Positions 1 through 64,000 of a stretch of DNA of 64,000 nucleotides are shown here, piece by piece. The DNA is from Lachnospiraceae bacterium (GTDB taxonomy: Bacteria > Bacillota > Clostridia > Lachnospirales > Lachnospiraceae). The DNA is taken from the NCBI GenBank assembly GCA_017437065.1, contig JAFSBX010000029.1, forward strand, positions 31,668 to 95,667, written 5' to 3'. The notes beneath the pieces are model-generated. The model ran no database searches. It was not told the DNA's origin and saw only the letters and a list, made by a program, of their open reading frames with translations. Every line of letters starts with the position of its first letter. Position 1 is the first letter of the stretch. A program made the translations under genes and the position numbers.

Positions 1-455
1 AAACCATCCTCTATATCCACAATTCTATAGTATTTACTTCCATCTGGACTATCAATAGGATGATAACCTATTTCAAGATATTGTTTTTGTCCTGACACTG
101 GCAATACAAATAAGAAATCTTCTATTTTTTCAACTACAACACAAGGATGTTCGTAAGAAAGTTCTGGAGCATAAGATAGATTCCAATCAACCATAAAAAT
201 TTCTCCAATGTTAATTTCTCCGATTTTCCCATCTAAAGGTTGATGAAATTTATCATATCTATCTAACCAATCATTCATGCTTTTTATAAACAATCCAGTT
301 TGATAAGATTTTGTTTTTTCAAATTTATTTATCAACTTAGAAAATAATCCAAATATAGACTTGGAAACAGTTTTATTGTCATAAGATAAAGTGTTTTTAC
401 ATGTATCTACATTGTTTTTTAATTCATCTTTCAATTCACGAATTGGTATCTGCAT
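1..455 (-). CDS. PemK/MazF-like toxin-family protein (C-terminus outside window)
   Basis: The reading frame starts at an ATG at 455 after a GGAG Shine-Dalgarno and runs off the left edge (about 151 codons visible). After an N-terminal helical segment of about 85 residues, the protein contains GEIFMVDWNL...EHPCVVVEK...LFVLPVSG, which resembles the start of the PemK/MazF barrel (endoribonuclease toxins and related phage proteins). The long N-terminal extension is not typical of a short MazF. It has its own likely promoter: a TATAAT sits on the minus strand near 488-493. No antitoxin gene is visible upstream; the next gene is the tape-measure protein. Toxin activity is inferred from the fold only. 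Confidence 0.55.
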   Translation of the reverse strand, partial: MQIPIRELKDELKNNVDTCKNTLSYDNKTVSKSIFGLFSKLINKFEKTKSYQTGLFIKSMNDWLDRYDKFHQPLDGKIGEINIGEIFMVDWNLSYAPELSYEHPCVVVEKIEDFLFVLPVSGQKQYLEIGYHPIDSPDGSKYYRIVDIEDG

Positions 456-530
456 AAAGTATTCTCCAATCAACGATAATATATACAATTATACACTAAT
501 AATTGACAGAATACCACAATTTTCCAATCC

Positions 531-558
531 AACCGCACCCATATCTCAGAGTGCGGTT
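531..558. terminator. Stem-loop between tape-measure gene and toxin-like gene
   Basis: AACCGCAC (531-538) pairs perfectly with GTGCGGTT (551-558) around a 12-nt loop. It lies just downstream of the tape-measure stop codon. The minus-strand side has no U-tract, so termination of the tail operon here is only probable. Confidence 0.35.
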
Positions 559-578
559 TCCTTTCTTCAAAATTTTTA

Positions 579-3500
579 CTACCTTGTTATACTAGACTTC
601 TGATAAGCATAATTGCTCATACCAAACACAGCCTTCTCAAGCTCAGTGCTTACTTTCATAGCAATTTCTTTGCTGTTAACATTTGGGCAATTTACAGTTA
701 TACCACCAACATTTACAGTCGGTTTGTTAACAGTATTAGTATTCACATTACTAATATTCTTCGTCAACATCTCCATATTTCTCTCAATTGCAGTCACAGG
801 TGGTATAATCTGACTAGCAAGTTTATCTTGATATGCTAAAAATTTCTGTGTCAACTCATAACCTTTATCACCTTCTTGCAACGGTCTGAGATAGGACGGA
901 ATTTCAACTTTTTTGAGAACTACATTACCATCAGCATACGCATTACCAAGAACAGTGCCTTTATTATTCATGATTCGCTTAGTTTGTTCTTCATTGAAGA
1001 TTATTGTGTTGCGTGGCAAATCAGACATTGTAGGTGTATCAGTATATTCAACATCACCATTTGGATATACCGTTAACTCAGGTTGTCCATACTCAGAACG
1101 CAATGCATTTTTCTCATCATGAGGAAGTCCATTATAGCCACCAGTACCATTAGCAAATGCTTTACCAACTGTACCTTCTGCATAACCTCTTGAATGTCCA
1201 CCTCCACCATAAGACGAACCACTATTAGAAGAGTGACTTCCGCCACCTCCACCATTAGGTAAAGTAGGCATTCCGCCCAATTCAGCAATAGAATTAAAGG
1301 CAGATACCATTTTATTTAAAGATACGACACACTTATCAATAGTAGTAAGTAATTCTTCAAATAAAAGTTTCTCCAATGGTAATATTTCAGTTGCCCTATC
1401 ATACTGTAACTGAATAGCACTGATAAGATTTTCAGCACCTTCGGCAGAACCAGATGTATTTGCCTCAGTTCCAATCAAATCAATTACATTCTGAACAGCA
1501 GTTTTTAACGCATTGAACTTACCAATTGTTCCTTCTTCTGAATCTTCTCCACCGTTACCAAGTGATTCTTCTGCTTTCTGTGCCATTTCTTCAATTGCAC
1601 CAGTTAAGCTATTGGCAGAACCACTTTCAGCATTAGCATTTAATCCAGCTTGTGCAACACCACTTGCTGCATTGTTATTGCCTTTGCTTGAAGCAGAAGA
1701 TGAGCCACCACCAGAAATAGCATTTGTTACTTCATCTACTTTGGCTTTAAGATTTCCAAACTGTGCAATAATTCCCAGTTCTTTATCTGCATCGCCTAGA
1801 GATAACTCACTGATTTCAGTTAAGGCTTGAACAAGTCCACTGACGGATTCATCTGTGCCAATGCCAAGAGCGTCTGCTACATTTTTAATCTCAGTTGCAA
1901 GGTCTTTAAATGCTGTAGCAAGGTTTGAAACCTTAGTCGATTCTGGCATTGTGTTTAAGGAATCTGAAATACCTGAGAGGTTTTCATCAACTCCTTCTGT
2001 GTTTGTGTTGAGGGTTTCTGCGGAAGAGGCTGTGTTGCTAAGACCAGTGCTTACACTACTCAAATCTGTTTTACCAAGGTTGTCAATGTTTTCCTTTGTT
2101 GTCTGTAATGATTTATCCAATGGAGCAAAGTCAGCACTGTCAGCAACTTCTTTCAGAGCAGTAACCATTTCATCACTACCAGAATGAATTTCTGTTAATA
2201 ATGCAAGATAATGTTCTTTGAATGCTTGAAATGCAGAATCAGACATATTAAGAACTTCTTCTGTTGAGATTCCTAATTTATTGAAGATAACTTCCATTTC
2301 AGCTCTTTCTTCAATTTCTTTCAATTCATCCCAACGAGATTTATAATCTTCAAGACCTTTAATCACTCCATCCCAATATTTCTCTGTTGATTCAATGAGG
2401 GAATCGTAATATTTATTTGAATTTTCTATCTTTTCATCCAAAGAATCAATAACATCTTCAAGACCTTTAATTTCAGTTTCCAAGGTAGAAATTTCTTTTT
2501 CAATACCTGCAATTTTGATACTTTCTTTGGCTTGTGTAACCGATTCACGGGCATCTCTTATACCAAATAAATCAGTATCATATTGCATCTGACCATCTTT
2601 ATATAAAAGAACAGTCTTTTGATTCTGCTGACGAAGTAAGTCGAATTGAGCTTTTTGGAGTTCAATTTCTCGTTTTCTTTCTTCGCTGGCTTCATTAATG
2701 GCATCAATTTCTTTCTGTTTGGCATCAATTTTAGCCTGAATAGCATCAATCTGTGCCTGAACCAAGTCTTTTTCTGCTTCAAGAGCTTCTTCAGCAGCCT
2801 TTTTCTGTGCTTCTAAAGCATCAACGGCAGCGTCCTTCTGTTCATTAAATAAATCAATCTGGTCTCCAATAATATCTCCTATATGCCCGATTACGTTGCC
2901 CAAGTCTGAGAGTTCTTTTTCTAGTGCTTTTTTGTATTCTTCCACGGCATCTTTACCTGCTTTACCAGATGCTTTTGTAATAGGTGTGAAATCTACTTTA
3001 ACATTATTGACTGCATTATTAATATCCGTTTGTAAAGCATTCAACTCTTTTTCATAATCAATAGGAATATGACCATCTGCACTGGCTTTTTCAAGATTTG
3101 CTATTCTTGCAGCTATAGCCGTTTGACCATAAGCCGTAGCAAGTTCCTTAAGTTCAGCAATCTTTTCGGCTGTGTTTAAATCTTGATTATTAAAGATTTG
3201 TTCAGCAGAGACTAACTGGAACAAATACATTCTTGCCGTTTCAGTAGCACCAGCTTGATTTAAGAATCCTGCTACAATATCATTTGATGCATTGGCAAGC
3301 TCGATGCCATGTTGTGTTGCAAATTGTTCTTGCAGTGCTAACGCTTCTGTTTGGGCATTTAACTTAGCAAATACAATTTCTTGGGCATTAGATACACCAA
3401 TGCTTTCTAATAATGTGGCTACCATCTGAGCTGTACTGCTATCTAATTCCTTTGTAGAACTGACACCATTCAAAATAGCTGTGGCAAATTCATCCATGCT

Positions 3501-6479
3501 ATTTTCAACATCTGTGGCGGTTGATTCTGTATTGGTTAATACTTTTGCTAAATTTTCAAAAGAAGAATAATCAATACTAATTCCTTCCATTTCGTTCAAG
3601 TCATCTACTGTGGATTTGATAGAGTCCAACATAGAAACGTCTACATTCTCTAATGTAAATCCATCCTCTGTGAAAATATCATTCCATGCATCTGATAATG
3701 AATCCATAGCAGGTTTAAGTTTTGTGTTGATTTCACTTACCATTTCTGAAATACCTAAATCGGTTATTTCAGGAGTAGCATCTTCCTCAATATCACGCTT
3801 CTGCTCTGCAAGATATTTTTTCAATTCTTCCAGCGATGCATTATCCAATTCGCATGAAAGCATGATTTTCTTATCTTCTTCTGATAACGTGTTAATCCAA
3901 GAAGATATTTGCTTATCCATATCCGATGAAGTGCTATATGTAGAACCATCAGACATATCTGTACCATGGGCAAATTTATCTTGCAAACGCTCCGATAATG
4001 TAATTGCAGTCCCGTCCGTATAATTCATCAGCATATCATATTTAGCATATATGTCATCTAACATTGCTAATATATTATCTGTTTCTTCCGATATACCTGC
4101 AACAAGATTATCATCATCCGTTTGAAATTCACCTATGTATGTGTCTAATGCTTTCTGTACGGCAACAAGTACTTTCGTTTTGGAATTAATTTTATTTTGA
4201 ATTAAATTAAAATCTGTAGAATCAACCGCATATTTATCCTGCTCTTTCTGTAATGAATCAATCTCTTTATTTAATTCTACAATCTGATTCATGTAATCAA
4301 GAGAGGCTTGCATTCTGTCTCTATCCACATCCTGATACTTTCCTACTCCTCCAGCACCACGAGTTTCTTCATAGAATACTGTCGTACCTCTTGTTTTCCA
4401 TACACCATTATCAGGAACAGATGTAAATACTTCTGTAGCAGCATCACTGGCATCTTTCTTAGCCTGTTTTTCCAAAGCTTCTTTAATGCGGAGTTCTCTT
4501 TCCAGTTCATCGTTTTGCTCTCGCAACTTCTTTAATGCTTCTTCATCGGTCGGGTCAATTTTATCTTTGGCAAGAATTTCATCTATCTTTTGCCCTGTAG
4601 TTTCCAACTCTGAATTAATTGTTGCGATTTCAGATTGTAAGTCCGAAAGCTCTTGTGCGGATTTTTCTGCTTTCTCTCTTGCTTCTTCTGTAGAAATGGT
4701 AAGGGCATCATATGCCTTTGCCAACCCCGTAATTGCAACTGCTGTAATTGTCACTATACCAGCTGGTGTACTTGCCCACGCCAAGGCTTGTTGTGCCAAA
4801 TGGCTAGTTACTAATTGAATAGCCGTTCCTAAACTCCTCTCAGCTACTCCCATTGCTAATATATCCGCAACAATGCTTCTTGCTCTAACCGCTCCCCATA
4901 ATCTACCTGATACGGCAAGGGCTGCGTTTACCATAACAATTTGTGTAGCCAATCTTCCTATTGGTGTATCTAAAGCAGAAATCACACCATACAATGCATC
5001 TAAAGAATATTTAATCAGAGAAGTATTGGCAATATTTGAAACATACTCTGTCCACCTTGCACTTACTCGTGCTGATTTTGCCTCCCATGAATCGAGATAT
5101 AATTGATTTTCTTTGATTGCTGAATTTGCCGAATCAAAGTATTCCGTTTGCATTTTCTTTACCATATCCCAATTCGACAGAATACCTGCAAGTACATTGG
5201 CTTGTCTCTTATCCGCAATACCTTCCAATAACACACTTTGAGCCTCAGTATTTAAACTTGCCCATTTTTCGGATAATTCATCCAGTATATCCATTGGGTC
5301 GCGTAACTCTCTCGTTCCGTTAACAATTTCTTTTGTGGCTATCCCAACACCATTTAATGCTTTTTCTGCTTTCGCTATAGATTCATCATCTATGATTGTT
5401 CCATCGTCCAGTTCACCCTTAACCTCTCTAATATTCATTAGCACTGTACGAATAGCACGAGATATTTCTGCACCTTCTCTTTGGGTTACTGCTGTACCAG
5501 TTCCGATGAGAGCCACCAAATCTGATATTTCAAGACCAGCTACTTGTGCCATAGACGCTGAAACTTGCAAACCGTCTGCCATTTTCTGCATAGACGTAGG
5601 ATTAAGGTTCGCAATATTATTTAAACCATTTACCACATCCGTAAGACTTTCAACATTGCCCTTTAGCTGATAAGCACTATCAACAGCAAGTAACATTTTA
5701 TTTGCCGAAGAAGAACTCACATCACCTACGTTCTGTGTCAATAATGATACTTTACCAAGCTCTGTACTAAGCTCTTTATATCCACCTCTTGCAAACTCTG
5801 ATACTGATTCCAGATATTCACTTGCAACCCTACCATATTCCGTTGCAACACCGTAAGATGCTTTGCGGATTTTTTCAATCTCTTCTTCTGACATTCCTGT
5901 TGTTTTCCGCACATTTACCAATGCAGTATCAACGTCTTTCATTTCTTTAAAAGATTTGCTAATTTCGTTTATAATACTAAACAGTGAACGATATACAATT
6001 AAATACCTAACTCCGTTAGATAAATATGTCACAAAATCGTTGGCATTTTCACCTGCTATTTGCATATGATTTCCAACATTCTGAACACCTTGTTCAACTT
6101 GATGCGTTACTCTATTATTAATGTTAAGAGTACGATTCTGTTGAGCCAATGCCGTCAATGCTTGATTCTCTGTTTGTAAAGTTCTCTGACGAGAGATTTC
6201 CAATTGCTGTGATACCCTTAATCTCTCTGTCTCCAATCTATACTGTTGTTGTGCTTGCGTGAGATTTGCATTGATATTAACAGGTGTATTGTTTATCGTC
6301 CCCATTGTACGATATATCACATTTAATCTGTTAATTATATTATCAAGATTTGTTCCATTGATATTCAGACTAATAGCTTGGTTATTGAGACGAGAAACGA
6401 TATTTCTCACCCTATTTTCAACCGCTTGAACAGTGCTTTCATTTAAGGTTAGATTTAAACGTATTACATCATCAGCCAT
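579..6479 (-). CDS. Phage tail tape-measure protein
   Basis: About 1966 aa. The ATG at 6479 is preceded by AGGAGG five bases upstream; a GTG at 6485 overlaps that Shine-Dalgarno and is unlikely. After an N-terminal helical part, residues around 165-360 resemble the PhageMin_Tail/TP901-1 tape-measure core (MSEEEIEKIRKASYGVATEY, EFARGGYKELS, NLNPTSMQKMADGLQ). A hydrophobic stretch lies near residue 580, a long charged coiled coil near 1150-1260, and a glycine-rich segment precedes the C-terminal AEGTVGKAFANGT region. It sets tail length and guides DNA ejection. At about 1.5 A per residue this predicts a long non-contractile tail near 290 nm (inference). Upstream lie two small tail-type genes. 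Confidence 0.93.
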   Translation of the reverse strand: MADDVIRLNLTLNESTVQAVENRVRNIVSRLNNQAISLNINGTNLDNIINRLNVIYRTMGTINNTPVNINANLTQAQQQYRLETERLRVSQQLEISRQRTLQTENQALTALAQQNRTLNINNRVTHQVEQGVQNVGNHMQIAGENANDFVTYLSNGVRYLIVYRSLFSIINEISKSFKEMKDVDTALVNVRKTTGMSEEEIEKIRKASYGVATEYGRVASEYLESVSEFARGGYKELSTELGKVSLLTQNVGDVSSSSANKMLLAVDSAYQLKGNVESLTDVVNGLNNIANLNPTSMQKMADGLQVSASMAQVAGLEISDLVALIGTGTAVTQREGAEISRAIRTVLMNIREVKGELDDGTIIDDESIAKAEKALNGVGIATKEIVNGTRELRDPMDILDELSEKWASLNTEAQSVLLEGIADKRQANVLAGILSNWDMVKKMQTEYFDSANSAIKENQLYLDSWEAKSARVSARWTEYVSNIANTSLIKYSLDALYGVISALDTPIGRLATQIVMVNAALAVSGRLWGAVRARSIVADILAMGVAERSLGTAIQLVTSHLAQQALAWASTPAGIVTITAVAITGLAKAYDALTISTEEAREKAEKSAQELSDLQSEIATINSELETTGQKIDEILAKDKIDPTDEEALKKLREQNDELERELRIKEALEKQAKKDASDAATEVFTSVPDNGVWKTRGTTVFYEETRGAGGVGKYQDVDRDRMQASLDYMNQIVELNKEIDSLQKEQDKYAVDSTDFNLIQNKINSKTKVLVAVQKALDTYIGEFQTDDDNLVAGISEETDNILAMLDDIYAKYDMLMNYTDGTAITLSERLQDKFAHGTDMSDGSTYSTSSDMDKQISSWINTLSEEDKKIMLSCELDNASLEELKKYLAEQKRDIEEDATPEITDLGISEMVSEINTKLKPAMDSLSDAWNDIFTEDGFTLENVDVSMLDSIKSTVDDLNEMEGISIDYSSFENLAKVLTNTESTATDVENSMDEFATAILNGVSSTKELDSSTAQMVATLLESIGVSNAQEIVFAKLNAQTEALALQEQFATQHGIELANASNDIVAGFLNQAGATETARMYLFQLVSAEQIFNNQDLNTAEKIAELKELATAYGQTAIAARIANLEKASADGHIPIDYEKELNALQTDINNAVNNVKVDFTPITKASGKAGKDAVEEYKKALEKELSDLGNVIGHIGDIIGDQIDLFNEQKDAAVDALEAQKKAAEEALEAEKDLVQAQIDAIQAKIDAKQKEIDAINEASEERKREIELQKAQFDLLRQQNQKTVLLYKDGQMQYDTDLFGIRDARESVTQAKESIKIAGIEKEISTLETEIKGLEDVIDSLDEKIENSNKYYDSLIESTEKYWDGVIKGLEDYKSRWDELKEIEERAEMEVIFNKLGISTEEVLNMSDSAFQAFKEHYLALLTEIHSGSDEMVTALKEVADSADFAPLDKSLQTTKENIDNLGKTDLSSVSTGLSNTASSAETLNTNTEGVDENLSGISDSLNTMPESTKVSNLATAFKDLATEIKNVADALGIGTDESVSGLVQALTEISELSLGDADKELGIIAQFGNLKAKVDEVTNAISGGGSSSASSKGNNNAASGVAQAGLNANAESGSANSLTGAIEEMAQKAEESLGNGGEDSEEGTIGKFNALKTAVQNVIDLIGTEANTSGSAEGAENLISAIQLQYDRATEILPLEKLLFEELLTTIDKCVVSLNKMVSAFNSIAELGGMPTLPNGGGGGSHSSNSGSSYGGGGHSRGYAEGTVGKAFANGTGGYNGLPHDEKNALRSEYGQPELTVYPNGDVEYTDTPTMSDLPRNTIIFNEEQTKRIMNNKGTVLGNAYADGNVVLKKVEIPSYLRPLQEGDKGYELTQKFLAYQDKLASQIIPPVTAIERNMEMLTKNISNVNTNTVNKPTVNVGGITVNCPNVNSKEIAMKVSTELEKAVFGMSNYAYQKSSITR

Positions 6480-6490
6480 AAGCACCTCCT

Positions 6491-6937
6491 TTAGTTCTTA
6501 GCTTTCTGAATCTGTGCGAACAATTCATCTTGTTGCTTTTTCAAATTTTCCAGTTTATCCGGTGTAAATTCTATAGCCAATGTTTCATTAAATCGCTGTA
6601 TTGCATCATTACGATTGAAAACAATATTATTAATCTCATTTTCAAGCATATCAACAAACACCGCGTAATCTAACCGCAATCTTTTGACACCTCTGCCCTT
6701 AAAATCTTCCGCTGAAAAATTATATTTATTATACTGTTCAATACTCATAACTCTATCTTCCTGAAGTTCAAAAACCGATAAAAACCTTGAAAGTAATACT
6801 GTTTTTATGTACAGATGTTTCTTCAAAGAATCCACTACTGTCACACCATTTTCATTTTTCTCCGTCACAAAATCAGCACCAACTAATGCCAATTTATAAA
6901 TTTCTTCTAAGTCTGTTCCTTTATAATTGATTTCCAT
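6491..6937 (-). CDS. Small phage protein in tail cassette, possible tail-assembly chaperone
   Basis: 148 aa, starting MEINYKGTD after CAGGAGG. It is mostly helical and ends in a lysine-rich coiled-coil-like tail. I do not recognise the family. The slot directly upstream of a tape-measure gene is normally held by tail-assembly chaperones (gpG/GT type), so that role is suggested by position only. The tape-measure Shine-Dalgarno abuts its stop codon, so the two are co-translated. Confidence 0.7.
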   Translation of the reverse strand: MEINYKGTDLEEIYKLALVGADFVTEKNENGVTVVDSLKKHLYIKTVLLSRFLSVFELQEDRVMSIEQYNKYNFSAEDFKGRGVKRLRLDYAVFVDMLENEINNIVFNRNDAIQRFNETLAIEFTPDKLENLKKQQDELFAQIQKAKN

Positions 6938-6958
6938 AATATTTTGTCCTCCTGTATC

Positions 6959-7411
6959 TTATATGTATTTTTTAATTATGCCATTTGCATATTTGGTTGC
7001 TTCCTGTTGCACTACCTCAATAACATTTGTAGCTTCGCCTTTTCTTGGGTTATTGTTTGAACCTTTTATCCCATGGATAATACTTTCAATAAGTCCCTTT
7101 CTGAAATCCCCTTTGTCGAATCCTGAGTGAGTACCCCACCCGTATAAACTTGGATTCACAGACATAAGTGCATCATCAAAGTAGACTTCAATACAATAGT
7201 TTCCCTGACCATTCTTTATTACTTTTCCTTCAACCGCAGCTATCAATTCATATGTTCGCGAATAATCTGTGGGAGAGTATGATTTATACCATAATTCATC
7301 AACAGCTTCTCTCAACATATTTTTTGTTTCCAACATAACCTGCTCGGCAACAAGATTTAGTTTAGTATCATATTTTTTCGTAATTTGTTGTAATTGTGCC
7401 TTAATACTCAC
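6959..7411 (-). CDS. Phage minor structural protein, HK97 gp10-like by context
   Basis: 150 aa starting MSIKAQLQQ. An N-terminal helix (TKLNLVAEQVMLETKNMLRE) is followed by YSPTDYSRTYEL and a short beta-rich middle, with a basic C-terminus. The layout (long helix, then SRTYxL and small beta elements) resembles gp10-like neck/tail-completion proteins, but the match is weak. It is the most upstream gene of the visible tail cassette; no head or portal gene follows. Confidence 0.6.
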   Translation of the reverse strand: MSIKAQLQQITKKYDTKLNLVAEQVMLETKNMLREAVDELWYKSYSPTDYSRTYELIAAVEGKVIKNGQGNYCIEVYFDDALMSVNPSLYGWGTHSGFDKGDFRKGLIESIIHGIKGSNNNPRKGEATNVIEVVQQEATKYANGIIKKYI

Positions 7412-7435
7412 TTTGTCTCCTTATGTATTTTTCTA

Positions 7436-7464
7436 TTGACAATCCTTGTATGGTTATATATAAT
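7436..7464 (+). promoter_or_regulatory. Perfect-consensus sigma-70 promoter on the + strand
   Basis: TTGACA (7436-7441), a 17-base spacer and TATAAT (7459-7464). A second TTGACA starts at 7464. No + strand gene lies downstream: the transcript would run antisense through the 61-aa HTH gene and into the hairpin-rich stretch at 7.8-8.26 kb. Confidence 0.7.
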
Positions 7465-7528
7465 TGACAACATATTATATATTTGTGTGTAGTTTAACCA
7501 TTTTTCAGCTTTAAAAAAATAAAATATA

Positions 7529-7714
7529 TTAATGACTATCGAGATAATCGTTCAATTTGATTAAAGAACTTTCCCACAATTCTCTCTTCCCTGTCTTGAA
7601 ATTGCTGAGTATCTGCTTTGGAATACCCACTTGTTTAGCAATATACTGTTGCTGACCTTCAATCATTTTTTGAATTAATTTTGCTCTTACAGTGTCCTGA
7701 CTAATTTCTGTCAT
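7529..7714 (-). CDS. Small HTH DNA-binding protein
   Basis: 61 aa with start MTEISQDTV at 7714, supported by GGAGGT nine bases upstream; the frame stays open further upstream but without a ribosome-binding site. QQYIAKQVGIPKQILSNFK matches a Cro/XRE-type helix-turn-helix. It sits between the polymerase gene and the tail cassette, so it could regulate late genes (inference). It is overlapped by a possible antisense transcript from the promoter at 7436-7464. Confidence 0.75.
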   Translation of the reverse strand: MTEISQDTVRAKLIQKMIEGQQQYIAKQVGIPKQILSNFKTGKRELWESSLIKLNDYLDSH

Positions 7715-7824
7715 AAATGGTTTACCTCCTTCTTTTTGTGTTTCACATATGAAATTTAATTCATAATAAAATATAGAAGCATACATTTCTGTATACTCCC
7801 ACTAGAAAAAGCCTTTTATAGCCA

Positions 7825-8262
7825 AATGCTCTTACGAGCTTGATAATTCGTACTACTACCCAGCAGAGGTTGTGGAGTCCTCTGCTGGGCAACCTATAAG
7901 CATTGTGGATATGCCATAGGATTTTACATCGTTATAATTGTTTTGATTTTGTGAGCCTAGTGGAGTAAGCCCACGATAGACCGATATACTTTTGACGGTA
8001 TACCAGCCTTTGCACAAAAGATTTTACACTGACACCTTTTCCACAACGCATCAGCAACTCAATTGTGTCCACAACATGATATTTAAAACATCACATATTT
8101 TATAATAACACCTTACGGTGAAATTACCGTGTGAGGGATTAGCACCCTCATATTACATACATATACACGCATCTAATTTAGATAATATGTACGGCAGAAA
8201 GTATACACTTCCTAAAACAATATTATTCATAAACTTGCGAACATATAAAATCATATGGCAAG
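7825..8262. ncRNA. Hairpin-dense non-coding stretch between HTH genes
   Basis: No gene. At least nine local perfect stems are present: GCTC/GAGC (7828-7839); an 11-bp stem CCCAGCAGAGG/CCTCTGCTGGG (7859-7889); CCTAT/ATAGG with inner GCAT/ATGC (7893-7920); GTGG/CCAC (7960-7974); ACCG/CGGT (7980-7999); CACAA/TTGTG (8042-8067); ACGGT/ACCGT (8115-8130); TGAGGG/CCCTCA (8132-8150); TTGC/GCAA with inner CATAT/ATATG (8235-8261). Either a 5' leader on the minus strand or a separate + strand RNA is possible. No clear terminator is seen. Confidence 0.45.
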
Positions 8263-8271
8263 CAAATATCA

Positions 8272-8487
8272 TTACAACACAAGTCCATTGATTTGTAAAA
8301 AATCATCGACTCTTTTTAATGTATCTACATATTGACCAATCATTTTCATGTGATAATCCGGCAAAACCAGCTTACCATTTGTCCAAGCCGATAACTGTTG
8401 AATTGAAATGCCAAGCGTCTTAGCCATATGGGACTTGGAAATTCCATACTGACTAAGGTAGTCCTTTACTTCATTCTGTAATCCCAT
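8272..8487 (-). CDS. XRE-type HTH protein
   Basis: 71 aa, starting MGLQNEVKDYL after AGGAGG. ISKSHMAKTLGISIQQLSAW is a clear helix-turn-helix. Short, one domain, no effector part. It lies just downstream of the RNA polymerase gene on the same strand and is likely a phage transcription regulator. Confidence 0.8.
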   Translation of the reverse strand: MGLQNEVKDYLSQYGISKSHMAKTLGISIQQLSAWTNGKLVLPDYHMKMIGQYVDTLKRVDDFLQINGLVL

Positions 8488-8591
8488 AAGACCTCCTTAT
8501 AATCTTTCATTAAAATTTTTCCTAAATTATTTCTTTCTCTATATAGCGTTGGCACTTTTTATTCACTTTAGCCAATTTACCCTTGTGTTTC

Positions 8592-11500
8592 CTAGGATAT
8601 TTTTGTTATATTTTCACGAAGTTCATTTTCTAAATCTAAAATGGCAGAGGTTCCTTTGTCATACCTAAAATAATCCCTTATCATCGTACCTGCTTTATTA
8701 TAATCTTCAGTCTCAATCCAAGTTTCTCCTTCATGATACGGAAATAGTACTCTTATCTTTGTACCACCACGATAAATAACACTTTCTACTATCCCCCTCT
8801 TCTCAAATAATGCAATTGCTGAATCCATGTATTTATGACTTACGTCCGTCAATCGTTCCAATGTTATATCAGTAAGTTCATTCGGCACATTATTCAGCTT
8901 TTTCATCCATTGTGGAACCCCATTTTCATCTTCGTATTTACGACTGAGATATACCAACATGGTCAAAATACGTTTCAATTTAGCGACATTATCTTTACGC
9001 TTAATTGTTTTTTCTTCATATGCTTTATTTATTAAATTATTGATACATTTTCTATCTTCTTTTGTAAGCAAAACACTTTTGTCCTTGTATTGAGTACTTC
9101 CCTGTATCGAGTTGATAATTACCTTTTTTCTATTAGCATTCTTGTTCTTTTGCTTTTTTGCAAATTCAACATTTCTCTTATGATTCTCTTCCAATTTAGA
9201 GAAATCAATATTTGCCATAATAGTTTCGCCAGAACTCCTTACAATCATCTCATCTGGAAAAGCATTCCATAAAATATCCTTTTCCAAATCCAAGAATTTT
9301 GCACCATTCTTCTTATCACCATAGTAAATTATCACAAGCATATCAATGAGCTTATTAATGTCTGGTTCTAAAATCAATAATTCTGTTCTGCATTTTTCAT
9401 AAAACCATCTATACTTGTTTGCAGCCGACCTCTGATGTGATTTTGACTTTAAGGCTTCTTCGTTATACCACTTTGCAATTTCCCTATATTCTCTCTGTAA
9501 TACTTGCACCATACGATATACTTTGCGGTTAATAGATGGCTGACTACGGAGAAAACATTTTCGATAATCAAAATCATATTCGCTTGTCTTCAAATCAATA
9601 TGTGCAATTTCCGTTTCTGCATAATGACACAACCGATTCATATTGCAATCATAATCCTTGAATTTTCGTATCTTCTCAATCTCCTGCTCCGACTTTCCTG
9701 CGTTCCTTGCTTTTTTTAGTGCCTTTTCTTCCGCTAATGCCTCTGCACTATTTTTAGCGAGATACCGCATCCAATATCCACGTTTACAAGACTTAAAAAA
9801 GTTCTTTATTTCTTTCGGAAAAAAAGCATTCTCTCCCGTTTTTGCAAAATCAATTGTTTCTCCACCAACAATTACACCTATCTTAATGTAATCTCTGACT
9901 TTTTGCTCGTCTACATGAACACAAGACCATAAATCAGTTACTCTATCAATGACAGAACCTATTGAATTCTTAAAAGACATCTGGTTCACCTTCATCAAGG
10001 CAGCTCTATCCGCAACGCAAATCTCTTTTTTAGTTTTCTCTTTCTTATTAGGTTCAACTTTTACAACTAATCTTCCATTTCCGGCTTTAAATTCCCTTTG
10101 AACCGCATCAATAAAAGGCTTACTATCAAAAACTGCGACAGAATCGCCATCAAAATCTGCGTTCCCGATTACTAATGCTAATGCGTCATACATTCCCGTA
10201 ACAATTCCTGTACTCTGAAACTTATACCACTTTTTAAGTTCTTTATTATTTCTTAAATGACAAATTCTATGTTCCATTCCGACATGCGGATTCCTTATCA
10301 TATCTACATCAAATGCCCCTCTGTCATTCCACCAATCTGAATAAATATGATATGGCTCTTTTAGTAACCCTTGTGGTTCACGTCCTAATTCATCATGAAA
10401 AGCCCATTCTGCTAATCCATATAAATCCGGCATAAAGACTTGATAATTACCATGTACAAATAATTTTCCTGCTAAGAGATTGTTTCTTAATTTTTCAATA
10501 TCAGATTCTATCTTGCCATGCACATATTTGTCATGAAACAATTCTTTATTACGACTTAGTGCTACATAATACGGTGGTGTATATTTATCAATATTTTCTA
10601 CTTCCTCACCATCATCAGATATGTCAATTAATGCCCTATACTTCAGAAATTCGTCAACATTTGATACTATCTTACGATAAATATCAATTCCTGTCTTACT
10701 TACTACTGGTATTTCTTCATCCGTAAAATTAATAGTCTGTTCAGGTTGGTAACTTAACATTGTTTTACTTGCCAAATCAGAAGGATGTACGCCATAGGAA
10801 ACAATATTGAATGTTCTATTATAACCATGGCATTTCTTATCAAATTCATTTCTCCACAGTGTATAGTCAAAATTACCATCCTTATCAAGATACTGTTTCC
10901 AGAACTTAAACTGGGATTTTGTAAGAATCACATCTATCTCGTCTTTAAAAATATCCCATTCTCTTCCACCCAAATCAATAATCTTTGATACATGCATTTC
11001 TTTCGCAAAACGCTTCAAATCAAAGACCATAACCTCACCTTTTATGCCCGGAATAGCACGAAACTGAAAACATGATGGCAAATAGAATTTTCCTTTACGA
11101 GATTTACAATCAAGTTCTTTCGCCCATTTCAATGCACATTCCGGCGTAACTAATCCTGCACCATCAAAAGGAAGTATTTCTAATAACTCTCTACACCTTT
11201 TTCTTCCTTTATGCCCAATGGGTTTATACTTCTTATTATCGCCTGTTCCAGATACCTCTACTATATCCACTTTCTCTTTAATTGACTTCTTATAATCATC
11301 AATAACAACAATTTTAGGTGCATTTGACAATGCTGTACTATCTGTTGTTACCATCGCATAATAAGCATTCCATTTTGACGGTGTATCATGCATAAGATTT
11401 TTGGGCATTCCACAAAGAAGAATATCATTAAGTTTATCTACAACCTCCATATCTACAAACAAGTTCTTTTGTGTTCTAGAATGACCTGCTCCACAAAATG

Positions 11501-11906
11501 TAGATGCATATTGCTTGGTATCTTTCTTTTTCGTAACATAATGATTATCCTTGTCCAAAATCTTATTACCTTCTTCATCCAGTACATATTCCATATTAGT
11601 AATTTTCAATATACCTTTGTCCTTAATTAATTTATCATATCTTGCAATATTCTTACCCACATCCAATGTAAAGAATGAAGGAACTATGTCGTATCCACTT
11701 GTATTCTTTTCTGGCTTATCATCCTCAGATTTTTTATTTAGATGCATCAAAATCCTGTGCATTTCACTTTCACTTGCAAGATTCTTTGAATTTTCCTGCT
11801 TATATGGCGATAAAACAATTTCATTCTCAAAAGTTCCATCATCGTTTTTTACTAAATCATTAATATTAATATTCTGAATTTCAACCATTTTACTTATAAC
11901 AATCAC
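8592..11906 (-). CDS. YonO/QDE-1-type two-barrel single-subunit RNA polymerase
   Basis: 1104 aa. Residues 584-588 are DFDGD within GNADFDGDSVAVF, the metal-binding signature of the second double-psi beta-barrel in all two-barrel RNA polymerases. Before it, RNPHVGMEHRICHL (539-552) matches the segment that precedes the aspartate loop in QDE-1-like enzymes. Residues 248-297 (DGAGLVTPE, then CFQFRAIPGIKGEVMVFD) match the DGxG...FQxR..G.KG pattern of the first barrel. The protein is too short and lacks the other blocks of host RpoB/RpoC. In SPbeta, YonO transcribes late phage genes from DNA; the same is inferred here, with tail genes downstream on the same strand. The GTG at 11906 or the ATG at 11888 may be the start. 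Confidence 0.85.
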   Translation of the reverse strand: MIVISKMVEIQNININDLVKNDDGTFENEIVLSPYKQENSKNLASESEMHRILMHLNKKSEDDKPEKNTSGYDIVPSFFTLDVGKNIARYDKLIKDKGILKITNMEYVLDEEGNKILDKDNHYVTKKKDTKQYASTFCGAGHSRTQKNLFVDMEVVDKLNDILLCGMPKNLMHDTPSKWNAYYAMVTTDSTALSNAPKIVVIDDYKKSIKEKVDIVEVSGTGDNKKYKPIGHKGRKRCRELLEILPFDGAGLVTPECALKWAKELDCKSRKGKFYLPSCFQFRAIPGIKGEVMVFDLKRFAKEMHVSKIIDLGGREWDIFKDEIDVILTKSQFKFWKQYLDKDGNFDYTLWRNEFDKKCHGYNRTFNIVSYGVHPSDLASKTMLSYQPEQTINFTDEEIPVVSKTGIDIYRKIVSNVDEFLKYRALIDISDDGEEVENIDKYTPPYYVALSRNKELFHDKYVHGKIESDIEKLRNNLLAGKLFVHGNYQVFMPDLYGLAEWAFHDELGREPQGLLKEPYHIYSDWWNDRGAFDVDMIRNPHVGMEHRICHLRNNKELKKWYKFQSTGIVTGMYDALALVIGNADFDGDSVAVFDSKPFIDAVQREFKAGNGRLVVKVEPNKKEKTKKEICVADRAALMKVNQMSFKNSIGSVIDRVTDLWSCVHVDEQKVRDYIKIGVIVGGETIDFAKTGENAFFPKEIKNFFKSCKRGYWMRYLAKNSAEALAEEKALKKARNAGKSEQEIEKIRKFKDYDCNMNRLCHYAETEIAHIDLKTSEYDFDYRKCFLRSQPSINRKVYRMVQVLQREYREIAKWYNEEALKSKSHQRSAANKYRWFYEKCRTELLILEPDINKLIDMLVIIYYGDKKNGAKFLDLEKDILWNAFPDEMIVRSSGETIMANIDFSKLEENHKRNVEFAKKQKNKNANRKKVIINSIQGSTQYKDKSVLLTKEDRKCINNLINKAYEEKTIKRKDNVAKLKRILTMLVYLSRKYEDENGVPQWMKKLNNVPNELTDITLERLTDVSHKYMDSAIALFEKRGIVESVIYRGGTKIRVLFPYHEGETWIETEDYNKAGTMIRDYFRYDKGTSAILDLENELRENITKIS

Positions 11907-11988
11907 TCTCCACTTCTAAACTAATCCACATTAACAAATGTTTCCAAACAATTACTTCTTCATATACCATAATGAGAACAAACTTCTT

Positions 11989-12204
11989 TTATCTCATCAC
12001 AAATGATTCTTCTACACCATGTCCACAACAAGCTGATTTAGCACCATTAATATATCCTAAACAAGCATCATAGCCTTCTTTTGTCGGCATACGTCCACAT
12101 CTTTTACATGGTCTTGAATCATCTACTATCTGGCGATTATCAGAATATCTCCAATCCTTACCGTCATAATAGATTTTCCATCCTCTTGAATACGATGTTA
12201 TCAC
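11989..12204 (-). CDS. Small cysteine-rich (zinc-binding) phage protein
   Basis: 71 aa. CKRCGRMPTKEGYDACLGY and SACCGHGVEES carry five cysteines and a histidine that could bind zinc. Small proteins of this CxRCGRxP type are common in Firmicutes phages, but I know no function. Start MITSYSRGW follows AGGAGG. It lies upstream of the polymerase gene on the same strand. Confidence 0.7.
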   Translation of the reverse strand: MITSYSRGWKIYYDGKDWRYSDNRQIVDDSRPCKRCGRMPTKEGYDACLGYINGAKSACCGHGVEESFVMR

Positions 12205-12524
12205 TGAAATCCTCCTATATCATTAGCCAATTAGTTACGCCAATCCTTAACTCAAATCCCTAAAAAAACCACTCTATTTCCTCTCGAACCACTCTCATTG
12301 ACCAAATTTACCACCACAAATAATCAGTCCAAAAACAACCCCATTTTCGTTAATTTAAGCCTTTACATAGACCAATTTTAAGACCTATTAGAATGGTGAT
12401 TTCATGGCTAAAATCACAAAAAACCTCCTGTTTTTCCCCTACATTCCCGACCCTATGATTGCATTTTTCTCTAACTATGTTAAAATATAAAAAAAATTTA
12501 CAGATGATACGAGGGATACATTCA
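12205..12524. other. Non-coding divergent region
   Basis: About 320 bp between the minus-strand Cys-rich gene and the + strand membrane gene. GTGATTT pairs with AAATCAC around 12391-12413. On the + strand TTGCAT (near 12459) and TAAAAT 16 bases later could be the promoter of the membrane gene. Nothing else is recognisable. Confidence 0.4.
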
Positions 12525-13145
12525 ATGAAAAACAAAATCAAAAGTGTTATAAAATTTTTTTTCGGAACACAGGATAATATTTCATCAAAATTAAGTTTTT
12601 CACTTTTTATTACCGGCATAATGTTTTTCCTCTTTGCATTAATGCATCAGAATAGTAGCAACATACAAGCCTTTAACGCCTTTACATATATCTCTGCACT
12701 ATTGCTTGGCATGTGGTTAGCTTTATCTTCCATACAAGGTAATAACTCTCCATTGGAATTCTTCATAGAAATTTTTCGCCTATTCATATTCTTTATTATC
12801 CTTGTATTTTCCTTAAATTTTTGCATAAATTCTAGCGTCACTTTACAAGGTAAAAAACTAATAATTTATTCTATATTGTCGTGTATTGGACTACTCGTTT
12901 GTTCATTTTACTTAGTTTCAAAATTTATAGACATATTCAGGTTTGTAAAAAATATATTTAAACAAATTAAAAGCAAACTCTTCAATACCATTCAAAGTGA
13001 AAAAACTGAACAAAACACCAGCAAGTTAAAATCCTTCATCGAAAATATAACTACATTCCTTGTCTCCATTGCCGGACTTGGTGTTGCAATTAAAGCAATA
13101 GTAGAACCTTTAATAAACCTCATTCAACCATTACTTGCACCTTAA
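12525..13145 (+). CDS. Small integral membrane protein
   Basis: 206 aa from MKNKIKSV; the ATG is preceded by GAGGG. An in-frame TTG 66 bases upstream lacks a Shine-Dalgarno. Four hydrophobic segments are visible (LFITGIMFFLFALM, AFTYISALLLGMWLAL, IFFIILVFSLNFCI, SILSCIGLLVCSFYLV), then a basic linker and an amphipathic C-terminal segment (FLVSIAGLGVAIKAI). It is one of few + strand genes in the element and stands alone. Family and function are unknown; lone prophage membrane proteins are often exclusion factors or holin-like (not shown here). Confidence 0.7.
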   Translation: MKNKIKSVIKFFFGTQDNISSKLSFSLFITGIMFFLFALMHQNSSNIQAFNAFTYISALLLGMWLALSSIQGNNSPLEFFIEIFRLFIFFIILVFSLNFCINSSVTLQGKKLIIYSILSCIGLLVCSFYLVSKFIDIFRFVKNIFKQIKSKLFNTIQSEKTEQNTSKLKSFIENITTFLVSIAGLGVAIKAIVEPLINLIQPLLAP

Positions 13146-13197
13146 TATGTACATCTTTTGTGTCTTTAGTTATAATTTCCTTAACTAAAGGCACTTT

Positions 13198-13461
13198 TTA
13201 TTTATCTACCGTCCTTTCACATTTTTTGCAATATTTCACAAAATTAATCAGTTTCCCACTCCAATTAGACAGCTTAATCCGAAAATCCCTCAACTCAGTA
13301 ATATCAAATACCTCTTCTTGTGGCACATCAACAAGAGTCAAATCTGTGTGATGTGCTTCTACACTAAAATTGAAGAAAGATATCTTATCTACTGCATAAA
13401 TAGAATCACATATCCTTATAAACTTAATCTTTGTTCCGTTAATTTTTGTAATCCTCCTCAA
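13198..13461 (-). CDS. Hypothetical phage protein
   Basis: Up to 87 aa. The only start with a nearby Shine-Dalgarno is a TTG at 13461 that overlaps the end of the preceding gene, so the true start is uncertain. The C-terminus carries KYCKKCE. No family recognised. Translational coupling to the 333-aa gene is likely. Confidence 0.5.
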   Translation of the reverse strand: MRRITKINGTKIKFIRICDSIYAVDKISFFNFSVEAHHTDLTLVDVPQEEVFDITELRDFRIKLSNWSGKLINFVKYCKKCERTVDK

Positions 13462-14440
13462 ATACTCTCTCTGAATTAAAATCTGTTATAGTCCTAAATG
13501 TTTCCACATCAATAAGTTTATCCGTATAAATCGTACTTACAGCATTTGGCTTTATCAGTTTAACCAGCAATTCAATCGGCATTGCAAAGTCAATAGTATT
13601 CGTATGACAACCAAATACTTCATACTCATAGTCTTCTATCGCCGTTATATCTACACCCAGATTATCAATGCACCAAATCATATTTTCGATTGCATTATAC
13701 TGTCTGAAATCTCTATCAATCCTATTCTCCGAAAGATTAATAAGCATTTCTTCATTTTTGATGTAATCGCACCAAGGCAAAATCAAATTACCATCATCAT
13801 CTTTGTACAAATCATGCCATTGTTCATAATCTCCTAAATCAGAAAAACTATGAAATACACCTTGTCCAACAATATATGCGTCCAATCCAACATTTCCAGT
13901 ACAATCAATTGATGTAAGATACTGCACATCTAATCCGAAATTCCTAATCTTATCAATATCGAATCTTTCCTTATCATGGATAAACTCAATCATGCTCCTA
14001 TAATTAGAATTAGATTTACCATCCTGCATCAGTTCCTGTAATGCTTTCTGCTTTTCTTGTGGAATCTCATGTGTTAAAACGTACTGCTCAACACTTTTAC
14101 AACCTGTCCTAGCTGCCATCATCTGAAGATAATCTCTTGCAAGTGCAAATTTTAGTCCTTGAAAGCTCATAACAGAATCTATCTTGCTTCGTAGTGTTTC
14201 AATCCGAGTAATCTCTATCTGTCCCTGTTTGTGTAATGCTGATTCATTCTCCGCAAGCAGATTGTTATAATCTGTTTCTCTAATACACTGAACACCACTT
14301 ATTTTCTCAATAAGTTGGGAATGCTCATTTATGAAATCTGCACGCTTGTATCCTAACGCTTTTACTACGTCTGATAGTGGTAAATATACTTTGTTGTCTT
14401 GAATTAATTTTATATTGAATTTTACTGTTTTGTTCTTCAT
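13439..14440 (-). CDS. Hypothetical phage protein with possible N-terminal DNA-binding module
   Basis: 333 aa, starting MKNKTVKFN after GGAG. The N-terminus (VYLPLSDVVKALGYKRADF) has the look of a BRO-N/antirepressor-like module, but the rest matches nothing I recognise. Acidic C-terminal half with several tryptophans. It forms an operon with the HEXXH protein upstream (5-bp gap). Confidence 0.65.
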   Translation of the reverse strand: MKNKTVKFNIKLIQDNKVYLPLSDVVKALGYKRADFINEHSQLIEKISGVQCIRETDYNNLLAENESALHKQGQIEITRIETLRSKIDSVMSFQGLKFALARDYLQMMAARTGCKSVEQYVLTHEIPQEKQKALQELMQDGKSNSNYRSMIEFIHDKERFDIDKIRNFGLDVQYLTSIDCTGNVGLDAYIVGQGVFHSFSDLGDYEQWHDLYKDDDGNLILPWCDYIKNEEMLINLSENRIDRDFRQYNAIENMIWCIDNLGVDITAIEDYEYEVFGCHTNTIDFAMPIELLVKLIKPNAVSTIYTDKLIDVETFRTITDFNSERVFEEDYKN

Positions 14441-14445
14441 ATAGT

Positions 14446-15318
14446 TTATTTCTCCTTCTCTGCATATCCTAAACTAATCTTCCTCTTGATATTCTCCAAC
14501 GCTTTACATACTTCTTCATTCGTTGCCTTTAGCATAGCATCATATAATTCCTGCTCCTTTTCAGGCATTTCCTTATAAGCATGAGCATCATATCTATTAC
14601 AGAAATAATGGAATATTCCACCATCATCTGAATTATTTACCCCTATTCTAAATAACACATAATGAAGTATTTCATGCCTTACTGTTGTTTTTAGCGACTC
14701 AATATCTCGCCAACAATCAAAAATATGTATGATAAGCTGCACATCATTTACAATTTCAAAATTACCGCCTGTATCATATACATACTTACCGCTCTCGTCC
14801 TTGTCGAATTCTGCAAATACAATAGGTAATTCTGCCTTTATATCCGCAAATACAGGATAATCTGCTTGTAACTGCGTCAGGAACTCTTCTCCATACTCCC
14901 TTAATTCAATAATCTTTTCTGCATATTCAGCATAAGCATTTCTTGATTCATCAGCCCTTTTCTTTATTTCACACATGAAATCAAAAAGTTGTTTCCGATT
15001 GTTGATATAACGGATAGTATTTTTATACTGCTCTTTAACAGGCTTTTGATTGAAATTTATGTAAATACTTCCACCATCTTCATCACCAGCCCAATGAGGA
15101 ATAAATACTGATAAATCTACTTTTACAAGCTCCTTATTGCAGCTATCTTTCATAGGACATTCTTCATAGCAATCAAATATTAGAGTATCTACATCCTTAT
15201 AATTCTCTTTTGGACACAGGAATACAGATGATGGTTCTTCTATCTGATAATCTTCACAATCTGGCGAAGTACTTAAAATCAATTTGAACATATCTATACA
15301 TTCTTGTTTTAGTGACAT
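14446..15318 (-). CDS. Phage HEXXH zinc metalloprotease-like protein
   Basis: 290 aa. TVRHEILHYVLFRIG holds the zinc-binding HEILH (215-219), with a further HYF (237-239) and HAY (246-248) that could supply the third ligand. The N-terminal part has four cysteines (C35, C50, C54, C60) in an iron-sulphur- or zinc-like spacing (FDCYEECPMKDSC). It is likely a metallopeptidase acting on host or phage protein; the substrate is unknown. It sits between the ART-like gene and the 333-aa gene in one minus-strand run. Confidence 0.7.
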   Translation of the reverse strand: MSLKQECIDMFKLILSTSPDCEDYQIEEPSSVFLCPKENYKDVDTLIFDCYEECPMKDSCNKELVKVDLSVFIPHWAGDEDGGSIYINFNQKPVKEQYKNTIRYINNRKQLFDFMCEIKKRADESRNAYAEYAEKIIELREYGEEFLTQLQADYPVFADIKAELPIVFAEFDKDESGKYVYDTGGNFEIVNDVQLIIHIFDCWRDIESLKTTVRHEILHYVLFRIGVNNSDDGGIFHYFCNRYDAHAYKEMPEKEQELYDAMLKATNEEVCKALENIKRKISLGYAEKEK

Positions 15319-15337
15319 ATAATTTATTTCTCCTTCT

Positions 15338-15997
15338 TCATCCCCATATTATTGACTCTTCTACATACTTATTGAATTGGCTCTTAGGGCTATCACAGAC
15401 AATAATTTCTTCACATTGCATATCCTTAACTTTCCGATAATCACAAACAACTTCCTGTTCATTTCTGCTATTAAAAAGAACGATAATATCCTTTTTATGT
15501 ACTCTGCCAGTAAATACATAACCTTTATCACCATCAGTTTTAAATCGCTTTGCGAACCATTCCGCTACACCCTTATCCGTTGTCCATGACAATCCTTTAT
15601 GGCTATTAACACCTACACCACGATAAATAGTAACCATATCATCAGGAGACAAATCATCAATATCTGACTGTAACAATGGTGACTTTGTAGCCAATTTCAT
15701 AAATTTAATTAATTTGGTTTTACACATACCACAATCATGAAATCTCTCTTGCATAGTCCAAATATCATAGACCATATCAGCACACTCTTGGTCTGTTATT
15801 GCTCCTAACTTATACAGATAATCCAAATAAGCAAATCTATTACCTTTATTAATGGCACTTACACAATGAGATAATTTTTCTGCTTTTGAAAGTCGTTCAA
15901 ATCGTCTTTGCCTATCTTCTTCATCGTACAGAAAATTGTCACATGGTAAGTATGATAAATACATTTTGGTATATTCTTTTATAGTGTCCATATTCAT
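15338..15997 (-). CDS. ADP-ribosyltransferase-fold protein 1
   Basis: 219 aa from MNMDTIKEY (GAGGAG nine bases upstream); an ATG 27 bases earlier precedes the Shine-Dalgarno. The three signature elements of the R-S-E ADP-ribosyltransferases appear in order: VTIYRGVG (Arg126), LSWTTDKGVAEWFA (Ser137) and NEQEVV (Glu180-x-Glu182). An ExE pair usually means arginine as acceptor. Phages such as T4 use ARTs (Alt, ModA, ModB) to modify host RNA polymerase and translation proteins. The target here is unknown. It is divergent from a second ART-like gene. Secreted-toxin use is unlikely because there is no signal peptide. Confidence 0.72.
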   Translation of the reverse strand: MNMDTIKEYTKMYLSYLPCDNFLYDEEDRQRRFERLSKAEKLSHCVSAINKGNRFAYLDYLYKLGAITDQECADMVYDIWTMQERFHDCGMCKTKLIKFMKLATKSPLLQSDIDDLSPDDMVTIYRGVGVNSHKGLSWTTDKGVAEWFAKRFKTDGDKGYVFTGRVHKKDIIVLFNSRNEQEVVCDYRKVKDMQCEEIIVCDSPKSQFNKYVEESIIWG

Positions 15998-16017
15998 ATA
16001 TAAATTCTCCTCATAAT

Positions 16018-16046
16018 TTTTCATTATTAATTAAATGTGATACAAT
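16018..16046 (+). promoter_or_regulatory. Promoter of ART-like gene 2
   Basis: TTTTCA (16018-16023), 17-base spacer, TACAAT (16041-16046), overlapping the start region of the divergent ART-like gene 1, so the two genes may be co-regulated. Confidence 0.5.
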
Positions 16047-16092
16047 ATCCTCATAACACCAACACAAATACATTTTTATGAATGGAGTACAT

Positions 16093-16671
16093 ATGAGAAC
16101 AAAATATAAAAACTTTTTTCGTGAAACAGATGCCGATAACTGGGTTAATACATATAAAAAATACTTCCCTTCAAATGAGGATGAAGACAAAGATTTCTTA
16201 TCGGCAATCCATTATTACACTGGTTCAGCAAATACCCTAATTAATAATGCTTTACGTTATGACAAAAACATACTGGATAATGATTTTATGCAACCTATCT
16301 TCCAACGTTTGATTGAAAAAGTACCCACTTATCAGATTCCAGATAATATTGTCGTGTATCGCTACATTTCAAAAGGTCTTCTCAAAGAAATGTGTCCCTC
16401 ATACCCACCAAGAAAAAGTATGATTATCTGCGACAAAGGTTTTATGAGTACAACTCTTATTAGGACAAGTATTAACGACTATAGACGTTCAAATCCACAT
16501 CAAAATATTTTATTAGAAATATCTGTTCCTGCTGGTACAAAAGGAATATATGTAGGACATTTAGAAAACACTCTTTCTGAATATGAAGCTATCCTTGCTC
16601 CTAATACAAAACTACGCATTGAATATAGCTCTTTATTCTCTAAATATTTTCGATGTACTGTGGTATCTTAG
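16093..16671 (+). CDS. ADP-ribosyltransferase-fold protein 2 (exoenzyme-type)
   Basis: 192 aa from MRTKYKNFF; GGAG five bases upstream favours this ATG over one 15 bases earlier. It shows the ADP-ribosyltransferase exoenzyme pattern: VVYRYIS (Arg90), DKGFMSTTL (Ser119-Thr120-Thr121), a VPAGTKGIYVG strand, and LSEYEAIL (Glu163-x-Glu165) followed by PNTKLRI. Only the catalytic domain is present and there is no signal peptide, so it acts inside the cell. It is transcribed against the trend of the element and is divergent from ART-like 1; the two are not close copies. Confidence 0.8.
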   Translation: MRTKYKNFFRETDADNWVNTYKKYFPSNEDEDKDFLSAIHYYTGSANTLINNALRYDKNILDNDFMQPIFQRLIEKVPTYQIPDNIVVYRYISKGLLKEMCPSYPPRKSMIICDKGFMSTTLIRTSINDYRRSNPHQNILLEISVPAGTKGIYVGHLENTLSEYEAILAPNTKLRIEYSSLFSKYFRCTVVS

Positions 16672-16683
16672 TTCTATGATAAG

Positions 16684-16738
16684 TTAAAATCCCATTTTCA
16701 CTAGGAACTGCAATGGGTTCGACCCATTTTGATTTTAA
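16684..16738 (+). ncRNA. Structured RNA element with alternative hairpins
   Basis: TTAAAATC (16684-16691) pairs with GATTTTAA (16731-16738). Inside, AATGGG (16712-16717) can pair either with CCCATT at 16723-16728 (TTCGA loop) or with CCCATT at 16691-16696, two mutually exclusive folds. Further small stems (CTCCC/GGGAG, CTTTG/CAAAG) follow up to about 16800. It lies 12 bases after the ART-like 2 stop. Confidence 0.45.
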
Positions 16739-16898
16739 GCATTTTCTCCCAATATATATTTATTATTAGGGAGACTTTGCTTAAACTTTTTTATCAAAGC
16801 TGAATTGTATCTTCTCCTTTGTCCCATGTAGTTATGGCAGAGATAAGCATTTGCTTGTAATTCCCTTTACTTGCTTAACTAGCAAACCATATATATAT

Positions 16899-17243
16899 TT
16901 ATTCTCTACTTTGATGTAAAAACTTTTCACCTATTTCTACTGGTATTTTGATATAATCATCTAATCCGTTTTCTTTTACCATTAGTTCATTACTTATTTC
17001 CTTGATAATTTCCAGCATTCTATCATCAGACACTCCAAACGCTCTTGCCATTTGACGTGCTGTACACAAAAAATATTTCAATTCAAGACAATCTGCTAAA
17101 GCTAATTGTAAATTAAAATAAATCAACTCATACGAAAGTCCATCTTTTTCACTTTCATTAATAAGTGGTTCAATATCTTCTTTTGTGATGCCATATTGAC
17201 CATAATTTTGTATGACGTTCTGTATTAGTGTCTCTCTGTTCAT
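16899..17243 (-). CDS. Hypothetical phage protein
   Basis: 114 aa, starting MNRETLIQN after GGAG. All-helical, with ARQMARAFGVSDDRMLEII resembling a helix-turn-helix. No family recognised. It is downstream of the replication-like gene (24-bp gap), probably in the same operon. Confidence 0.6.
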   Translation of the reverse strand: MNRETLIQNVIQNYGQYGITKEDIEPLINESEKDGLSYELIYFNLQLALADCLELKYFLCTARQMARAFGVSDDRMLEIIKEISNELMVKENGLDDYIKIPVEIGEKFLHQSRE

Positions 17244-17267
17244 AAATATACTTCTCCTTCTGCATCA

Positions 17268-18197
17268 TTAATACAATTCCATTAAACTTTCATCTGTTTC
17301 ATATAAATTATCTATATCAAGCAAATCAGCATCAATATCTTCCGATTGAACTTCATCTAATGTAGGGATTTCAAGCATTTCTTCTTCACTGAAATCATGC
17401 ATTGCATCAGGTTCTCCCCATTGGTCAGAATCAACTCCAAATATTTTATCTTTATTCTTTGAGACACCTGACAGATTATTAGTTGGTGGATAGAACCCAT
17501 CAATAAAACCATAATATATTTGTAATTCCTTTATAAAAGCTTCCTTCGTAGATTTGTTAATATACTTTTCTTCTAATGCATAGACATTATTAGAATTCAC
17601 AGTAATTTCCTTACCTTTTCTCATCCTCAAATATGAACCATAATTTACAACATATAACATTTTCAATCCACAAAGTATTTCTGTATTCTTTTTTACTGTG
17701 CCTACACTACACCCACATTCTTTTGCCAATGTTTCTTCGCTTGGAAAAGTAAACGGTCTTGCAGAACCAGCATCTACATCAGCAGATATATTCTTTTTAA
17801 TATTCATATACAAATACAAAACTTTATCCATATTTTTTGTGTTACTGCTTCGCAAAGTATCAATCTCAGAATACAGAAGTTTGGTAAATTGACCTAGCGG
17901 ATTCCATTTATCATCAAGATTTATCAATTGCACTGTAAACATCATATTGCAATCAACATCATCTAACAAAGTAAGCCCACCGTTGGAGTAACAACCAATG
18001 TATTCAATAAAACCTTTATCAATCATTAATTGTAACGTACTGTAAACCTTGTCATTAATACGCCCTTTATTCCTGTTTGGTATAAAATTATGATAAAGAA
18101 TAAAATCCTTTATGGTAAGATTCACATATCCTTCAATACTCTTATGCCGATGCAGATATGCATACATAAGCATAAATAATTCATCATACTGTTCCAA
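17268..18197 (-). CDS. Replication-initiator-like winged-helix protein
   Basis: At least 309 aa. The N-terminal region (YAYLHRHKSIEGYVNLTIKD) and a second winged helix with EETLAKECGCSVGTVKKN look like RepA/DnaD-type initiators of Firmicutes plasmids and phages. The C-terminus is very acidic. The TTG at 18197 has no Shine-Dalgarno; the frame continues upstream and an ATT near 18222, preceded by AAAGGATGG, may be the true start. Five tandem repeats lie about 60 bases upstream, as expected for an iteron-controlled or self-regulated initiator. Role in element replication is inferred. Confidence 0.6.
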   Translation of the reverse strand: MEQYDELFMLMYAYLHRHKSIEGYVNLTIKDFILYHNFIPNRNKGRINDKVYSTLQLMIDKGFIEYIGCYSNGGLTLLDDVDCNMMFTVQLINLDDKWNPLGQFTKLLYSEIDTLRSSNTKNMDKVLYLYMNIKKNISADVDAGSARPFTFPSEETLAKECGCSVGTVKKNTEILCGLKMLYVVNYGSYLRMRKGKEITVNSNNVYALEEKYINKSTKEAFIKELQIYYGFIDGFYPPTNNLSGVSKNKDKIFGVDSDQWGEPDAMHDFSEEEMLEIPTLDEVQSEDIDADLLDIDNLYETDESLMELY

Positions 18198-18282
18198 ATA
18201 CGAATTATCATATTTGGTAAAATAATCATTTTTTAAAATAAAAACACCATCCTTTCAAAAAACTTTCAAAAAATGAAATTTC

Positions 18283-18356
18283 AACTCTAATCTTTTTAAC
18301 TCTATTCTTAATAACTCTACTCTTATAACTCTATTCTTTTAACTCTATTCTTTAAT
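18283..18356. repeat. Five tandem 14-15 bp repeats (iteron- or operator-like)
   Basis: Five head-to-tail copies of AACTCTATTCTTTT-like units begin at 18283, 18298, 18313, 18327 and 18341, with only one or two changes each. They lie directly upstream of the replication-like gene and could be initiator-binding iterons or an operator. Confidence 0.7.
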
Positions 18357-18478
18357 ATCAGTCAAAATCGTGACGTGTTCAGATACAGGGGGGTTTAAAT
18401 ATTGATACGCTTTATGTACCCAACATCATAGTACTGTATGCGAATTTGTAATTTCTTTTTAATTTTATGTATACACTC

Positions 18479-18508
18479 CGCATACATATTTCAAAAATTA
18501 TGTATGCG
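18479..18508. repeat. 9-bp inverted repeat near putative origin
   Basis: CGCATACAT (18479-18487) and ATGTATGCG (18500-18508), 12-base A/T-only-plus-C spacer. A related half-site TATGCG occurs near 18437. No gene lies between 18357 and 18588. Confidence 0.5.
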
Positions 18509-18588
18509 TAAGTGTAACTTCGACTTTCCCCTATTTCAAGCCCATAATTCTTATCTCCTTTCTCACTTACATTTACATACTTCTCCAT

Positions 18589-19056
18589 TTACTCTCCCAA
18601 CAACTCAGCAATTCTACCCTTCATGGCTTGCTGCAATTCAAAAATCTGTTCATGTGATATGGTTTCTTCCGACAAAACATTTGTAAGCAACTGCTTATCT
18701 ACATTGTCAGTATTGAGAATTTCTTTAAAAATCTCCCAATAACTACGACACAGATTTTCCCAGTGGTACGATGTCATATCGAGATTGTTCAGAAATTCCT
18801 CTGATGTTATCTTGGTATCATCTGCACCTTCCATAGAGTAATACTTGATATTGCCATCGGATGTCTCTGTAAATGTACCTAATAACTCTTGCTCCTCTTT
18901 CCATGCTTCACAAAACTGTTCTGCATTGAACTCTGAATCCGTCAAATTATTTGCTTTCAGATAATCAAGATATTCCAGCTTAATTACTTGGAAATCTGAT
19001 TCTGATATGAATACACCTGTTACTACTCTTAATCTGTCTAAGTTTAAATTTGTCAT
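18589..19056 (-). CDS. Hypothetical phage protein
   Basis: 155 aa from MTNLNLDRL, with AAGGAG upstream; a longer TTG form is less likely. Acidic and helical, ending LQQAMKGRIAELLGE. No family recognised. Last gene of the run that begins with the tubR-like gene at 22.8 kb. Confidence 0.6.
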   Translation of the reverse strand: MTNLNLDRLRVVTGVFISESDFQVIKLEYLDYLKANNLTDSEFNAEQFCEAWKEEQELLGTFTETSDGNIKYYSMEGADDTKITSEEFLNNLDMTSYHWENLCRSYWEIFKEILNTDNVDKQLLTNVLSEETISHEQIFELQQAMKGRIAELLGE

Positions 19057-19058
19057 AA

Positions 19059-19442
19059 TCACTTGTTCTCCTTTTCTTCTGTCCAATAATAAATCACAAT
19101 AAATTTAGTGTTCTTTAACCAAATACTTATTGCTTTACACGGTGTCCTTAAAAATCCAAAGGTACTTTCTTTTTCCATATCCTGAATATCTGCATAATCA
19201 AAATCAGTCATTTCGATTACAAAATTGCTCTCGCCACTGTCAAAAACATTAATATTTCCATCATCCCTAACCGCAATAGATATTGGCGCATCTGAAAGCG
19301 TCATATTGATTAAATCAGCATCCAAAATACCTTCTTTTTCTCTAGTCGAAACTCTGATAAATGCACTCTTAATTGAGTTATCAAGATTTTTCATTATCTC
19401 CTTGAATTTTTCCTTGTCACGTACAATATTCTCTTTACTCAT
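19059..19442 (-). CDS. Hypothetical phage protein
   Basis: About 127 aa, starting MSKENIVRD after AAAGGA. A beta-rich middle (ISIAVRDDGNINVFDSG) lies between charged helices. No family recognised. It nearly abuts the next gene downstream, so the pair is probably translated together. Confidence 0.6.
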   Translation of the reverse strand: MSKENIVRDKEKFKEIMKNLDNSIKSAFIRVSTREKEGILDADLINMTLSDAPISIAVRDDGNINVFDSGESNFVIEMTDFDYADIQDMEKESTFGFLRTPCKAISIWLKNTKFIVIYYWTEEKENK

Positions 19443-19460
19443 TTGCACCTATCCTTTCCA

Positions 19461-19877
19461 TTATTCCATGAGACCTACTGTGATTACGTTCCGACAACCA
19501 TTCATATTTTCATTTTCAGGAAACATATAAATATTGATTACCTTTTCAGATGGGAAATTGAACCAGTCCTCAAAGTCCTTTACATCTTCAATAGCCTCAA
19601 TCTTGCTAATATCAATGAACATCTGACTGTTAATCTCCATAGGATAAAGATTTGTTCCATCTTCCTTTTGAGATATTGGCTTTCTGTTTGAATTCCCAAA
19701 ACACAATAATGTTGTATTTCTCAATGTGCTACATTCTGTAAAATACAAATCACTAAATTCTACACCTGTGTTTTTGTTACTTTTGTTCTCCAAATTCCCA
19801 CTGTTCAACTGAATCTGATATCCTTTGTTGGTTGCGTTGTGTGATACTAATAATCCTAAAAATTCTGTTAATTCCAT
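19461..19877 (-). CDS. Hypothetical phage protein
   Basis: 138 aa starting MELTEFLGLL after GAGGAG. No recognised domain; a mixed alpha/beta sequence. Part of the same minus-strand run. Confidence 0.6.
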   Translation of the reverse strand: MELTEFLGLLVSHNATNKGYQIQLNSGNLENKSNKNTGVEFSDLYFTECSTLRNTTLLCFGNSNRKPISQKEDGTNLYPMEINSQMFIDISKIEAIEDVKDFEDWFNFPSEKVINIYMFPENENMNGCRNVITVGLME

Positions 19878-19893
19878 ATTGTATTCTTCTCCT

Positions 19894-20292
19894 CTACTCT
19901 AATCCTTCTACATCAATACCAGCATAAGCAGCCACTTCTAACAGAGACATTCCTTGCTCACTCGACTGTAAATTACTGTTTAAATCCACAACATAATATT
20001 TCAGAACACCGTATGTATCTTTTTTAGTTCGTACTCTTAATACTTTTTCACTGTCTGCATTTAAAGCACCTTCTACACTATTTAAGGAAATAATTGGTGT
20101 CACATTTACTGCTTGTTCTCTGTCGTTGTTACCTGCACCAACTTCATAATCAACCAAATCTCCTTCATCCAAGAAGCGATAGCCTGACATCTGAATACTG
20201 GTTTGATGAAAGAATATCTCCCTATCATTCTCTGAATCTGTAATAAATCCCCATCCTTTTGCTCTGTTGAAAAATTTAACTGTTCCTTTCAT
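19894..20292 (-). CDS. Cold-shock-domain protein with C-terminal extension
   Basis: 132 aa from MKGTVKFFN (TGGAGG upstream). Residues 1-65 form a cold-shock domain: KGWGFI and IFFHQTSI are the two RNA-binding motifs. The remaining half (VLRVRTKKDTYGVLKYYVV...) is extra and unlike the usual 66-aa Csp. Likely an RNA chaperone of the element. A second short cold-shock protein is encoded at 45.1 kb. Confidence 0.85.
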   Translation of the reverse strand: MKGTVKFFNRAKGWGFITDSENDREIFFHQTSIQMSGYRFLDEGDLVDYEVGAGNNDREQAVNVTPIISLNSVEGALNADSEKVLRVRTKKDTYGVLKYYVVDLNSNLQSSEQGMSLLEVAAYAGIDVEGLE

Positions 20293-20388
20293 TTTCTTGA
20301 AATCCTCCATTTTCTTTGTAATAATTTATCTGTATAAGCAAAATCCGAAACTTTCGGATAATGCCTATATACATACTTCTCCATTTGG

Positions 20389-20682
20389 TTATGCTACAAC
20401 TTCAATATCTACATCAGATAATCCGTTATTGAATGATAGTATGTAGATGTTATTTTCCTTCGTAATCTCGTCCACGATTTCAAAGTCAATATCCACTTCC
20501 ATATCTGTATGTGGCTTAAAGAAAGTAATCTCACCCTCTACACCTTCTTCTAATTTTGCTTCAATCAGACATCCACGCAGATAAAAGGTAACATTGCCAA
20601 TATCAGAACTTGATACATTAAATGTTGTTCCTTCCTTTAATCCCTTGATTTCCTCAATAAACTGTTCTCTTGTTAATTCCAT
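20389..20682 (-). CDS. Hypothetical acidic phage protein
   Basis: 97 aa, MELTREQFIEE, strong AAAGGAG. Acidic beta-rich protein with no recognised family, in the tubRZ-led run. Confidence 0.6.
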   Translation of the reverse strand: MELTREQFIEEIKGLKEGTTFNVSSSDIGNVTFYLRGCLIEAKLEEGVEGEITFFKPHTDMEVDIDFEIVDEITKENNIYILSFNNGLSDVDIEVVA

Positions 20683-20762
20683 AATTGTTTTCTCCTTTAC
20701 TTTGTGTAATATTTTTTATTTCAGTGGGAAGTTAGCACCTCCCACATTATTTACTTCTACAT

Positions 20763-21356
20763 TTACTCATGAATAAATCTGTCAACATCAGCTCCCGTCA
20801 TTGTAAAATTCTCACCAGCATAGACAGAATTATTGTCTGCTTTCAGAATTATGTACATATTCACACCATTTACATCCTTATGACGTTTCAATACAAATCC
20901 CATTTTCTTTAGTTCTGCTCTCATTGCTGATTCTGTCATTTGTTTATGGAATGTGATTTTGAAATTTCCAAATTCATCATCTCTACATTCTCTAATAGAA
21001 ACTCTGCTATATCCTTCTGGTTGATACTTCTTAGCCAGTTCATAAAGACTGTCTTTTGACAATTCGGACTCACCGACAATGCACCAACTATCAATGATGT
21101 TCTGAAAATCTCCTTGATAAAATTCTTCACATCTGTACGCATAAGCAGTCTTATGTGTCAAATCAATCACATCACTACTTATATTGATAGATTCTCCTTC
21201 CGTTTCATCTGCGATTGGTATTAACCAACTGTCAAGTCCTTCTCCTATCGCAATCACCTTAAATAAGCCATCATATTCTTTTAATTCCTCAATATGTCCA
21301 CATTGTTCACCACAATATTCATGGATTAATCCATCTTTTTCTAATACTTTAATCAT
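20763..21356 (-). CDS. Hypothetical phage protein
   Basis: About 197 aa from MIKVLEKDG with CGGAG six bases upstream; the longer form from 21434 has no ribosome-binding site. An early CGEQCGH could bind metal. The middle part resembles small antirestriction/DUF proteins only vaguely, so no function is assigned. Confidence 0.6.
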   Translation of the reverse strand: MIKVLEKDGLIHEYCGEQCGHIEELKEYDGLFKVIAIGEGLDSWLIPIADETEGESINISSDVIDLTHKTAYAYRCEEFYQGDFQNIIDSWCIVGESELSKDSLYELAKKYQPEGYSRVSIRECRDDEFGNFKITFHKQMTESAMRAELKKMGFVLKRHKDVNGVNMYIILKADNNSVYAGENFTMTGADVDRFIHE

Positions 21357-21483
21357 TTTGGTCTCCGTTTCTTCTATAGTGAGTAGGTTTACACCCCACC
21401 CACTATACTCTTCTCCATTACTTAGCAGTTTCATATTAGATAATTTGCAGTATAATATTTGCTCTTTATCTGTTCATATGTGT

Positions 21484-22536
21484 TTAATCAAGTTCACGCA
21501 ATAAATCTAAACTTACTTGTCTACGTTTACTATTCTCTTTCTGCACAACGACAACAGGCTCTTCATCCACCTCCTCCAAATCATCCAAAATAGTAAATGC
21601 TTTTCTTTTCTGAATACGTTCTTTCTGTTCTTCCATAGCCTTCTTACCCAAACTTGAAATATATTCAACTGGGAATCCTAATCCAGATGCACATGCAATA
21701 TTTACAGTTCCATTGTTTCCAATAAAGATATTTTCAGGATTTCCAATTGCCTTAACAATCTCATGCTCGTTTATACGATTATCCTTTTGATTGATAATTC
21801 CGATATTTGCAACAATCCCATCATTATTAATAGGAAGAAAAATGTTTTTTGCCGTCAATGCATTAATTACATCCTGTGTGCTTACCTTATTATTCTCTGA
21901 CTTGTTATCAGATAACATTGATATTACAAATGCTCCATGGTCAGATAACATTTTCATCTTTTCTGAATCATCAAAATTAGAACCACTTGAAGTTGAATCA
22001 TCTGAAAAGAATGCATCCAACATATTCACCAATGTTTGATTGATTTTCTTCAAATCAGTATAGGATTCATTGTTAACAAAAATGATTGCTCCCATTTCTG
22101 GTATTGACATCAACTCTTTCGCCACATTATATGCATTAATCCGTTTCTGAATCGGTTCATCTCTTCTCGGCATTAACAGAGCTGCACAAACAATCTTACT
22201 TGGGTCAGTACATTCTATTTCACAAACGGGAACTATACTTCCTGAACCTGTTGTTCCACCGCCGGTTGCAATATTCAAAATAATCTTTTGTTCAATTGCT
22301 CGTATTTTTCTTAGAATCTCTTTGTTGTTTTTTAACGCTTCATAAGCAAGTGACCTGTCACCGGCAAGCCCATCATATCCTTCTAGTACCATGAGATTTT
22401 TCGCACCTGCTACCGATTTATTGTCTTGTACAGAACCATTAATAAGCATTGAATAGTAATTCCTTTGTTGAAATTCATATCCACATGATTCACCACCTAA
22501 TCCTAATCCTACAACTGCCACATTATTCTTTATCAT
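21484..22536 (-). CDS. tubZ: TubZ/FtsZ-like tubulin-family GTPase
   Basis: 350 aa. The tubulin signature GGGTTGSG (92-99, T4 loop) is clear, with an N-terminal GLGLGGES (T1), NAYNVAKEL (134-142) before a buried strand IIFVNN, and a late acidic stretch ending in a basic SKRRQVSLDLLRELD tail. Overall similarity to FtsZ is low and the gene is next to a winged-helix gene, the arrangement of type III (TubZRC) partition systems in Bacillus plasmids and the clostridial phage c-st. It probably forms filaments that segregate an extrachromosomal form of the element. PhuZ-like positioning of phage DNA is an alternative. Confidence 0.8.
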   Translation of the reverse strand: MIKNNVAVVGLGLGGESCGYEFQQRNYYSMLINGSVQDNKSVAGAKNLMVLEGYDGLAGDRSLAYEALKNNKEILRKIRAIEQKIILNIATGGGTTGSGSIVPVCEIECTDPSKIVCAALLMPRRDEPIQKRINAYNVAKELMSIPEMGAIIFVNNESYTDLKKINQTLVNMLDAFFSDDSTSSGSNFDDSEKMKMLSDHGAFVISMLSDNKSENNKVSTQDVINALTAKNIFLPINNDGIVANIGIINQKDNRINEHEIVKAIGNPENIFIGNNGTVNIACASGLGFPVEYISSLGKKAMEEQKERIQKRKAFTILDDLEEVDEEPVVVVQKENSKRRQVSLDLLRELD

Positions 22537-22789
22537 CTTGTAATCCTCCTCGCATCTCTACAATATCAATTCCTTTTTGTTGCAAATAGAAAGTATCTGC
22601 ATTTGTCGATTTACAACCTCTTTTTACATAACCAAGTTTTTCCAAATTTATCATTTTTCGATATGTAGTTGGTCTTGAAGTCTTTGTGAAACTCATTATT
22701 TCTTGCAACGTTGCGCTTTCAAAATGACTTATGCAGTTTTTCTTTTTCAACAGCTTTAGAATCACATAATCTAATCTGTTTAATTCCAT
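22523..22789 (-). CDS. tubR: TubR-like winged-helix DNA-binding protein
   Basis: 88 aa, AAGGAG upstream. ATLQEIMSFTKTSRPTTYRKMINLEKLGYV is a winged helix-turn-helix. It overlaps the tubulin gene by 14 bases, so the two are translationally coupled. In TubZRC systems TubR binds the centromere upstream of its own gene and represses the operon. The upstream region here holds an antirepressor remnant, and no tandem centromere repeats are obvious. Confidence 0.65.
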   Translation of the reverse strand: MELNRLDYVILKLLKKKNCISHFESATLQEIMSFTKTSRPTTYRKMINLEKLGYVKRGCKSTNADTFYLQQKGIDIVEMRGGLQDDKE

Positions 22790-22830
22790 AATCTGCTCCT
22801 TCCTGTATTTTTCTTGTAACTTAATAGTAT

Positions 22831-23049
22831 TTATCTGTAATCAATTAGTCCTACCTTGTTACATATCTGCTCATTCAAAATTAAAAATATATAGGCTACT
22901 AAAGCCCAATATCCTTCTTTACCATGAGATTTTTGATTCCCCCGTTTTGGTGAATCAAGTTTATAATCTTCATTTTCAATAAAATCATATTTAGAAATTC
23001 TTCCTTTAATCCAAGTGGTAAAATCTTTCCCAACTCCCAGTCTCCATAT
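22831..23049 (-). pseudogene. AntA-type antirepressor fragment
   Basis: Open from 23049 to a stop at 22831 but with no start codon; an in-frame stop lies just upstream. It encodes LGVGKDFTTWIKGRISKYDF then IENEDYKLDSP, the hallmark of the AntA/AntB antirepressor N-terminal domain, then drifts. The N-terminal residues and C-terminus are lost. A lone AAGGAGG near 23150 may be its old ribosome-binding site. Confidence 0.7.
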
Positions 23050-23204
23050 TCAATTTGACTTTCTTCCTTATATAAAGGTGCAAAAAATAAACTTCCTGCT
23101 TATATGCTGGAATATATAAAATGTGTTTTTAGTTTTTGAATAAGTATGTTCCTCCTTTGCTCCTCGTTGCTGTGTTAATAGTTACCATAATGTTAAATGT
23201 AATA

Positions 23205-23395
23205 ATTGGAAACTTCGCTGAAACGCTTGAAAATTCTAATAGAATATGTAATAATACGAATTACATAGCGTTTCAGCTGTGTCACAGATTCTTAGGTCAT
23301 TCGACTTTCTGAATCTTGTGTTTTATGTTTGTTTTGAAAGGAGTCCTAACACATTATGGTGCGCCAACACCGTGTTAGGCTCTTTTCTTTTTAAC
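23205..23395 (+). ncRNA. Structured ncRNA with three-way junction and terminator
   Basis: P1 is 11 bp perfect, GCTGAAACGCT (23217-23227) with AGCGTTTCAGC (23267-23277). It encloses P2 ATTCT/AGAAT (23233-23245) and P3 TGTAAT/ATTACA (23247-23265), making a compact three-way junction with a TGAAA joint. P4 is CACAGATTC/GAATCTTGTG (23283-23320, one bulge). P5 is the terminator. No ORF fits. A TAATAAT near 23200 may be the -10 box. Not a hammerhead (no CUGAUGA/GAAA core). No known family recognised. Confidence 0.65.
23341..23392 (+). terminator. Intrinsic terminator of the 23.2-kb ncRNA
   Basis: GAG-CCTAACAC (23341-23352) pairs with GTGTTAGG-CTC (23372-23382), inner stem GGTG/CACC, followed by TTTTCTTTTT. 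Confidence 0.85.
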
Positions 23396-23477
23396 CTTAA
23401 TTTATCTGCTATTAGGTTTTCTTATTATCGAATAGAACATTTGTTCTTTTTAATAATACCTCTTTCTTTTTTTATCG

Positions 23478-24002
23478 TCAAGACTTTTCTTCCATATTTA
23501 GAACTTTATTAAATGCCTCTTTGGGATTAGCAATAAAAGCGTTTGAATGATATGCATGTACAATGGCACTATCCCAGTTTATCTGTTTTTTCATATCTGC
23601 AACATATCCATCGACCAATGCTTTTTCTTCTTCATCAAGCAAAACATCTATTTCTAGTTGTGGCACCGGGTGATTAATATATCCTGCTCCTAATACGTAC
23701 CTATTATTTCCTGATGGATTTTCAAATATTGTAATTCCCATTGTAATCATAGTATCTTCTGCAATTCTCATGTCAAGAAGCATTTCATCTTCATTAAAAA
23801 TTGCTTTTGTATATATTAACAATATTTTATACAGAAAGTTATTACGCATACCGATACTTTCTATATTGAATGGTAAGCCATATTGCACCTCACCAGTTTG
23901 TCTATCTCTCGCTATCTGCCCATGACCATTAAAATCATCCTTCGTCAATTTACCTTTTACATTAATTCGAAACGGATTATTTATCAGTGGATTGTTTATC
24001 AT
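23478..24002 (-). CDS. Hypothetical protein downstream of repressor
   Basis: 174 aa, MINNPLINNPF, after GAAGGAG. It overlaps the repressor gene by 26 bases, so it is co-translated with it. Mixed alpha/beta, with FNIESIGMRNNFLYKILLIY. Family unknown; repressor-linked position suggests a partner or immunity role (inference). Confidence 0.65.
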   Translation of the reverse strand: MINNPLINNPFRINVKGKLTKDDFNGHGQIARDRQTGEVQYGLPFNIESIGMRNNFLYKILLIYTKAIFNEDEMLLDMRIAEDTMITMGITIFENPSGNNRYVLGAGYINHPVPQLEIDVLLDEEEKALVDGYVADMKKQINWDSAIVHAYHSNAFIANPKEAFNKVLNMEEKS

Positions 24003-24585
24003 CTACACTCTCCTTCGTAAGTTCATTCAGAACATTTGCAATTACTTTTATTTTTTGTGGTTCTTTCATTATTATTTCTGTCAAGTCAGAATAAAGCAAA
24101 CTATAATAATACAATTTTTTTATATCATCGTAACTATTACTGTTCCGTGCAATATTCTCACACTTTGAAACATCCATAACCAATTTTCTTTGTGCGACTG
24201 TTATTTTTTCTTTACAATAATCAATAAGTGCTATGTATGCTTCTTTATCTTCATTAAAGATTTTTTCAATTCCAACAACATCGTCATCTTGAATTGCTTC
24301 AAAAAGTAATTCAGATGAATCATCATATATGTCAGAAATTAATTCACTGCCTGTTTCTCTGTTTATCAATGATGTAATATTGATTTTGTCTGCAAAATCT
24401 AACTCTTTAGAAAAGTATTTTTCAGGAATACCACAAATTTCAGATAATTCTTGCAATCGCTTATCTGGAATTTTCTTTTCGCCCTTTTCCCACTTAGAAA
24501 CAATTTGTCGTGATACAGAAAGTAATTTTGCCAAATCAGTAATACTCATCTCTAACTGGGTACGAATATATTCTATCCCTAACAT
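23977..24585 (-). CDS. XRE-family repressor with C-terminal helical domain
   Basis: 202 aa. Residues 1-65 hold a canonical HTH (MSITDLAKLLSVSRQIVSKW), the rest is helical and acidic. Strong AAGGAGG. Its promoter region holds two copies of a palindrome covering the -35 box, so the gene is very likely self-repressed. There is no RecA-type autocleavage domain. Candidate lysogeny or accessory-gene repressor. Confidence 0.8.
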   Translation of the reverse strand: MLGIEYIRTQLEMSITDLAKLLSVSRQIVSKWEKGEKKIPDKRLQELSEICGIPEKYFSKELDFADKINITSLINRETGSELISDIYDDSSELLFEAIQDDDVVGIEKIFNEDKEAYIALIDYCKEKITVAQRKLVMDVSKCENIARNSNSYDDIKKLYYYSLLYSDLTEIIMKEPQKIKVIANVLNELTKESVDDKQSTDK

Positions 24586-24602
24586 ATAACCTCCTTGTCT
24601 TC

Positions 24603-24660
24603 AAGGTTGCGTTTGTCAACCTTGATACAATACTATCATTTGTGGTTGCGTTTGTCAACC
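24603..24660 (-). promoter_or_regulatory. Repressor promoter with two operators
   Basis: AAGGTTG-7-CAACCTT (24603-24623) and GGTTG-7-CAACC (24644-24660) share the identical core GGTTGCGTTTGTCAACC. Read on the minus strand, the upstream copy contains the -35 TTGACA; a 17-base spacer leads to -10 TAGTAT (24630-24635), and the second copy lies just after it. Confidence 0.8.
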
Positions 24661-24787
24661 TCTTTTTTTAATGTATTTTCCCGATAAAATGCATATTCTA
24701 ATACCCTGCTAAAAAGGGTTATAATTGCTCTATTTTAGCGGAAATATGGGGGAGATTTGAGTGTGTTTCTTCTATAATTAAAGTAAC

Positions 24788-24820
24788 AAGACCACCGGCA
24801 CAAACCGATGGTCTTTCTTC
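24788..24820. terminator. Terminator-like stem-loop
   Basis: AAGACCA (24788-24794) pairs with TGGTCTT (24809-24815), with a second short GG/CC pair inside. It lies after the stop of the minus-strand membrane gene; the + strand side is followed by TCTTC. Confidence 0.5.
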
Positions 24821-24857
24821 ATATTCTTTCATCTGTGAAGAGATTGTCAAAAACATT

Positions 24858-25573
24858 TCAATTCAGCTTATCATGTGGTTGAGAAGTGTTTTCTTCTGCC
24901 GTATTATCTATAGAAGTTTTTTCTTCTGTCAAACTAATATATTGTCTAATAATTGTTCTTACTCGCATTTTAGCATACCTATACGCTCTCCCAGTTAGTA
25001 TTAAAAGTGAAACAACCGTATATATTAAAAATGCGATTTCTATCGAGTTTATTGCTCTCTTGCATATACAATTTATTCCTAAATATAAACCAATAATCAA
25101 ATTACATACAAATAAATCGCGGCTCATTGCAAACATAGCATCCAATTCATTTGCCTTTCCCATCTTCTCGTGATTTTCCAAATATGTCTTGAGTTCAAAA
25201 AAGGTGTCTCGACAATTACCCCTTGTAATATTGTTTATATCACCATTCGCTTTCAGCTGAACTATTTGTTTTGCTTTCTCTAATACTTCACCAGACAAAT
25301 GACCTTCTTTTGTGTCAGTTAGATAATTGCTTTCAGCTTTTTCTCGCAAATTTATCAGTTTCTTTTCCAAATAAGACGCTGACTCCTGTATGAGCGTTCC
25401 TATTATGTAACTGAAAATAACGAACATAACTACCATAATTGCTTCATTTGTTGGATACTGAATATTAATTAGTTGCGGAATTCCCAATAAATCTAAAACA
25501 AGTAAGAAATACATTCCCGGCAAAAGAAGTCCAAAAAATCATATAATCCAAACTTTTCAAGTATATTATCCAT
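24858..25573 (-). pseudogene. Membrane protein gene with -1 frame break
   Basis: Start ATG at 25573 (AAGGAG ten bases upstream) reads MDNILEKFGLYDF and then shifts. Reading back one base at GAT-TTT-TTG (25534-25541) gives FFGLLLPGMYFLLVLDLLGI, which joins in frame to the 221-codon remainder. The joined protein is about 240 aa with two N-terminal and two C-terminal hydrophobic segments around a charged central helix, and a cytoplasmic tail rich in E and T. The YDxFGxLxPGxxF start is a known membrane-protein pattern. It is either recoded, a true mutant or a sequencing slip. Function unknown. Confidence 0.65.
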
Positions 25574-25590
25574 TATCATTCATCTCCTTA

Positions 25591-25619
25591 TTCACATGTT
25601 CTATATTGTAGAATAATAT
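25591..25619 (+). promoter_or_regulatory. Promoter of the hairpin-array RNA
   Basis: TTCACA (25591-25596), 17-base spacer, TAATAT (25614-25619) on the + strand, about 45 bases before the first hairpin and divergent from the membrane gene. Confidence 0.6.
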
Positions 25620-25625
25620 TGCAGA

Positions 25626-26010
25626 AGTTTCAATAGTACATTTAGAATGAGTATAGAATCTGGTGAGTGGGTTTCCACTTTCGGAATTATGGATGCCGAA
25701 TAAATCGGTAAGCTAAAGGACGAATTCCGTCCATCTGACAAACCAACATTACTTGTGTTCTGATTCCACACATCTGTGGAAGCGATTGGTTTAAACCAAC
25801 TGCAATTTATTTTCCCCTACAAGTTGGGGAACTTTCGACCATAAGTGCTCGAAAAATTTCTCAAGGGTTCTCCATGAGAAACTGGCTTCGACATGTCTGT
25901 CGAATCAAGCAACTCCCATATTGGAGACTCTATATTTTGATAATAGCAGCAGGATTCCAATTATAAAAGAGTTCTACAAAAATTACAGAATCCTCTATTA
26001 TTGTATTTGT
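25626..26010 (+). ncRNA. Hairpin-array non-coding RNA
   Basis: Ten short, mostly perfect hairpins follow one another: AGTGG/CCACT (25666-25679), TTCGG/CCGAA (25680-25700), GGACG/CGTCC (25718-25732), TTCCAC/GTGGAA (25764-25781), TTGGTT/AACCAA (25786-25799), TTCCCC/GGGGAA (25812-25831), TTTCGA/TCGAAA (25833-25854), TTTCTCA/TGAGAAA (25857-25881), TTCGAC/GTCGAA (25887-25904), CTCC/GGAG (25913-25926). Stems are far richer in G/C than the surrounding DNA. AGGATTC/GAATCCT (25951-25994) followed by a U-rich stretch may end the RNA. No ORF. It does not fit any RNA family I know; large phage RNAs such as GOLLD and ROOL are worth comparing. Confidence 0.6.
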
Positions 26011-26098
26011 CTTTCATTTCTCAGGTTCTCGTTTTCTTTTCACCCCATTCAAAATGATTACAACATCTCCAATACTTAATTCTCCCCATATTCCTGTA

Positions 26099-26614
26099 TT
26101 AATAATAGTTTGTATTTTCAAATACATTATCATAATTTATTTCTAAATATTCCATAAAACAATCTTTATTTAGAACACCTTCAAAATCTTCTAAAATTCC
26201 ATTACATTTTTGTTCTTTAGGATGCATCAATTCATATACTAAATACATATATGTTTCTTCTGGCGAAAAAACAACTTGTTCTTTAGAAACTATTTGTCTA
26301 AATTTCTCAACAGAAACTTCGCTTCTTTCTATATGTTTTATATTGTCATTTGTATATTGCAAATTTGTGAAATCAATAATAAACTCTTCTTTTCCATCAT
26401 TATAATATGTCCAAGCATGATTGTATGCTCTTTCTCTTGTTGTACACATATACTTGAAATTATTACTGCAAACCATTTTAAAAAAAGACGTTATTAAATC
26501 TGCCGATAATTTACAACAATATGGGAAATTAATGCTTTCTCCTTTATTATATAAATACATAAAATATTCTTCCTTTATATCATTACAAAATTTTTCAATT
26601 TTTTCTCTCATCAT
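26099..26614 (-). CDS. Transglutaminase/papain-fold-like protein
   Basis: 171 aa, GGAAG upstream. A possible Cys-His-Asp triad is visible in order: FPYCCKLSADLI (Cys33 or 34), YNHAWTYY (His66) and FIIDFTNLQ (Asp81). This is the pattern of small transglutaminase-like cysteine proteins. No signal peptide. It lies between the hairpin-array RNA and a Cys-rich protein next to a KAP NTPase. The catalytic role is inferred. Confidence 0.6.
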   Translation of the reverse strand: MMREKIEKFCNDIKEEYFMYLYNKGESINFPYCCKLSADLITSFFKMVCSNNFKYMCTTRERAYNHAWTYYNDGKEEFIIDFTNLQYTNDNIKHIERSEVSVEKFRQIVSKEQVVFSPEETYMYLVYELMHPKEQKCNGILEDFEGVLNKDCFMEYLEINYDNVFENTNYY

Positions 26615-26722
26615 AGTCCAACTTCCTTTATTATAAAGTTCCCTCTTATCCTTTCGTTTTTCCTATTACAATCTTATTAATAATAATTTCCCGCAACTCG
26701 CCAATCGTTTTTTATGTATTAT

Positions 26723-26905
26723 TTAATTAGAAGAAAATGCATTTAATGAAATCCCCCAATCATCACATCCATTTGGAAACATCTTTTTTGCTTCTTCAAT
26801 CGGCATTCCATACGTATCATTTCCATTGTCTATACGTTTTCCAAATCCCATGCAAACTGTTCCTGCGTTAAATTCGCAATTATCACATTCTTTTTTAGCA
26901 TTCAT
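26723..26905 (-). CDS. Small cysteine-rich protein
   Basis: 60 aa from MNAKKECDN with AAGGAG upstream; the longer frame from 26953 overlaps the KAP gene. CDNCEF, VCMGFG and NGCDDWG give four cysteines, likely a zinc site. No family recognised. Confidence 0.6.
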   Translation of the reverse strand: MNAKKECDNCEFNAGTVCMGFGKRIDNGNDTYGMPIEEAKKMFPNGCDDWGISLNAFSSN

Positions 26906-26925
26906 CGTAAGTTCTCCTTTTAATT

Positions 26926-28250
26926 TTAAATTAAATTCATTATCTTTATGCATTGACTCTTAAAATCTGAATATATTATCAATGCACCTTCGTACCACTT
27001 TGTATGCGTTTTCTGTTCAAATGCATACTTATATATCTTTTCTATTTCTTCCATTGCTGCTTTCTCATTTTCTTCTGTTTTTTCTCTTTGCCCAAGTAAG
27101 TTAAGAATAAATCTTTTCATGTTTTCACTATGCATAATAATATCTTTAATATCGTCAAATCCTTCTCCTTCAAGTATCTGTTTCTTTTTCGCTATATCTT
27201 TCAAATCAAAAACACAAATTATAGGTATTAACAAATGCATTATTGCCCAACTATCCCCATCTACTTTACCATGATACTTTTCGAGAATTAAATTAATTTT
27301 TTGAAAATATTGGTTCGTATCTCTTAAAGAAAGGTTATATCGTTTCTGTAATTCACTAGCAAATTTACTCATCCAAAAATGATTACTACAATCTATCTTC
27401 AAATCGACAAAGTATTGAGAAGTATTAGCTTCTGGTAATTGAATATTGACATCGAAAAACTTGTTCAAATAATTGTATGAATCAAATCCTGTTCCATAAT
27501 TTTTTGATATTGTATGTATCAACTGTGATTTATTCACTGACATTACAAATATAATTCTATCATCATCAAAATAATGTTTTACACTTTCTAAAATATCTAC
27601 AGCGAAAGTTGGTCTACAACGGTCAAGCTCATCAATGAATATCACCAACTTATCCCCACACTCAACAATAACATCATCGAAAATACGTTTTATCATCATT
27701 CGTACTTCTTCCAGTAAACATGCTTCTGATAATATATCATTTCCTTTAAAACTTTCTCTGAGATTTTTCCAATTACTACTTTTCCAAAACTGTATGCTAT
27801 CAAAAATTGTTGCCAGTTTGTCTCCATATTCATTTCTGATTGTGGTATCAATCTCTTTATTTTTATTACATTGTTTTATCATTACAAATAATAATGCCAT
27901 AAGTGCATCAAAGTGATTATCGTACAGCCATGCATTAAAATATATTGGCAAATAAGTACTATTCAACTGTAGTTCACCTAATGTTTTATTCGCTTTGAAC
28001 GCAATTTCCTCTTTTTCTGTTATCTCTTTATTAAATATTTTATTGTTATAATACTTTAAAGTCATTTCGATTTGACGTACAAAAATGTTTTTCCTTCACC
28101 CCACTGTGCATCCAAAGCAATAAATGCATTATAGTCTATTGTCTCCAGCATATTAATAAAATCACATACATCTTGTGTACGTTGTAATTTATCATTTGCT
28201 ATTGAATTTAAAATATTTTCATCTGTCGCTTCTATATTAAGTTTCTTCAT
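26926..28250 (-). pseudogene. KAP-family P-loop NTPase with -1 frame break
   Basis: The first 62 codons from 28250 contain Walker A (AQWGEGKT, 47-55) and then stop at 28062. Reading back one base in ACA-TTT-TTG (near 28090-28098) gives GKTFFVRQIEMTLKYYN, the normal KAP sequence, which runs in frame into the 379-codon remainder. That remainder holds YFNAWLYD and Walker B VIFIDELDRCRP, both diagnostic. The joined product is about 435 aa without obvious membrane helices. KAP NTPases include phage-exclusion proteins such as PifA. The break is either programmed, phase-variable, a mutation or a sequencing slip. Confidence 0.8.
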
Positions 28251-29028
28251 TTGCTATTCCCCACTTTTCTTTATTTATATTCATGAAAGGCATTGTTATA
28301 TTGTGTATCATCATAATTATAATATTTATCAACAAATAACGCTATAGATATATGTTCCACCACCGTCTCTTTAATATAGTACTTTCGAACTGCATCCTCT
28401 AAACACCATCCCAAACAAAAAGTCCAAAAATCCCACATTTATCAAGGATTTTCAGACCTTTAGTTAAAACTCCACATAATTCAATTATTTGCTTAATATA
28501 TCAGATATTACTTGATTTTACTGTTTCCTCTCGAAAATATTAGTTTACATAATATTATAGTTATGTAAACCATTTTAATTTACTGAATAAACCCTGAATA
28601 TCCTTGAATTTAAAGGACTTTCAGCACTTCTTTAATAGCATAACCGAAGCTGGCTTACTAAAACCACCCTGCTTACTTCCTCTTCCCATTCATAATCAAG
28701 AAATCTTTTATTTCCTACTATCCTACTAGGAATTATATTGTAATCCGCTATTTACACCAACTTCTCAAAACATTCCACCGAAGTTCAAACCGAACTCCTT
28801 AAGTTTCCTTTTCATACTTAATTACTAGGAATAATATAATATACATAAACTACTTCATAATATTTTCATTATGTCTATCTCAATTATATTTTATTTTACA
28901 GAAAAAGACCACACATTGTGCAGCCTTTCTCAACAACAAAACAAATCAAATAATAGGTAATCAACCTACAATCAAATTATAACATTAACATTTCAATCTT
29001 TCCACTATATTTTCAAAACATTCCCATC
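28251..29028. other. Long non-coding stretch with an inverted repeat
   Basis: About 780 bp without a supported gene. GTTTACATAA (28543-28552) and TTATGTAAAC (28561-28570) form a perfect 10-bp inverted repeat. TACTAGGAAT followed by an A/T run occurs twice (near 28727 and 28824). Short frames of 16 and 22 codons on the minus strand lack ribosome-binding sites. It may be a decayed gene. Confidence 0.4.
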
Positions 29029-29057
29029 TTTACAAACATTTGTTCTATATGTATAAT
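29029..29057 (+). promoter_or_regulatory. Promoter of the 87-aa gene
   Basis: TTTACA (29029-29034), 17-base spacer, TATAAT (29052-29057), 30 bases before the + strand gene. Confidence 0.7.
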
Positions 29058-29087
29058 ATTCTCATATTTCATTAGGAGGTAGCCATA

Positions 29088-29351
29088 ATGTCCGCAACTG
29101 TATCATATACAAACTTCGATTATAAGCCCGTTGATATTGTTCCAGTAATTGCTTCGTTTAGTTCAGAAGGTCGCATTGCCCCTCTCTATGTGAGAATAAA
29201 GGGAGAATCTTATAAAATAGCTTCTTATTGGGTAAGTTCCAATTTTAATAATACTGTAGATTTTAATTGTAAGGTAATAGATGGCGATTGTTTGAAACCG
29301 CTACTGCTTACTTTTTATCGTGCTGAAGGTATGTGGACTATGCCAAGATAA
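29088..29351 (+). CDS. Small conserved-looking protein of unknown function
   Basis: 87 aa, MSATVSYTNFD, with a perfect AGGAGG and its own promoter. Beta-rich, with RIAPLYVRIKGESYKI and CKVIDGDCLKPLLLTFYR. No catalytic motif. It is the only + strand gene between 16.7 and 32.7 kb. Confidence 0.7.
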   Translation: MSATVSYTNFDYKPVDIVPVIASFSSEGRIAPLYVRIKGESYKIASYWVSSNFNNTVDFNCKVIDGDCLKPLLLTFYRAEGMWTMPR

Positions 29352-29371
29352 CCCACTATCATACCGATATA

Positions 29372-29830
29372 TCATCCTTTTTCTGCATACTCCGCAATAG
29401 CCATAGCAATAGCTTTAGACACACCTTTTCTTTTTAATACCTTATACAATGATTCCTCATTCCAGAATACATCCTTGAAATCAAAAGATAATTCACACCC
29501 AATACCCCAATTTGGAATACTGCAAAATCCACCATTCATATACTTACCGAATATCACACTATAATAATTGCCATCGTGAGATAATCCGATATGATGAACA
29601 CTTTCTATTTCAGCATCGCCAACTACATTGATTTCATATTTAGGTTTCTGTACTGCTGCCATAGTAGGTTTTCTCCTTCCTCTTAACTTAGAAACACGCT
29701 GAATATAATCGTCTGTCCATTCCTTAGTTTTGTTTTGATGGACTGCTCTGCCACCATATTTAGCATCATATAATGTATATTTTCCATCGGTTTCTATGAT
29801 TGTTAATCTGTAATCTTTGTAATATATCAT
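29372..29830 (-). CDS. Hypothetical accessory protein
   Basis: 152 aa, AGGAG upstream. A basic loop (KLRGRRKPTMAAVQKP) separates two beta-rich parts. No family recognised. Last gene of a minus-strand run that starts near 31.8 kb. Confidence 0.6.
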   Translation of the reverse strand: MIYYKDYRLTIIETDGKYTLYDAKYGGRAVHQNKTKEWTDDYIQRVSKLRGRRKPTMAAVQKPKYEINVVGDAEIESVHHIGLSHDGNYYSVIFGKYMNGGFCSIPNWGIGCELSFDFKDVFWNEESLYKVLKRKGVSKAIAMAIAEYAEKG

Positions 29831-29848
29831 AGGCTTACACTCCTAATG

Positions 29849-30319
29849 TTAATCTTCCAACAACTCATATTCCTGCATGAACTCTTCTGAAGCTGTGAAA
29901 TATCTTCCATCTATGAGATTTTTGATAATCCAACAGTTTTCTTCTGTAACTTCTGCAAAATCATATTCGTCTTCGTTATCATCATAAAATGGATTAAATG
30001 GCAATAGGTCTGCATCTGACAATTCCTTATATTCTTCATCCGTATACTTATGAGTTATCATAATAGGTACTGGCTTATCATAAATAACTGGAATATGTTG
30101 ATTTTCTGCACCTAAACATATCTTTTCTCTTGTAGGCTTTTTAGATTCCTCTTCGGCTTGCTCTAATGATGTACAAATAATTGCACCAGATAATATTGTG
30201 CAATTTCCTTTATAGAATCTAAGGATATATCCGTCCTCCATACCTTTCTGATATTTTGCAGATTTTATCTTTTCTCTTGACCTATAAGTTAATGCTTCTT
30301 TATCAAATAATTCTGACAT
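29849..30319 (-). CDS. Hypothetical accessory protein
   Basis: 156 aa, AGGAGG upstream; only 2 bases separate it from the preceding stop. Acidic C-terminus. No family recognised. Confidence 0.6.
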   Translation of the reverse strand: MSELFDKEALTYRSREKIKSAKYQKGMEDGYILRFYKGNCTILSGAIICTSLEQAEEESKKPTREKICLGAENQHIPVIYDKPVPIMITHKYTDEEYKELSDADLLPFNPFYDDNEDEYDFAEVTEENCWIIKNLIDGRYFTASEEFMQEYELLED

Positions 30320-30321
30320 TG

Positions 30322-30750
30322 TTATTCCTCCTGACTTTTCAATAATTGCTTACCCCATTCATCATAGGCATTAAACATATTCAAATCGTCACACGCTTTC
30401 ACAGCTTCTTCTCTTATGGCAAAAATTTCTTCTTCTGTAACACTCTTTTCTTTTCCATAGCCTTGTTTTATTTTGTACTTTAGAAACTCACCATCCTTAC
30501 AAACTGTGTAACGATAACTAACAATACGATATGGTTCATCTTCCACAGAATGTATAATTGTCGGTTTAGAACCCAATACAATCTCTCTTCTTCCATGACA
30601 TTTAGGACAATTCATTTCATATCCCTTGTATGTAACTGTACCAACTCCCAGACACACATCACAAGTGCGTTTATCCTCAATTCTTACTCTTCTTTCTGTA
30701 ATCAAAAATACATCCTGACCAATTTCAAATTTATTGTTTACTGTATGCAT
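30322..30750 (-). CDS. DnaJ-type zinc-finger-like small protein
   Basis: 142 aa. CDVCLGVGTV and CPKCHGRREI form one CxxCxGxG-type zinc module as in DnaJ. There is no J-domain. The C-terminal half is helical and charged. Adaptor or RNA/protein-binding roles are possible; function unknown. Confidence 0.65.
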   Translation of the reverse strand: MHTVNNKFEIGQDVFLITERRVRIEDKRTCDVCLGVGTVTYKGYEMNCPKCHGRREIVLGSKPTIIHSVEDEPYRIVSYRYTVCKDGEFLKYKIKQGYGKEKSVTEEEIFAIREEAVKACDDLNMFNAYDEWGKQLLKSQEE

Positions 30751-30769
30751 ATACTTTTACCCTCCGTTT

Positions 30770-31183
30770 CTACGCCACACAACCTTGAATGCGTCTTACC
30801 TGCTCAAATATGTAGTTGCTCAACTCACTAAAGAAATACTTCTTCATAATAGAATAATCTTCATCAGCAGCAGTCATAACCTCTTTACCAACAATGCACT
30901 CTTCTTCCGATGAATAACCCACATAAGCATTTAAAGATAATGTATGCTCCTGCGTATCAATATCCATAAACATTCCTAAATCTACCTTATCCATAGGAAC
31001 TGTTGTATTATGTTCCTTCTCATGGTCTTCAATCATTTTGTTAACCAAAGTTTCCAATCTCTGAACAATAATAATCGGTAGTTCCTTCACATTACTTAAA
31101 TCAATAGACACGATTCTCTCATTTATATCTGTATCAATTCCTGCATCAATTCTGAAATCTGATATTTTATAATTATGGCTCAT
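30770..31183 (-). CDS. Hypothetical accessory protein
   Basis: 137 aa from MSHNYKISD with GGAGG upstream (the frame is open to 31270 but overlaps the LexA-like gene). Acidic, helical C-terminus. No family recognised. Confidence 0.6.
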   Translation of the reverse strand: MSHNYKISDFRIDAGIDTDINERIVSIDLSNVKELPIIIVQRLETLVNKMIEDHEKEHNTTVPMDKVDLGMFMDIDTQEHTLSLNAYVGYSSEEECIVGKEVMTAADEDYSIMKKYFFSELSNYIFEQVRRIQGCVA

Positions 31184-31187
31184 AGTT

Positions 31188-31436
31188 TTATTCCTCCACT
31201 TTCTTGTATTCCCAGCCGACAACACTAATTGCTCTCGGACTATATGGTTTTGTTTTAATCCGTCCTTCAATCTCCAACTGTGTCAGGTGAGTATATACGC
31301 TTGAGGAAGATTTCAACCCCACTGCATTTCCAAGCTCTCTTATCGTTGGAGAATATCCATTCTTTGAAATGTAGTCAATTATAAACTGATACATTTGTTC
31401 TCTTAATTTAATTCCATGCTCTTTTCTATTTTCCAT
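31188..31436 (-). CDS. LexA-type DNA-binding-domain protein
   Basis: 82 aa, AAAGGAG upstream. YISKNGYSPTIRELGNAVGL followed by KSSSSVYTHLTQLEIEGRI matches the LexA winged-helix N-terminal domain. The serine-lysine peptidase domain is absent, so it cannot self-cleave. It may act as a stand-alone repressor, possibly at SOS-box-like sites. Confidence 0.8.
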   Translation of the reverse strand: MENRKEHGIKLREQMYQFIIDYISKNGYSPTIRELGNAVGLKSSSSVYTHLTQLEIEGRIKTKPYSPRAISVVGWEYKKVEE

Positions 31437-31445
31437 AATGCTCCT

Positions 31446-31658
31446 TTAATCCTTATTGTTTTCCAATTCTGCAAAGATACTATGAAGATGTTCTATATCA
31501 CTCTGAATAAAAACCACAGTTCCGTCCGATAACTCAATCGGATTTCCCTTCTGACTTGCTGATATAATTCTTTTCTCTAGTACCTTAGTGCCATGTTTGA
31601 ATCCTCTACGATATTCATTTTCTAACAACTGCTTCAATACTTTTTCTTCTATAATCAA
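31446..31658 (-). CDS. Hypothetical small protein
   Basis: 70 aa, TTG start with GGGAGG nine bases upstream, overlapping the preceding gene by 44 bases. Helical, ends in an acidic stretch. Function unknown. Confidence 0.5.
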   Translation of the reverse strand: MIIEEKVLKQLLENEYRRGFKHGTKVLEKRIISASQKGNPIELSDGTVVFIQSDIEHLHSIFAELENNKD

Positions 31659-31833
31659 CTGCTCTTCCCTCCCGACTTTGATTTAATAATATTGTTGTGT
31701 TTGCGATTTCTTGAATGGCGCTGTTCTTCCGGCAATTGCCATAATAAAGAACACGTTTTCCTTCTGTAACTTCATAGAAACAATCTCTAATTATTATTTT
31801 GTAGCCTTGCCTATATCCTATTTGCTTTTTCAT
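31615..31833 (-). CDS. Hypothetical small basic protein
   Basis: 72 aa, start MKKQIGYRQ after GAAGGGAG. Basic with a short beta-rich N-terminus. Overlaps the next gene. Function unknown. Confidence 0.5.
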   Translation of the reverse strand: MKKQIGYRQGYKIIIRDCFYEVTEGKRVLYYGNCRKNSAIQEIANTTILLNQSREGRAVDYRRKSIEAVVRK

Positions 31834-31878
31834 GTACTCCCTTCTTTCGTATGAGTTTCTTCTATATATAATGTACTT

Positions 31879-32484
31879 TTACTTTGACTCCACGATTTTC
31901 AAGTATTTATATATTGATGGTCTGCTTATTCCAGATAATCTTGAGAACTCTGACAGGTTTATACTTCCATTTTGGAACATAGGATAATATTTCAAAAAGT
32001 TATATGGTAATGTATCAATGGTTGTTTCAGGTCTTCCGAGCCGTACACCTTTCGCTTTCGCGTTTAGCATTCCTGATTTTATTCTTGCAGTTATAATATC
32101 TCTTTCCAGTTCTGCAAATACTCCCCACATCAACATCATACCTTTACTGATTGCATCCAATTCTTTGCCCGGAGAACAATCAATAGTAATACTTCCAGCA
32201 ATCACTAATTTAATTTGCTTCTCTTGTACCTCTTTAATAATCTCACAGAGTTTTTGTGTACTTCGTGTCAATCTGCTAACTTCTAAAGATGTTATAGAAT
32301 CCCCAGCTTGTACAATCTGCATTAGTCGATTCAATTCTTTTCTATCGTCCTTTGTTCCGCTCTCATATTCATAGAAAATATTTTCCTCTTTGATTCCCAA
32401 CTTTTTTAATTCCCGTGTTTGTCTGTTAATGTCCTGCTTTGATTCATTCGTTGAGCAACGGGCGTAACCATAATCCAATTTCAT
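31879..32484 (-). CDS. Small serine recombinase (resolvase/invertase family)
   Basis: 201 aa. GYARCSTNE carries the catalytic serine (Ser11) after Arg9; SLEVSRLTRS and ELERDIITARIKSGM match the core of resolvases, and GRPET leads to a C-terminal HTH (LSEFSRLSGISRPSIYKYL). Catalyses local site-specific recombination such as multimer resolution or inversion; it is too small for a large phage integrase. Three matching 12-bp sites lie just upstream of its start. Confidence 0.9.
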   Translation of the reverse strand: MKLDYGYARCSTNESKQDINRQTRELKKLGIKEENIFYEYESGTKDDRKELNRLMQIVQAGDSITSLEVSRLTRSTQKLCEIIKEVQEKQIKLVIAGSITIDCSPGKELDAISKGMMLMWGVFAELERDIITARIKSGMLNAKAKGVRLGRPETTIDTLPYNFLKYYPMFQNGSINLSEFSRLSGISRPSIYKYLKIVESK

Positions 32485-32554
32485 TCACCTCAACTTTCTT
32501 ACTACTATATAAATAATACTTTTTTATCCAAAGACTCCACGCTAAAAGTAAAAA

Positions 32555-32669
32555 TGTAAAGAAAATGTCTGTTTTTATTTCCTTTACAAAATAGTATCTT
32601 TTTTATGTCATTTTTGATAAAAAATCATCCATTCCAAACTGTAAACGATGTCAGATGATTTCCTTTACA
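32555..32669. repeat. Candidate res sites beside the resolvase
   Basis: TGTAAAGAAAAT (32555-32566), ATTTCCTTTACA (32577-32588, inverted) and ATTTCCTTTACA (32658-32669): three near-identical 12-mers, the first two forming an inverted pair. They sit between the resolvase start and the + strand gene, where res sites are expected. Confidence 0.5.
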
Positions 32670-32736
32670 ACATTTTTTACTTTCCTAAAATCCATTGTTG
32701 CATCCAGTTTCTTCTTATATAATAAGTGTGGAAGGA

Positions 32737-33018
32737 GTGATTACAATAAACATAGAAATTAAAAACCGTAGCAGGCTTAAAGAATTTTCCGACAAGCTAT
32801 TCAGTAGACTTGAAGATATGATGTTTGATATTATTTTAAAAGTTCCACAAAAATTTATTCCGTCTTCCGTTATGAAGTGGCTTGACTCCTACACCGATAA
32901 ACGCATCCAAGAATTAAAGCAACAATCCATAAGGCAGTCATGGGAAAATATGTATTTAGAAAAAGCTCTGGAAGAAATCCGACAGATAGACACAGAAAAA
33001 GCACCAGCAGATGATTAA
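32737..33018 (+). CDS. Small accessory protein of unknown function
   Basis: About 93 aa. A GTG at 32737 overlaps GGAAGGAG, so the exact start is uncertain. KVPQKFIPSSVMKWLDSYTD and RIQELKQQS suggest an amphipathic helical protein. No family recognised. Divergent from the resolvase. Confidence 0.55.
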   Translation: MITINIEIKNRSRLKEFSDKLFSRLEDMMFDIILKVPQKFIPSSVMKWLDSYTDKRIQELKQQSIRQSWENMYLEKALEEIRQIDTEKAPADD

Positions 33019-33044
33019 TTTTCATCCATTGGTGCTTTGTTTTT
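32996..33044. terminator. Bidirectional terminator
   Basis: AAAGCACCA pairs with TGGTGCTTT (33030-33038), with T-rich tails on both strands. It separates the converging 93-aa gene and YoeB. Confidence 0.8.
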
Positions 33045-33339
33045 ATCTTAAACCATCATAGTGTGTCCACATACGAATAATCTTAACTGTACCCTCATAT
33101 TCTGTCCCATCCTCTACAAATGATTCTGAATACACTTGATACACTAATCTGTGCTGAATATTTATTCTTCTTGAATAATATCCTTGTAAATTTCCAACTA
33201 AGCCTTCATATACAGGTGGTGTTTGAAATGGATTTTCCCTAATTATTTCAATTAGTTCCTTTGCTTTTTTGTCCAAGCCAGCAGCTTTAATTTTTTTAAC
33301 ATCCTTTCCAGCCTGTTTTTCATACACTATTTTAAACAC
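33043..33339 (-). CDS. yoeB: YoeB/Txe-family mRNA interferase toxin
   Basis: 98 aa. MFKIVYEKQAGKDVKKIK, PPVYEGLVGNLQGYYSRRIN and HRLVYQV match the YoeB/RelE fold; the C-terminal MWTHYDGLR corresponds to the family's histidine-tyrosine end. It cleaves mRNA at the ribosome. The antitoxin gene lies immediately upstream with no gap. Confidence 0.9.
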   Translation of the reverse strand: MFKIVYEKQAGKDVKKIKAAGLDKKAKELIEIIRENPFQTPPVYEGLVGNLQGYYSRRINIQHRLVYQVYSESFVEDGTEYEGTVKIIRMWTHYDGLR

Positions 33340-33591
33340 TTACCAATCCACCTCATCCTCTGATAGACACTCTTCCAGTGGTGTATTACCACCTTTAATA
33401 ATTGATTCAGCCATCCCCGGAATAGACATCAAAAATAACGTTTCCTCAATTGCTCTCCAATCCTCTTCTCCGATTAAGACAGCATTTTTACCTTTGTTAT
33501 TTGTAATAGTTATTGGTTGACAGTTCGTATTTACATCTGAAATCAATTGATAAATATTTTCTCTTGCTCTTGTTGCACTAATAGCAGTCAT
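33340..33591 (-). CDS. yefM: YefM/Phd-family antitoxin
   Basis: 83 aa from MTAISATRAREN. N-terminal Phd/YefM DNA-binding fold (ATRARENIYQLISDVN, PITITNNKGKNAVLI), C-terminal segment binding the toxin. Antitoxin-first order and direct abutment are typical. Auto-repression is likely through the palindrome that forms the spacer of its promoter. Confidence 0.9.
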   Translation of the reverse strand: MTAISATRARENIYQLISDVNTNCQPITITNNKGKNAVLIGEEDWRAIEETLFLMSIPGMAESIIKGGNTPLEECLSEDEVDW

Positions 33592-33616
33592 ACGACCAAC
33601 TCCTTTCACTGATTAT

Positions 33617-33645
33617 ATTATAACGTACGCTTTAGCGTACGTCAA
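33617..33645 (-). promoter_or_regulatory. yefM-yoeB promoter with operator in the spacer
   Basis: Minus strand: -35 TTGACG (33640-33645), 17-base spacer, -10 TATAAT (33617-33622). The spacer is the palindrome ACGTACGCT-TT-AGCGTACGT, a good auto-repression site. Confidence 0.8.
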
Positions 33646-33697
33646 TATTGGTTAAAAATTTTTCCGTAATCCATTATCATTTGTCCTACTTCCTACA

Positions 33698-33859
33698 CTA
33701 CTTAATACCTTCAATTAAATTATTGTAAACTTCCTCAGACAACATGACTACATTCTTATTATTTTCCATTGTAATAAAAACTGTCTCACTGTCATCTATA
33801 GTTTTATCCATATACGTTTCAATATCTGCACAAAAATTTGTATAATTTACTTCTAACAT
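33698..33859 (-). CDS. Orphan Phd/YefM-like antitoxin
   Basis: 53 aa, starting MLEVNYTNF. ETVFITMENNKNVVMLSEEV matches the Phd/YefM core, but the protein stops soon afterwards and no toxin follows. A weak GAGAG lies upstream. Probably an orphan or shortened antitoxin. Confidence 0.55.
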   Translation of the reverse strand: MLEVNYTNFCADIETYMDKTIDDSETVFITMENNKNVVMLSEEVYNNLIEGIK

Positions 33860-33918
33860 AAATATTTTCTCTCTGATTTTATATAATATTTTCCATACAA
33901 TATGTGTTGATTTTTATT

Positions 33919-34281
33919 TTATTCCGCTTCTTCCATCGGAACTCTTTTAGAAAGTTCTTCTTTTGTGCAATCTAATATTTCACATAATCTATCAGCATTT
34001 TCCCATGTATTAGGTATAACTTCCATAATGTCACTTGGTTGGCAATTTAACCATGTGCAAAGTGATTCAATTGATTTGGTATCAACCGCAGTTATTCTCA
34101 TCTTTTTTGCTTGTTTCCCATCTGGTAAAATATTATTAGGGTCACGTCCTTCATCTATTATACCAGTCCCTTTTCTCATTTTTCCCAATGTATCTTGAGA
34201 AATAATTTTTTCAGCTCTTATATGTGTAGTATTCTTACCCTGTGCTTTCATTAATTCAAATAATTTATCATAACAAATCAT
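33919..34281 (-). CDS. XRE/Cro-family HTH regulator
   Basis: 120 aa. YDKLFELMKAQGK, then ISQDTLGKMRKG and KSIESLCTWLNCQPSDIMEV form the Cro/CI HTH domain found in many Firmicutes mobile elements, with an insertion before the last part. GAGG upstream. Confidence 0.8.
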   Translation of the reverse strand: MICYDKLFELMKAQGKNTTHIRAEKIISQDTLGKMRKGTGIIDEGRDPNNILPDGKQAKKMRITAVDTKSIESLCTWLNCQPSDIMEVIPNTWENADRLCEILDCTKEELSKRVPMEEAE

Positions 34282-34448
34282 GCTTCTACCTCAATTTTAT
34301 TCTTATTTAATACCTACATATTTACTCGTTTATTATCATCACATACCAACGAATAAATAATAACACAATCATTATACAAAATTATTTCCATTTTTTAAAT
34401 AGTCCAAATCAGCACCAGCAGAAATTTTTCCACCAGTGCCGACAACAT

Positions 34449-35027
34449 TTATACTCCAAACAATTCCTTTAATGCTCTAGGTGTATAATGTCTATTATCC
34501 AATGCATCAAATTGTTTCCGTGTCTGCTTACTTGTCAATCCTTTGATTCCACCAGACAAGATATAATCAATCTTCAAGGTTTCATCCTTATTCTGTCTTC
34601 TGCGAATAAGTCTTTCCTGCATCATCTTATAGATTTTATATCCTTTGGCTGCATCCAAATTATAAAACTCCATTGCATGATAAATGTCTGTAATCTCTCG
34701 TTCTATTTCCAATAGTTCCAATTCAAGAACTTTCTTCCGTTTCACAAGCAAATCAAAATCCGATTCCAAAGATTCCATCATTTCATCTACATCTATAGCA
34801 ATAGTAGCATCCGACAAATCCGTTTTGACCTCAATCGTGTTTATGATTTTCCATTCACCATCCTTCTGCAAATCCTCTGCAAGTTTATTATATATTGCAT
34901 TGATTTGTGTAAATCTCAACTTTACCGCCTTTTTAAAGCTCTCTACAATAATATTTTCCTTTGTATCACTATTGCGACCTATGTAACGTGTTCCATCCGT
35001 AATAACATAATGTGTTGCACATCCCAT
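34449..35027 (-). CDS. Coiled-coil hypothetical protein
   Basis: 192 aa. A central charged coiled coil (VKRKKVLELELLEIEREITD) and a basic region RLIRRRQNKDE. No recognised family. Start MGCATHYVI with GGAAGGA upstream. It leads the minus-strand run towards XRE. Confidence 0.6.
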   Translation of the reverse strand: MGCATHYVITDGTRYIGRNSDTKENIIVESFKKAVKLRFTQINAIYNKLAEDLQKDGEWKIINTIEVKTDLSDATIAIDVDEMMESLESDFDLLVKRKKVLELELLEIEREITDIYHAMEFYNLDAAKGYKIYKMMQERLIRRRQNKDETLKIDYILSGGIKGLTSKQTRKQFDALDNRHYTPRALKELFGV

Positions 35028-35082
35028 AATAAATCTATCCTTCCTTTATGGACTACCCTCTTGACAGCCCACACCATTCCAA

Positions 35083-35688
35083 TTATCTATACTGCATTCC
35101 GTTATTGTCTTTCAATGAATAGTTGCAATTAAAAACCTCTGTAATTCTTCCGTGATATTTTCCATTGAATGCCGCCATCATCTGCTTAATCTGTTCCAAA
35201 TCTGCTCTCATATCCTCAACATGAGATAAATCCTTTTCCAGTGCTTCCGCTTTACTATGTAACTGCTGAATCTTTTCATCTAATTTATCCGAAAGTGCCT
35301 TTGCATTTATTCTAGGTTTTCCACCGGGCAAAGTCGTTGTTACTTCCTCCGATTTAACTCTCATTGTAAAATCTCTGTTACTAATGTAATAACTGCTACA
35401 ATATCCGCTAGAATCGGCTTCACCTCTCACAATATCGTCATAACAACGGATTGCCAAATCAAACATACTTCCATATGATGTTGTGTCAATTCCTATGGTA
35501 ACGTGATATTGTCTTTCGGTAGTATTTCCATAAAATAAAAACTCGTCCATAGCTTCTGCGAATTTCTTATTGATACACTTTCCATCAAAAGACTGTATAA
35601 CTGGCTTTAGGCTTTCCAATACTACCGCAAATTTTCTATATGTTTCAATTTCCTTATTTATAAGTGCTGTTCTTGTATTATCATTCAT
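35083..35688 (-). CDS. Coiled-coil hypothetical protein
   Basis: 201 aa starting MNDNTRTAL after GAGG. Middle region FYGNTTERQYHVTIGIDT is beta-rich, then a long C-terminal coiled coil (KLDEKIQQLHSKAEALEKDL). Family unknown; it precedes another coiled-coil gene. Confidence 0.6.
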   Translation of the reverse strand: MNDNTRTALINKEIETYRKFAVVLESLKPVIQSFDGKCINKKFAEAMDEFLFYGNTTERQYHVTIGIDTTSYGSMFDLAIRCYDDIVRGEADSSGYCSSYYISNRDFTMRVKSEEVTTTLPGGKPRINAKALSDKLDEKIQQLHSKAEALEKDLSHVEDMRADLEQIKQMMAAFNGKYHGRITEVFNCNYSLKDNNGMQYR

Positions 35689-35713
35689 GATTATATTCCT
35701 CCAATTCGCTTAA

Positions 35714-35947
35714 TTAAAACAATCCACATAAGCAAGCAATTCTATATAATGGATTTCGTGCAAGTTTCCGTCTGCGGTCTGCTTCTGCTTTGGCTCTGCG
35801 TTCCATTCTATCCATTAAAGAAAGTGTTGCATCCATTTCCATATATTCCATCATCTGCAATGGAGTTAATGCGTTGTATGGTGTTTTCAAGTGTCTATCT
35901 ATAATCTGGTTTCCGTCTGCCGTGTCAATGATTCTAAATTCAAACAT
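35714..35947 (-). CDS. Small mobile-element protein
   Basis: 77 aa, MFEFRIIDTADGN, then a basic helix (RMERRAKAEADRRRKLARN). Proteins of this look occur in Lachnospiraceae mobile elements; function unknown. GAGGTGGG upstream. Confidence 0.6.
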   Translation of the reverse strand: MFEFRIIDTADGNQIIDRHLKTPYNALTPLQMMEYMEMDATLSLMDRMERRAKAEADRRRKLARNPLYRIACLCGLF

Positions 35948-35962
35948 AAATTTCCCACCTCA

Positions 35963-36520
35963 CTAATTCTTTCCAATAACCAATTTTTCCATTAATAACG
36001 CTTTAATCCGATTCATTTCCTTATAATAGGTTGATGAATTTATTCCATACACTAAACAAATTTCTTTATTGTTATAGCCATCCATTTTCATTTGAATTAT
36101 TTTCCGTTGAAGCTCTGAAAAATTTTCCAATAATTCCAACATTGTTTCCATTTCCAAATATTCCGCTTCAAGAGATTTTCCACCGATACAGTTATAAAAA
36201 TTTTCCATTTCCGCATAGTCAGCATCTAAACTTATAATTGTTTCCAATGACTTTCTTTTCTTGGCTCTTTCCGTTTTAAAGTGGTTGCTGAGTTCTGCCC
36301 TCATGTACATATCTGCAATATAAGGAAATTTGAATTGTTTCCGCAAATCTTCCCTTCTGTGATATACCTGAACTGATTTGAGAAAGCCCATAACAGCGAT
36401 ATTGTAATAATCATCAACAGAATATCCATATTTATGTAAAAAGCTATATATTAAGTTGTGATTTTCTGTACTGAAGATTTTTTCCGACTCAGTAAATGGC
36501 TGTAATTTATTTCTTTCCAT
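35963..36520 (-). CDS. Sigma-70-like RNA polymerase sigma factor
   Basis: 185 aa from MERNKLQPF with AAGGAG upstream; a longer form to 36571 is less likely. Region 2 is visible (NHNLIYSFLHKYGYSVDDYY...MGFLKSVQVY) and region 4 is an HTH (FSELQRKIIQMKMDGYNNKE...YGINSSTYYKEMNRIKALL). It lacks regions 1 and 3, like ECF or Tn916-type factors. It presumably redirects host RNA polymerase to element promoters. Confidence 0.75.
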   Translation of the reverse strand: MERNKLQPFTESEKIFSTENHNLIYSFLHKYGYSVDDYYNIAVMGFLKSVQVYHRREDLRKQFKFPYIADMYMRAELSNHFKTERAKKRKSLETIISLDADYAEMENFYNCIGGKSLEAEYLEMETMLELLENFSELQRKIIQMKMDGYNNKEICLVYGINSSTYYKEMNRIKALLMEKLVIGKN

Positions 36521-36591
36521 ATGGTACACGCTCCTTTTCTTTCCATTGGGAAGATTGTCCAGAACGGACAACCCTCCGTTGATTCCTTTGG

Positions 36592-36993
36592 TTAGAAAAA
36601 CTTGTCAATCATTGCTTTAATAACCAGCTTCTTTAATTCCCCGGTATGCTCTGCCAAATCCACCTCAAGGTTAAAATCTGCATAAATCAAACTGCTTTCC
36701 TTATCCTCAAAGTCAAAACATAATTCATAGTTAAAAGCCTTTTCCTTTACTGTGATATGTAAACTCTGATATGTCATAACGATTCCTGCATCGCTCCACT
36801 TCTTACCTCTGCAATCCAAAAATTCCTTCTGATGTTCCGCTTTGACTCTCTGCACATTTTCCTCAATGGTTGCTTTCAGATTGTCGGATACTGCCACAAT
36901 AGGAATAAATACTTCCAAGCAATCCTCCACTAAATCCAATTCTGCAAGATTAATAGTTCCGATATTTGTTTTCATTGTTGTTGTCTTCTTCAT
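36592..36993 (-). CDS. Hypothetical protein
   Basis: 133 aa, MKKTTTMKTNIGTINL, with AGGTAGG upstream. Beta-rich, no family recognised. First gene of the sigma-factor run. Confidence 0.6.
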   Translation of the reverse strand: MKKTTTMKTNIGTINLAELDLVEDCLEVFIPIVAVSDNLKATIEENVQRVKAEHQKEFLDCRGKKWSDAGIVMTYQSLHITVKEKAFNYELCFDFEDKESSLIYADFNLEVDLAEHTGELKKLVIKAMIDKFF

Positions 36994-37110
36994 AGGTGAT
37001 TACCTACCTTTCATTAAAATATGTTTGATTGTTTTTGTTGTTTTGGCATTTCTGCCGATAGGGTGCGGATAACTGAATCTCCCACGGCTGAACCGTCACT
37101 CCCTGATTGA

Positions 37111-37260
37111 TTAGTTGCTTTTCTGTTTTGGCTTGTCTTCATACCATTTAATAGAACCGCCTTTAAAATTGGTTTTCGGTTGTAATATGGTGGACTTGCC
37201 GACCTTCTCGACTACTCCATTTTTGCTCTGTACTGCAAATTGAATTGTATGTTTCTGCAT
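37111..37260 (-). CDS. Small basic protein
   Basis: 49 aa, MQKHTIQFAVQSKNGVVEKV..., ending in KQKSN. It starts 4 bases after the preceding stop and is therefore coupled to it. Function unknown. Confidence 0.55.
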   Translation of the reverse strand: MQKHTIQFAVQSKNGVVEKVGKSTILQPKTNFKGGSIKWYEDKPKQKSN

Positions 37261-37263
37261 TGC

Positions 37264-37431
37264 TTATACCTCCTCAAATACTCCACTTTTCAACATATCA
37301 GAGAACCAACATTCAAAATCTGGATATTCGTTTTTGTCTGCCATATCTCTATAAACTTCGTGCATCTGCTTTTCTGTGAATGTTCTGCCGTTTAATGGCT
37401 CTTCGTAAGTTGTGAACTTTCTTTCTGCCAT
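37264..37431 (-). CDS. Small accessory protein
   Basis: 55 aa, MAERKFTTYEEPLNGRTFTE, with AAGGAGGG upstream. Acidic C-terminus; the sequence ends VFEEV. Typical small orphan gene of Firmicutes mobile elements, no function known. Confidence 0.65.
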   Translation of the reverse strand: MAERKFTTYEEPLNGRTFTEKQMHEVYRDMADKNEYPDFECWFSDMLKSGVFEEV

Positions 37432-37571
37432 TTCTCGCCCTCCTTGATTAGATGGTTTATTCTGTTACTATCCTCTGCATTTATAGAGACTTGGAACTCT
37501 CGCCCTGATTGGGTGGTTGCATTATAGCCTTTGGCATTGGGGAGTTTTTCGCTCCCCTTTGCCGTTGGTCT

Positions 37572-37865
37572 TTACTGCTTCACATATCCGAATAAAAATC
37601 TTGTGCTTGACTTTCCTTCTGTTGTGAACTGTGCGAAAAGTTTAGGATGCTTTTCTGCGAATGCTTTAGTATCAAATAAGGTCTTGCCCTTTGTTACCTT
37701 GTTGCTAAAGTGGAAAATGTCAATGTCGATTTCATCAACTTTCTTTCGCTCCAGTTCCTTTTTAAGTTCTGCTTGAATTTCTTTCTGTTTTAATTCTTTT
37801 GCTTTAATTTCTGCTGTAAGTTTTTCATATTCCTTACACTTTGCAATTAGTTCTTTGTTTGTCAT
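37572..37865 (-). CDS. Small coiled-coil protein (mobile-element type)
   Basis: 97 aa from MTNKELIAK with GGAGGT eight bases upstream. Lysine/glutamate-rich coiled coil (LTAEIKAKELKQKEIQAEL) then VDEIDIDIFHFSNKVTKGKT. Function unknown; common type in clostridial conjugative and phage elements. Confidence 0.65.
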   Translation of the reverse strand: MTNKELIAKCKEYEKLTAEIKAKELKQKEIQAELKKELERKKVDEIDIDIFHFSNKVTKGKTLFDTKAFAEKHPKLFAQFTTEGKSSTRFLFGYVKQ

Positions 37866-37871
37866 ATACAA

Positions 37872-38049
37872 ACACCTCCATATAGAAAATTGATTGCTTT
37901 TTGATTAATTAGTTAGTTGTTAGAACTTTACCGCCCTAGTAATCTTCTTGGCTATTACCTCTCACGTCTTGATACCGTTCACAAGTATATTGACTAGGGA
38001 TTTCAACAAGGCTTTCGGCTCTTGTCGGTGTTGCTCTGTTGTCTACTTG
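37872..38049. other. Non-coding gap
   Basis: No gene seen. The DNA is less AT-rich than neighbours around 37930-38040. A terminator for the gene at 38127-38294 follows. Confidence 0.3.
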
Positions 38050-38104
38050 AGAAAACAAAAAGAGTGTAACTCCCTTTGATAACTCAATAGGAATTACACT
38101 CTTT
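38050..38104 (-). terminator. Strong terminator
   Basis: AAAGAGTGTAA (38059-38069) with TTACACTCTTT (38094-38104), 11 bp perfect; on the minus strand it is followed by TTTTTGTTTTC. Downstream of the 55-aa gene. Confidence 0.85.
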
Positions 38105-38126
38105 ACTTTATTTACTCTTTATTTAA

Positions 38127-38294
38127 TTACTGTTTTTCAAAATCTGGTACAGCTCCGTTGTTGAAAGCTTCAAGTCTGATTTTTAAATCTTCAAGACTTT
38201 CTTTTAATGCCTGCTTGCTGTCGTCTGCCTGATACATTCTACGCTCTTTTAAGTACTGTTCTAGTAGTGTATCATAGTCTGTTTTTTCGCCCAT
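38127..38294 (-). CDS. Small helical protein
   Basis: 55 aa, MGEKTDYDTLLEQYLKERRM, GGTGG upstream, ends just before a terminator. Its promoter region contains three copies of the palindrome TCTTGTACAAGA, so the ribbon-helix-helix protein next door may control it. Function unknown. Confidence 0.6.
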   Translation of the reverse strand: MGEKTDYDTLLEQYLKERRMYQADDSKQALKESLEDLKIRLEAFNNGAVPDFEKQ

Positions 38295-38456
38295 TTCTAT
38301 CACCACCGTTCACCACCTTTTCATATAAGATTACTTATATTATAAGGTTTATTATGTAATGTTTCAAGAGTGCAATCCCTATTCAGTTATCAATGTGCTT
38401 TGTTAATGTGCTTTGTTAATGTGTTTTGTGCTTGCCTTGTGAGATTATAGTACACC

Positions 38457-38969
38457 TTCTTGTACAAGATGTAAATATGTAATCTTGTACAAGATTTCCA
38501 TACTGTTTTTATACATCTTGTACAAGATTTCTTTCTGTAAAAAAAAATAAAGCCCTATTTATAGGCTTTATTTTACTTTTATTATTTTTATTATAAGTTA
38601 GTTTGATATTTTATCATTTATTGCATCTACAATAAATGAATTTAAACTTTTATATCCTTGCTTTTTTGCCGTTTCGCTAATAATTTCTTTTTGACCTTTT
38701 GGAACATTTACAATAATCCTATCATATTTTTCTTTCTGAAAATCATTTTTATACTTTGTTGCATCGAATTTTTCTTTTTCTTCTAACATATACGACCCAG
38801 CCCCCCAAAATCTTATTTTTTGTAGTTCATTATATAAATAATAAAAAAATACTTCTTTTATACATGATAACATAAAAAATTTTATCCCTCAACAAAAATT
38901 GTACAAGATGTATAAAACCTCTTTTATATTCTTGTACAAGATGTATATTGATTGTTCTTGTACAAGATG
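38457..38969. repeat. Six copies of palindrome ATCTTGTACAAGAT around the RHH gene
   Basis: Copies lie at 38457-38470, 38482-38495 and 38515-38528 (downstream of the RHH gene) and near 38898-38910 (partial), 38930-38943 and 38956-38969 (upstream). All share TTGTACAAGA. They flank the RHH gene and sit in the promoter regions of three genes. Operator or centromere-like sites. Confidence 0.85.
38598..38789 (-). CDS. Ribbon-helix-helix DNA-binding protein
   Basis: 63 aa from MLEEKEKFD. KYDRIIVNVPKGQKEIISET gives the beta-ribbon and first helix, KKQGYKSLNSFIVDAIND the second helix, the Arc/CopG fold. RHH dimers bind short palindromes, and six such sites flank the gene, so it is probably the binder and self-regulated. 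Start is preceded by a G-rich stretch rather than a clean Shine-Dalgarno. Confidence 0.8.
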   Translation of the reverse strand: MLEEKEKFDATKYKNDFQKEKYDRIIVNVPKGQKEIISETAKKQGYKSLNSFIVDAINDKISN

Positions 38970-39023
38970 TTATTATTATATCAACAACTAAAACAAATCA
39001 AATTTTTAAAGGAGGTTTTCACT

Positions 39024-39260
39024 ATGACAAAGAAACAAATGGAGATTATCAAAGACAACTTGAGAGCATACGAAAAGAACTTCGGTTATATCAAGATTGT
39101 AAAAGAGGACTACGGCAAAGGCTTCTATATCTATACAGACGAAGCAAGAGCAGAACAAGGAAGCTGGACGCAATACTGCTACAATATAGACTACTTAAAC
39201 GGTTGGTTATATGGTGCAGTTCAAGCAATCAATGGAATTATGAAACCTATTGAAAAATAA
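39024..39260 (+). CDS. Small mobile-element protein
   Basis: 78 aa, MTKKQMEIIKDN, AAGGAGG upstream. Its promoter lies in the palindrome array, so the RHH protein may repress it. Mixed alpha/beta sequence with GKGFYIYTDEA. Function unknown. Confidence 0.7.
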   Translation: MTKKQMEIIKDNLRAYEKNFGYIKIVKEDYGKGFYIYTDEARAEQGSWTQYCYNIDYLNGWLYGAVQAINGIMKPIEK

Positions 39261-39273
39261 CAACCATATAAAA

Positions 39274-39299
39274 GGCGGTAGCCGTGACAAGTTACCGCC
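39274..39299 (+). other. Intergenic hairpin without U-tract
   Basis: GGCGGTA (39274-39280) with TACCGCC (39293-39299). No T-run follows, so it is more likely an mRNA-processing or stability element. A similar hairpin (GGGTG/CACCC) follows the next gene near 39847-39876. Confidence 0.5.
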
Positions 39300-39326
39300 C
39301 CACTAATAGAAAAGAGGTTTTGACTT

Positions 39327-39839
39327 ATGACATATTTTAAAAATGTAAATACATTAGAGGAATTAAGAAAGCAATACAAGGAACTTTTGAAGCAGTACCA
39401 CCCAGACAACGCAAACGGAAGCACAGAAGCAACGCAAGAAATCAATGCAGAATATGACAGGCTTTTCAAAGTCTTAAAGAATAAACACGAAAGCAAGCAG
39501 ACAAGCACAGACGGAGCAAAGGCAGATTTTAACGCTAACAAGTACGATTTTGAAGCAGATGAAAAACTGCGTGAAGTAATGCAAAAAATAATCAACTTTA
39601 CAAATATTAATATTGAGGTTGTCGGCTGTTGGTTGTGGGTGGATGGTGACACATACCCATATAGAAACGACTTAAAAGAAATTGGTTTTAAATGGGCAAG
39701 CGAAAAAAAGAAATGGTATTTTCATACAGAAGCATTCAGAAAAAGAAGCAAAAGAAAGTTGTCAATGGATGATATACGCAACTTGTACGGCAGTACAGAA
39801 GTACAGACAGAACAAAGAAAACAGTTGAAACAAGCATAA
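39327..39839 (+). CDS. J-domain protein
   Basis: 170 aa. Residues 1-65 form a J-domain: LRKQYKELLKQYHPDNANGS contains the HPD motif that stimulates DnaK. The C-terminal region GFKWASEKKKWYFHTEAF is a known partner domain in clostridial mobile-element DnaJ-like proteins. AAGAGG upstream. Probably recruits host DnaK for an element function. Confidence 0.8.
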   Translation: MTYFKNVNTLEELRKQYKELLKQYHPDNANGSTEATQEINAEYDRLFKVLKNKHESKQTSTDGAKADFNANKYDFEADEKLREVMQKIINFTNINIEVVGCWLWVDGDTYPYRNDLKEIGFKWASEKKKWYFHTEAFRKRSKRKLSMDDIRNLYGSTEVQTEQRKQLKQA

Positions 39840-39899
39840 AAAAAATAAGGGTGTAGGCTCTCAGGCTTGCACCCTACCACATAGAAAGAAGGTTATACA

Positions 39900-40084
39900 A
39901 TGGCATACATCAGAAAGACAAAAGACGAATATCAATTATATTGTAATTATGGTTATGGTGATGGTTGGGAGTATGTACTTGCAGAAGATACACCACAAGA
40001 AGCAAAGCAACGAAAAAAGAATACATAGAGAACGCACCACAATATCAATATAAAATCATCAAGAAAAGAGTACCAAAAGAATAA
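39900..40084 (+). pseudogene. Small mobile-element gene with -1 frame break
   Basis: ATG at 39900 (GAAGG upstream) gives MAYIRKTKDEYQLYCNYGYG... for 43 codons, then stops. At CGA-AAA-AAG (40011-40019), the classic A-AAA-AAG slippery heptamer, a -1 slip continues as KEYIENAPQYQYKIIKKRV and ends at 40084, the usual C-terminus of this 60-aa protein family. Recoding, mutation or a sequencing slip are all possible. Confidence 0.65.
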
Positions 40085-40102
40085 TATAAAAGCAACATAA
40101 AC

Positions 40103-40137
40103 GGCTAGAGGTTTACGGACTTCTAGCCTTTTCTTTT
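40103..40137 (+). terminator. Intrinsic terminator
   Basis: GGCTAGA (40103-40109) with TCTAGCC (40122-40128), then TTTTCTTTT. Ends the + strand run of three genes. Confidence 0.85.
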
Positions 40138-40419
40138 GGTGTAATCATTGGACTTTTTGCACGTTTTACGGCTCATTTTCGCGTTGTTTTGGTCTTGTTG
40201 GGTTCTTGTTAGGGTTCGTTTAATTCGTGGCAAAATGACGGCTAAAACGTGCTAAAAGCATGCTATATATGCGGTTGTTGATGGGTGCATGGACGCGGCT
40301 AGGTTTACATTATATTCGATGGGGGCGGTCTGAAAATATGTAGTAGTACATCGACACACACAATACTCAAAAAATCCAGCTACCGAAGCAATAATCCCTT
40401 ACTCTCTCCCCCTGATACT
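40138..40419. other. Non-coding stretch of higher GC
   Basis: No gene. It is G-rich compared with the neighbouring phage DNA and marks the change from + strand accessory genes to the minus-strand zinc-ribbon run, possibly an old element junction. Confidence 0.3.
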
Positions 40420-40884
40420 TTAAAATTTATGTTTACAATTTACACATACTCTATCTGTTTTATTTGTAAAAATACCTGTTAACAAAGACCATTTACGAGG
40501 TACAATCTGAATATTAGTTGAACCACATTTAGGACAAAGAGTGATATTTTTATTTATATTTATTGGCTCATTATTACTGTTCGTTACTTCAATATCAATC
40601 CACCATCTGTCAAGTTTTTTAGCAAGTATTTCCGCTTCTTCTTGTGTATTGCATTCACAAATTTTATAAGGAAGGCTATTTAAAATTTTTATTACATTTT
40701 CATAATCTAAATCTATATCCAACACTTCCTTTAAACCAGCAGATACCGCAGTATCAGTGTCTCTATATCCTATTATATAAATAGAATATCCAGTATTTAA
40801 ATTAATAGGATAACCACAATGAGGACACGCTTTTGCTTTATCTGAAATCTCTCTATTGCATTCAGGACAATTGATTAACGCCAT
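40420..40884 (-). CDS. Double zinc-ribbon protein
   Basis: 154 aa. Zinc ribbons at both ends: CPECNREISDKAKACPHCG at the N-terminus and LCPKCGSTN...CVNCKHKF at the C-terminus. The middle has a small alpha/beta domain. GGAGGAG upstream and 2 bases from the next stop: an operon with the two following zinc-ribbon genes. Function unknown. Confidence 0.75.
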   Translation of the reverse strand: MALINCPECNREISDKAKACPHCGYPINLNTGYSIYIIGYRDTDTAVSAGLKEVLDIDLDYENVIKILNSLPYKICECNTQEEAEILAKKLDRWWIDIEVTNSNNEPININKNITLCPKCGSTNIQIVPRKWSLLTGIFTNKTDRVCVNCKHKF

Positions 40885-40886
40885 AA

Positions 40887-41573
40887 TTACTCTCCTCCCT
40901 TAATACATCTTTCAAATACCATTACATCCTCACATATTGTTACATTTGTTCCTACGCCAGCAATCGTAATCTCATTTTTCCCAATCATATTAGAATACAT
41001 CGTAACAAGTCTCCAACCTTGCGTTGCATGGCTTATAAGAACTTTATTTATCTGTTCTTTATTGGATGTTCCATCAGAATTATTAGGAACTACTACAAAA
41101 TCATATTCATAAAAAGGATTCTTTATATACTGTCCCACTCTATCATTATAAACTTGTGCAACATCATTCGGATTAAGTTTTATATCAAGATTAAAATTAT
41201 AATTACATTCAAGACATGTTGACACAGCATAATTTGCCCTTTTATTACAGACCGGGCATATTTTTATCAATGCACCATCTTCATTACTTTCAGATTCTCT
41301 TGCTTTTTCTATTTTTTCATCCAAAAATTTTACAACAACTGAAATCGTATCTTGGTTATAATTATCTATTGTAAGTTGCTGCATTACTTCATCCTTAATC
41401 GTCAATAATTCGCTTTTAGTCGGATATACTCTCTTCTGATATAATTCATTTATAACTGGTGGCATTTTGTCAAAACAATCTGAACAAATTACCAAATCTT
41501 CTGTTCCTAACAATGGAACTCTTACACCAAGCAGTCCTATATTCTTACCGCAAGCTATACAATTTTTTGCCAT
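40887..41573 (-). CDS. Zinc-ribbon protein with DUF4177-like C-terminus
   Basis: 228 aa. CIACGKNIGLLG with CSDC at the N-terminus, a second CPVCNKRANYAVSTCLECN, then a C-terminal domain with HATQGWRLVTMYSN resembling DUF4177. Strong AGGAGG. No enzymatic motif. Confidence 0.75.
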   Translation of the reverse strand: MAKNCIACGKNIGLLGVRVPLLGTEDLVICSDCFDKMPPVINELYQKRVYPTKSELLTIKDEVMQQLTIDNYNQDTISVVVKFLDEKIEKARESESNEDGALIKICPVCNKRANYAVSTCLECNYNFNLDIKLNPNDVAQVYNDRVGQYIKNPFYEYDFVVVPNNSDGTSNKEQINKVLISHATQGWRLVTMYSNMIGKNEITIAGVGTNVTICEDVMVFERCIKGGE

Positions 41574-41585
41574 TCAAAATACCTC

Positions 41586-42002
41586 CTACAGCATACCAAG
41601 TACACCAATAATTCCCAAAACAACACCACATACCAAACCAAAGATAATAAGATTCTTAATAAATCTCAAATCACCTGCAATCTGGTGAATATCGTCATAT
41701 AATGGGTCATTTTCTTGTGCTGTCAATTTTCGCTGTATTCTCTGCTCCTCTTGACGTTCCTGTTGTTTTATTTCTTCAACAATCTTTCCATCTGGAGCAT
41801 GATTCTCAAAATGCTGTCTTAACTTTGGCTTAGTGGAATCATTTACCAATTCTTCTAAGGACAGATTACCTCTTTTGTAGTCTGCAAAGTTAGTATTACA
41901 AACACTACAAACATAATAATCTTCTCCATCAATTTCTATTAAATCAAAACCAACATCTAAAAATGGTAATTTCTTTCCACAACAGCTACAAATATTTGCC
42001 AT
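41586..42002 (-). CDS. Membrane-anchored zinc-ribbon protein
   Basis: 138 aa. CSCCGKKL with CSVCN gives the zinc ribbon; a charged linker leads to one C-terminal membrane segment (LIIFGLVCGVVLGIIGVLGM). Tail-anchored in the inner membrane. First gene of the zinc-ribbon operon. Confidence 0.75.
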   Translation of the reverse strand: MANICSCCGKKLPFLDVGFDLIEIDGEDYYVCSVCNTNFADYKRGNLSLEELVNDSTKPKLRQHFENHAPDGKIVEEIKQQERQEEQRIQRKLTAQENDPLYDDIHQIAGDLRFIKNLIIFGLVCGVVLGIIGVLGML

Positions 42003-42128
42003 GCTCTAAGTCCTCCTTTTGTATATCAAGATGGGGCAGGGGTACACTTTACATATAAAAAGCAATACCACCCTACAACACACATACCCTTCTTAAAATC
42101 TACTGTAAAATCTTATCGAATATCTCTA

Positions 42129-42281
42129 ATTCAGCAGCAGACGTAAATCTGCTCACTACATGGATAATTATACCAAAGACTACTATTGTAAGCAATGAAT
42201 GAATTATAATACATTGTTATAGCCGGGGGATATATTTACATAGAAAACCTTCTAAAGCCCCTATTCAGCAGCAGGCGTAAA
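42129..42281. repeat. Direct repeat of 19 bp
   Basis: ATTCAGCAGCAGACGTAAA (42129-42147) recurs as ATTCAGCAGCAGGCGTAAA (42263-42281), one change, 134 bases apart. The first copy also folds: AGCAGA with TCTGCT. The 320-bp gap 42003-42324 has no gene. Confidence 0.6.
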
Positions 42282-42319
42282 AAATAAGGCATACCAAGTA
42301 TCTCTACTTAATATGCCTT
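42279..42319 (-). terminator. Terminator of the 177-aa membrane gene
   Basis: AAGGCATA (42286-42293) with TATGCCTT (42312-42319); the minus strand continues with ATTTTTT. Confidence 0.8.
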
Positions 42320-42324
42320 GTAAT

Positions 42325-42858
42325 TTATAACTCGTCTAATCTTTCATTTATTTTTTTTAACTCATATTCGCACATATCAATATAAAATATATTTTGTATA
42401 CTTCTTCTTTCAGTATACTTTTTGTATCCTAGTAAAAAAACTTTTGCTACTCCAAAAAACAATATCATATTAAATATTATCGCAAACCAATAATAATCAA
42501 CATTTCCATATAACATTTTCATTGGACTCTGTTCAAAAAATTTGCCCGTGTTAATAAGATTTTTATTTTCCAAAATATTTAGTGCAGTCCTATCTATTGC
42601 ATGTGTAACAATTGCTCCTATAAATCCACCTGCAACTGACATCAAAAAATCATAATAGATACCACTAATACAATTCTTATCATTAATTAGAACCGCTTTT
42701 CTCTCATATAATTCCAACTCTAACTCCTTTTCATTTCCAATGCATTCCAGATAACAGTTGTCTATTTTTTCTTTACAAATAGCAGTTATCCCTAGTGGAA
42801 TCTTCCTTTTTTTACAGTTATCAATTTCCAATAAATTTTTTTCGTATTTTTCTCTCAT
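42325..42858 (-). CDS. Membrane protein of unknown function
   Basis: 177 aa from MREKYEKNLL (AAGGAG upstream); a longer frame to 42918 is unlikely. Two hydrophobic segments (FLMSVAGGFIGAIVTHAI, YWFAIIFNMILFFGVAKVFL). No family recognised. Confidence 0.65.
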   Translation of the reverse strand: MREKYEKNLLEIDNCKKRKIPLGITAICKEKIDNCYLECIGNEKELELELYERKAVLINDKNCISGIYYDFLMSVAGGFIGAIVTHAIDRTALNILENKNLINTGKFFEQSPMKMLYGNVDYYWFAIIFNMILFFGVAKVFLLGYKKYTERRSIQNIFYIDMCEYELKKINERLDEL

Positions 42859-42898
42859 GTTCGTGTTCTCCTTGATATTTATAGTACTCTTGATTATA

Positions 42899-42945
42899 TC
42901 AAAAAAAATAAGGCACATCAGATATTTCTATCCAACATGCCTTAT
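42899..42945 (-). terminator. Terminator
   Basis: ATAAGGCA (42908-42915) with TGCCTTAT (42938-42945), followed on the minus strand by TTTTTTT. It ends the 42950-43536 gene pair. Confidence 0.85.
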
Positions 42946-42949
42946 CCCA

Positions 42950-43324
42950 TCAACTAAAATAACTCTTATCCCGTTCCCTACGAACTGTTTCTCTGCCTTT
43001 ATCCAATGCATCCTTATGTTTAGTCAGAAAATCATTCATTTTATTTTGTTCCCGATTCTCAACATCCCTGACAATCTGACGCATATTTCTTGACCATTCA
43101 GCAGATTCCTTTTCTCTCTGCTTACGTCCTTCTTCTGCATTTTTGTGCATAGCAGAAAGCCTATCAAGCTGTTTCTTTACCTCTTCATTCTCTAAATCTC
43201 TGCCCTTAACACAATCCAACAGATTACCATATCTGTCCTGTTCTGTTACTCCACCATTAGAAGCCATTTTCTTAGCTTCTCTGTCCATACTACTCTGTAG
43301 CATTTTATTTAAAAAATCTGACAT
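42950..43324 (-). CDS. Highly charged hypothetical protein
   Basis: 124 aa from MSDFLNKML (GGAGG eight bases upstream). Almost all helical and charged (EEGRKQREKESAEWSRNMRQ). Possibly a scaffolding or nucleic-acid-associated protein; unknown. Confidence 0.6.
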   Translation of the reverse strand: MSDFLNKMLQSSMDREAKKMASNGGVTEQDRYGNLLDCVKGRDLENEEVKKQLDRLSAMHKNAEEGRKQREKESAEWSRNMRQIVRDVENREQNKMNDFLTKHKDALDKGRETVRRERDKSYFS

Positions 43325-43341
43325 CGTTAAATCCTCCAATC

Positions 43342-43536
43342 CTACTTGTATAAACTTCTTTCCGCATCTGCTTGTGTACGAATATAAGCATTTCTTATCT
43401 CTGTCTCACCAACATCTTTATTAGTAATTCGTGCTATAGCTTCATTTACAGCACACTGTTTGTAAATATTCTCATGTTTTTCTTCGGCTGCAACCTCATT
43501 TAACATTTGCTGTCTCCATCTTTCATAATCTGTCAT
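43342..43536 (-). CDS. Hypothetical small helical protein
   Basis: 64 aa, MTDYERWRQQM, AAGGAGG upstream; 17 bases separate it from the next gene. No family recognised. Confidence 0.6.
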   Translation of the reverse strand: MTDYERWRQQMLNEVAAEEKHENIYKQCAVNEAIARITNKDVGETEIRNAYIRTQADAERSLYK

Positions 43537-43551
43537 TGTATTTGTTCCTCC

Positions 43552-44862
43552 TTAATCCGTAATCTCAATTACCCAATTCATCATAGCTTGATATACTTTA
43601 TCGGGTATTTCAGCTTTGTATTGTTCCGCTATATCCTTAATAAAATCCTCTTTATATTCCTTATATCTTGCAAATGCCAATTCAGCAGTATCAAATCGTC
43701 CTAATTTAATTGCCTGTCCCATGAAAGACATTTCCGCACGAAATTTATCTCTTTCTTTATCATAATGGACACCAATAGGCAAATCTCCCCTATTCTTTTT
43801 TCCATTAACAAATAATGTATTAATCTCATGAGGCACAAATGCAACTGTAGCCGGACTATACTCTTTATTTCCTTTAAACAGAATATCCTTATCTAAGTCC
43901 AATTTCATACCAGCAATTTTATTTTGGTCATACCATAACTTGAAATTACTGTAATTCAGCCATTCTTCGCATACCGTACAATCTTTATACTGTGGATGCT
44001 TTTCATGAAAATTCTTATTATAGCAACGATTCATCATATCATGCCATCTCAAATAAGATTCTATTTTCCCATTCTCATATAAAACACCACGATAACCAAG
44101 CCCACACATAACAGGCTCTAACAACTCCTTGCTCCAATTGTCAGGCATATAACGAATATCATTCATAACCTTTACAATAAATTTCTCGGAGTCATCACCA
44201 GTCTCTTTAAAATGTCTTTTAACAATTCTGTACTGCTCCTGATTTAATGGATATAGATTTTTGTAGTAATTATCCTCTTTATCATATCCGCTATGCCATA
44301 TGTAAATATTATTTGCTTTATCAGGATTCACAATAAACTCTTCTACTACTGCTTTAGCTGCCCACAAATCAACTCGCTTCCAATTCCATTTACCATCAAA
44401 GAAAACATTCTTCTGTACTGTATAGCGCAAAGCACCATTACTGTCATAGTTACCTTTTAGAAGTGTATATTTCCCATTAGCATACTTGATTGCACGTCCA
44501 TAATTTGATAACCACGTATTTTTGCACTCCATCAGTTTTATAAACATTTCATCTGTACCGATGGGAATAATGCCAGTAGAGGAAATATCAAGTATTCGTT
44601 CCTTCTTGATGGATTTATACTTTCTCTCAATAAGTATTTCTAAGCTATCGGAAAACTCAATCTTATTCTTTTCTTCTAAATAACCACGCTGATATTTGTA
44701 CTCACATTCTTTACAATGTCCTAAATAGTATGGATTATGAAATTGCCCTTTAACCAATCTGAATTTCGCTATCGGTAACAACCTTCCACATTTTTTGCAT
44801 ATCTTTGTCTCATTTTCTCCAATTTCATTAACATTTTTACTAATAATATTTTTATCAATCAT
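43552..44862 (-). CDS. Zinc-finger and AP2-like phage protein (homing-endonuclease type)
   Basis: 436 aa. N-terminal zinc finger CKKCGRLLP...CKECEYKY, a central region with WHDMMNRCYN...CTVCEEWLNYSNFKLW, and LDLDKDILFKGNKEYSPAT, then a C-terminal AP2-like module (GVHYDKERDKFRAEMSFMGQ, LGRFDTAELAFARYKEY). This arrangement is common in phage HNH/AP2 homing proteins, though a clear HNH triad is not visible. DNA-binding is likely, nuclease activity uncertain. Confidence 0.65.
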   Translation of the reverse strand: MIDKNIISKNVNEIGENETKICKKCGRLLPIAKFRLVKGQFHNPYYLGHCKECEYKYQRGYLEEKNKIEFSDSLEILIERKYKSIKKERILDISSTGIIPIGTDEMFIKLMECKNTWLSNYGRAIKYANGKYTLLKGNYDSNGALRYTVQKNVFFDGKWNWKRVDLWAAKAVVEEFIVNPDKANNIYIWHSGYDKEDNYYKNLYPLNQEQYRIVKRHFKETGDDSEKFIVKVMNDIRYMPDNWSKELLEPVMCGLGYRGVLYENGKIESYLRWHDMMNRCYNKNFHEKHPQYKDCTVCEEWLNYSNFKLWYDQNKIAGMKLDLDKDILFKGNKEYSPATVAFVPHEINTLFVNGKKNRGDLPIGVHYDKERDKFRAEMSFMGQAIKLGRFDTAELAFARYKEYKEDFIKDIAEQYKAEIPDKVYQAMMNWVIEITD

Positions 44863-45141
44863 TTATCCTCCTTTTTATTACCCAAAGATTCAAGAAAATT
44901 GCATGACAAATAAGCGTAACCAAATTGAGAGACGCTTTATAAACCGATTTACCCTATTGAATTTTCAAAATACCTTTATCGCATATGGAAATTTGTGCTG
45001 ATATGCACTATAGACATAAATGTGATTTACTCTTGAATCCTAGTGACGGAAATCTTTATTTTACTTCGCGCCATCTACGAAATTTCCTACACTTAATCCC
45101 TAAGTGAAAATGATTCACTTAGTAGGCTGTAGTCTCACCTA
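44863..45141. other. Hairpin-rich non-coding region
   Basis: No gene. Perfect 9-bp stem CTAAGTGAA/TTCACTTAG (45100-45122), GGAAAT/ATTTCC (about 45050-45086) with an inner TTCG/CGAA, and GCATAT/ATATGC (about 44978-45007). No U-tract, so not terminators. Confidence 0.4.
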
Positions 45142-45366
45142 TTATTTTTTAATATTTTTTCTTCTTTCTGGCACTTCAATAACATTTACATTCTTAGCAT
45201 TATAATCGCTCCTATCATCCTTATACGGCTTAAAGAATACATAATAACCTCTATCCAAATATTCTCCATAAAGTTTAGAAGCATGAACAAAATATGAATT
45301 TCCATCTTCTCCGCGAATAAATCCATATCCCCTATCATGAAAATATCTTGTTACTCTTCCGTACAT
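45142..45366 (-). CDS. Cold-shock-like protein
   Basis: 74 aa. YGRVTRYFHDRGYGFIRGED, then SYFVHASKL show the RNP1- and RNP2-like motifs of cold-shock domains, in a slightly divergent form. GAGG upstream. Second Csp-like protein of the element. Confidence 0.75.
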   Translation of the reverse strand: MYGRVTRYFHDRGYGFIRGEDGNSYFVHASKLYGEYLDRGYYVFFKPYKDDRSDYNAKNVNVIEVPERRKNIKK

Positions 45367-45368
45367 AA

Positions 45369-45668
45369 TTAGTCCTCCTCTGCAATTGTTTTATTAAATT
45401 CTTCTTGTAATTTCTTACTGATACGCACTTTTATACATTTATGTGCTGGTAACACAAATCTCTTTTTCGTCGCAATATTATATGTTTCTTTCTTAGAAGC
45501 ATTGATAACCTCTATTCTTGCAATTCTTTGAAATCTAATTACTGCTCCTTCACGCAATAATTCCAACATTGTACGAAGCATTAAATTCAAATACTTCTTG
45601 CAAGAACATTTTGTTGTGTTTCCGTTTTCAGCCATTCGAGTAATAAACTCATCTTTGCTAATAATCAT
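45369..45668 (-). CDS. HU/IHF-like DNA-binding protein
   Basis: 99 aa. SKDEFITRMAENGN, then LLREGAVIRFQRIARIEV and IATKKRFVLPAHKCIKVRIS follow the HU layout (N-terminal helices, beta arm, C-terminal helix), but the usual RNP-tipped arm is altered. SPbeta-type phages also carry HU-like genes. It probably organises element DNA. Last gene before the tRNA. Confidence 0.75.
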   Translation of the reverse strand: MIISKDEFITRMAENGNTTKCSCKKYLNLMLRTMLELLREGAVIRFQRIARIEVINASKKETYNIATKKRFVLPAHKCIKVRISKKLQEEFNKTIAEED

Positions 45669-45963
45669 TTCTTTTTACCTCCTGTTATTGTTTTTAATAG
45701 TTTAATTTTCACTATAAAATAGCCATTTCAAAAAGAGACTATTTGTAGTTCAAAAACGGCTATTCTGACGCTCTGTAAGGGTTAAATAGACGTTTTAATG
45801 TTGTTTTTAAACGCCAAAATAAGCCCACAACAAAATATATGTTATAGGCTTATTTATACATTTAAACTATTCAATTGATGATGCACGAAAGCTACTCCTT
45901 TCGTTAGTGTTACCTTTTGTGTTACCTCACTTTTTAACTATTTTTTTTATATCATTTTTCAGC
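45669..45963. other. Non-coding end of element
   Basis: No gene. AATAGCC/GGCTATT (about 45718-45765) and ATAAGCC/GGCTTAT (about 45821-45855) can fold, the second acting as a possible terminator. The attachment site should lie from here to the tRNA 3' end. Confidence 0.35.
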
Positions 45964-46010
45964 AATAAAAAAAATCCTCAAAACCTTGTATTTACTAGGC
46001 TTAAGGATTC
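45964..46010 (-). terminator. Terminator downstream of tRNA-Glu
   Basis: AATCCT (45973-45978) with AGGATT (46004-46009), minus strand followed by TTTTTTTTATT. Confidence 0.65.
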
Positions 46011-46040
46011 TTCGGGTTGGGCTATTCTAAAAATAGTCAA

Positions 46041-46112
46041 CAGCTCGTAGGGGAATCGAACCCCTGTTTCCGCCGTGAGAGGGCGGCGTCTTAACCGCTT
46101 GACCAACGAGCC
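46041..46112 (-). tRNA. tRNA-Glu (anticodon CTC)
   Basis: 72-nt cloverleaf: acceptor GGCTCGT/ACGAGCT, D-arm GTC-AAGCGGTTAA-GAC, anticodon arm CCGCC-CTCTCAC-GGCGG (anticodon CTC, codon GAG), T-arm AGGGG-TTCGATT-CCCCT. G1 faces U72 (wobble pair). CCA is not encoded. Its 3' end points into the phage element. Confidence 0.95.
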
Positions 46113-46230
46113 TTAACTTGTCTCTCGCAAGTACTTGATTATATTATTATATTTTTCAAAAAAAAGCAAGTGTTTTTTTCAAAAAAATTAAAAAAAATAA
46201 TATTTTTTACATTTTATTTTATCGCACTGT

Positions 46231-46268
46231 AAAACACGGAAAGATATCCTCTTATCTTCCCGTGTTTA
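46231..46268 (-). terminator. Terminator of the ispG-polC-dut operon
   Basis: AACACGG and TATCTTTCCGTGTT-type arms (46231-46241 and 46252-46268) form a long stem around AGAGGATA; the minus-strand side continues TTTTAC. Confidence 0.85.
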
Positions 46269-46283
46269 TAGCATTTTCAAATC

Positions 46284-46688
46284 TTATCTTCCGGTTTCCG
46301 ATAATTCATCCACTTCATGAAAATCCAACGGTAAATACGGCATAACAATTAACTGTGCTATATGCTCCATCGGATTAATCGTCTGCGGAATATCTGTATC
46401 ATTATGAAGTGAAACAACAATTTCTCCTCTATAATCTTCATCAATAATAGCCATTCCCTGACGAATTCTAAGTCCCAGTTTTGTTGCCATAACATCTCTT
46501 GCCACAATTCCTCCAAAATAACCATGTGGTAATTCAATTGCCAGACCTGTTTTTATTTTTACTTCCTGATGCGGTGGAATAACCGTCAAAGCTCTCGTAC
46601 ACGCATACAAATCATAACTTGCCGCATATTTCGTATTTTTTGTAGGAATAATCGCCTTATCACTAATTTTTTTAATTTTTACTATCAT
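46284..46688 (-). CDS. dut: dUTPase-like protein, divergent and C-terminally short
   Basis: 134 aa from MIVKIKKIS (AAGGAG). Trimeric dUTPase motifs: 1 (YDLYA), 3 (GMAIIDEDYRGEI with the catalytic Asp region), 4 (AQLIV). Motif 2 reads ARDVMATKLGLR instead of PRSGLAxKxGL, and the glycine-rich motif 5 (GGFGSTG) is missing: the protein ends at SETGR. dUTPases hydrolyse dUTP to dUMP to keep uracil out of DNA. Weakened activity is possible. 16 bases after polC. Confidence 0.8.
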   Translation of the reverse strand: MIVKIKKISDKAIIPTKNTKYAASYDLYACTRALTVIPPHQEVKIKTGLAIELPHGYFGGIVARDVMATKLGLRIRQGMAIIDEDYRGEIVVSLHNDTDIPQTINPMEHIAQLIVMPYLPLDFHEVDELSETGR

Positions 46689-46704
46689 ATTTTTGCTCCT
46701 TTCT

Positions 46705-49700
46705 TTATACCAAATCAAATAGACTTATTTGATTTGATTCCGGTAAATCTCCTAATAAATTTAGACTATCCATCATTTCAATAACCGTTTTTGATGCTTT
46801 CGTCCGTTGTCTGAAATCATCTTTTGATAGAAACGGACCATCTTTTGCAGCTTCCACTATCGCGTCTGCCGCCTTTTCTCCCAATCCGTCAATACTGTTT
46901 AAAGACGGCATAATCTTTCCATCCTCCATAATCTGAAACAGTCTGGACTGGGCAGTAAAAATATCGATTGGTACAAACTCATATCCTCGTGCATACATTT
47001 CCTGCACAATTTTCATATCCTTTTGTGTATCCTGCTCCTTTTTTGACAGAGTATCCTGTCTCTTTTTATAATCAGCCATTACATTTTCCAAATGCGCCTG
47101 CCCCTGACACATAATTTCATAGGAAAATGCCGAAGCACGAATACTGAAATATGCCGCATAATATGCCTGCGGATAATTCACTTTGCAATATGCTATACGC
47201 CATGCCATCATAACGTATGCTGCCGCATGTGCCTTCGGGAACATATACTTAATCTTCTTACAAGACCAAATATACCAGTCCGGCACCCCTGCTGCCGTCA
47301 TCGCTTCTTCCCATTCCGGCTTTAATCCTTTTCCTTTACGCACACTTTCCATAATGGTAAAGGAAAGACTGCTCTCTACCCCTGTATTAATCAGGTATGT
47401 CATAATATCATCTCGCGTACAGATTGCTGTTGAAATCGTTGCTTTTCCCTCTTCTATCAAGGTTTGTGCATTCCCCAGCCATACATCCGTACCATGTGAC
47501 AAACCGGAAATACGTACCAGATCTGAAAAAGAAGAAGGTTTTGTATCAATTAACATCTGAACAACGAACTCCGTTCCAAACTCCGGAATTCCTAACGATC
47601 CCAACGGACAACCACCGATCTGCTCCGGTTTTATTCCCAATGCATCCGTACTTCTGAATAAAGACATTACCTGCGGATCATCTAACGGAATCTTCACCGG
47701 ATCAATTCCTGTCAAATCCTGCAGCATACGAATCATGGTAGGATCGTCGTGTCCAAGTATATCGAGTTTCAAAAGGTTATGGTCAATGGAGTGATAATCA
47801 AAATGTGTCGTTATCGTATCCGTTGTCATATCATTTGCCGGATGCTGTACCGGTGTAAATGAATTTATGTCCTCTCCTAACGGAAGTACAACAATTCCTC
47901 CCGGATGCTGTCCTGTACTACGTCTGATTCCGGTACAACCGCCCACAATACGGTTAATCTCACACACCCTTTTCCTTTTTCCTCTTTCCTCAAAATAATT
48001 CTTTACATAACCAAATGCTGTTTTATCAGCTAACGTTGCAATAGTTCCGGCACGGAAAGTTTGTCCGTAACCGAATATAACTTCTGTATACTTATGCGCC
48101 TTACTCTGATATTCTCCTGAAAAATTAAGGTCAATATCCGGCTCCTTATCTCCTTTAAAACCAAGGAATGTCTCAAACGGAATATCAAATCCGTCTTTCT
48201 TTAATGGTTTGCCACACTTCGGACAATTCTTATCCGGCATGTCACATCCTGCTTTACCAGCATAAGCACGCACTTCATCAGAATAAAAATCACTGTAATA
48301 GCAATGAGAACAGTAATAATGCGGACTTAACGCATTTACCTCCGTTATTCCTGACATAAAAGCTACGAAAGAAGAACCTACCGAGCCACGGGAACCTACC
48401 AGATACCCGTCTTCTACCGATTTCCACACCAGTTTCTGTGCAATAATATACATAACCGCAAATCCGTTAGTAATGATGGAATGTAATTCCTTTTTCAATC
48501 GTTCTTCTACAATATCAGGAAGATTTTCACCATACATCTCATGTGCTTTTGTATAACAAATGTTTGTCAATGTTTCATCTGAATTTTCAATAACCGGTGC
48601 ACATTTATCCGGTCGTACCGGTGACATGGAATCAATGGTATCCGCAATCAGATTTGTATTGGTAATTACCACTTCCTCTGCCTTATCACTTCCAAGATAT
48701 GCAAATTCCTCCAGCATTTCTTCCGTTGTCCTCAAATAGAGGGGGGCCTGATCATCCGCATCACTAAAACCTTTTCCTGCCATAATAATACGTCTGTATA
48801 CCTCATCCTCAGGATCCAAAAAGTGAACGTCACAGGTCGCAACTACCGGCTTATGGAACTGCTCACCCAAAGCAACAATTTTTTTATTAATTGCCTGAAT
48901 GTCCTCCACTGAATTAATATTCGGGTGCTTTTCAGAGGCAATCATAAATGCATTATTTCCTGTCGGTTGAATTTCTAAATAATCATAAAAATTTACCAGC
49001 CGTGCAATTTCCGAATCCGATTTTCCATCCAATAATGCACGATACAATTCACCTGCTTCACAGGCACTTCCTAACAGAAGTCCTTCTCTATATTTCACAA
49101 ACAAGCTTTTCGGCACCTTTGGTCTTCGATTAAAATAGGTCAGATGAGACTCCGAAACTAATCGGTACAAATTCATTCTTCCTACATTATTCTGTGCAAG
49201 AATAATCGCATGATACGAAGGTAATTTTCTTATTGATTCCACACTGGCAGCACCAAGTGCATTTATCTGTCTTAAATTTTCAATGCCATCCTCTTTCAGC
49301 ATCGGAATAAATTTAACAAAAATTTGTGCCGTTGCCTCCGCATCATCCACTGCTCTGTGATGATTTTCCAAAGAAACACCAAGTGTTTTTGCTACTGCAT
49401 CCAATGTATGCTTATTCTGGTTAGGAAACAGTACCCTTGAAATTCCTAAAGTATCCACATAAGTAAATTCTTTCTCTATACCTAGTCTTCCGGCATTTTC
49501 AATAATAAAACTCATATCAAAGTTTGCATTGTGAGCCACTAACACTGCATCACCACAAAACTCCAGAAACTCCGGCAGTATTTCTGCTATCATGGGAGAT
49601 TCCACTACCATATTATCATTGATTCCTGTCAGTTTTTCAATTTCAAAAGGAATTGGAACATCCGGATTGACAAATGTAGAATATCTGTCCGTAATAGCTC

Positions 49701-51252
49701 CCTTTTCCACTTTTACTGCACCAATTTCAATGATTCGATTATTTACCGGCGAAAATCCGGTAGTTTCAATATCAAATACAACATATGTTCCATCTAAAGA
49801 CTGTCCTCTTTCACCGGTTACAATCTCTTTCAGGTCATCCACCAGATATGCTTCCACACCATAAATCACTTTAAAGAAATCCTGTTTATCCGGGTTAGCA
49901 TCTCCTGCTTCCTTCCTTTTCGCCTTTTCATCTCGCCACAAATCTTCCCAGACATGATTTGCATCCGGAAAAGACTGTACCACACCATGATCCGTAATTG
50001 CTATGGCAGGATGCCCCCACTTATAAGCACGTTTTACAATATCCTTCGCCTCGGAAACTCCATCCATGTCACTCATTTTCGTATGACAGTGTAACTCCAC
50101 TCGTTTCCTTGCACTGTTATCATTACGGCTCGTTGTAAAATCAGGAATCTTCTTCACCCCTACGATAGAGCCGATGGTCAGCTCGTTATCAAATTTATCA
50201 ATAACTGTAACACCTTTAATTTTTACAAAGGCACCCTTTTTTATGCTTTCCAAAATGTCACTCAACTGTTCATTTCGGGTAAACATTTTTACAGTCATTG
50301 TATCCGTAAAATCTGTAATATCAAAAATAACAATTGTCTTTTCATTACGGATTTCCCGCTTGTCCAGATTTAAAATCTTTCCTCGGATAACAACTTCACC
50401 CATTTCACCCAGAATTTCTTCCATGGCAATAGCTTCTTCTTCGAAATCTCTTCCATAAAGTACATCCGGATTGTCCGATTTCTTCGGTGCTCTGTTAAAT
50501 CCGGGTTTCGGTCTGTCACCAAAGGTCTTTGTAGGTTTTTCAGAACTTTTTGCTGTTCCGCCAGCCTGTACCGCTTCTTTCGTCTTGTCTCCGCTTTCTT
50601 TCGTTTCTCCTGTTTTTTCAGTTTTCGACTGTTTTCCTTCCGATACACTTCCTTCTGCATTCTCAGAGCTTCTTCCGGCACGAGCAGTAATCTCTGCTAC
50701 CTGCCTGGCAATTTTTAGTTCATCCTCTTCTTTGCGTTTCTTCTGTACCGGCTCCGTATACTCCATCATAAACATACAGGAAAAGCCACACCGCTCATTA
50801 AAAATTTTATCCAAAACCCTGATAAAGTCATCTTCCTTACTTCTCACCAATACGGAATCTTCAACGGTAAGCACTATCTTATTTTCATCAGGATATGTAA
50901 CTGACGCATTTTTAAAAGTATTGTACTCAATATGATCATATTCCCGTAGCTCCATAAGAATACTGTCTCTATATGCATCCATCAGCTTTTCAGGATTATA
51001 CTGCGAGGAAAGTTGATATTTTTCATATATTTTTATTGTAATATCCGCATTTGTAAACAGTTTTTTCTTGATTGCTTCCTCCACAAAAAGAATGGTTTCT
51101 TTTTGTATTAATCTGTCACAGGATATATAAATACGGATAAAGTCTTTCTTTCTTGTTGCAGAAACCTTTTCTACCTGAACCTGTTCAAATAAATCCTGCA
51201 GGCTCTTATCCAACTTTAATGTTGGAAATACTTCAAAAAACTTTTTTGCCAT
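46705..51252 (-). CDS. polC: DNA polymerase III PolC-type alpha subunit
   Basis: 1515 aa, standard PolC layout: N-terminal domains, an E/K/G-rich linker (170-265), OB fold (about 287-365), PHP domain (HCHTKMS at 388), inserted DEDD 3'-5' exonuclease (DIETTGF at 494), zinc-binding cluster, and polymerase core with PDIDLNFSG. Leading-strand replicative polymerase of Firmicutes, with proofreading built in. Follows ispG. Confidence 0.97.
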   Translation of the reverse strand: MAKKFFEVFPTLKLDKSLQDLFEQVQVEKVSATRKKDFIRIYISCDRLIQKETILFVEEAIKKKLFTNADITIKIYEKYQLSSQYNPEKLMDAYRDSILMELREYDHIEYNTFKNASVTYPDENKIVLTVEDSVLVRSKEDDFIRVLDKIFNERCGFSCMFMMEYTEPVQKKRKEEDELKIARQVAEITARAGRSSENAEGSVSEGKQSKTEKTGETKESGDKTKEAVQAGGTAKSSEKPTKTFGDRPKPGFNRAPKKSDNPDVLYGRDFEEEAIAMEEILGEMGEVVIRGKILNLDKREIRNEKTIVIFDITDFTDTMTVKMFTRNEQLSDILESIKKGAFVKIKGVTVIDKFDNELTIGSIVGVKKIPDFTTSRNDNSARKRVELHCHTKMSDMDGVSEAKDIVKRAYKWGHPAIAITDHGVVQSFPDANHVWEDLWRDEKAKRKEAGDANPDKQDFFKVIYGVEAYLVDDLKEIVTGERGQSLDGTYVVFDIETTGFSPVNNRIIEIGAVKVEKGAITDRYSTFVNPDVPIPFEIEKLTGINDNMVVESPMIAEILPEFLEFCGDAVLVAHNANFDMSFIIENAGRLGIEKEFTYVDTLGISRVLFPNQNKHTLDAVAKTLGVSLENHHRAVDDAEATAQIFVKFIPMLKEDGIENLRQINALGAASVESIRKLPSYHAIILAQNNVGRMNLYRLVSESHLTYFNRRPKVPKSLFVKYREGLLLGSACEAGELYRALLDGKSDSEIARLVNFYDYLEIQPTGNNAFMIASEKHPNINSVEDIQAINKKIVALGEQFHKPVVATCDVHFLDPEDEVYRRIIMAGKGFSDADDQAPLYLRTTEEMLEEFAYLGSDKAEEVVITNTNLIADTIDSMSPVRPDKCAPVIENSDETLTNICYTKAHEMYGENLPDIVEERLKKELHSIITNGFAVMYIIAQKLVWKSVEDGYLVGSRGSVGSSFVAFMSGITEVNALSPHYYCSHCYYSDFYSDEVRAYAGKAGCDMPDKNCPKCGKPLKKDGFDIPFETFLGFKGDKEPDIDLNFSGEYQSKAHKYTEVIFGYGQTFRAGTIATLADKTAFGYVKNYFEERGKRKRVCEINRIVGGCTGIRRSTGQHPGGIVVLPLGEDINSFTPVQHPANDMTTDTITTHFDYHSIDHNLLKLDILGHDDPTMIRMLQDLTGIDPVKIPLDDPQVMSLFRSTDALGIKPEQIGGCPLGSLGIPEFGTEFVVQMLIDTKPSSFSDLVRISGLSHGTDVWLGNAQTLIEEGKATISTAICTRDDIMTYLINTGVESSLSFTIMESVRKGKGLKPEWEEAMTAAGVPDWYIWSCKKIKYMFPKAHAAAYVMMAWRIAYCKVNYPQAYYAAYFSIRASAFSYEIMCQGQAHLENVMADYKKRQDTLSKKEQDTQKDMKIVQEMYARGYEFVPIDIFTAQSRLFQIMEDGKIMPSLNSIDGLGEKAADAIVEAAKDGPFLSKDDFRQRTKASKTVIEMMDSLNLLGDLPESNQISLFDLV

Positions 51253-51290
51253 GCTGTCTCACCTGCGATATTTTTGTTTCCCCAACATAT

Positions 51291-52349
51291 TTACTGCGTT
51301 TTCCAGTTTAACAGTTCTTCACGCAATACCGAAAGTAACTGTTCCTCCGGTACTTTTTTAATAATTTCGCCCTTTTTAATCAGCAGACCTTCTCCAATTC
51401 CACCTGCAATTCCGATATCAGCTTCCTTTGCTTCTCCCGGTCCGTTAACCGCACACCCCATTACGGCAACTTTAATGTCAAGCGGAATATCCGCCACCAT
51501 ATTTTCTACTTGATTTGCAAGCCCGATTAAATCAATTTTTGTTCTGCCGCAGGTCGGACAGGACACAATTTCAATGCCTCCTTTTCTTAGTCCCAACGTA
51601 CGCAAAATAAGTTTTGCCGATTTAATTTCTTCCACAGGATCTCCTGTCAGTGACACTCTTATGGTATCTCCGATTCCCTGATGTAAGATCAGCCCCAAAC
51701 CAATAGAAGATTTAATATTACCACTGATAATTGTTCCCGATTCTGTAATTCCTACATGGAGTGGATGATTTGTTTTCTCTGCCAGAATTTCATGTGCTTT
51801 TACACACATTAATACATCCGAAGATTTAATACTGATTACAAGATTATCATACCCTATATCTTCAATCAGCTTTACTTTATCCAACGCACTTTCTACAATT
51901 CCTTCCGCTGTCACTCCACCATATTTCTCTACCAAATTCTTTTCCAGAGAGCCACTGTTTACTCCGACTCTGATTGGTATATTTCTTTCTTTTGCTACTT
52001 TAACAACTTCTTCTACCTTTTCCCGATTTCCTATATTCCCCGGATTGATTCGGATTTTATCTGCTCCGTTTTCCATAGCTGCAATTGCCATTTTATAATC
52101 AAAATGAATGTCTGCCACTAACGGAATGCTGATTTCTTTTTTTATTTCCTTAATTGCCTGTGCTGCTTCCAATGTAGGCACTGTGGCACGGACAATATCA
52201 CATCCTGCCGCTTCCAGTCTTTTTATCTGCTCTACGGTTGCTTTCACATCTTCAGTCCTTGTATTTGTCATGGACTGAATCATTATGGGATTGCCACCAC
52301 CGATTTTTTTATTTCCTATCTGCACAATCCTTGTTTGTTCACGATACAT
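51291..52349 (-). CDS. ispG: 4-hydroxy-3-methylbut-2-en-1-yl diphosphate synthase
   Basis: 352 aa. IspG/GcpE: N-terminal TIM barrel ([14 protein letters not shown]) and C-terminal 4Fe-4S ligand region ([11 protein letters not shown] and [17 protein letters not shown]). Penultimate step of the MEP isoprenoid pathway; dxr of the same pathway lies at 55.6 kb. Extended -10 promoter upstream. Confidence 0.96.
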
Positions 52350-52390
52350 AGGCTTTTCCCCATTTCTGTAATAAATTTAACGCTATATAT

Positions 52391-52399
52391 ATTATAGCA
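52391..52399 (-). promoter_or_regulatory. Extended -10 promoter of ispG operon
   Basis: TGCTATAAT on the minus strand, about 40 bases before the ispG start; no good -35, as in extended -10 promoters. Confidence 0.6.
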
Positions 52400-52422
52400 T
52401 TTTTTTGTCCAAAAAGGTACTT

Positions 52423-53619
52423 CTATTTTGCTTTTATCAGCACAACTTTCTCCATACTTTTTTCATTTTCCAAATCCTTACAGACTACCGTAATTTCCAC
52501 CCCTTTTCTGCTCTCAAAAACCGAAAAAGGCAACGCCATATGAAAGTCTCCGTCTGTTTCATAAAACTTCCCATCCTGAATAATAATCTTTTCCTTTTTT
52601 CGATTATACAAAATTAAAGGAAGTATCTCTTTTTCTTCTGCAAAATCCTTAGCATATACTGTTTCAGGCAGGAATCTGAAATGATTTTTTATTATATTCT
52701 TATCTCCCCAAAACCACACTCCACACAGCATAATCATTATTACAAACAGACCTCCGCCTTTTTTACAGGAAAGAAAAATATTTTTTGTTTCTTCTATCAT
52801 ATATTTTTTTGTATGCTTCATGATTTGTTTTGATATTTTTCGTCTTTCTGTATTTTTATTATAATTTACTAATTCTTCTAAAACCTTGTCCATAGTTTCA
52901 TAACGCTTTTCTCTTTCCTTTTCCATGCATTTTTCTACAATTGCCTCAAGTTTTTCAGAAACAAACGGATTCATTTCTCTTATTTTATATAATTGATAGG
53001 GCGGTCTGGAAGGATTTTTTCCGGTTAACATATGATACATTGTTGTCCCAAGTCCATAAATATCACTCTTTTCATCTACCATTCCGTCCGTTTCAAACTG
53101 CTCAGGGGCACAATATCCGTAAGTGCCTGTCTGTATTTTCTCATCCTGCATACTTATTTTAGTAAAAGCACTATCAAAATCAATTAATTTTATTTTATTT
53201 TTCTCATCAATAATTATATTTGCCGGCTTCAAATCTCTGTATATAATTTTATTTGAGAAATGATGAAGATACCGCATACACTCCCCTATCTGAATTGCTA
53301 TTTCCACCACACATTTTTCTTCAAGCATTTCCTCATTTTCCAACACAGAAAGCAAATTCGTACCTTCCATATATTCCATAACAATACTGATACCTTCTTC
53401 CTCCTTTATCACATCGTAAATAACAGGAATGGACAAATGCTTCAATTGCTTTAAAACTTCTGCCTCCTTCCATGCCCATTCTTCATTTCTTTTCACTTTT
53501 TTTATCGCAACATATCGTTTTAAATGTCTGTCAAATGCCTTATAAACGATTCCATTTGCCCCTGTTCCGATTACTTCCGTCTTAACATATCTTTCTCCCA
53601 ACACGTTTTCTTTACCCAT
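52423..53619 (-). CDS. Membrane Ser/Thr protein kinase (Hanks type)
   Basis: 398 aa from MGKENVLGE (GAGGAG upstream). Kinase motifs: GTGANGIVYKA (glycine loop), AIKKVK (Lys), YRDLKPANI (catalytic loop), IDFDS (DFD in place of DFG), GTYGYCAPEQF. Ends with a juxtamembrane part, one membrane helix (FVIMIMLCGVWFWG) and a short extracellular tail without PASTA repeats. 17 bases downstream of the phosphatase gene. PrkC-like in role but without the peptidoglycan sensor. Confidence 0.85.
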   Translation of the reverse strand: MGKENVLGERYVKTEVIGTGANGIVYKAFDRHLKRYVAIKKVKRNEEWAWKEAEVLKQLKHLSIPVIYDVIKEEEGISIVMEYMEGTNLLSVLENEEMLEEKCVVEIAIQIGECMRYLHHFSNKIIYRDLKPANIIIDEKNKIKLIDFDSAFTKISMQDEKIQTGTYGYCAPEQFETDGMVDEKSDIYGLGTTMYHMLTGKNPSRPPYQLYKIREMNPFVSEKLEAIVEKCMEKEREKRYETMDKVLEELVNYNKNTERRKISKQIMKHTKKYMIEETKNIFLSCKKGGGLFVIMIMLCGVWFWGDKNIIKNHFRFLPETVYAKDFAEEKEILPLILYNRKKEKIIIQDGKFYETDGDFHMALPFSVFESRKGVEITVVCKDLENEKSMEKVVLIKAK

Positions 53620-53636
53620 ACCAAACTCCTCTTCTT

Positions 53637-54332
53637 TCACTCCACACAAACACAAATTGCAGAAGCATTATCCTGCATTCTTCGTTTTTTTATCTGTTCC
53701 CCTGCTTCCTTCATTCTCTTTTGCAATAGTTTTTCTTCTCCTCGAAAAGGACATGCTATAACAAAAATTTCTTCCGATGAAAGTTTTTTATAAAATCCAT
53801 CCGTACATAAAAGAAATCCTGTCTTCCCCTTAATCCTGCCTGTCTTCCAATGTGGTATCTGCCACTTTCCTGCACCAATGCACCTATGTAAAACCTTGCC
53901 GTTTCCATCATCTGTAGTCAATACAGTGATCTTCCTTTTCACTTTGTACGCCCTACTGTCTCCAACATGAATCATATAATACTTCTTTCCGCTGACAATC
54001 AGCATTGTAATTGTTGTCCCAAGCCGTATTTTCTTTTTCTTTCCATATTCCTTTAACTTTTCATCGATTTCATAGAGCATTTTTAATATGGACTTGTATA
54101 TCTTCCTGCTACTTTTGTGTTTTTGTGCCATCGGAATATATTCTTTATAAAACCACACAATAAGCATTTCTGCCGCATATCCGCTTGCTGTCTCACCTTC
54201 TTTCAGTCCACCTATGCCATCAAGCACTGCCGCTAACGTTATCATTCCTACACGGGTTTCTACCTGCTGTAAAACAAGCGAATCTTCATTTGTTTCACAT
54301 TCACCCTGTTCCCATAAATATGCTGTTTTCAT
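53637..54332 (-). CDS. PP2C-family Ser/Thr phosphatase
   Basis: 231 aa. LDGIGG, RLGTTITML, VGDSRAY, LLCTDGFYKKL and DNASAICV mark the metal-binding and catalytic PP2C motifs. Counterpart of the kinase downstream, as in stp-prkC pairs. GGAG upstream. Confidence 0.88.
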   Translation of the reverse strand: MKTAYLWEQGECETNEDSLVLQQVETRVGMITLAAVLDGIGGLKEGETASGYAAEMLIVWFYKEYIPMAQKHKSSRKIYKSILKMLYEIDEKLKEYGKKKKIRLGTTITMLIVSGKKYYMIHVGDSRAYKVKRKITVLTTDDGNGKVLHRCIGAGKWQIPHWKTGRIKGKTGFLLCTDGFYKKLSSEEIFVIACPFRGEEKLLQKRMKEAGEQIKKRRMQDNASAICVCVE

Positions 54333-54569
54333 TTTTTCTCCGTTTGTTGAATTTAAATTTGAATTTTGTTTGAATATTTGAATAACTTAGAATTATTTAC
54401 AAAAAGATATTTCTATTTGCCACTAAGAATAATTATTTCTTTCACTCTACTACAATTTATAATTTAACGCAAGTGCTTATTTTTACTAATTTTTATATTA
54501 ACTTTTCTCCGAATGGAAAAAGAGCCTGCAAACAAGCTGTCTCCGCTTATTTACAAGCTTTTTCCCTGT

Positions 54570-55637
54570 TTATCTTCCAAACAACCGCATGATATCATTG
54601 TACATTACAAGTACCATCAAAATCATAAATACTACAAGCCCGATAAAATGTACCATACCTTCTTTTTCCGGCGGTACCGGCTTGCCCCTGATAACTTCCA
54701 CAAACAAAAATACCAGACGTCCACCGTCTAATGCCGGTAGCGGAAGTAAATTTAAGACTCCTAAGTTTACAGACAACAAAATGGCAATGTTCATCATGGA
54801 AAGAACCACGCTGGAAACTCCGTAATCCTTTGTCTCCTCATAGGTCTCTCCTACAATCTGCGCAATTCCCACAGGCCCTGAAACATCATCCTTGCTCACA
54901 TTTCCCTGCAACATCATACCAAGACTCTTAAATGTGGCGCGCATCCAATACTGCACTTCATAAGCACTGTACTTGATTAACCCAAAACCTGAATGCTTTT
55001 TATATTCGCCCGCACCATAAATCCCCATATAATAGCGTCCTGCTGCCTCATCATAAATAGGATTTAACGTTGTTTCATATTCCTGGCCGTTCCGCTCATA
55101 TACAATTTCCATACTTTCTCCCTGATTCACCATGGAAATTAAGGAAATTTCTCTGTAAAGATGGATATTTTCCCCATCAATTTCTTTAATAATGTCTCCG
55201 CTTTGTAAGCCTGCCGCTTCTGCTGCACCGCCCTCTGTCACTTCATTCAGTACCGGTAAATCACTTCCACAATACCCTACTACAATCAGTGAAAATAAAA
55301 ATGCCAGTATAAAGTTAAATAACGGACCTGCAACCACACTGGAAATTCTTGCCCATACGTTTGCCGCAAGAAAAGACCCTGCATCCGGCTGTTCGCCTTT
55401 TTCCATATTCAGACCGTCTTCCCCATCAAACATACATGCTCCGCCAAAAGGTAAAAGCTTAAGTGAATACTTTGTTTCCCCCTTTTGAAAACCACAGATG
55501 GTTGGTCCCATACCTACGGAAAATTCCAACACTCGTATACCATTTGCTTTTGCAAGAATAAAATGTCCAAATTCATGGGCAATTACAATCGTACTAAAAA
55601 TAATAACAAATAAAAGAATACTAATAAAGCCTGTCAC
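54570..55637 (-). CDS. rseP: RIP metalloprotease RseP (site-2 protease)
   Basis: 355 aa. HEFGH zinc site in the first membrane helix, one PDZ domain (SGDIIKEIDGENI) and the NLLPLPALDGGRL zinc ligand. M50B intramembrane protease, which cuts anti-sigma factors and leftover signal peptides. GTG start overlaps the dxr stop by one base (TAGTG). Confidence 0.95.
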   Translation of the reverse strand: MTGFISILLFVIIFSTIVIAHEFGHFILAKANGIRVLEFSVGMGPTICGFQKGETKYSLKLLPFGGACMFDGEDGLNMEKGEQPDAGSFLAANVWARISSVVAGPLFNFILAFLFSLIVVGYCGSDLPVLNEVTEGGAAEAAGLQSGDIIKEIDGENIHLYREISLISMVNQGESMEIVYERNGQEYETTLNPIYDEAAGRYYMGIYGAGEYKKHSGFGLIKYSAYEVQYWMRATFKSLGMMLQGNVSKDDVSGPVGIAQIVGETYEETKDYGVSSVVLSMMNIAILLSVNLGVLNLLPLPALDGGRLVFLFVEVIRGKPVPPEKEGMVHFIGLVVFMILMVLVMYNDIMRLFGR

Positions 55638-56788
55638 TACAATTCCATCCTCTGCATAATATAGTCATAAGTTTCTGTCTCAGCCAAAAGAATCTGCTCC
55701 ACATTCGGATTTTCTATTACTTTATGGTGTTCCATAGACATTTCAATAATTTCCGGTATTTGTAAATACTTAATTTTCTTATCTAAAAACAACGCTACCG
55801 CTTTTTCATTTGCAGCATTATAAACTGTCGGCATACTGCCGCCACATTCGGACGCCTGAAATGCCAGCTTTAATCCCGTAAAAGTATCCATATCCGGTTT
55901 TTCAAAAGTCATCTGTGCAAGTTCGTAGAAATCCAGTTTCTTCCCATCCATCGGTCTTCTGTCAGGATAGAAAAGTGCATACTGTATCGGCAGTTTCATG
56001 TCCGGCGTTCCAAGCTGTGCCATCACCGCACCATCTGCATATTCCACCATGGAATGAATAATACTCTGCGGATGCACTACTACCTGTATTCTATCCAAAT
56101 CCATTCCGAAAAGCCACTTTGCTTCAATTACTTCCAAGCCCTTATTTACAAGTGTGGAAGAATCAATTGTAATTTTTCTTCCCATAGACCAGTTCGGATG
56201 CTTCAATGCGTCTTCTACCGTCATGGTTTCCAGTTCTTTTCTGGACTTTCCACGGAATGGTCCGCCGGACGCCGTCAGCAGAATTTTACTTATCTGCTTT
56301 TTATTTTCTCCGTTCATAGACTGGAATATCGCACTATGCTCACTGTCTACCGGCAAAATCGGCACACCCATTTTTTCTGCAAGTGGCATAATAATATGTC
56401 CTGCTGTTACCAAGGTTTCCTTATTTGCAAGTGCAATGGTTTTTCCGCTTTCAATTGCTGCTATGGTAGGTCGTATTCCAATCATTCCCACAATGGCGGT
56501 TAATACCACATCCACTTCCGGTAACGTGGAAATATCCAGCAGTCCTTCCATTCCCGCACTGATTTCCACATCCAGATCCGCCGTTCTTTCCTTTAGTTCT
56601 TTTGCAGCCTGCTCATTCCACATAACTGCCTTTTTCGGTCGAAATTCCCGAATTTGTTTTTCCATCAAATCTACATTTGTTCCTGCCGCAAGAGCTGTTA
56701 CTTTCAAATCTTCACTATATGCTCTTACTACTTCCAGTGTCTGTGTTCCTATGGAACCGGTAGAACCAAGTATCGTTAACCGTTTCAT
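55637..56788 (-). CDS. dxr: 1-deoxy-D-xylulose 5-phosphate reductoisomerase
   Basis: 383 aa from MKRLTILGS with GGGAG upstream; an ATG 12 bases earlier is less likely. NADPH-binding GSTGSIG, catalytic LPVDSEHSAIFQ and ASGGPFRG, ANEKAV. First committed step of MEP isoprenoid synthesis. Upstream of rseP, its usual neighbour. Confidence 0.97.
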   Translation of the reverse strand: MKRLTILGSTGSIGTQTLEVVRAYSEDLKVTALAAGTNVDLMEKQIREFRPKKAVMWNEQAAKELKERTADLDVEISAGMEGLLDISTLPEVDVVLTAIVGMIGIRPTIAAIESGKTIALANKETLVTAGHIIMPLAEKMGVPILPVDSEHSAIFQSMNGENKKQISKILLTASGGPFRGKSRKELETMTVEDALKHPNWSMGRKITIDSSTLVNKGLEVIEAKWLFGMDLDRIQVVVHPQSIIHSMVEYADGAVMAQLGTPDMKLPIQYALFYPDRRPMDGKKLDFYELAQMTFEKPDMDTFTGLKLAFQASECGGSMPTVYNAANEKAVALFLDKKIKYLQIPEIIEMSMEHHKVIENPNVEQILLAETETYDYIMQRMEL

Positions 56789-56866
56789 CTTCGCTCCCAT
56801 CTGCCTGCTCTGACAGGCTCTCCAATCAAGGTATATATTTTCCCTGCTTTCTCTTTGTACGCTATT

Positions 56867-57733
56867 TTACAACAATACGAGTGCTAAAAAATAAATAATC
56901 GGTGCAGTAAAAATAACACTGTCAAATCGGTCCATGATACCGCCATGTCCCGGAATCAATTTACCATAATCTTTGATTTCATTATCCCGTTTAATACCGG
57001 ATGCCGCCAAATCTCCTACTTGGGAAATAACAGCACCAACACCGCCAATCACTGCAAAACTAAGTGCCACATTCATATCGGGCATTACTTTTTCTACTAC
57101 AAAATATCCATAAATCGCTCCAAGCGCCGCCGCACCAACAACACCACCGATTGCTCCCTCGATAGATTTCTTCGGGCTTAGAATTGGTGCAAGTTTATGC
57201 TTTCCAATCAACATTCCTACACAGTACGCACATGTGTCGCATCCCCATGCACTGATAAAAATCATCCATACAATATAATTTCCTAACTCCAATGACCTTG
57301 TCAGATAAATAAAAGAAAGCATTACCGGTGCATACACAAAGGAAAAAACGGCTGCCATAATCTGATTTGCCTTGAATTTCGGGAAAGAAAATACATACAC
57401 AAACATAAATGTCATCAATGCCAGCAGTACCATGAAAATTACATAAACATAATATTCCTGTATTTCCACTCCGCCACGATAAACTAACGCATAATAAGCC
57501 GTAGTCACAAACATCCCTGCTACTTCCAAAGCATTCCAGCTCTTTCCTTCACTATGAATGCCTCCGGCTTTTGAAAGCTCCCTGAACGCAATCAAAGCTA
57601 ATGCGAATACGACTGCCCAAAGAACGGGACCTCCTGTTATTATTGTAACCAATGCGATAATAACTAAAACAATCCCACTGAGTAATCTTGTTTTAAACAT
57701 ATGAATAACCATGCCTTTCTCATAACCTGTCAT
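56867..57733 (-). CDS. cdsA: Phosphatidate cytidylyltransferase
   Basis: 288 aa (start MTGYEKG with AAGG; a later ATG at 57700 is possible). Multi-pass membrane protein with the CDP-DAG synthase signature: SAWGCDTCAYCVGMLIG and KSIEGAIGG, then KDYGKLIPGHGGIMDRFDS. Makes CDP-diacylglycerol for phospholipids. Follows uppS. Confidence 0.96.
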   Translation of the reverse strand: MTGYEKGMVIHMFKTRLLSGIVLVIIALVTIITGGPVLWAVVFALALIAFRELSKAGGIHSEGKSWNALEVAGMFVTTAYYALVYRGGVEIQEYYVYVIFMVLLALMTFMFVYVFSFPKFKANQIMAAVFSFVYAPVMLSFIYLTRSLELGNYIVWMIFISAWGCDTCAYCVGMLIGKHKLAPILSPKKSIEGAIGGVVGAAALGAIYGYFVVEKVMPDMNVALSFAVIGGVGAVISQVGDLAASGIKRDNEIKDYGKLIPGHGGIMDRFDSVIFTAPIIYFLALVLL

Positions 57734-57792
57734 TTTAAGCCTTCATGCTTAAATTTATAGCGAAAAATTTATTTCCACACTGACCTATGTTA

Positions 57793-58500
57793 TTACTCTT
57801 CTGTAATCAAACCATATCTTCTGTCTCTATGATTATATGCATCTACAGCTTTTTCTAATTCTTCTTTTGAAAAATCCGGCCATGCTACCGGTGTAAAATA
57901 AAACTCTGTATAAGCTAACTGCCACAACAGGAAATTAGAAATTCTCTGCTCATTACATGTACGAATAAGTAAATCCGGCTCCGGAATTCCTTTCGTATCC
58001 AACGTATCTGAAATCAATTCCTCCGTAATGTCTTCTGCATTCATTTTTCCGGCTTTTACGTCTGTTGCCAGCTTTTTCACCGCACGAACAAGTTCATCCC
58101 TGCCACCATAATTTAGTGCTATCTGAAAATGCAGTCCTGTATTACTCTCTGTTGCTTTCTCCAACTCGTCAATACGGTTTCGTATGTCCTCATCCAGTCT
58201 TGTCTTATCACCAATAACTCTGACACACATATTATTCTTTGCCGCAGTTTTCAGACAGGTTTTCATATAATTTCTAAGCAGCTTCATCAAAGCATCTACT
58301 TCATCCTGGGGACGATTCCAGTTTTCTGTCGAAAAAGCATATACTGTAAGGTACTGTATTCCCATTTTATAGGCTTCTTCACATATTACTTCTACCGTTT
58401 TCGCTCCCTGTACATGACCATAATTTCTAGGCATTCCTTTTGCTTTTGCCCATCTTCCGTTGCCATCCAGAATAATTGCTACATGATTCGGAATATTCAT
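57793..58500 (-). CDS. uppS: Undecaprenyl diphosphate synthase
   Basis: 235 aa from MNIPNHVAI with GGAGGT. Cis-prenyltransferase signatures: ILDGNGRWAKAKGMPR (active Asp), FSTENW, NYGGRDELVRA, PEPDLLIRTCNEQRISNF. Makes the lipid carrier for peptidoglycan. Confidence 0.97.
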   Translation of the reverse strand: MNIPNHVAIILDGNGRWAKAKGMPRNYGHVQGAKTVEVICEEAYKMGIQYLTVYAFSTENWNRPQDEVDALMKLLRNYMKTCLKTAAKNNMCVRVIGDKTRLDEDIRNRIDELEKATESNTGLHFQIALNYGGRDELVRAVKKLATDVKAGKMNAEDITEELISDTLDTKGIPEPDLLIRTCNEQRISNFLLWQLAYTEFYFTPVAWPDFSKEELEKAVDAYNHRDRRYGLITEE

Positions 58501-58612
58501 CGTTAACCTCCATTTATCCGTTACCATATTCTACCTGTATACGTATATACAACGAAAGAGGCAAGCCGTTTCCTTGTTGTTACACGCCTGCCCCTCTATT
58601 ATTTTTATTGCA

Positions 58613-59164
58613 TTAAACAGTAAGAATTTCCTTTGATTTTTCTTCTACTAAAACATCAATATCTTTTACAAACTTATCTGTAAGCTTCTGTAATTTATCT
58701 TCTAACTGCTTAATTTCATCTTCTGAAACTTCTTCTTTTGCCAGCTTCTTGAATGTATCGTTACCGTCACGTCTGATATTACGAACAGCAACCTTACCAT
58801 CTTCGCCTTTTTTCTTTACGTCTTTCACAAGTTCTTTACGACGTTCCTCTGTAAGTTCAGGGAATACAAGACGAATCACACTTCCGTCGTTAGAAGGTGT
58901 AATTCCTATATCTGATGCCATAATTGCTTTCTCGATTTCACGGATCAGGCTCTTTTCCCAAGGTGCAATCTGAATCATTCTTGCTTCCGGAACACTGATA
59001 TTACCTACCTGCTGAATTGGTGTAGGTGTTCCATAATAATCTACTTTAATTTTATCAAGTACATGCGGATTTGCACGTCCTGCACGGATGGTAGCAAAAT
59101 CTGCTGCCAAATGATCGTATGCTTTTGTCATTCTTTCTTCAAACTGCTGTAATCTCTCGTCCAT
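58613..59164 (-). CDS. frr: Ribosome recycling factor
   Basis: 183 aa from MDERLQQFE (AAAGGAG upstream). Typical size and sequence: TIRAGRANPHVLDKI, YYGTPTPIQQVGNISVPEAR, PELTEERRKELV. Splits post-termination ribosomes. Confidence 0.97.
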   Translation of the reverse strand: MDERLQQFEERMTKAYDHLAADFATIRAGRANPHVLDKIKVDYYGTPTPIQQVGNISVPEARMIQIAPWEKSLIREIEKAIMASDIGITPSNDGSVIRLVFPELTEERRKELVKDVKKKGEDGKVAVRNIRRDGNDTFKKLAKEEVSEDEIKQLEDKLQKLTDKFVKDIDVLVEEKSKEILTV

Positions 59165-59208
59165 CTTATAAGTAACTCCTTTCAAATTCGGGGATTATGT
59201 TTTATATT

Positions 59209-59904
59209 TTAAACGGTAACCTTTGTACCTTTAAAATTTCCTTGTACAGTGTTTACAATGCTGTTTTCTTCATTCAGACCGAACACCCACATAGGCATCT
59301 TGTTGTCTCTTGCCAGAATGGAAGCGGTCATGTCTACTACCTGCAGATTTTTAGCAACTACCTCATCAATGGAAATTTCATCAAATTTCACTGCATTCGG
59401 GTTCTCCTTTGGATCGGAATCATACACACCGTCAATTGCTTTGGCAAGTAAGATAACCTCTGCCTCTACTTCTACAGCTCTCAGTACAACACCTGTATCT
59501 GTTGAGAAATACGGATGTCCCGTACCACCTGCAAAAAATACAACCTGTCCTTTTTCAAAATATTTATTTGCTCTGTCTTTTGAAAAAAGCTTTGTAAAAG
59601 AACCACATTCAAATGGTGTAAGAATGTTGGTCATCATTCCTACGGAACGGAAAATTTCTGATACATAAATACAGTTCATAATCGTTGCAAGCATACCTAT
59701 CTGGTCTGCCTTTGTACGATCGATGTTTTCACTGGAACGTCCACGCCAGAAATTACCGCCACCGATAACAATACCAACCTGAATTCCATCGTCCACAAGC
59801 TGTTTTACCTGCTTTGCCACTCCAACAACCGTTGCTTCATCAAATCCTGTTTTCTTTTCTCCGGCTAATGCCTCACCGCTTAATTTAAGTAAAATTCTTT
59901 TCAT
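59209..59904 (-). CDS. pyrH: UMP kinase
   Basis: 231 aa. KLSGEALAGEK, GGGNFWRG, ATIMNC, GTGHPYFSTDT. Hexameric bacterial UMP kinase, converts UMP to UDP. Next to frr, as usual. Confidence 0.97.
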   Translation of the reverse strand: MKRILLKLSGEALAGEKKTGFDEATVVGVAKQVKQLVDDGIQVGIVIGGGNFWRGRSSENIDRTKADQIGMLATIMNCIYVSEIFRSVGMMTNILTPFECGSFTKLFSKDRANKYFEKGQVVFFAGGTGHPYFSTDTGVVLRAVEVEAEVILLAKAIDGVYDSDPKENPNAVKFDEISIDEVVAKNLQVVDMTASILARDNKMPMWVFGLNEENSIVNTVQGNFKGTKVTV

Positions 59905-59909
59905 TTTGC

Positions 59910-60062
59910 TTACTTCTCCTCTACTACTTCTATAGCTTCTGCTAAAGAATCAATTTTGTTTACAACTTCCCTGATTTCTTTATCGGTCAACTCGCCATCT
60001 GTTTTTGCAGCCTTCAGACATTCTTCTGCATCCGTCAATGTCTCTTTTACTTCTTCCTTCAA
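59910..60062 (-). CDS. Small acidic protein of unknown function
   Basis: 50 aa, TTG start with GGAGGG six bases upstream, EVKETLTDAEECLKAAKTDG then TDKEIREVVNKIDSLAEAIE. Ends 5 bases before pyrH, so it probably shares its transcript. Acidic helical peptide; no family known. Confidence 0.65.
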   Translation of the reverse strand: MKEEVKETLTDAEECLKAAKTDGELTDKEIREVVNKIDSLAEAIEVVEEK

Positions 60063-60077
60063 CTCAGTCCCTCCATT

Positions 60078-61082
60078 CTAATTAATCCTTTGATGAACCG
60101 GAACCGTATCTTCAGTTATCGGTACAATCTGTGTATCCTCAAGCGCACTTATCTTTTCTATAATTTGTGGTAAAGCTTCCACTGTCGAACTTCTTTCTTT
60201 GGAATCGTGCAATAATATGAATGCATTATTATAATAATCCATATTTTGGGTACAATTGTCAACAATTTGTTCTGCACTCAGCATAGGAGTCGCGGAATCC
60301 CTCGAAGTAACATTCCAGTCAAAATATGCAATCCCCTGCGAATCCAGATAATCAATCATTCCTTGTATATCTGTCAGACTTGAAGCACTGTTACTTCCTC
60401 CCGGAAAACGATAAACTTTGCTTTCCACCCCTGTTATATCATACAAAAAATCCTGCAGTTTCTCAAAATCTTCTATAAAACTCTCTGTGGATGCATATAT
60501 TTCATCGTATCTGTGACTATAAGAGTGCATTCCCAGTGTATGCCCTTCTTCCACAATCCGCTGATACAATTCCGTATACTCCGGCTCATCCTTCCCTATT
60601 ACAAAAAAAGTTGCCTTTACATCATACTCTTTCAATATATCAAGAATCCGGTTCGTATAAGAACTTGGACCATCATCGAAAGTCAAATACACATTTCTCA
60701 TTTTTTCAGACGTCTCTGTTATTTCCTTCGAAATAGTTTCCGTTTCCTCTGTTATATCTGTTTCTTCTGTCTCTGTGAGTACACTACTTTCTATCTCAAA
60801 ATCCTGATACTCCTTTAGTGTAGTCTGTTCCTCTTCCAGTCTTTGGTACAAATCCGAAACTGTCTGTTTTTCTTCCTGCAACTGAGTGGAAACTGACTCC
60901 ATCTGCTCCTTCATTTCTACTATTTCCCTCTCCAGCTTTGTTGTTCTAATAAATAAAACAATACTTAACACAGCCGGTACTAAAAAAACAGCAGTCATAA
61001 TTATACTAAAAATCTTTTCAAGTCTTTTTACACGTCTTCTCTGGTTTCTTCGCCGTACTGCCGAAGTACGCGTATCTGCCAT
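60078..61082 (-). CDS. Membrane-anchored polysaccharide deacetylase
   Basis: 334 aa. N-terminal basic part and one membrane helix (IFSIIMTAVFLVPAVLSIVL), a coiled coil, then a NodB homology domain: YLTFDDGPSSYTNRILDIL (metal Asp), ATFFVIG, LGMHSYSHRYDEI (HxxxH), FPGGSNSAS, FILLHDS. Probably deacetylates peptidoglycan or other wall glycan outside the cell. Confidence 0.92.
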   Translation of the reverse strand: MADTRTSAVRRRNQRRRVKRLEKIFSIIMTAVFLVPAVLSIVLFIRTTKLEREIVEMKEQMESVSTQLQEEKQTVSDLYQRLEEEQTTLKEYQDFEIESSVLTETEETDITEETETISKEITETSEKMRNVYLTFDDGPSSYTNRILDILKEYDVKATFFVIGKDEPEYTELYQRIVEEGHTLGMHSYSHRYDEIYASTESFIEDFEKLQDFLYDITGVESKVYRFPGGSNSASSLTDIQGMIDYLDSQGIAYFDWNVTSRDSATPMLSAEQIVDNCTQNMDYYNNAFILLHDSKERSSTVEALPQIIEKISALEDTQIVPITEDTVPVHQRIN

Positions 61083-61201
61083 TCTACACAGCTCCTTTTC
61101 CTTGGCTACAAATTTCTAATACATTGTATCACAAATCATTCCGACAGAAAAGAATATTTTTTTAGAGCTATAACCTCCAAAATTCCCTGCTCCTGTATTA
61201 T

Positions 61202-62044
61202 CTACAATTCAAGACGTCCGGCTGCTTCTTCCCATATATTTTCAGGTATTTTATCCGTACTCATTCCACCGCTTAATTTCACAACAAGTTTAATACATTC
61301 ATAAAAAAAATTCACACCGGTAAGCAATGTTTTCTTTACACTCCTGACCTGTACTTTTCCATATTCTTCTATTCCGCTTTCCTCAAACTCCTTAAGAAAC
61401 CCTTCCACATCATATGGAATGCTAATCAGTTCCTCCCGATATTCCTTCTTATCTGCATGTACTATGGCAAATTGTGCTCTCCTGCCTACTCCGTCTATGG
61501 CAAGTCCCAGCGAACCCGGATTTAAATATGTACCTTTTTGCGTTCTTCTGATTTCCTGCTTATGGGAATGTCCTCCAAACAAATAGGGGGTTCCCGCCTG
61601 TTTTAATGCTTCCTCCAATAATTGCGGACATTCTCCCAAATTACCTCTGACATCTTCCGGTATGCCATGACAAATAGTTGTTCCGGGAATTCCGACAATT
61701 TCAGGTCTGTACACATTTTTACATTGACTAAAAAAAGTAATGTCTTCGTTTTTTAAATGTTCTGCCGTATAAAGAAGTGTTCCTGTTCCTGAAGAAGGTT
61801 TCCAGCCTTTATTTTTCTTCTCATTCTCCAGAATATATTCTTCCCTATTCCCTCTGATACAACAACATTGTTGATTTTTTAAAGTATCATAAAACATTGC
61901 AAGCAGCTTTTCAGGGTATGGTCCGTCTGTAATATAGTCTCCCAGAAAAAAAATCCTGTCCACCGGATGTTTATCCAAATATTCCATACACGCTTCATAC
62001 GCCTTATAATTACCATGAATATCACTAATAACTGCTATTTTCAT
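61202..62044 (-). CDS. Calcineurin-like metallophosphoesterase
   Basis: 280 aa from MKIAVISDIHGN (GGGAG upstream). DIHGNYKAYEA, FLGDYITDGPYP, RGNREEY, CHGIPEDVRG, GGHSHKQE form the dimetal phosphoesterase site. YfcE/MJ0936-like, with a C-terminal extension of about 70 aa. Substrate unknown. Confidence 0.88.
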   Translation of the reverse strand: MKIAVISDIHGNYKAYEACMEYLDKHPVDRIFFLGDYITDGPYPEKLLAMFYDTLKNQQCCCIRGNREEYILENEKKNKGWKPSSGTGTLLYTAEHLKNEDITFFSQCKNVYRPEIVGIPGTTICHGIPEDVRGNLGECPQLLEEALKQAGTPYLFGGHSHKQEIRRTQKGTYLNPGSLGLAIDGVGRRAQFAIVHADKKEYREELISIPYDVEGFLKEFEESGIEEYGKVQVRSVKKTLLTGVNFFYECIKLVVKLSGGMSTDKIPENIWEEAAGRLEL

Positions 62045-62071
62045 CTTTTCTCCCATAAGTTTACTCTTTCC

Positions 62072-62767
62072 CTAAACTTCATCATCCTCTTCTTGTTCTG
62101 CATCTCTGTCTATTTCATGACGAATTGCCTGCATTCGAAAATCCACGTCTGCTATCGTTTCTGCGCAATGTTTCAACTGTTCTGCAATCTTCTCAGGTTC
62201 CTTTATGTTCTTTTTATATTTCAGTTTGTGTTCCACACTGGCCCAGAAATCCATTGCAATTGTACGAAATTGTACTTCCACTTTCATATACTTTTTTTCT
62301 TCCGATAAGAAAATTGGAATTTCCAAAATTAAATGCAAACTTCTGTATCCATTTTCTTTTGGATGCTTAATATAATCCTTTCTTCTAAGAACCGAAATAT
62401 CATCCTGTTTCGATAATAGTTCGGCAATTGTATAAATATCCTCTGGAAAAGAACAAATCACTCTGATTCCTGCCACATCACTCAGACAATTTTCTATGTT
62501 TTCAACAGTAAGTTCTTCTCCATTTCTCCTTAATTTTCCCCAAATACTCATAGGTTGCTTAATTCTTGTTTTAATTGATTCAAACGGATTTCTATCATAT
62601 TCTAAAGAAAATTCCGCATTTAATACATTTAATTTTGTTTCAACTTCCTTTAAAGCACATTCATACTGCATCATTAACTGCTTAAACGGCTTCATCTGTT
62701 CTAAAATATATTCCGGTTTTTCTTCTTGAAAAAATGTTTTAATTTCCAATTGTTCATCCTGTCGCAT
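62072..62767 (-). CDS. Small alarmone synthetase (RelA/SpoT domain)
   Basis: 231 aa, synthetase domain only, no HD hydrolase. SIKTRIKQPMSIWGKL, VAGIRVICSFPEDIYTIAEL, GYRSLHLILEIP, EVQFRTIAMDFWASVEHKL. YjbM/YwaC type, makes (p)ppGpp under stress. 27 bases upstream of the phosphoesterase gene, probably one operon. Confidence 0.93.
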   Translation of the reverse strand: MRQDEQLEIKTFFQEEKPEYILEQMKPFKQLMMQYECALKEVETKLNVLNAEFSLEYDRNPFESIKTRIKQPMSIWGKLRRNGEELTVENIENCLSDVAGIRVICSFPEDIYTIAELLSKQDDISVLRRKDYIKHPKENGYRSLHLILEIPIFLSEEKKYMKVEVQFRTIAMDFWASVEHKLKYKKNIKEPEKIAEQLKHCAETIADVDFRMQAIRHEIDRDAEQEEDDEV

Positions 62768-63029
62768 GTTTGTATCCTTCCCTACTTTTCACATTTGTTT
62801 TACTCCATATTCTGCTTATGACTTTTCATTCAACTAAAATATAGATTTTTCTGTTTGCTCTTCGATTATACAAAAAAACTCTCTAGATTTTAACTATTCT
62901 ACCAAATTTTTATAGTTTTTTTCTTTTTTTTAATTATTTTGTAGATTTTTGTAAGCAAACGTTATATAATAGCACTATATTGACGTATTATAGCTTTTTA
63001 TATCATTTTACTTAGAGAAGGGGACATAT
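62768..63029. promoter_or_regulatory. Divergent promoter region
   Basis: Very AT-rich, with TATAAT around 62965-62970 on the + strand ahead of the ComFB-like genes, and TTGACG downstream of it. No ORF. Confidence 0.4.
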
Positions 63030-63299
63030 ATGAAGTATAAACTTATAAACATTATGGAAGATTCGGTGCTCTCAACTATAAATAAAATAGCACCTCAGCT
63101 TAACTGCTGTACCTGTGAAAAATGTAAACTTGATTTAGCGGCATATGTTTTAAACCGCATTCCACCTAAATATGCGGATAGTGAAAAAGGTTCACTATAT
63201 ACACGTGCAAATCATCTGACTGCGGAATTTAGTAATAAGCTGGTCATGGAAATAACTCAGGCTGCAGCTGATATTGGAAAAGCTTCCGGTCACAACTAA
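63030..63299 (+). CDS. ComFB-like protein 1
   Basis: 89 aa. YKLINIMEDSVLSTI and CCTCEKCKLDLAAYVLNRIPPKY match the late-competence ComFB family (zinc-binding CxxC, alpha-helical). GAAGGGG upstream. Role in Clostridia unknown; ComFB-type domains bind cyclic dinucleotides in some bacteria. Confidence 0.85.
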   Translation: MKYKLINIMEDSVLSTINKIAPQLNCCTCEKCKLDLAAYVLNRIPPKYADSEKGSLYTRANHLTAEFSNKLVMEITQAAADIGKASGHN

Positions 63300-63341
63300 A
63301 TTATTTCTAATACTTATTATATGTAACTTAGGAGGAACATC

Positions 63342-63611
63342 ATGGGATATAAACTTGTAAATGTAATGGAGGATCGTGTTTTTAGAGCTGTTGGTGACAC
63401 ACTTCCACAACTTGGCTATTGTGACTGCGAACGTTGTAAATCAGATGTCGCTGCTTATACCTTGAGTCGCATCAAACCATATTATATAGTAGCCAGCGAA
63501 AATGAAATTATTTCATCAACAACCTACATAGACAGTAGTTATGATACTGAAATTCTCCAAACTATTGTACAGGCTGCAGATGTTGTATCTGCTAAACCGA
63601 ATCATGATTGA
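63342..63611 (+). CDS. ComFB-like protein 2
   Basis: 89 aa. YKLVNVMEDRVFRAVGDTLP then YCDCERCKSDVAAYTLSRIKP, a diverged tandem copy of the preceding gene. AGGAGG upstream, one operon. Confidence 0.85.
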   Translation: MGYKLVNVMEDRVFRAVGDTLPQLGYCDCERCKSDVAAYTLSRIKPYYIVASENEIISSTTYIDSSYDTEILQTIVQAADVVSAKPNHD

Positions 63612-63624
63612 TTCGGTTTTTCAT
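63594..63624 (+). terminator. Terminator of the ComFB-like operon
   Basis: AAACCGAATC (63594-63603) with GATTCGGTTT (63610-63619), then TTCATTT; it overlaps the stop codon. Confidence 0.9.
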
Positions 63625-63733
63625 TTGTGTGAATTGCTTTCAAGAGTATTTAATGAAATGTTACTGTACAGACCCCATAAATAATTATTGTTACAATTGC
63701 TGAAATTTATTTTTTTATTTTGTGGATTGACTT

Positions 63734-63784
63734 AAGCATTTTTGAATACCATGTTGATGGTATTTCATAAATGCTTTTTTTGTT
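63734..63784 (+). terminator. Second + strand terminator
   Basis: AAGCATTT (63734-63741) with AAATGCTT (63769-63776), inner GAATACCAT/ATGGTATTTC, then TTTTTTGTTTT. A short transcript between the two terminators is possible. Confidence 0.8.
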
Positions 63785-63957
63785 TTATTTATCCACCTTT
63801 TTGTATTTTATTAATGATGTTTTTTTACTTTTTCCAGATTTATCCCCACTTATTTTTCGGGTTATCCACCGTCAAAATGACGAAAGGAGAATCCCGACCG
63901 ATTCGCTTTTTTACGCAGTTTCCGTTACAATTAGTTCTGACAAGCGAGGTGAAATAA

Positions 63958-64000
63958 ATGCACTTTAATGATCTTGATAAAGAAACGCAGGAATACATTA
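63958..64000 (+). CDS. Start of a chromosomal gene (truncated by window edge)
   Basis: ATG at 63958 with GAGGTG upstream, reading MHFNDLDKETQEYI to the edge. Too short to identify. Confidence 0.6.
   Translation, partial: MHFNDLDKETQEYI

What the first reader, a model, noticed from the sequence alone, without database searches (positions are those of the whole stretch)
8592..11906. Phage-encoded two-barrel RNA polymerase of YonO/QDE-1 type
A 1104-aa single protein carries both barrels of the two-barrel RNA polymerases (first barrel motif near 248-297, DFDGD at 584-588) and sits upstream of a long-tail cassette on the same strand. Only SPbeta YonO and crAss-type enzymes are well studied, so a Lachnospiraceae prophage version extends the family and may define a new late-transcription system.
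Basis: partly seen in the sequence, partly recalled or inferred. Interest (0 to 1): 0.82.

Follow-up and report, generated by a model that had tools for sequence, protein, structure and literature searches.

The report
Headless mobile element with own RNA polymerase
A bacterium carries a 48-kilobase mobile DNA element that encodes its own single-chain RNA polymerase, an apparently undescribed folded RNA and a giant phage tail-ruler protein, but no recognised phage capsid, portal or DNA-packaging gene, and relatives in other bacteria have kept this odd combination.

The parts
8592..11906 (-). Two-barrel single-chain RNA polymerase, YonO family, 1104 aa; DFDGD 584-588; first-barrel residues 248-290; C-terminal extension ~945-1081 modelled like a winged helix
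7843..8128 (-). Structured non-coding RNA between polymerase and tape-measure gene (extent approximate; 5' hairpin about 8099-8128; 3' part modelled as R1 at 7844-8011)
   Evidence: no Rfam match
579..6485 (-). Tape-measure-type protein, 1968 aa (PhageMin_Tail 214-419)
   Evidence: phrog_4211 E 1.5e-67; PF10145 E 3.2e-17
6491..6937 (-). 148-aa protein directly upstream of the tape-measure gene, no family match
6959..7411 (-). 150-aa protein, weak match to phrog_7299, 'virion structural protein', category head and packaging (E 2.8e-6): the one structural-type match besides the tape measure
   Evidence: no Pfam match
7529..7786 (-). Small HTH protein downstream of the RNA (start may lie further in); relatives in G123 (74%), G180 (48%), G265 (37%)
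8272..8487 (-). Small Cro-like HTH protein directly downstream of the polymerase gene
46008..46064 (.). Right attachment repeat (57 bp), overlapping the 3' part of tRNA-Glu (46041-46112, minus); the identical left copy lies at contig C7 29632-29688, outside the window
21484..22536 (-). TubZ-like tubulin homolog (350 aa); cluster in 5 of 10 H contigs
   Evidence: PF22340 E 0.0017, below its cut-off; no PHROG match
22523..22789 (-). Small winged-helix protein next to the TubZ-like gene (TubR-like by position)
   Evidence: Pfam matches below their cut-offs
31879..32484 (-). Resolvase/invertase; its cluster touches 9 of 10 H contigs but mixes serine recombinases of different size, some possibly outside the elements
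   Evidence: phrog_125 E 3.8e-41
17268..18197 (-). Replication-initiator / DnaD-like protein (weak match)
35963..36571 (-). Sigma-factor-like protein (its HTH also matches a terminase-small-subunit family weakly, phrog_4102 E 3.9e-4)
   Evidence: phrog_351 E 3.8e-12; Sigma70_ECF E 6.8e-7
43552..44862 (-). AP2/HNH endonuclease; cluster in 5 of 10 H contigs

Best explanation
8592-11906 encodes an active single-chain DNA-dependent RNA polymerase of the YonO family. It sits on a 48-kb element integrated in tRNA-Glu that has plasmid-like maintenance genes (TubZ/TubR-like, resolvase, replication-initiator-like) and an integrase but no capsid, portal or terminase gene. On induction, host polymerase makes the enzyme; the enzyme, perhaps guided by its C-terminal winged helix and the small HTH proteins, transcribes one short late unit: the structured RNA at ~8128-7843, the small HTH/structural genes and the giant tape-measure gene. 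Having a tape-measure gene but no head genes, the element most likely spreads in particles of a helper tailed phage, its tape-measure protein adapting or sabotaging the helper's tail. Shown here: polymerase family and fold, element borders, absence of detectable head genes, conserved gene order, structured RNA. Inferred: enzymatic activity, the transcription unit, role of the winged helix, helper use.
Against: No expression, activity or mobility data. The RNA is recognised in 7 of 11 H elements, not in G180, G715, G353 or G514, though windows there fold with z -3.0 to -6.6. G706 and G514 polymerases carry an in-frame TAG. No helper was identified, and the own genome has no phrog_64 portal at all, so no resident helper of that kind. 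One 150-aa protein matches a head-and-packaging family weakly; strongly diverged head genes could be missed. A gene just outside the left repeat matches a PHROG called tail protein (E 1.3e-55). Tape-measure proteins diverge fast (27% identity when polymerases are 72%), which fits adaptation but also relaxed constraint.
Confidence: 0.58

Rival explanations
1. Decaying prophage remnant: the element lost its head genes and the polymerase and tape-measure genes are leftovers.
For: 2 of 11 H polymerases have an in-frame stop; G514 has only a 767-aa ORF where the tape-measure gene should be; tape-measure sequence diverges quickly.
Against: The same reduced order recurs in four deep polymerase lineages (one of them a single sequence), at tRNA-Glu and tRNA-Pro sites. 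C7, G180, G715, G716, G721, G123 and G353 keep polymerase ORFs of 1075-1112 aa and tape-measure ORFs of 1968-2968 aa. dN/dS of the polymerase is 0.09-0.14 in the three pairs that could be computed.
Confidence: 0.18
2. Anti-phage or interference island: the polymerase drives mass expression of a decoy tape-measure protein (and the RNA) when a tailed phage infects, spoiling its tails; transfer is secondary.
For: The tape-measure gene is the main conserved structural gene; rapid divergence fits an arms race; no head genes and no phrog_64 portal in the own genome.
Against: No defence function tested; the element carries integrase and partition-like genes typical of mobile replicons. G180 also has a 2471-aa fibre-like protein with a Peptidase_S74 domain after its tape-measure gene, which suggests particle building rather than sabotage alone.
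Confidence: 0.2
3. Ordinary temperate long-tailed phage with a YonO-like late RNA polymerase.
For: Sister polymerases do sit in phages with capsid, terminase, portal and tape measure (G722); a 150-aa protein matches a virion-structural family weakly.
Against: Within exact att borders no terminase, portal or major capsid match in all 37 minus-strand ORFs of 100 aa or more; the ORFs of 310 aa or more are polymerase, tape measure, integrase, TubZ-like, KAP NTPase, AP2/HNH and a 333-aa protein with a weak antirepressor match.
Confidence: 0.05
4. The polymerase is a virion enzyme, delivered with the tape-measure protein through a tail, like the fused RNAP-tape-measure protein of phage P23-45.
For: A two-barrel RNAP fused to a tape-measure protein is documented for P23-45 (PMC10770324, 12 passages seen); here the two genes are conserved neighbours.
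Confidence: 0.08

Closest known systems
SPbeta YonO (Bacillus phage SPBc2, NC_001884)
   Same: Single-chain two-barrel RNAP; alignable over 129-697; gene followed by a DNA-binding gene and a long gap before the structural genes
   Different: 839 aa; lacks the C-terminal extension and ends in a Cys-rich stretch; SPbeta has terminase and portal; no match of the RNA model in the SPbeta stretch
Group P phages found here (records G717-G720, G722; loci L061, L064)
   Same: Same polymerase subfamily; folded gap after the polymerase in several; tape measure clustering with H in G720 and G722
   Different: Portal in 5 of 5 records; capsid and terminase confirmed in G722; RNA not recognised in the P loci searched
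QDE-1 and plant RDR2 RNA-dependent RNA polymerases
   Different: About 13% identity; eukaryotic RNA silencing (recalled); the extension beyond ~897 is not aligned in these matches, which does not show that they lack a counterpart
crAss-like phage phi14:2 gp66 and P23-45 gp64/gp96
   Different: Weaker matches; gp66 and gp96 are virion enzymes, gp96 fused to the tape-measure protein (titles; PMC10770324 passages)
Phage satellites (PICI, P4, PLE; recalled)
   Same: Integrated, lack a full virion gene set
   Different: Mostly smaller (recalled); none known to me carries its own two-barrel RNAP plus a tape-measure gene

Membership tests
YonO-type two-barrel RNA polymerase | Sequence homology to YonO | tested here: met
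   25.3% over 129-697, E 6e-26
YonO-type two-barrel RNA polymerase | Both double-psi barrels in one chain with catalytic Asp triad | tested here: met
   D584/D586/D588 and R283/K289 invariant; matches to solved two-barrel RNAPs span residues ~4-895
YonO-type two-barrel RNA polymerase | DNA-dependent RNA synthesis | not testable with these tools
   needs purified protein
YonO-type two-barrel RNA polymerase | Transcribes the late operon next to its gene | not testable with these tools
   Gene order fits; no transcript data
Tailed temperate phage (prophage) | Integrase and attachment repeats | tested here: met
Tailed temperate phage (prophage) | Terminase, portal, major capsid protein | tested here: not met
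   37 of 37 minus-strand ORFs >=100 aa of the window part scanned; phrog_2 in the own genome only weakly on C78 and C68 (that family also rings in 11 of 14 control genomes); phrog_64 nowhere in the own genome
Phage satellite | Integrated element lacking a complete virion gene set | tested here: met
Phage satellite | Depends on and is packaged by a helper phage | not testable with these tools
   no helper identified; no phrog_64 portal in the own genome
Conjugative element | Relaxase and type IV secretion genes | tested here: inconclusive
   no such family among the proteins scanned with PHROGs or Pfam; PHROGs is a phage library and no dedicated search was made
crAss-like virion RNAP | Shared fold | tested here: met
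crAss-like virion RNAP | Packaged in the virion | not testable with these tools
   needs particles
Known Rfam RNA family (for the new RNA) | Match at gathering score or E up to 1 | tested here: not met
   only tRNAs at gathering level in 5 sources; none at E<=1 in window 6400-8700

The most novel reading that the evidence does not exclude
A previously undescribed, old class of capsid-less mobile elements (satellites of tailed phages) runs its own single-subunit two-barrel RNA polymerase with a dedicated transcript: a structured RNA whose GUGGA and YCCAC hairpin loops could kiss (within or between molecules), followed by a tape-measure gene that re-tools a helper's tail. The RNA would serve as promoter/leader of the polymerase or as a scaffold in the particle.
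Probability: 0.3. Interest if true: 0.88.

Novelty: new variant of a known kind. Interest (0 to 1): 0.73.

Why it matters
YonO-type enzymes may resemble the single-chain ancestor of cellular RNA polymerases, yet their promoter and cofactors are unknown (both stated in PMC5467207). A clade with one polymerase, one conserved RNA and one short putative target unit gives a far smaller system in which to find the promoter. If the headless elements are satellites, they would be ones that encode their own transcription enzyme and a tail ruler. The RNA is a structured family absent from Rfam with a covariance model in hand.

Tried and rejected
Ordinary prophage: disfavoured by exact att borders and missing head genes. 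Chance ORF: rejected. Pfam, NCBIfam and single-sequence PDB searches gave no RNAP match; the weak CBM_17_28 hit (E 0.0098, below cut-off) was taken as chance. TTATTATAAA as promoter: first idea, dropped because it is the 3' side of a pairing hairpin; the promoter remains unknown. Plasmid search: 4 records, all Bacillus, taken as SPbeta-like from the hit table only (one annotated yonO), contexts not opened. Literature: searches showed, in titles and abstract starts, no listing that describes such headless elements or this RNA; lists were capped at 10-30 papers and only open-licence PMC papers are held. PMC2919709 was not held. The fold matches do not reach beyond residue ~897, so the winged-helix reading rests on modelled secondary structure alone. 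In one search I gave 68 of the 91 proteins (190 aa or more) listed for G180, G716, G723, G721 and G706, leaving out integrases, HNH and TubZ-like repeats and ORFs right of about 66 kb in G723; 5 ORFs cut by stretch ends were lost before (one of 150 aa); only 25 of 86 matched families are shown, none a head family, so families matched by one member are hidden. G723's far repeat is only 20 bp and may be chance. In the tree 18 of 33 rows were in no group, among them x_L058, x_L059, x_L065 and x_G614; L065 was later seen to be P by its portal. The H/P split was made by me from the contigs, not blind; clusters count whole contigs with flanks, except C7. Confidence of the best explanation was lowered from 0.60 to 0.58 and the remnant rival raised from 0.17 to 0.18 because one search found no phrog_64 portal in the own genome.
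Full report
OBSERVATION. ORF 8592-11906 is real, on the minus strand, 1104 aa, with DFDGD at 584-588. In the alignment of eight proteins that includes SPbeta YonO, Perkons and TR-TP1, D248, G249, G251, R283, K289, G290, D584, D586, G587 and D588 are among the invariant columns; in a 43-sequence alignment all stay invariant except G587, which is nearly so.

THE ELEMENT. The window is G000:C7:31668-95667. A 57-bp exact repeat lies at window 46008-46064, over the 3' end of tRNA-Glu, and at C7 29632-29688: 48.0 kb apart. Inside the left end is a tyrosine integrase (phrog_1, E 4.3e-32). Chromosomal genes lie outside: SpoIIP and a Na/Ala symporter on the left, PolC, IspG and Dxr on the right. Directly left of the repeat, outside it, a 457-aa gene matches phrog_14556 (2.8e-106) and a PHROG called tail protein (phrog_7043, 1.3e-55) along its metal-hydrolase-like part; a 36% relative lies beyond the integrase of G180. 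ORFs of 310 aa or more inside the borders are polymerase, tape-measure protein, integrase, a 333-aa protein with a weak antirepressor match (E 0.0077), TubZ-like, KAP NTPase and AP2/HNH endonuclease. All 37 minus-strand ORFs of 100 aa or more in the window part were scanned against PHROGs: no terminase large subunit, portal or major capsid. Two weak matches touch the category: the 150-aa protein 6959-7411 to a virion structural family (phrog_7299, 2.8e-6) and the HTH of the sigma-like protein to a terminase small subunit family (3.9e-4). In the whole own genome terminase phrog_2 hits only C78 and C68, weakly; portal phrog_64 hits nothing. ORFs under 100 aa, other than 7529-7786, 8272-8487 and 22523-22789, were not scanned.

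RELATIVES. Of 397 family genomes, 25 (own included) encode a relative at E <= 1e-8. Of 392 order genomes, 14 match the profile of the long form at E <= 1e-10, but only 4 of them (G000, G514, G706, G614) with over 700 bits. In the loci at hand full-length subfamily proteins score above 600 bits and other YonO-like proteins at most 268. Members fall in two settings. H (headless): C7 (window), G265 (Parablautia intestinalis contig, ends inside the tape-measure gene), G180, G715 = G723 (C. citroniae), G716, G721, G123, G353, G706, G514; later G132:C15. P (phages): G717 (L062), G718, G719 (L065), G720, G722, L061, L064. In G722 capsid (1.5e-28), terminase (1.3e-38), portal (3.4e-49) and tape measure (2.4e-79) are PHROG matches. 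Clustering: polymerase in 10 of 10 H and 9 of 9 P contigs, tape measure 8 of 10 H and 2 of 9 P (G353's matches C7's separately, E 2.9e-21), tyrosine integrase 7 of 10 H, TubZ-like 5 of 10 H; capsid and one terminase cluster 0 of 10 H and 3 of 9 P, portal 0 of 10 H and 6 of 9 P. Portal phrog_64 in 14 records: 5 of 5 P virus records, 0 of 3 H virus records; G265, G123, G353 and G723 have it only on contigs other than the H contig; G180 and G706 have none. Attachment repeats among 10 contigs tested: C7; G180 in tRNA-Glu, ~111 bp imperfect, 65.4 kb; G716 in tRNA-Pro, 47 bp, 55.6 kb; G723 in tRNA-Pro, 20 bp, 55.0 kb (weak); a 17-bp pair in G706 taken as chance; none in G715, G721, G123, G353, G514, several of which are cut contigs.

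TREE. On 33 polymerases (15 grouped) H and P separate with one change (support 89/90; 1 of 500 shuffles as low for H, 0 of 500 for P). H comprises four deep lineages, three at 100/100 and one single sequence (G721), joined with P at an unresolved fork. The headless state thus looks old, but a single origin is not proven.

NON-CODING RNA. The DNA between polymerase and tape-measure genes of C7, G706, G716 and G265 is similar (nhmmer E down to 2.5e-15) with no shared ORF seen there. Folding z-scores: C7 -6.56, G706 -6.59, G716 -6.23, no shuffle as good. A profile of these four also found G123 (E 5e-29) and G721 (E 2e-15) in the same place, and nothing else in the contigs searched, P contigs and SPbeta included. 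On five sequences 95% of pair cells are standard against 86.1% shuffled; 19 pairs change on both sides against 6.9 (0 of 500), and 0-4 when slid (the structure came from this alignment). A 5' hairpin, GGTAAT...TATTATAAA, keeps pairing with different stems in seven sequences, judged by eye. Rfam has no match. Covariance model R1 hit 3 of 397 family genomes: the window, G123 (both in the model) and G132:C15 (94.8 bits, E 1.7e-14); G180, G265 and G353 of that draw were not hit, G265 lacking an alignable 3' part. G132:C15 holds a TubZ-like gene (73% to G721), a 1010-aa protein with DFDSD that keeps 17 of 27 checked conserved residues and lacks 10, an HTH gene, the RNA, and a 2334-aa tape-measure protein 60% identical to G716's over 774 residues. 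In minimum-energy folds GUGGA lies in a hairpin loop in 7 of 7, and at least one YCCAC is mostly unpaired in 7 of 7, though YCCAC is clearly over-represented only in C7 (3, 0.25 expected) and G706 (4, 0.38): a possible kissing pair, untested. Best-window z after the polymerase (25 shuffles, best of several windows, so biased low): H C7 -5.0, G265 -9.0, G180 -3.0, G715 -4.1, G716 -7.4, G721 -6.7, G123 -6.8, G353 -6.6, G706 -8.4, G514 -4.2; sisters L062 -2.9, L064 -6.0, G718 -6.0, L065 -5.4, G720 -6.0, G722 -3.8, L058 -4.4; SPbeta yonN-yonK -4.1, yonO-yonN -0.4, Perkons -1.6, G366 -2.3, L072 -2.8.

MECHANISM. Forrest et al. [quoted passage not shown] likewise PMC8270828, three passages; PMC11534266, one passage). 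By position the RNA here would open the polymerase's late unit, whose main product is the tape-measure protein. That protein differs strongly between close elements (27% identity over 539 codons when polymerases are 72% identical; G716-G706 26% against 68%), as expected if it must match changing phage partners. G180 has in addition a 2471-aa fibre-like protein with a Peptidase_S74 domain. Hence the satellite reading; a decoy or a remnant remain possible, and the lack of a phrog_64 portal in the own genome gives no resident helper.

KNOWN AND NEW. YonO-like enzymes in prophages and firmicute genomes are known (PMC5467207; PMC7824862, five passages). An RNAP tied to a tape-measure protein is known by fusion in P23-45 (PMC10770324, 12 passages). 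Searches showed no listing that describes the headless elements or this RNA.

Noticed in passing
window 16078-16671 (+): An ORF on the opposite strand matches the ADP-ribosyltransferase exoenzyme family PF03496 (E 1e-19); not pursued.
   Followed up: no
L005 11343-12155 (C7 31343-32155; its upstream end reaches window 488): 270-aa protein between tape-measure gene and integrase with a weak PemK/MazF-like match (E 0.00093, below cut-off).
   Followed up: no
L005 7877-9250 (C7 27877-29250), just outside the left repeat: 457-aa metal-hydrolase-like gene that matches a PHROG called tail protein (E 1.3e-55); a 36% relative lies beyond the integrase of G180.
   Followed up: no
G706 (L178/L179) and G514 (L181): Polymerase genes interrupted by one in-frame TAG in two separate H lineages; cause unknown, left as it is.
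   Followed up: no
L042 12388-19803 (G180): 2471-aa fibre-like protein with carbohydrate-binding and Peptidase_S74 domains directly after the tape-measure gene.
   Followed up: partly
window 21484-22789; L160, L166, L178, L049: TubZ-like gene with a small winged-helix neighbour, each clustered in 5 of 10 H contigs, weak Pfam match only; may be a divergent tubulin partition system.
   Followed up: partly
window 35963-36571 (-): Sigma-factor-like protein in the same element as the polymerase; could direct host RNAP to the element.
   Followed up: no
window 13439-14440 (-): 333-aa protein 69% identical to its G123 relative although the polymerases are only 31% identical: mosaic exchange between elements.
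   Followed up: no
L064, L065, G718, G720 after the polymerase gene: Strongly folding gaps also in the sister phages, possibly distant relatives of the RNA.
   Followed up: partly
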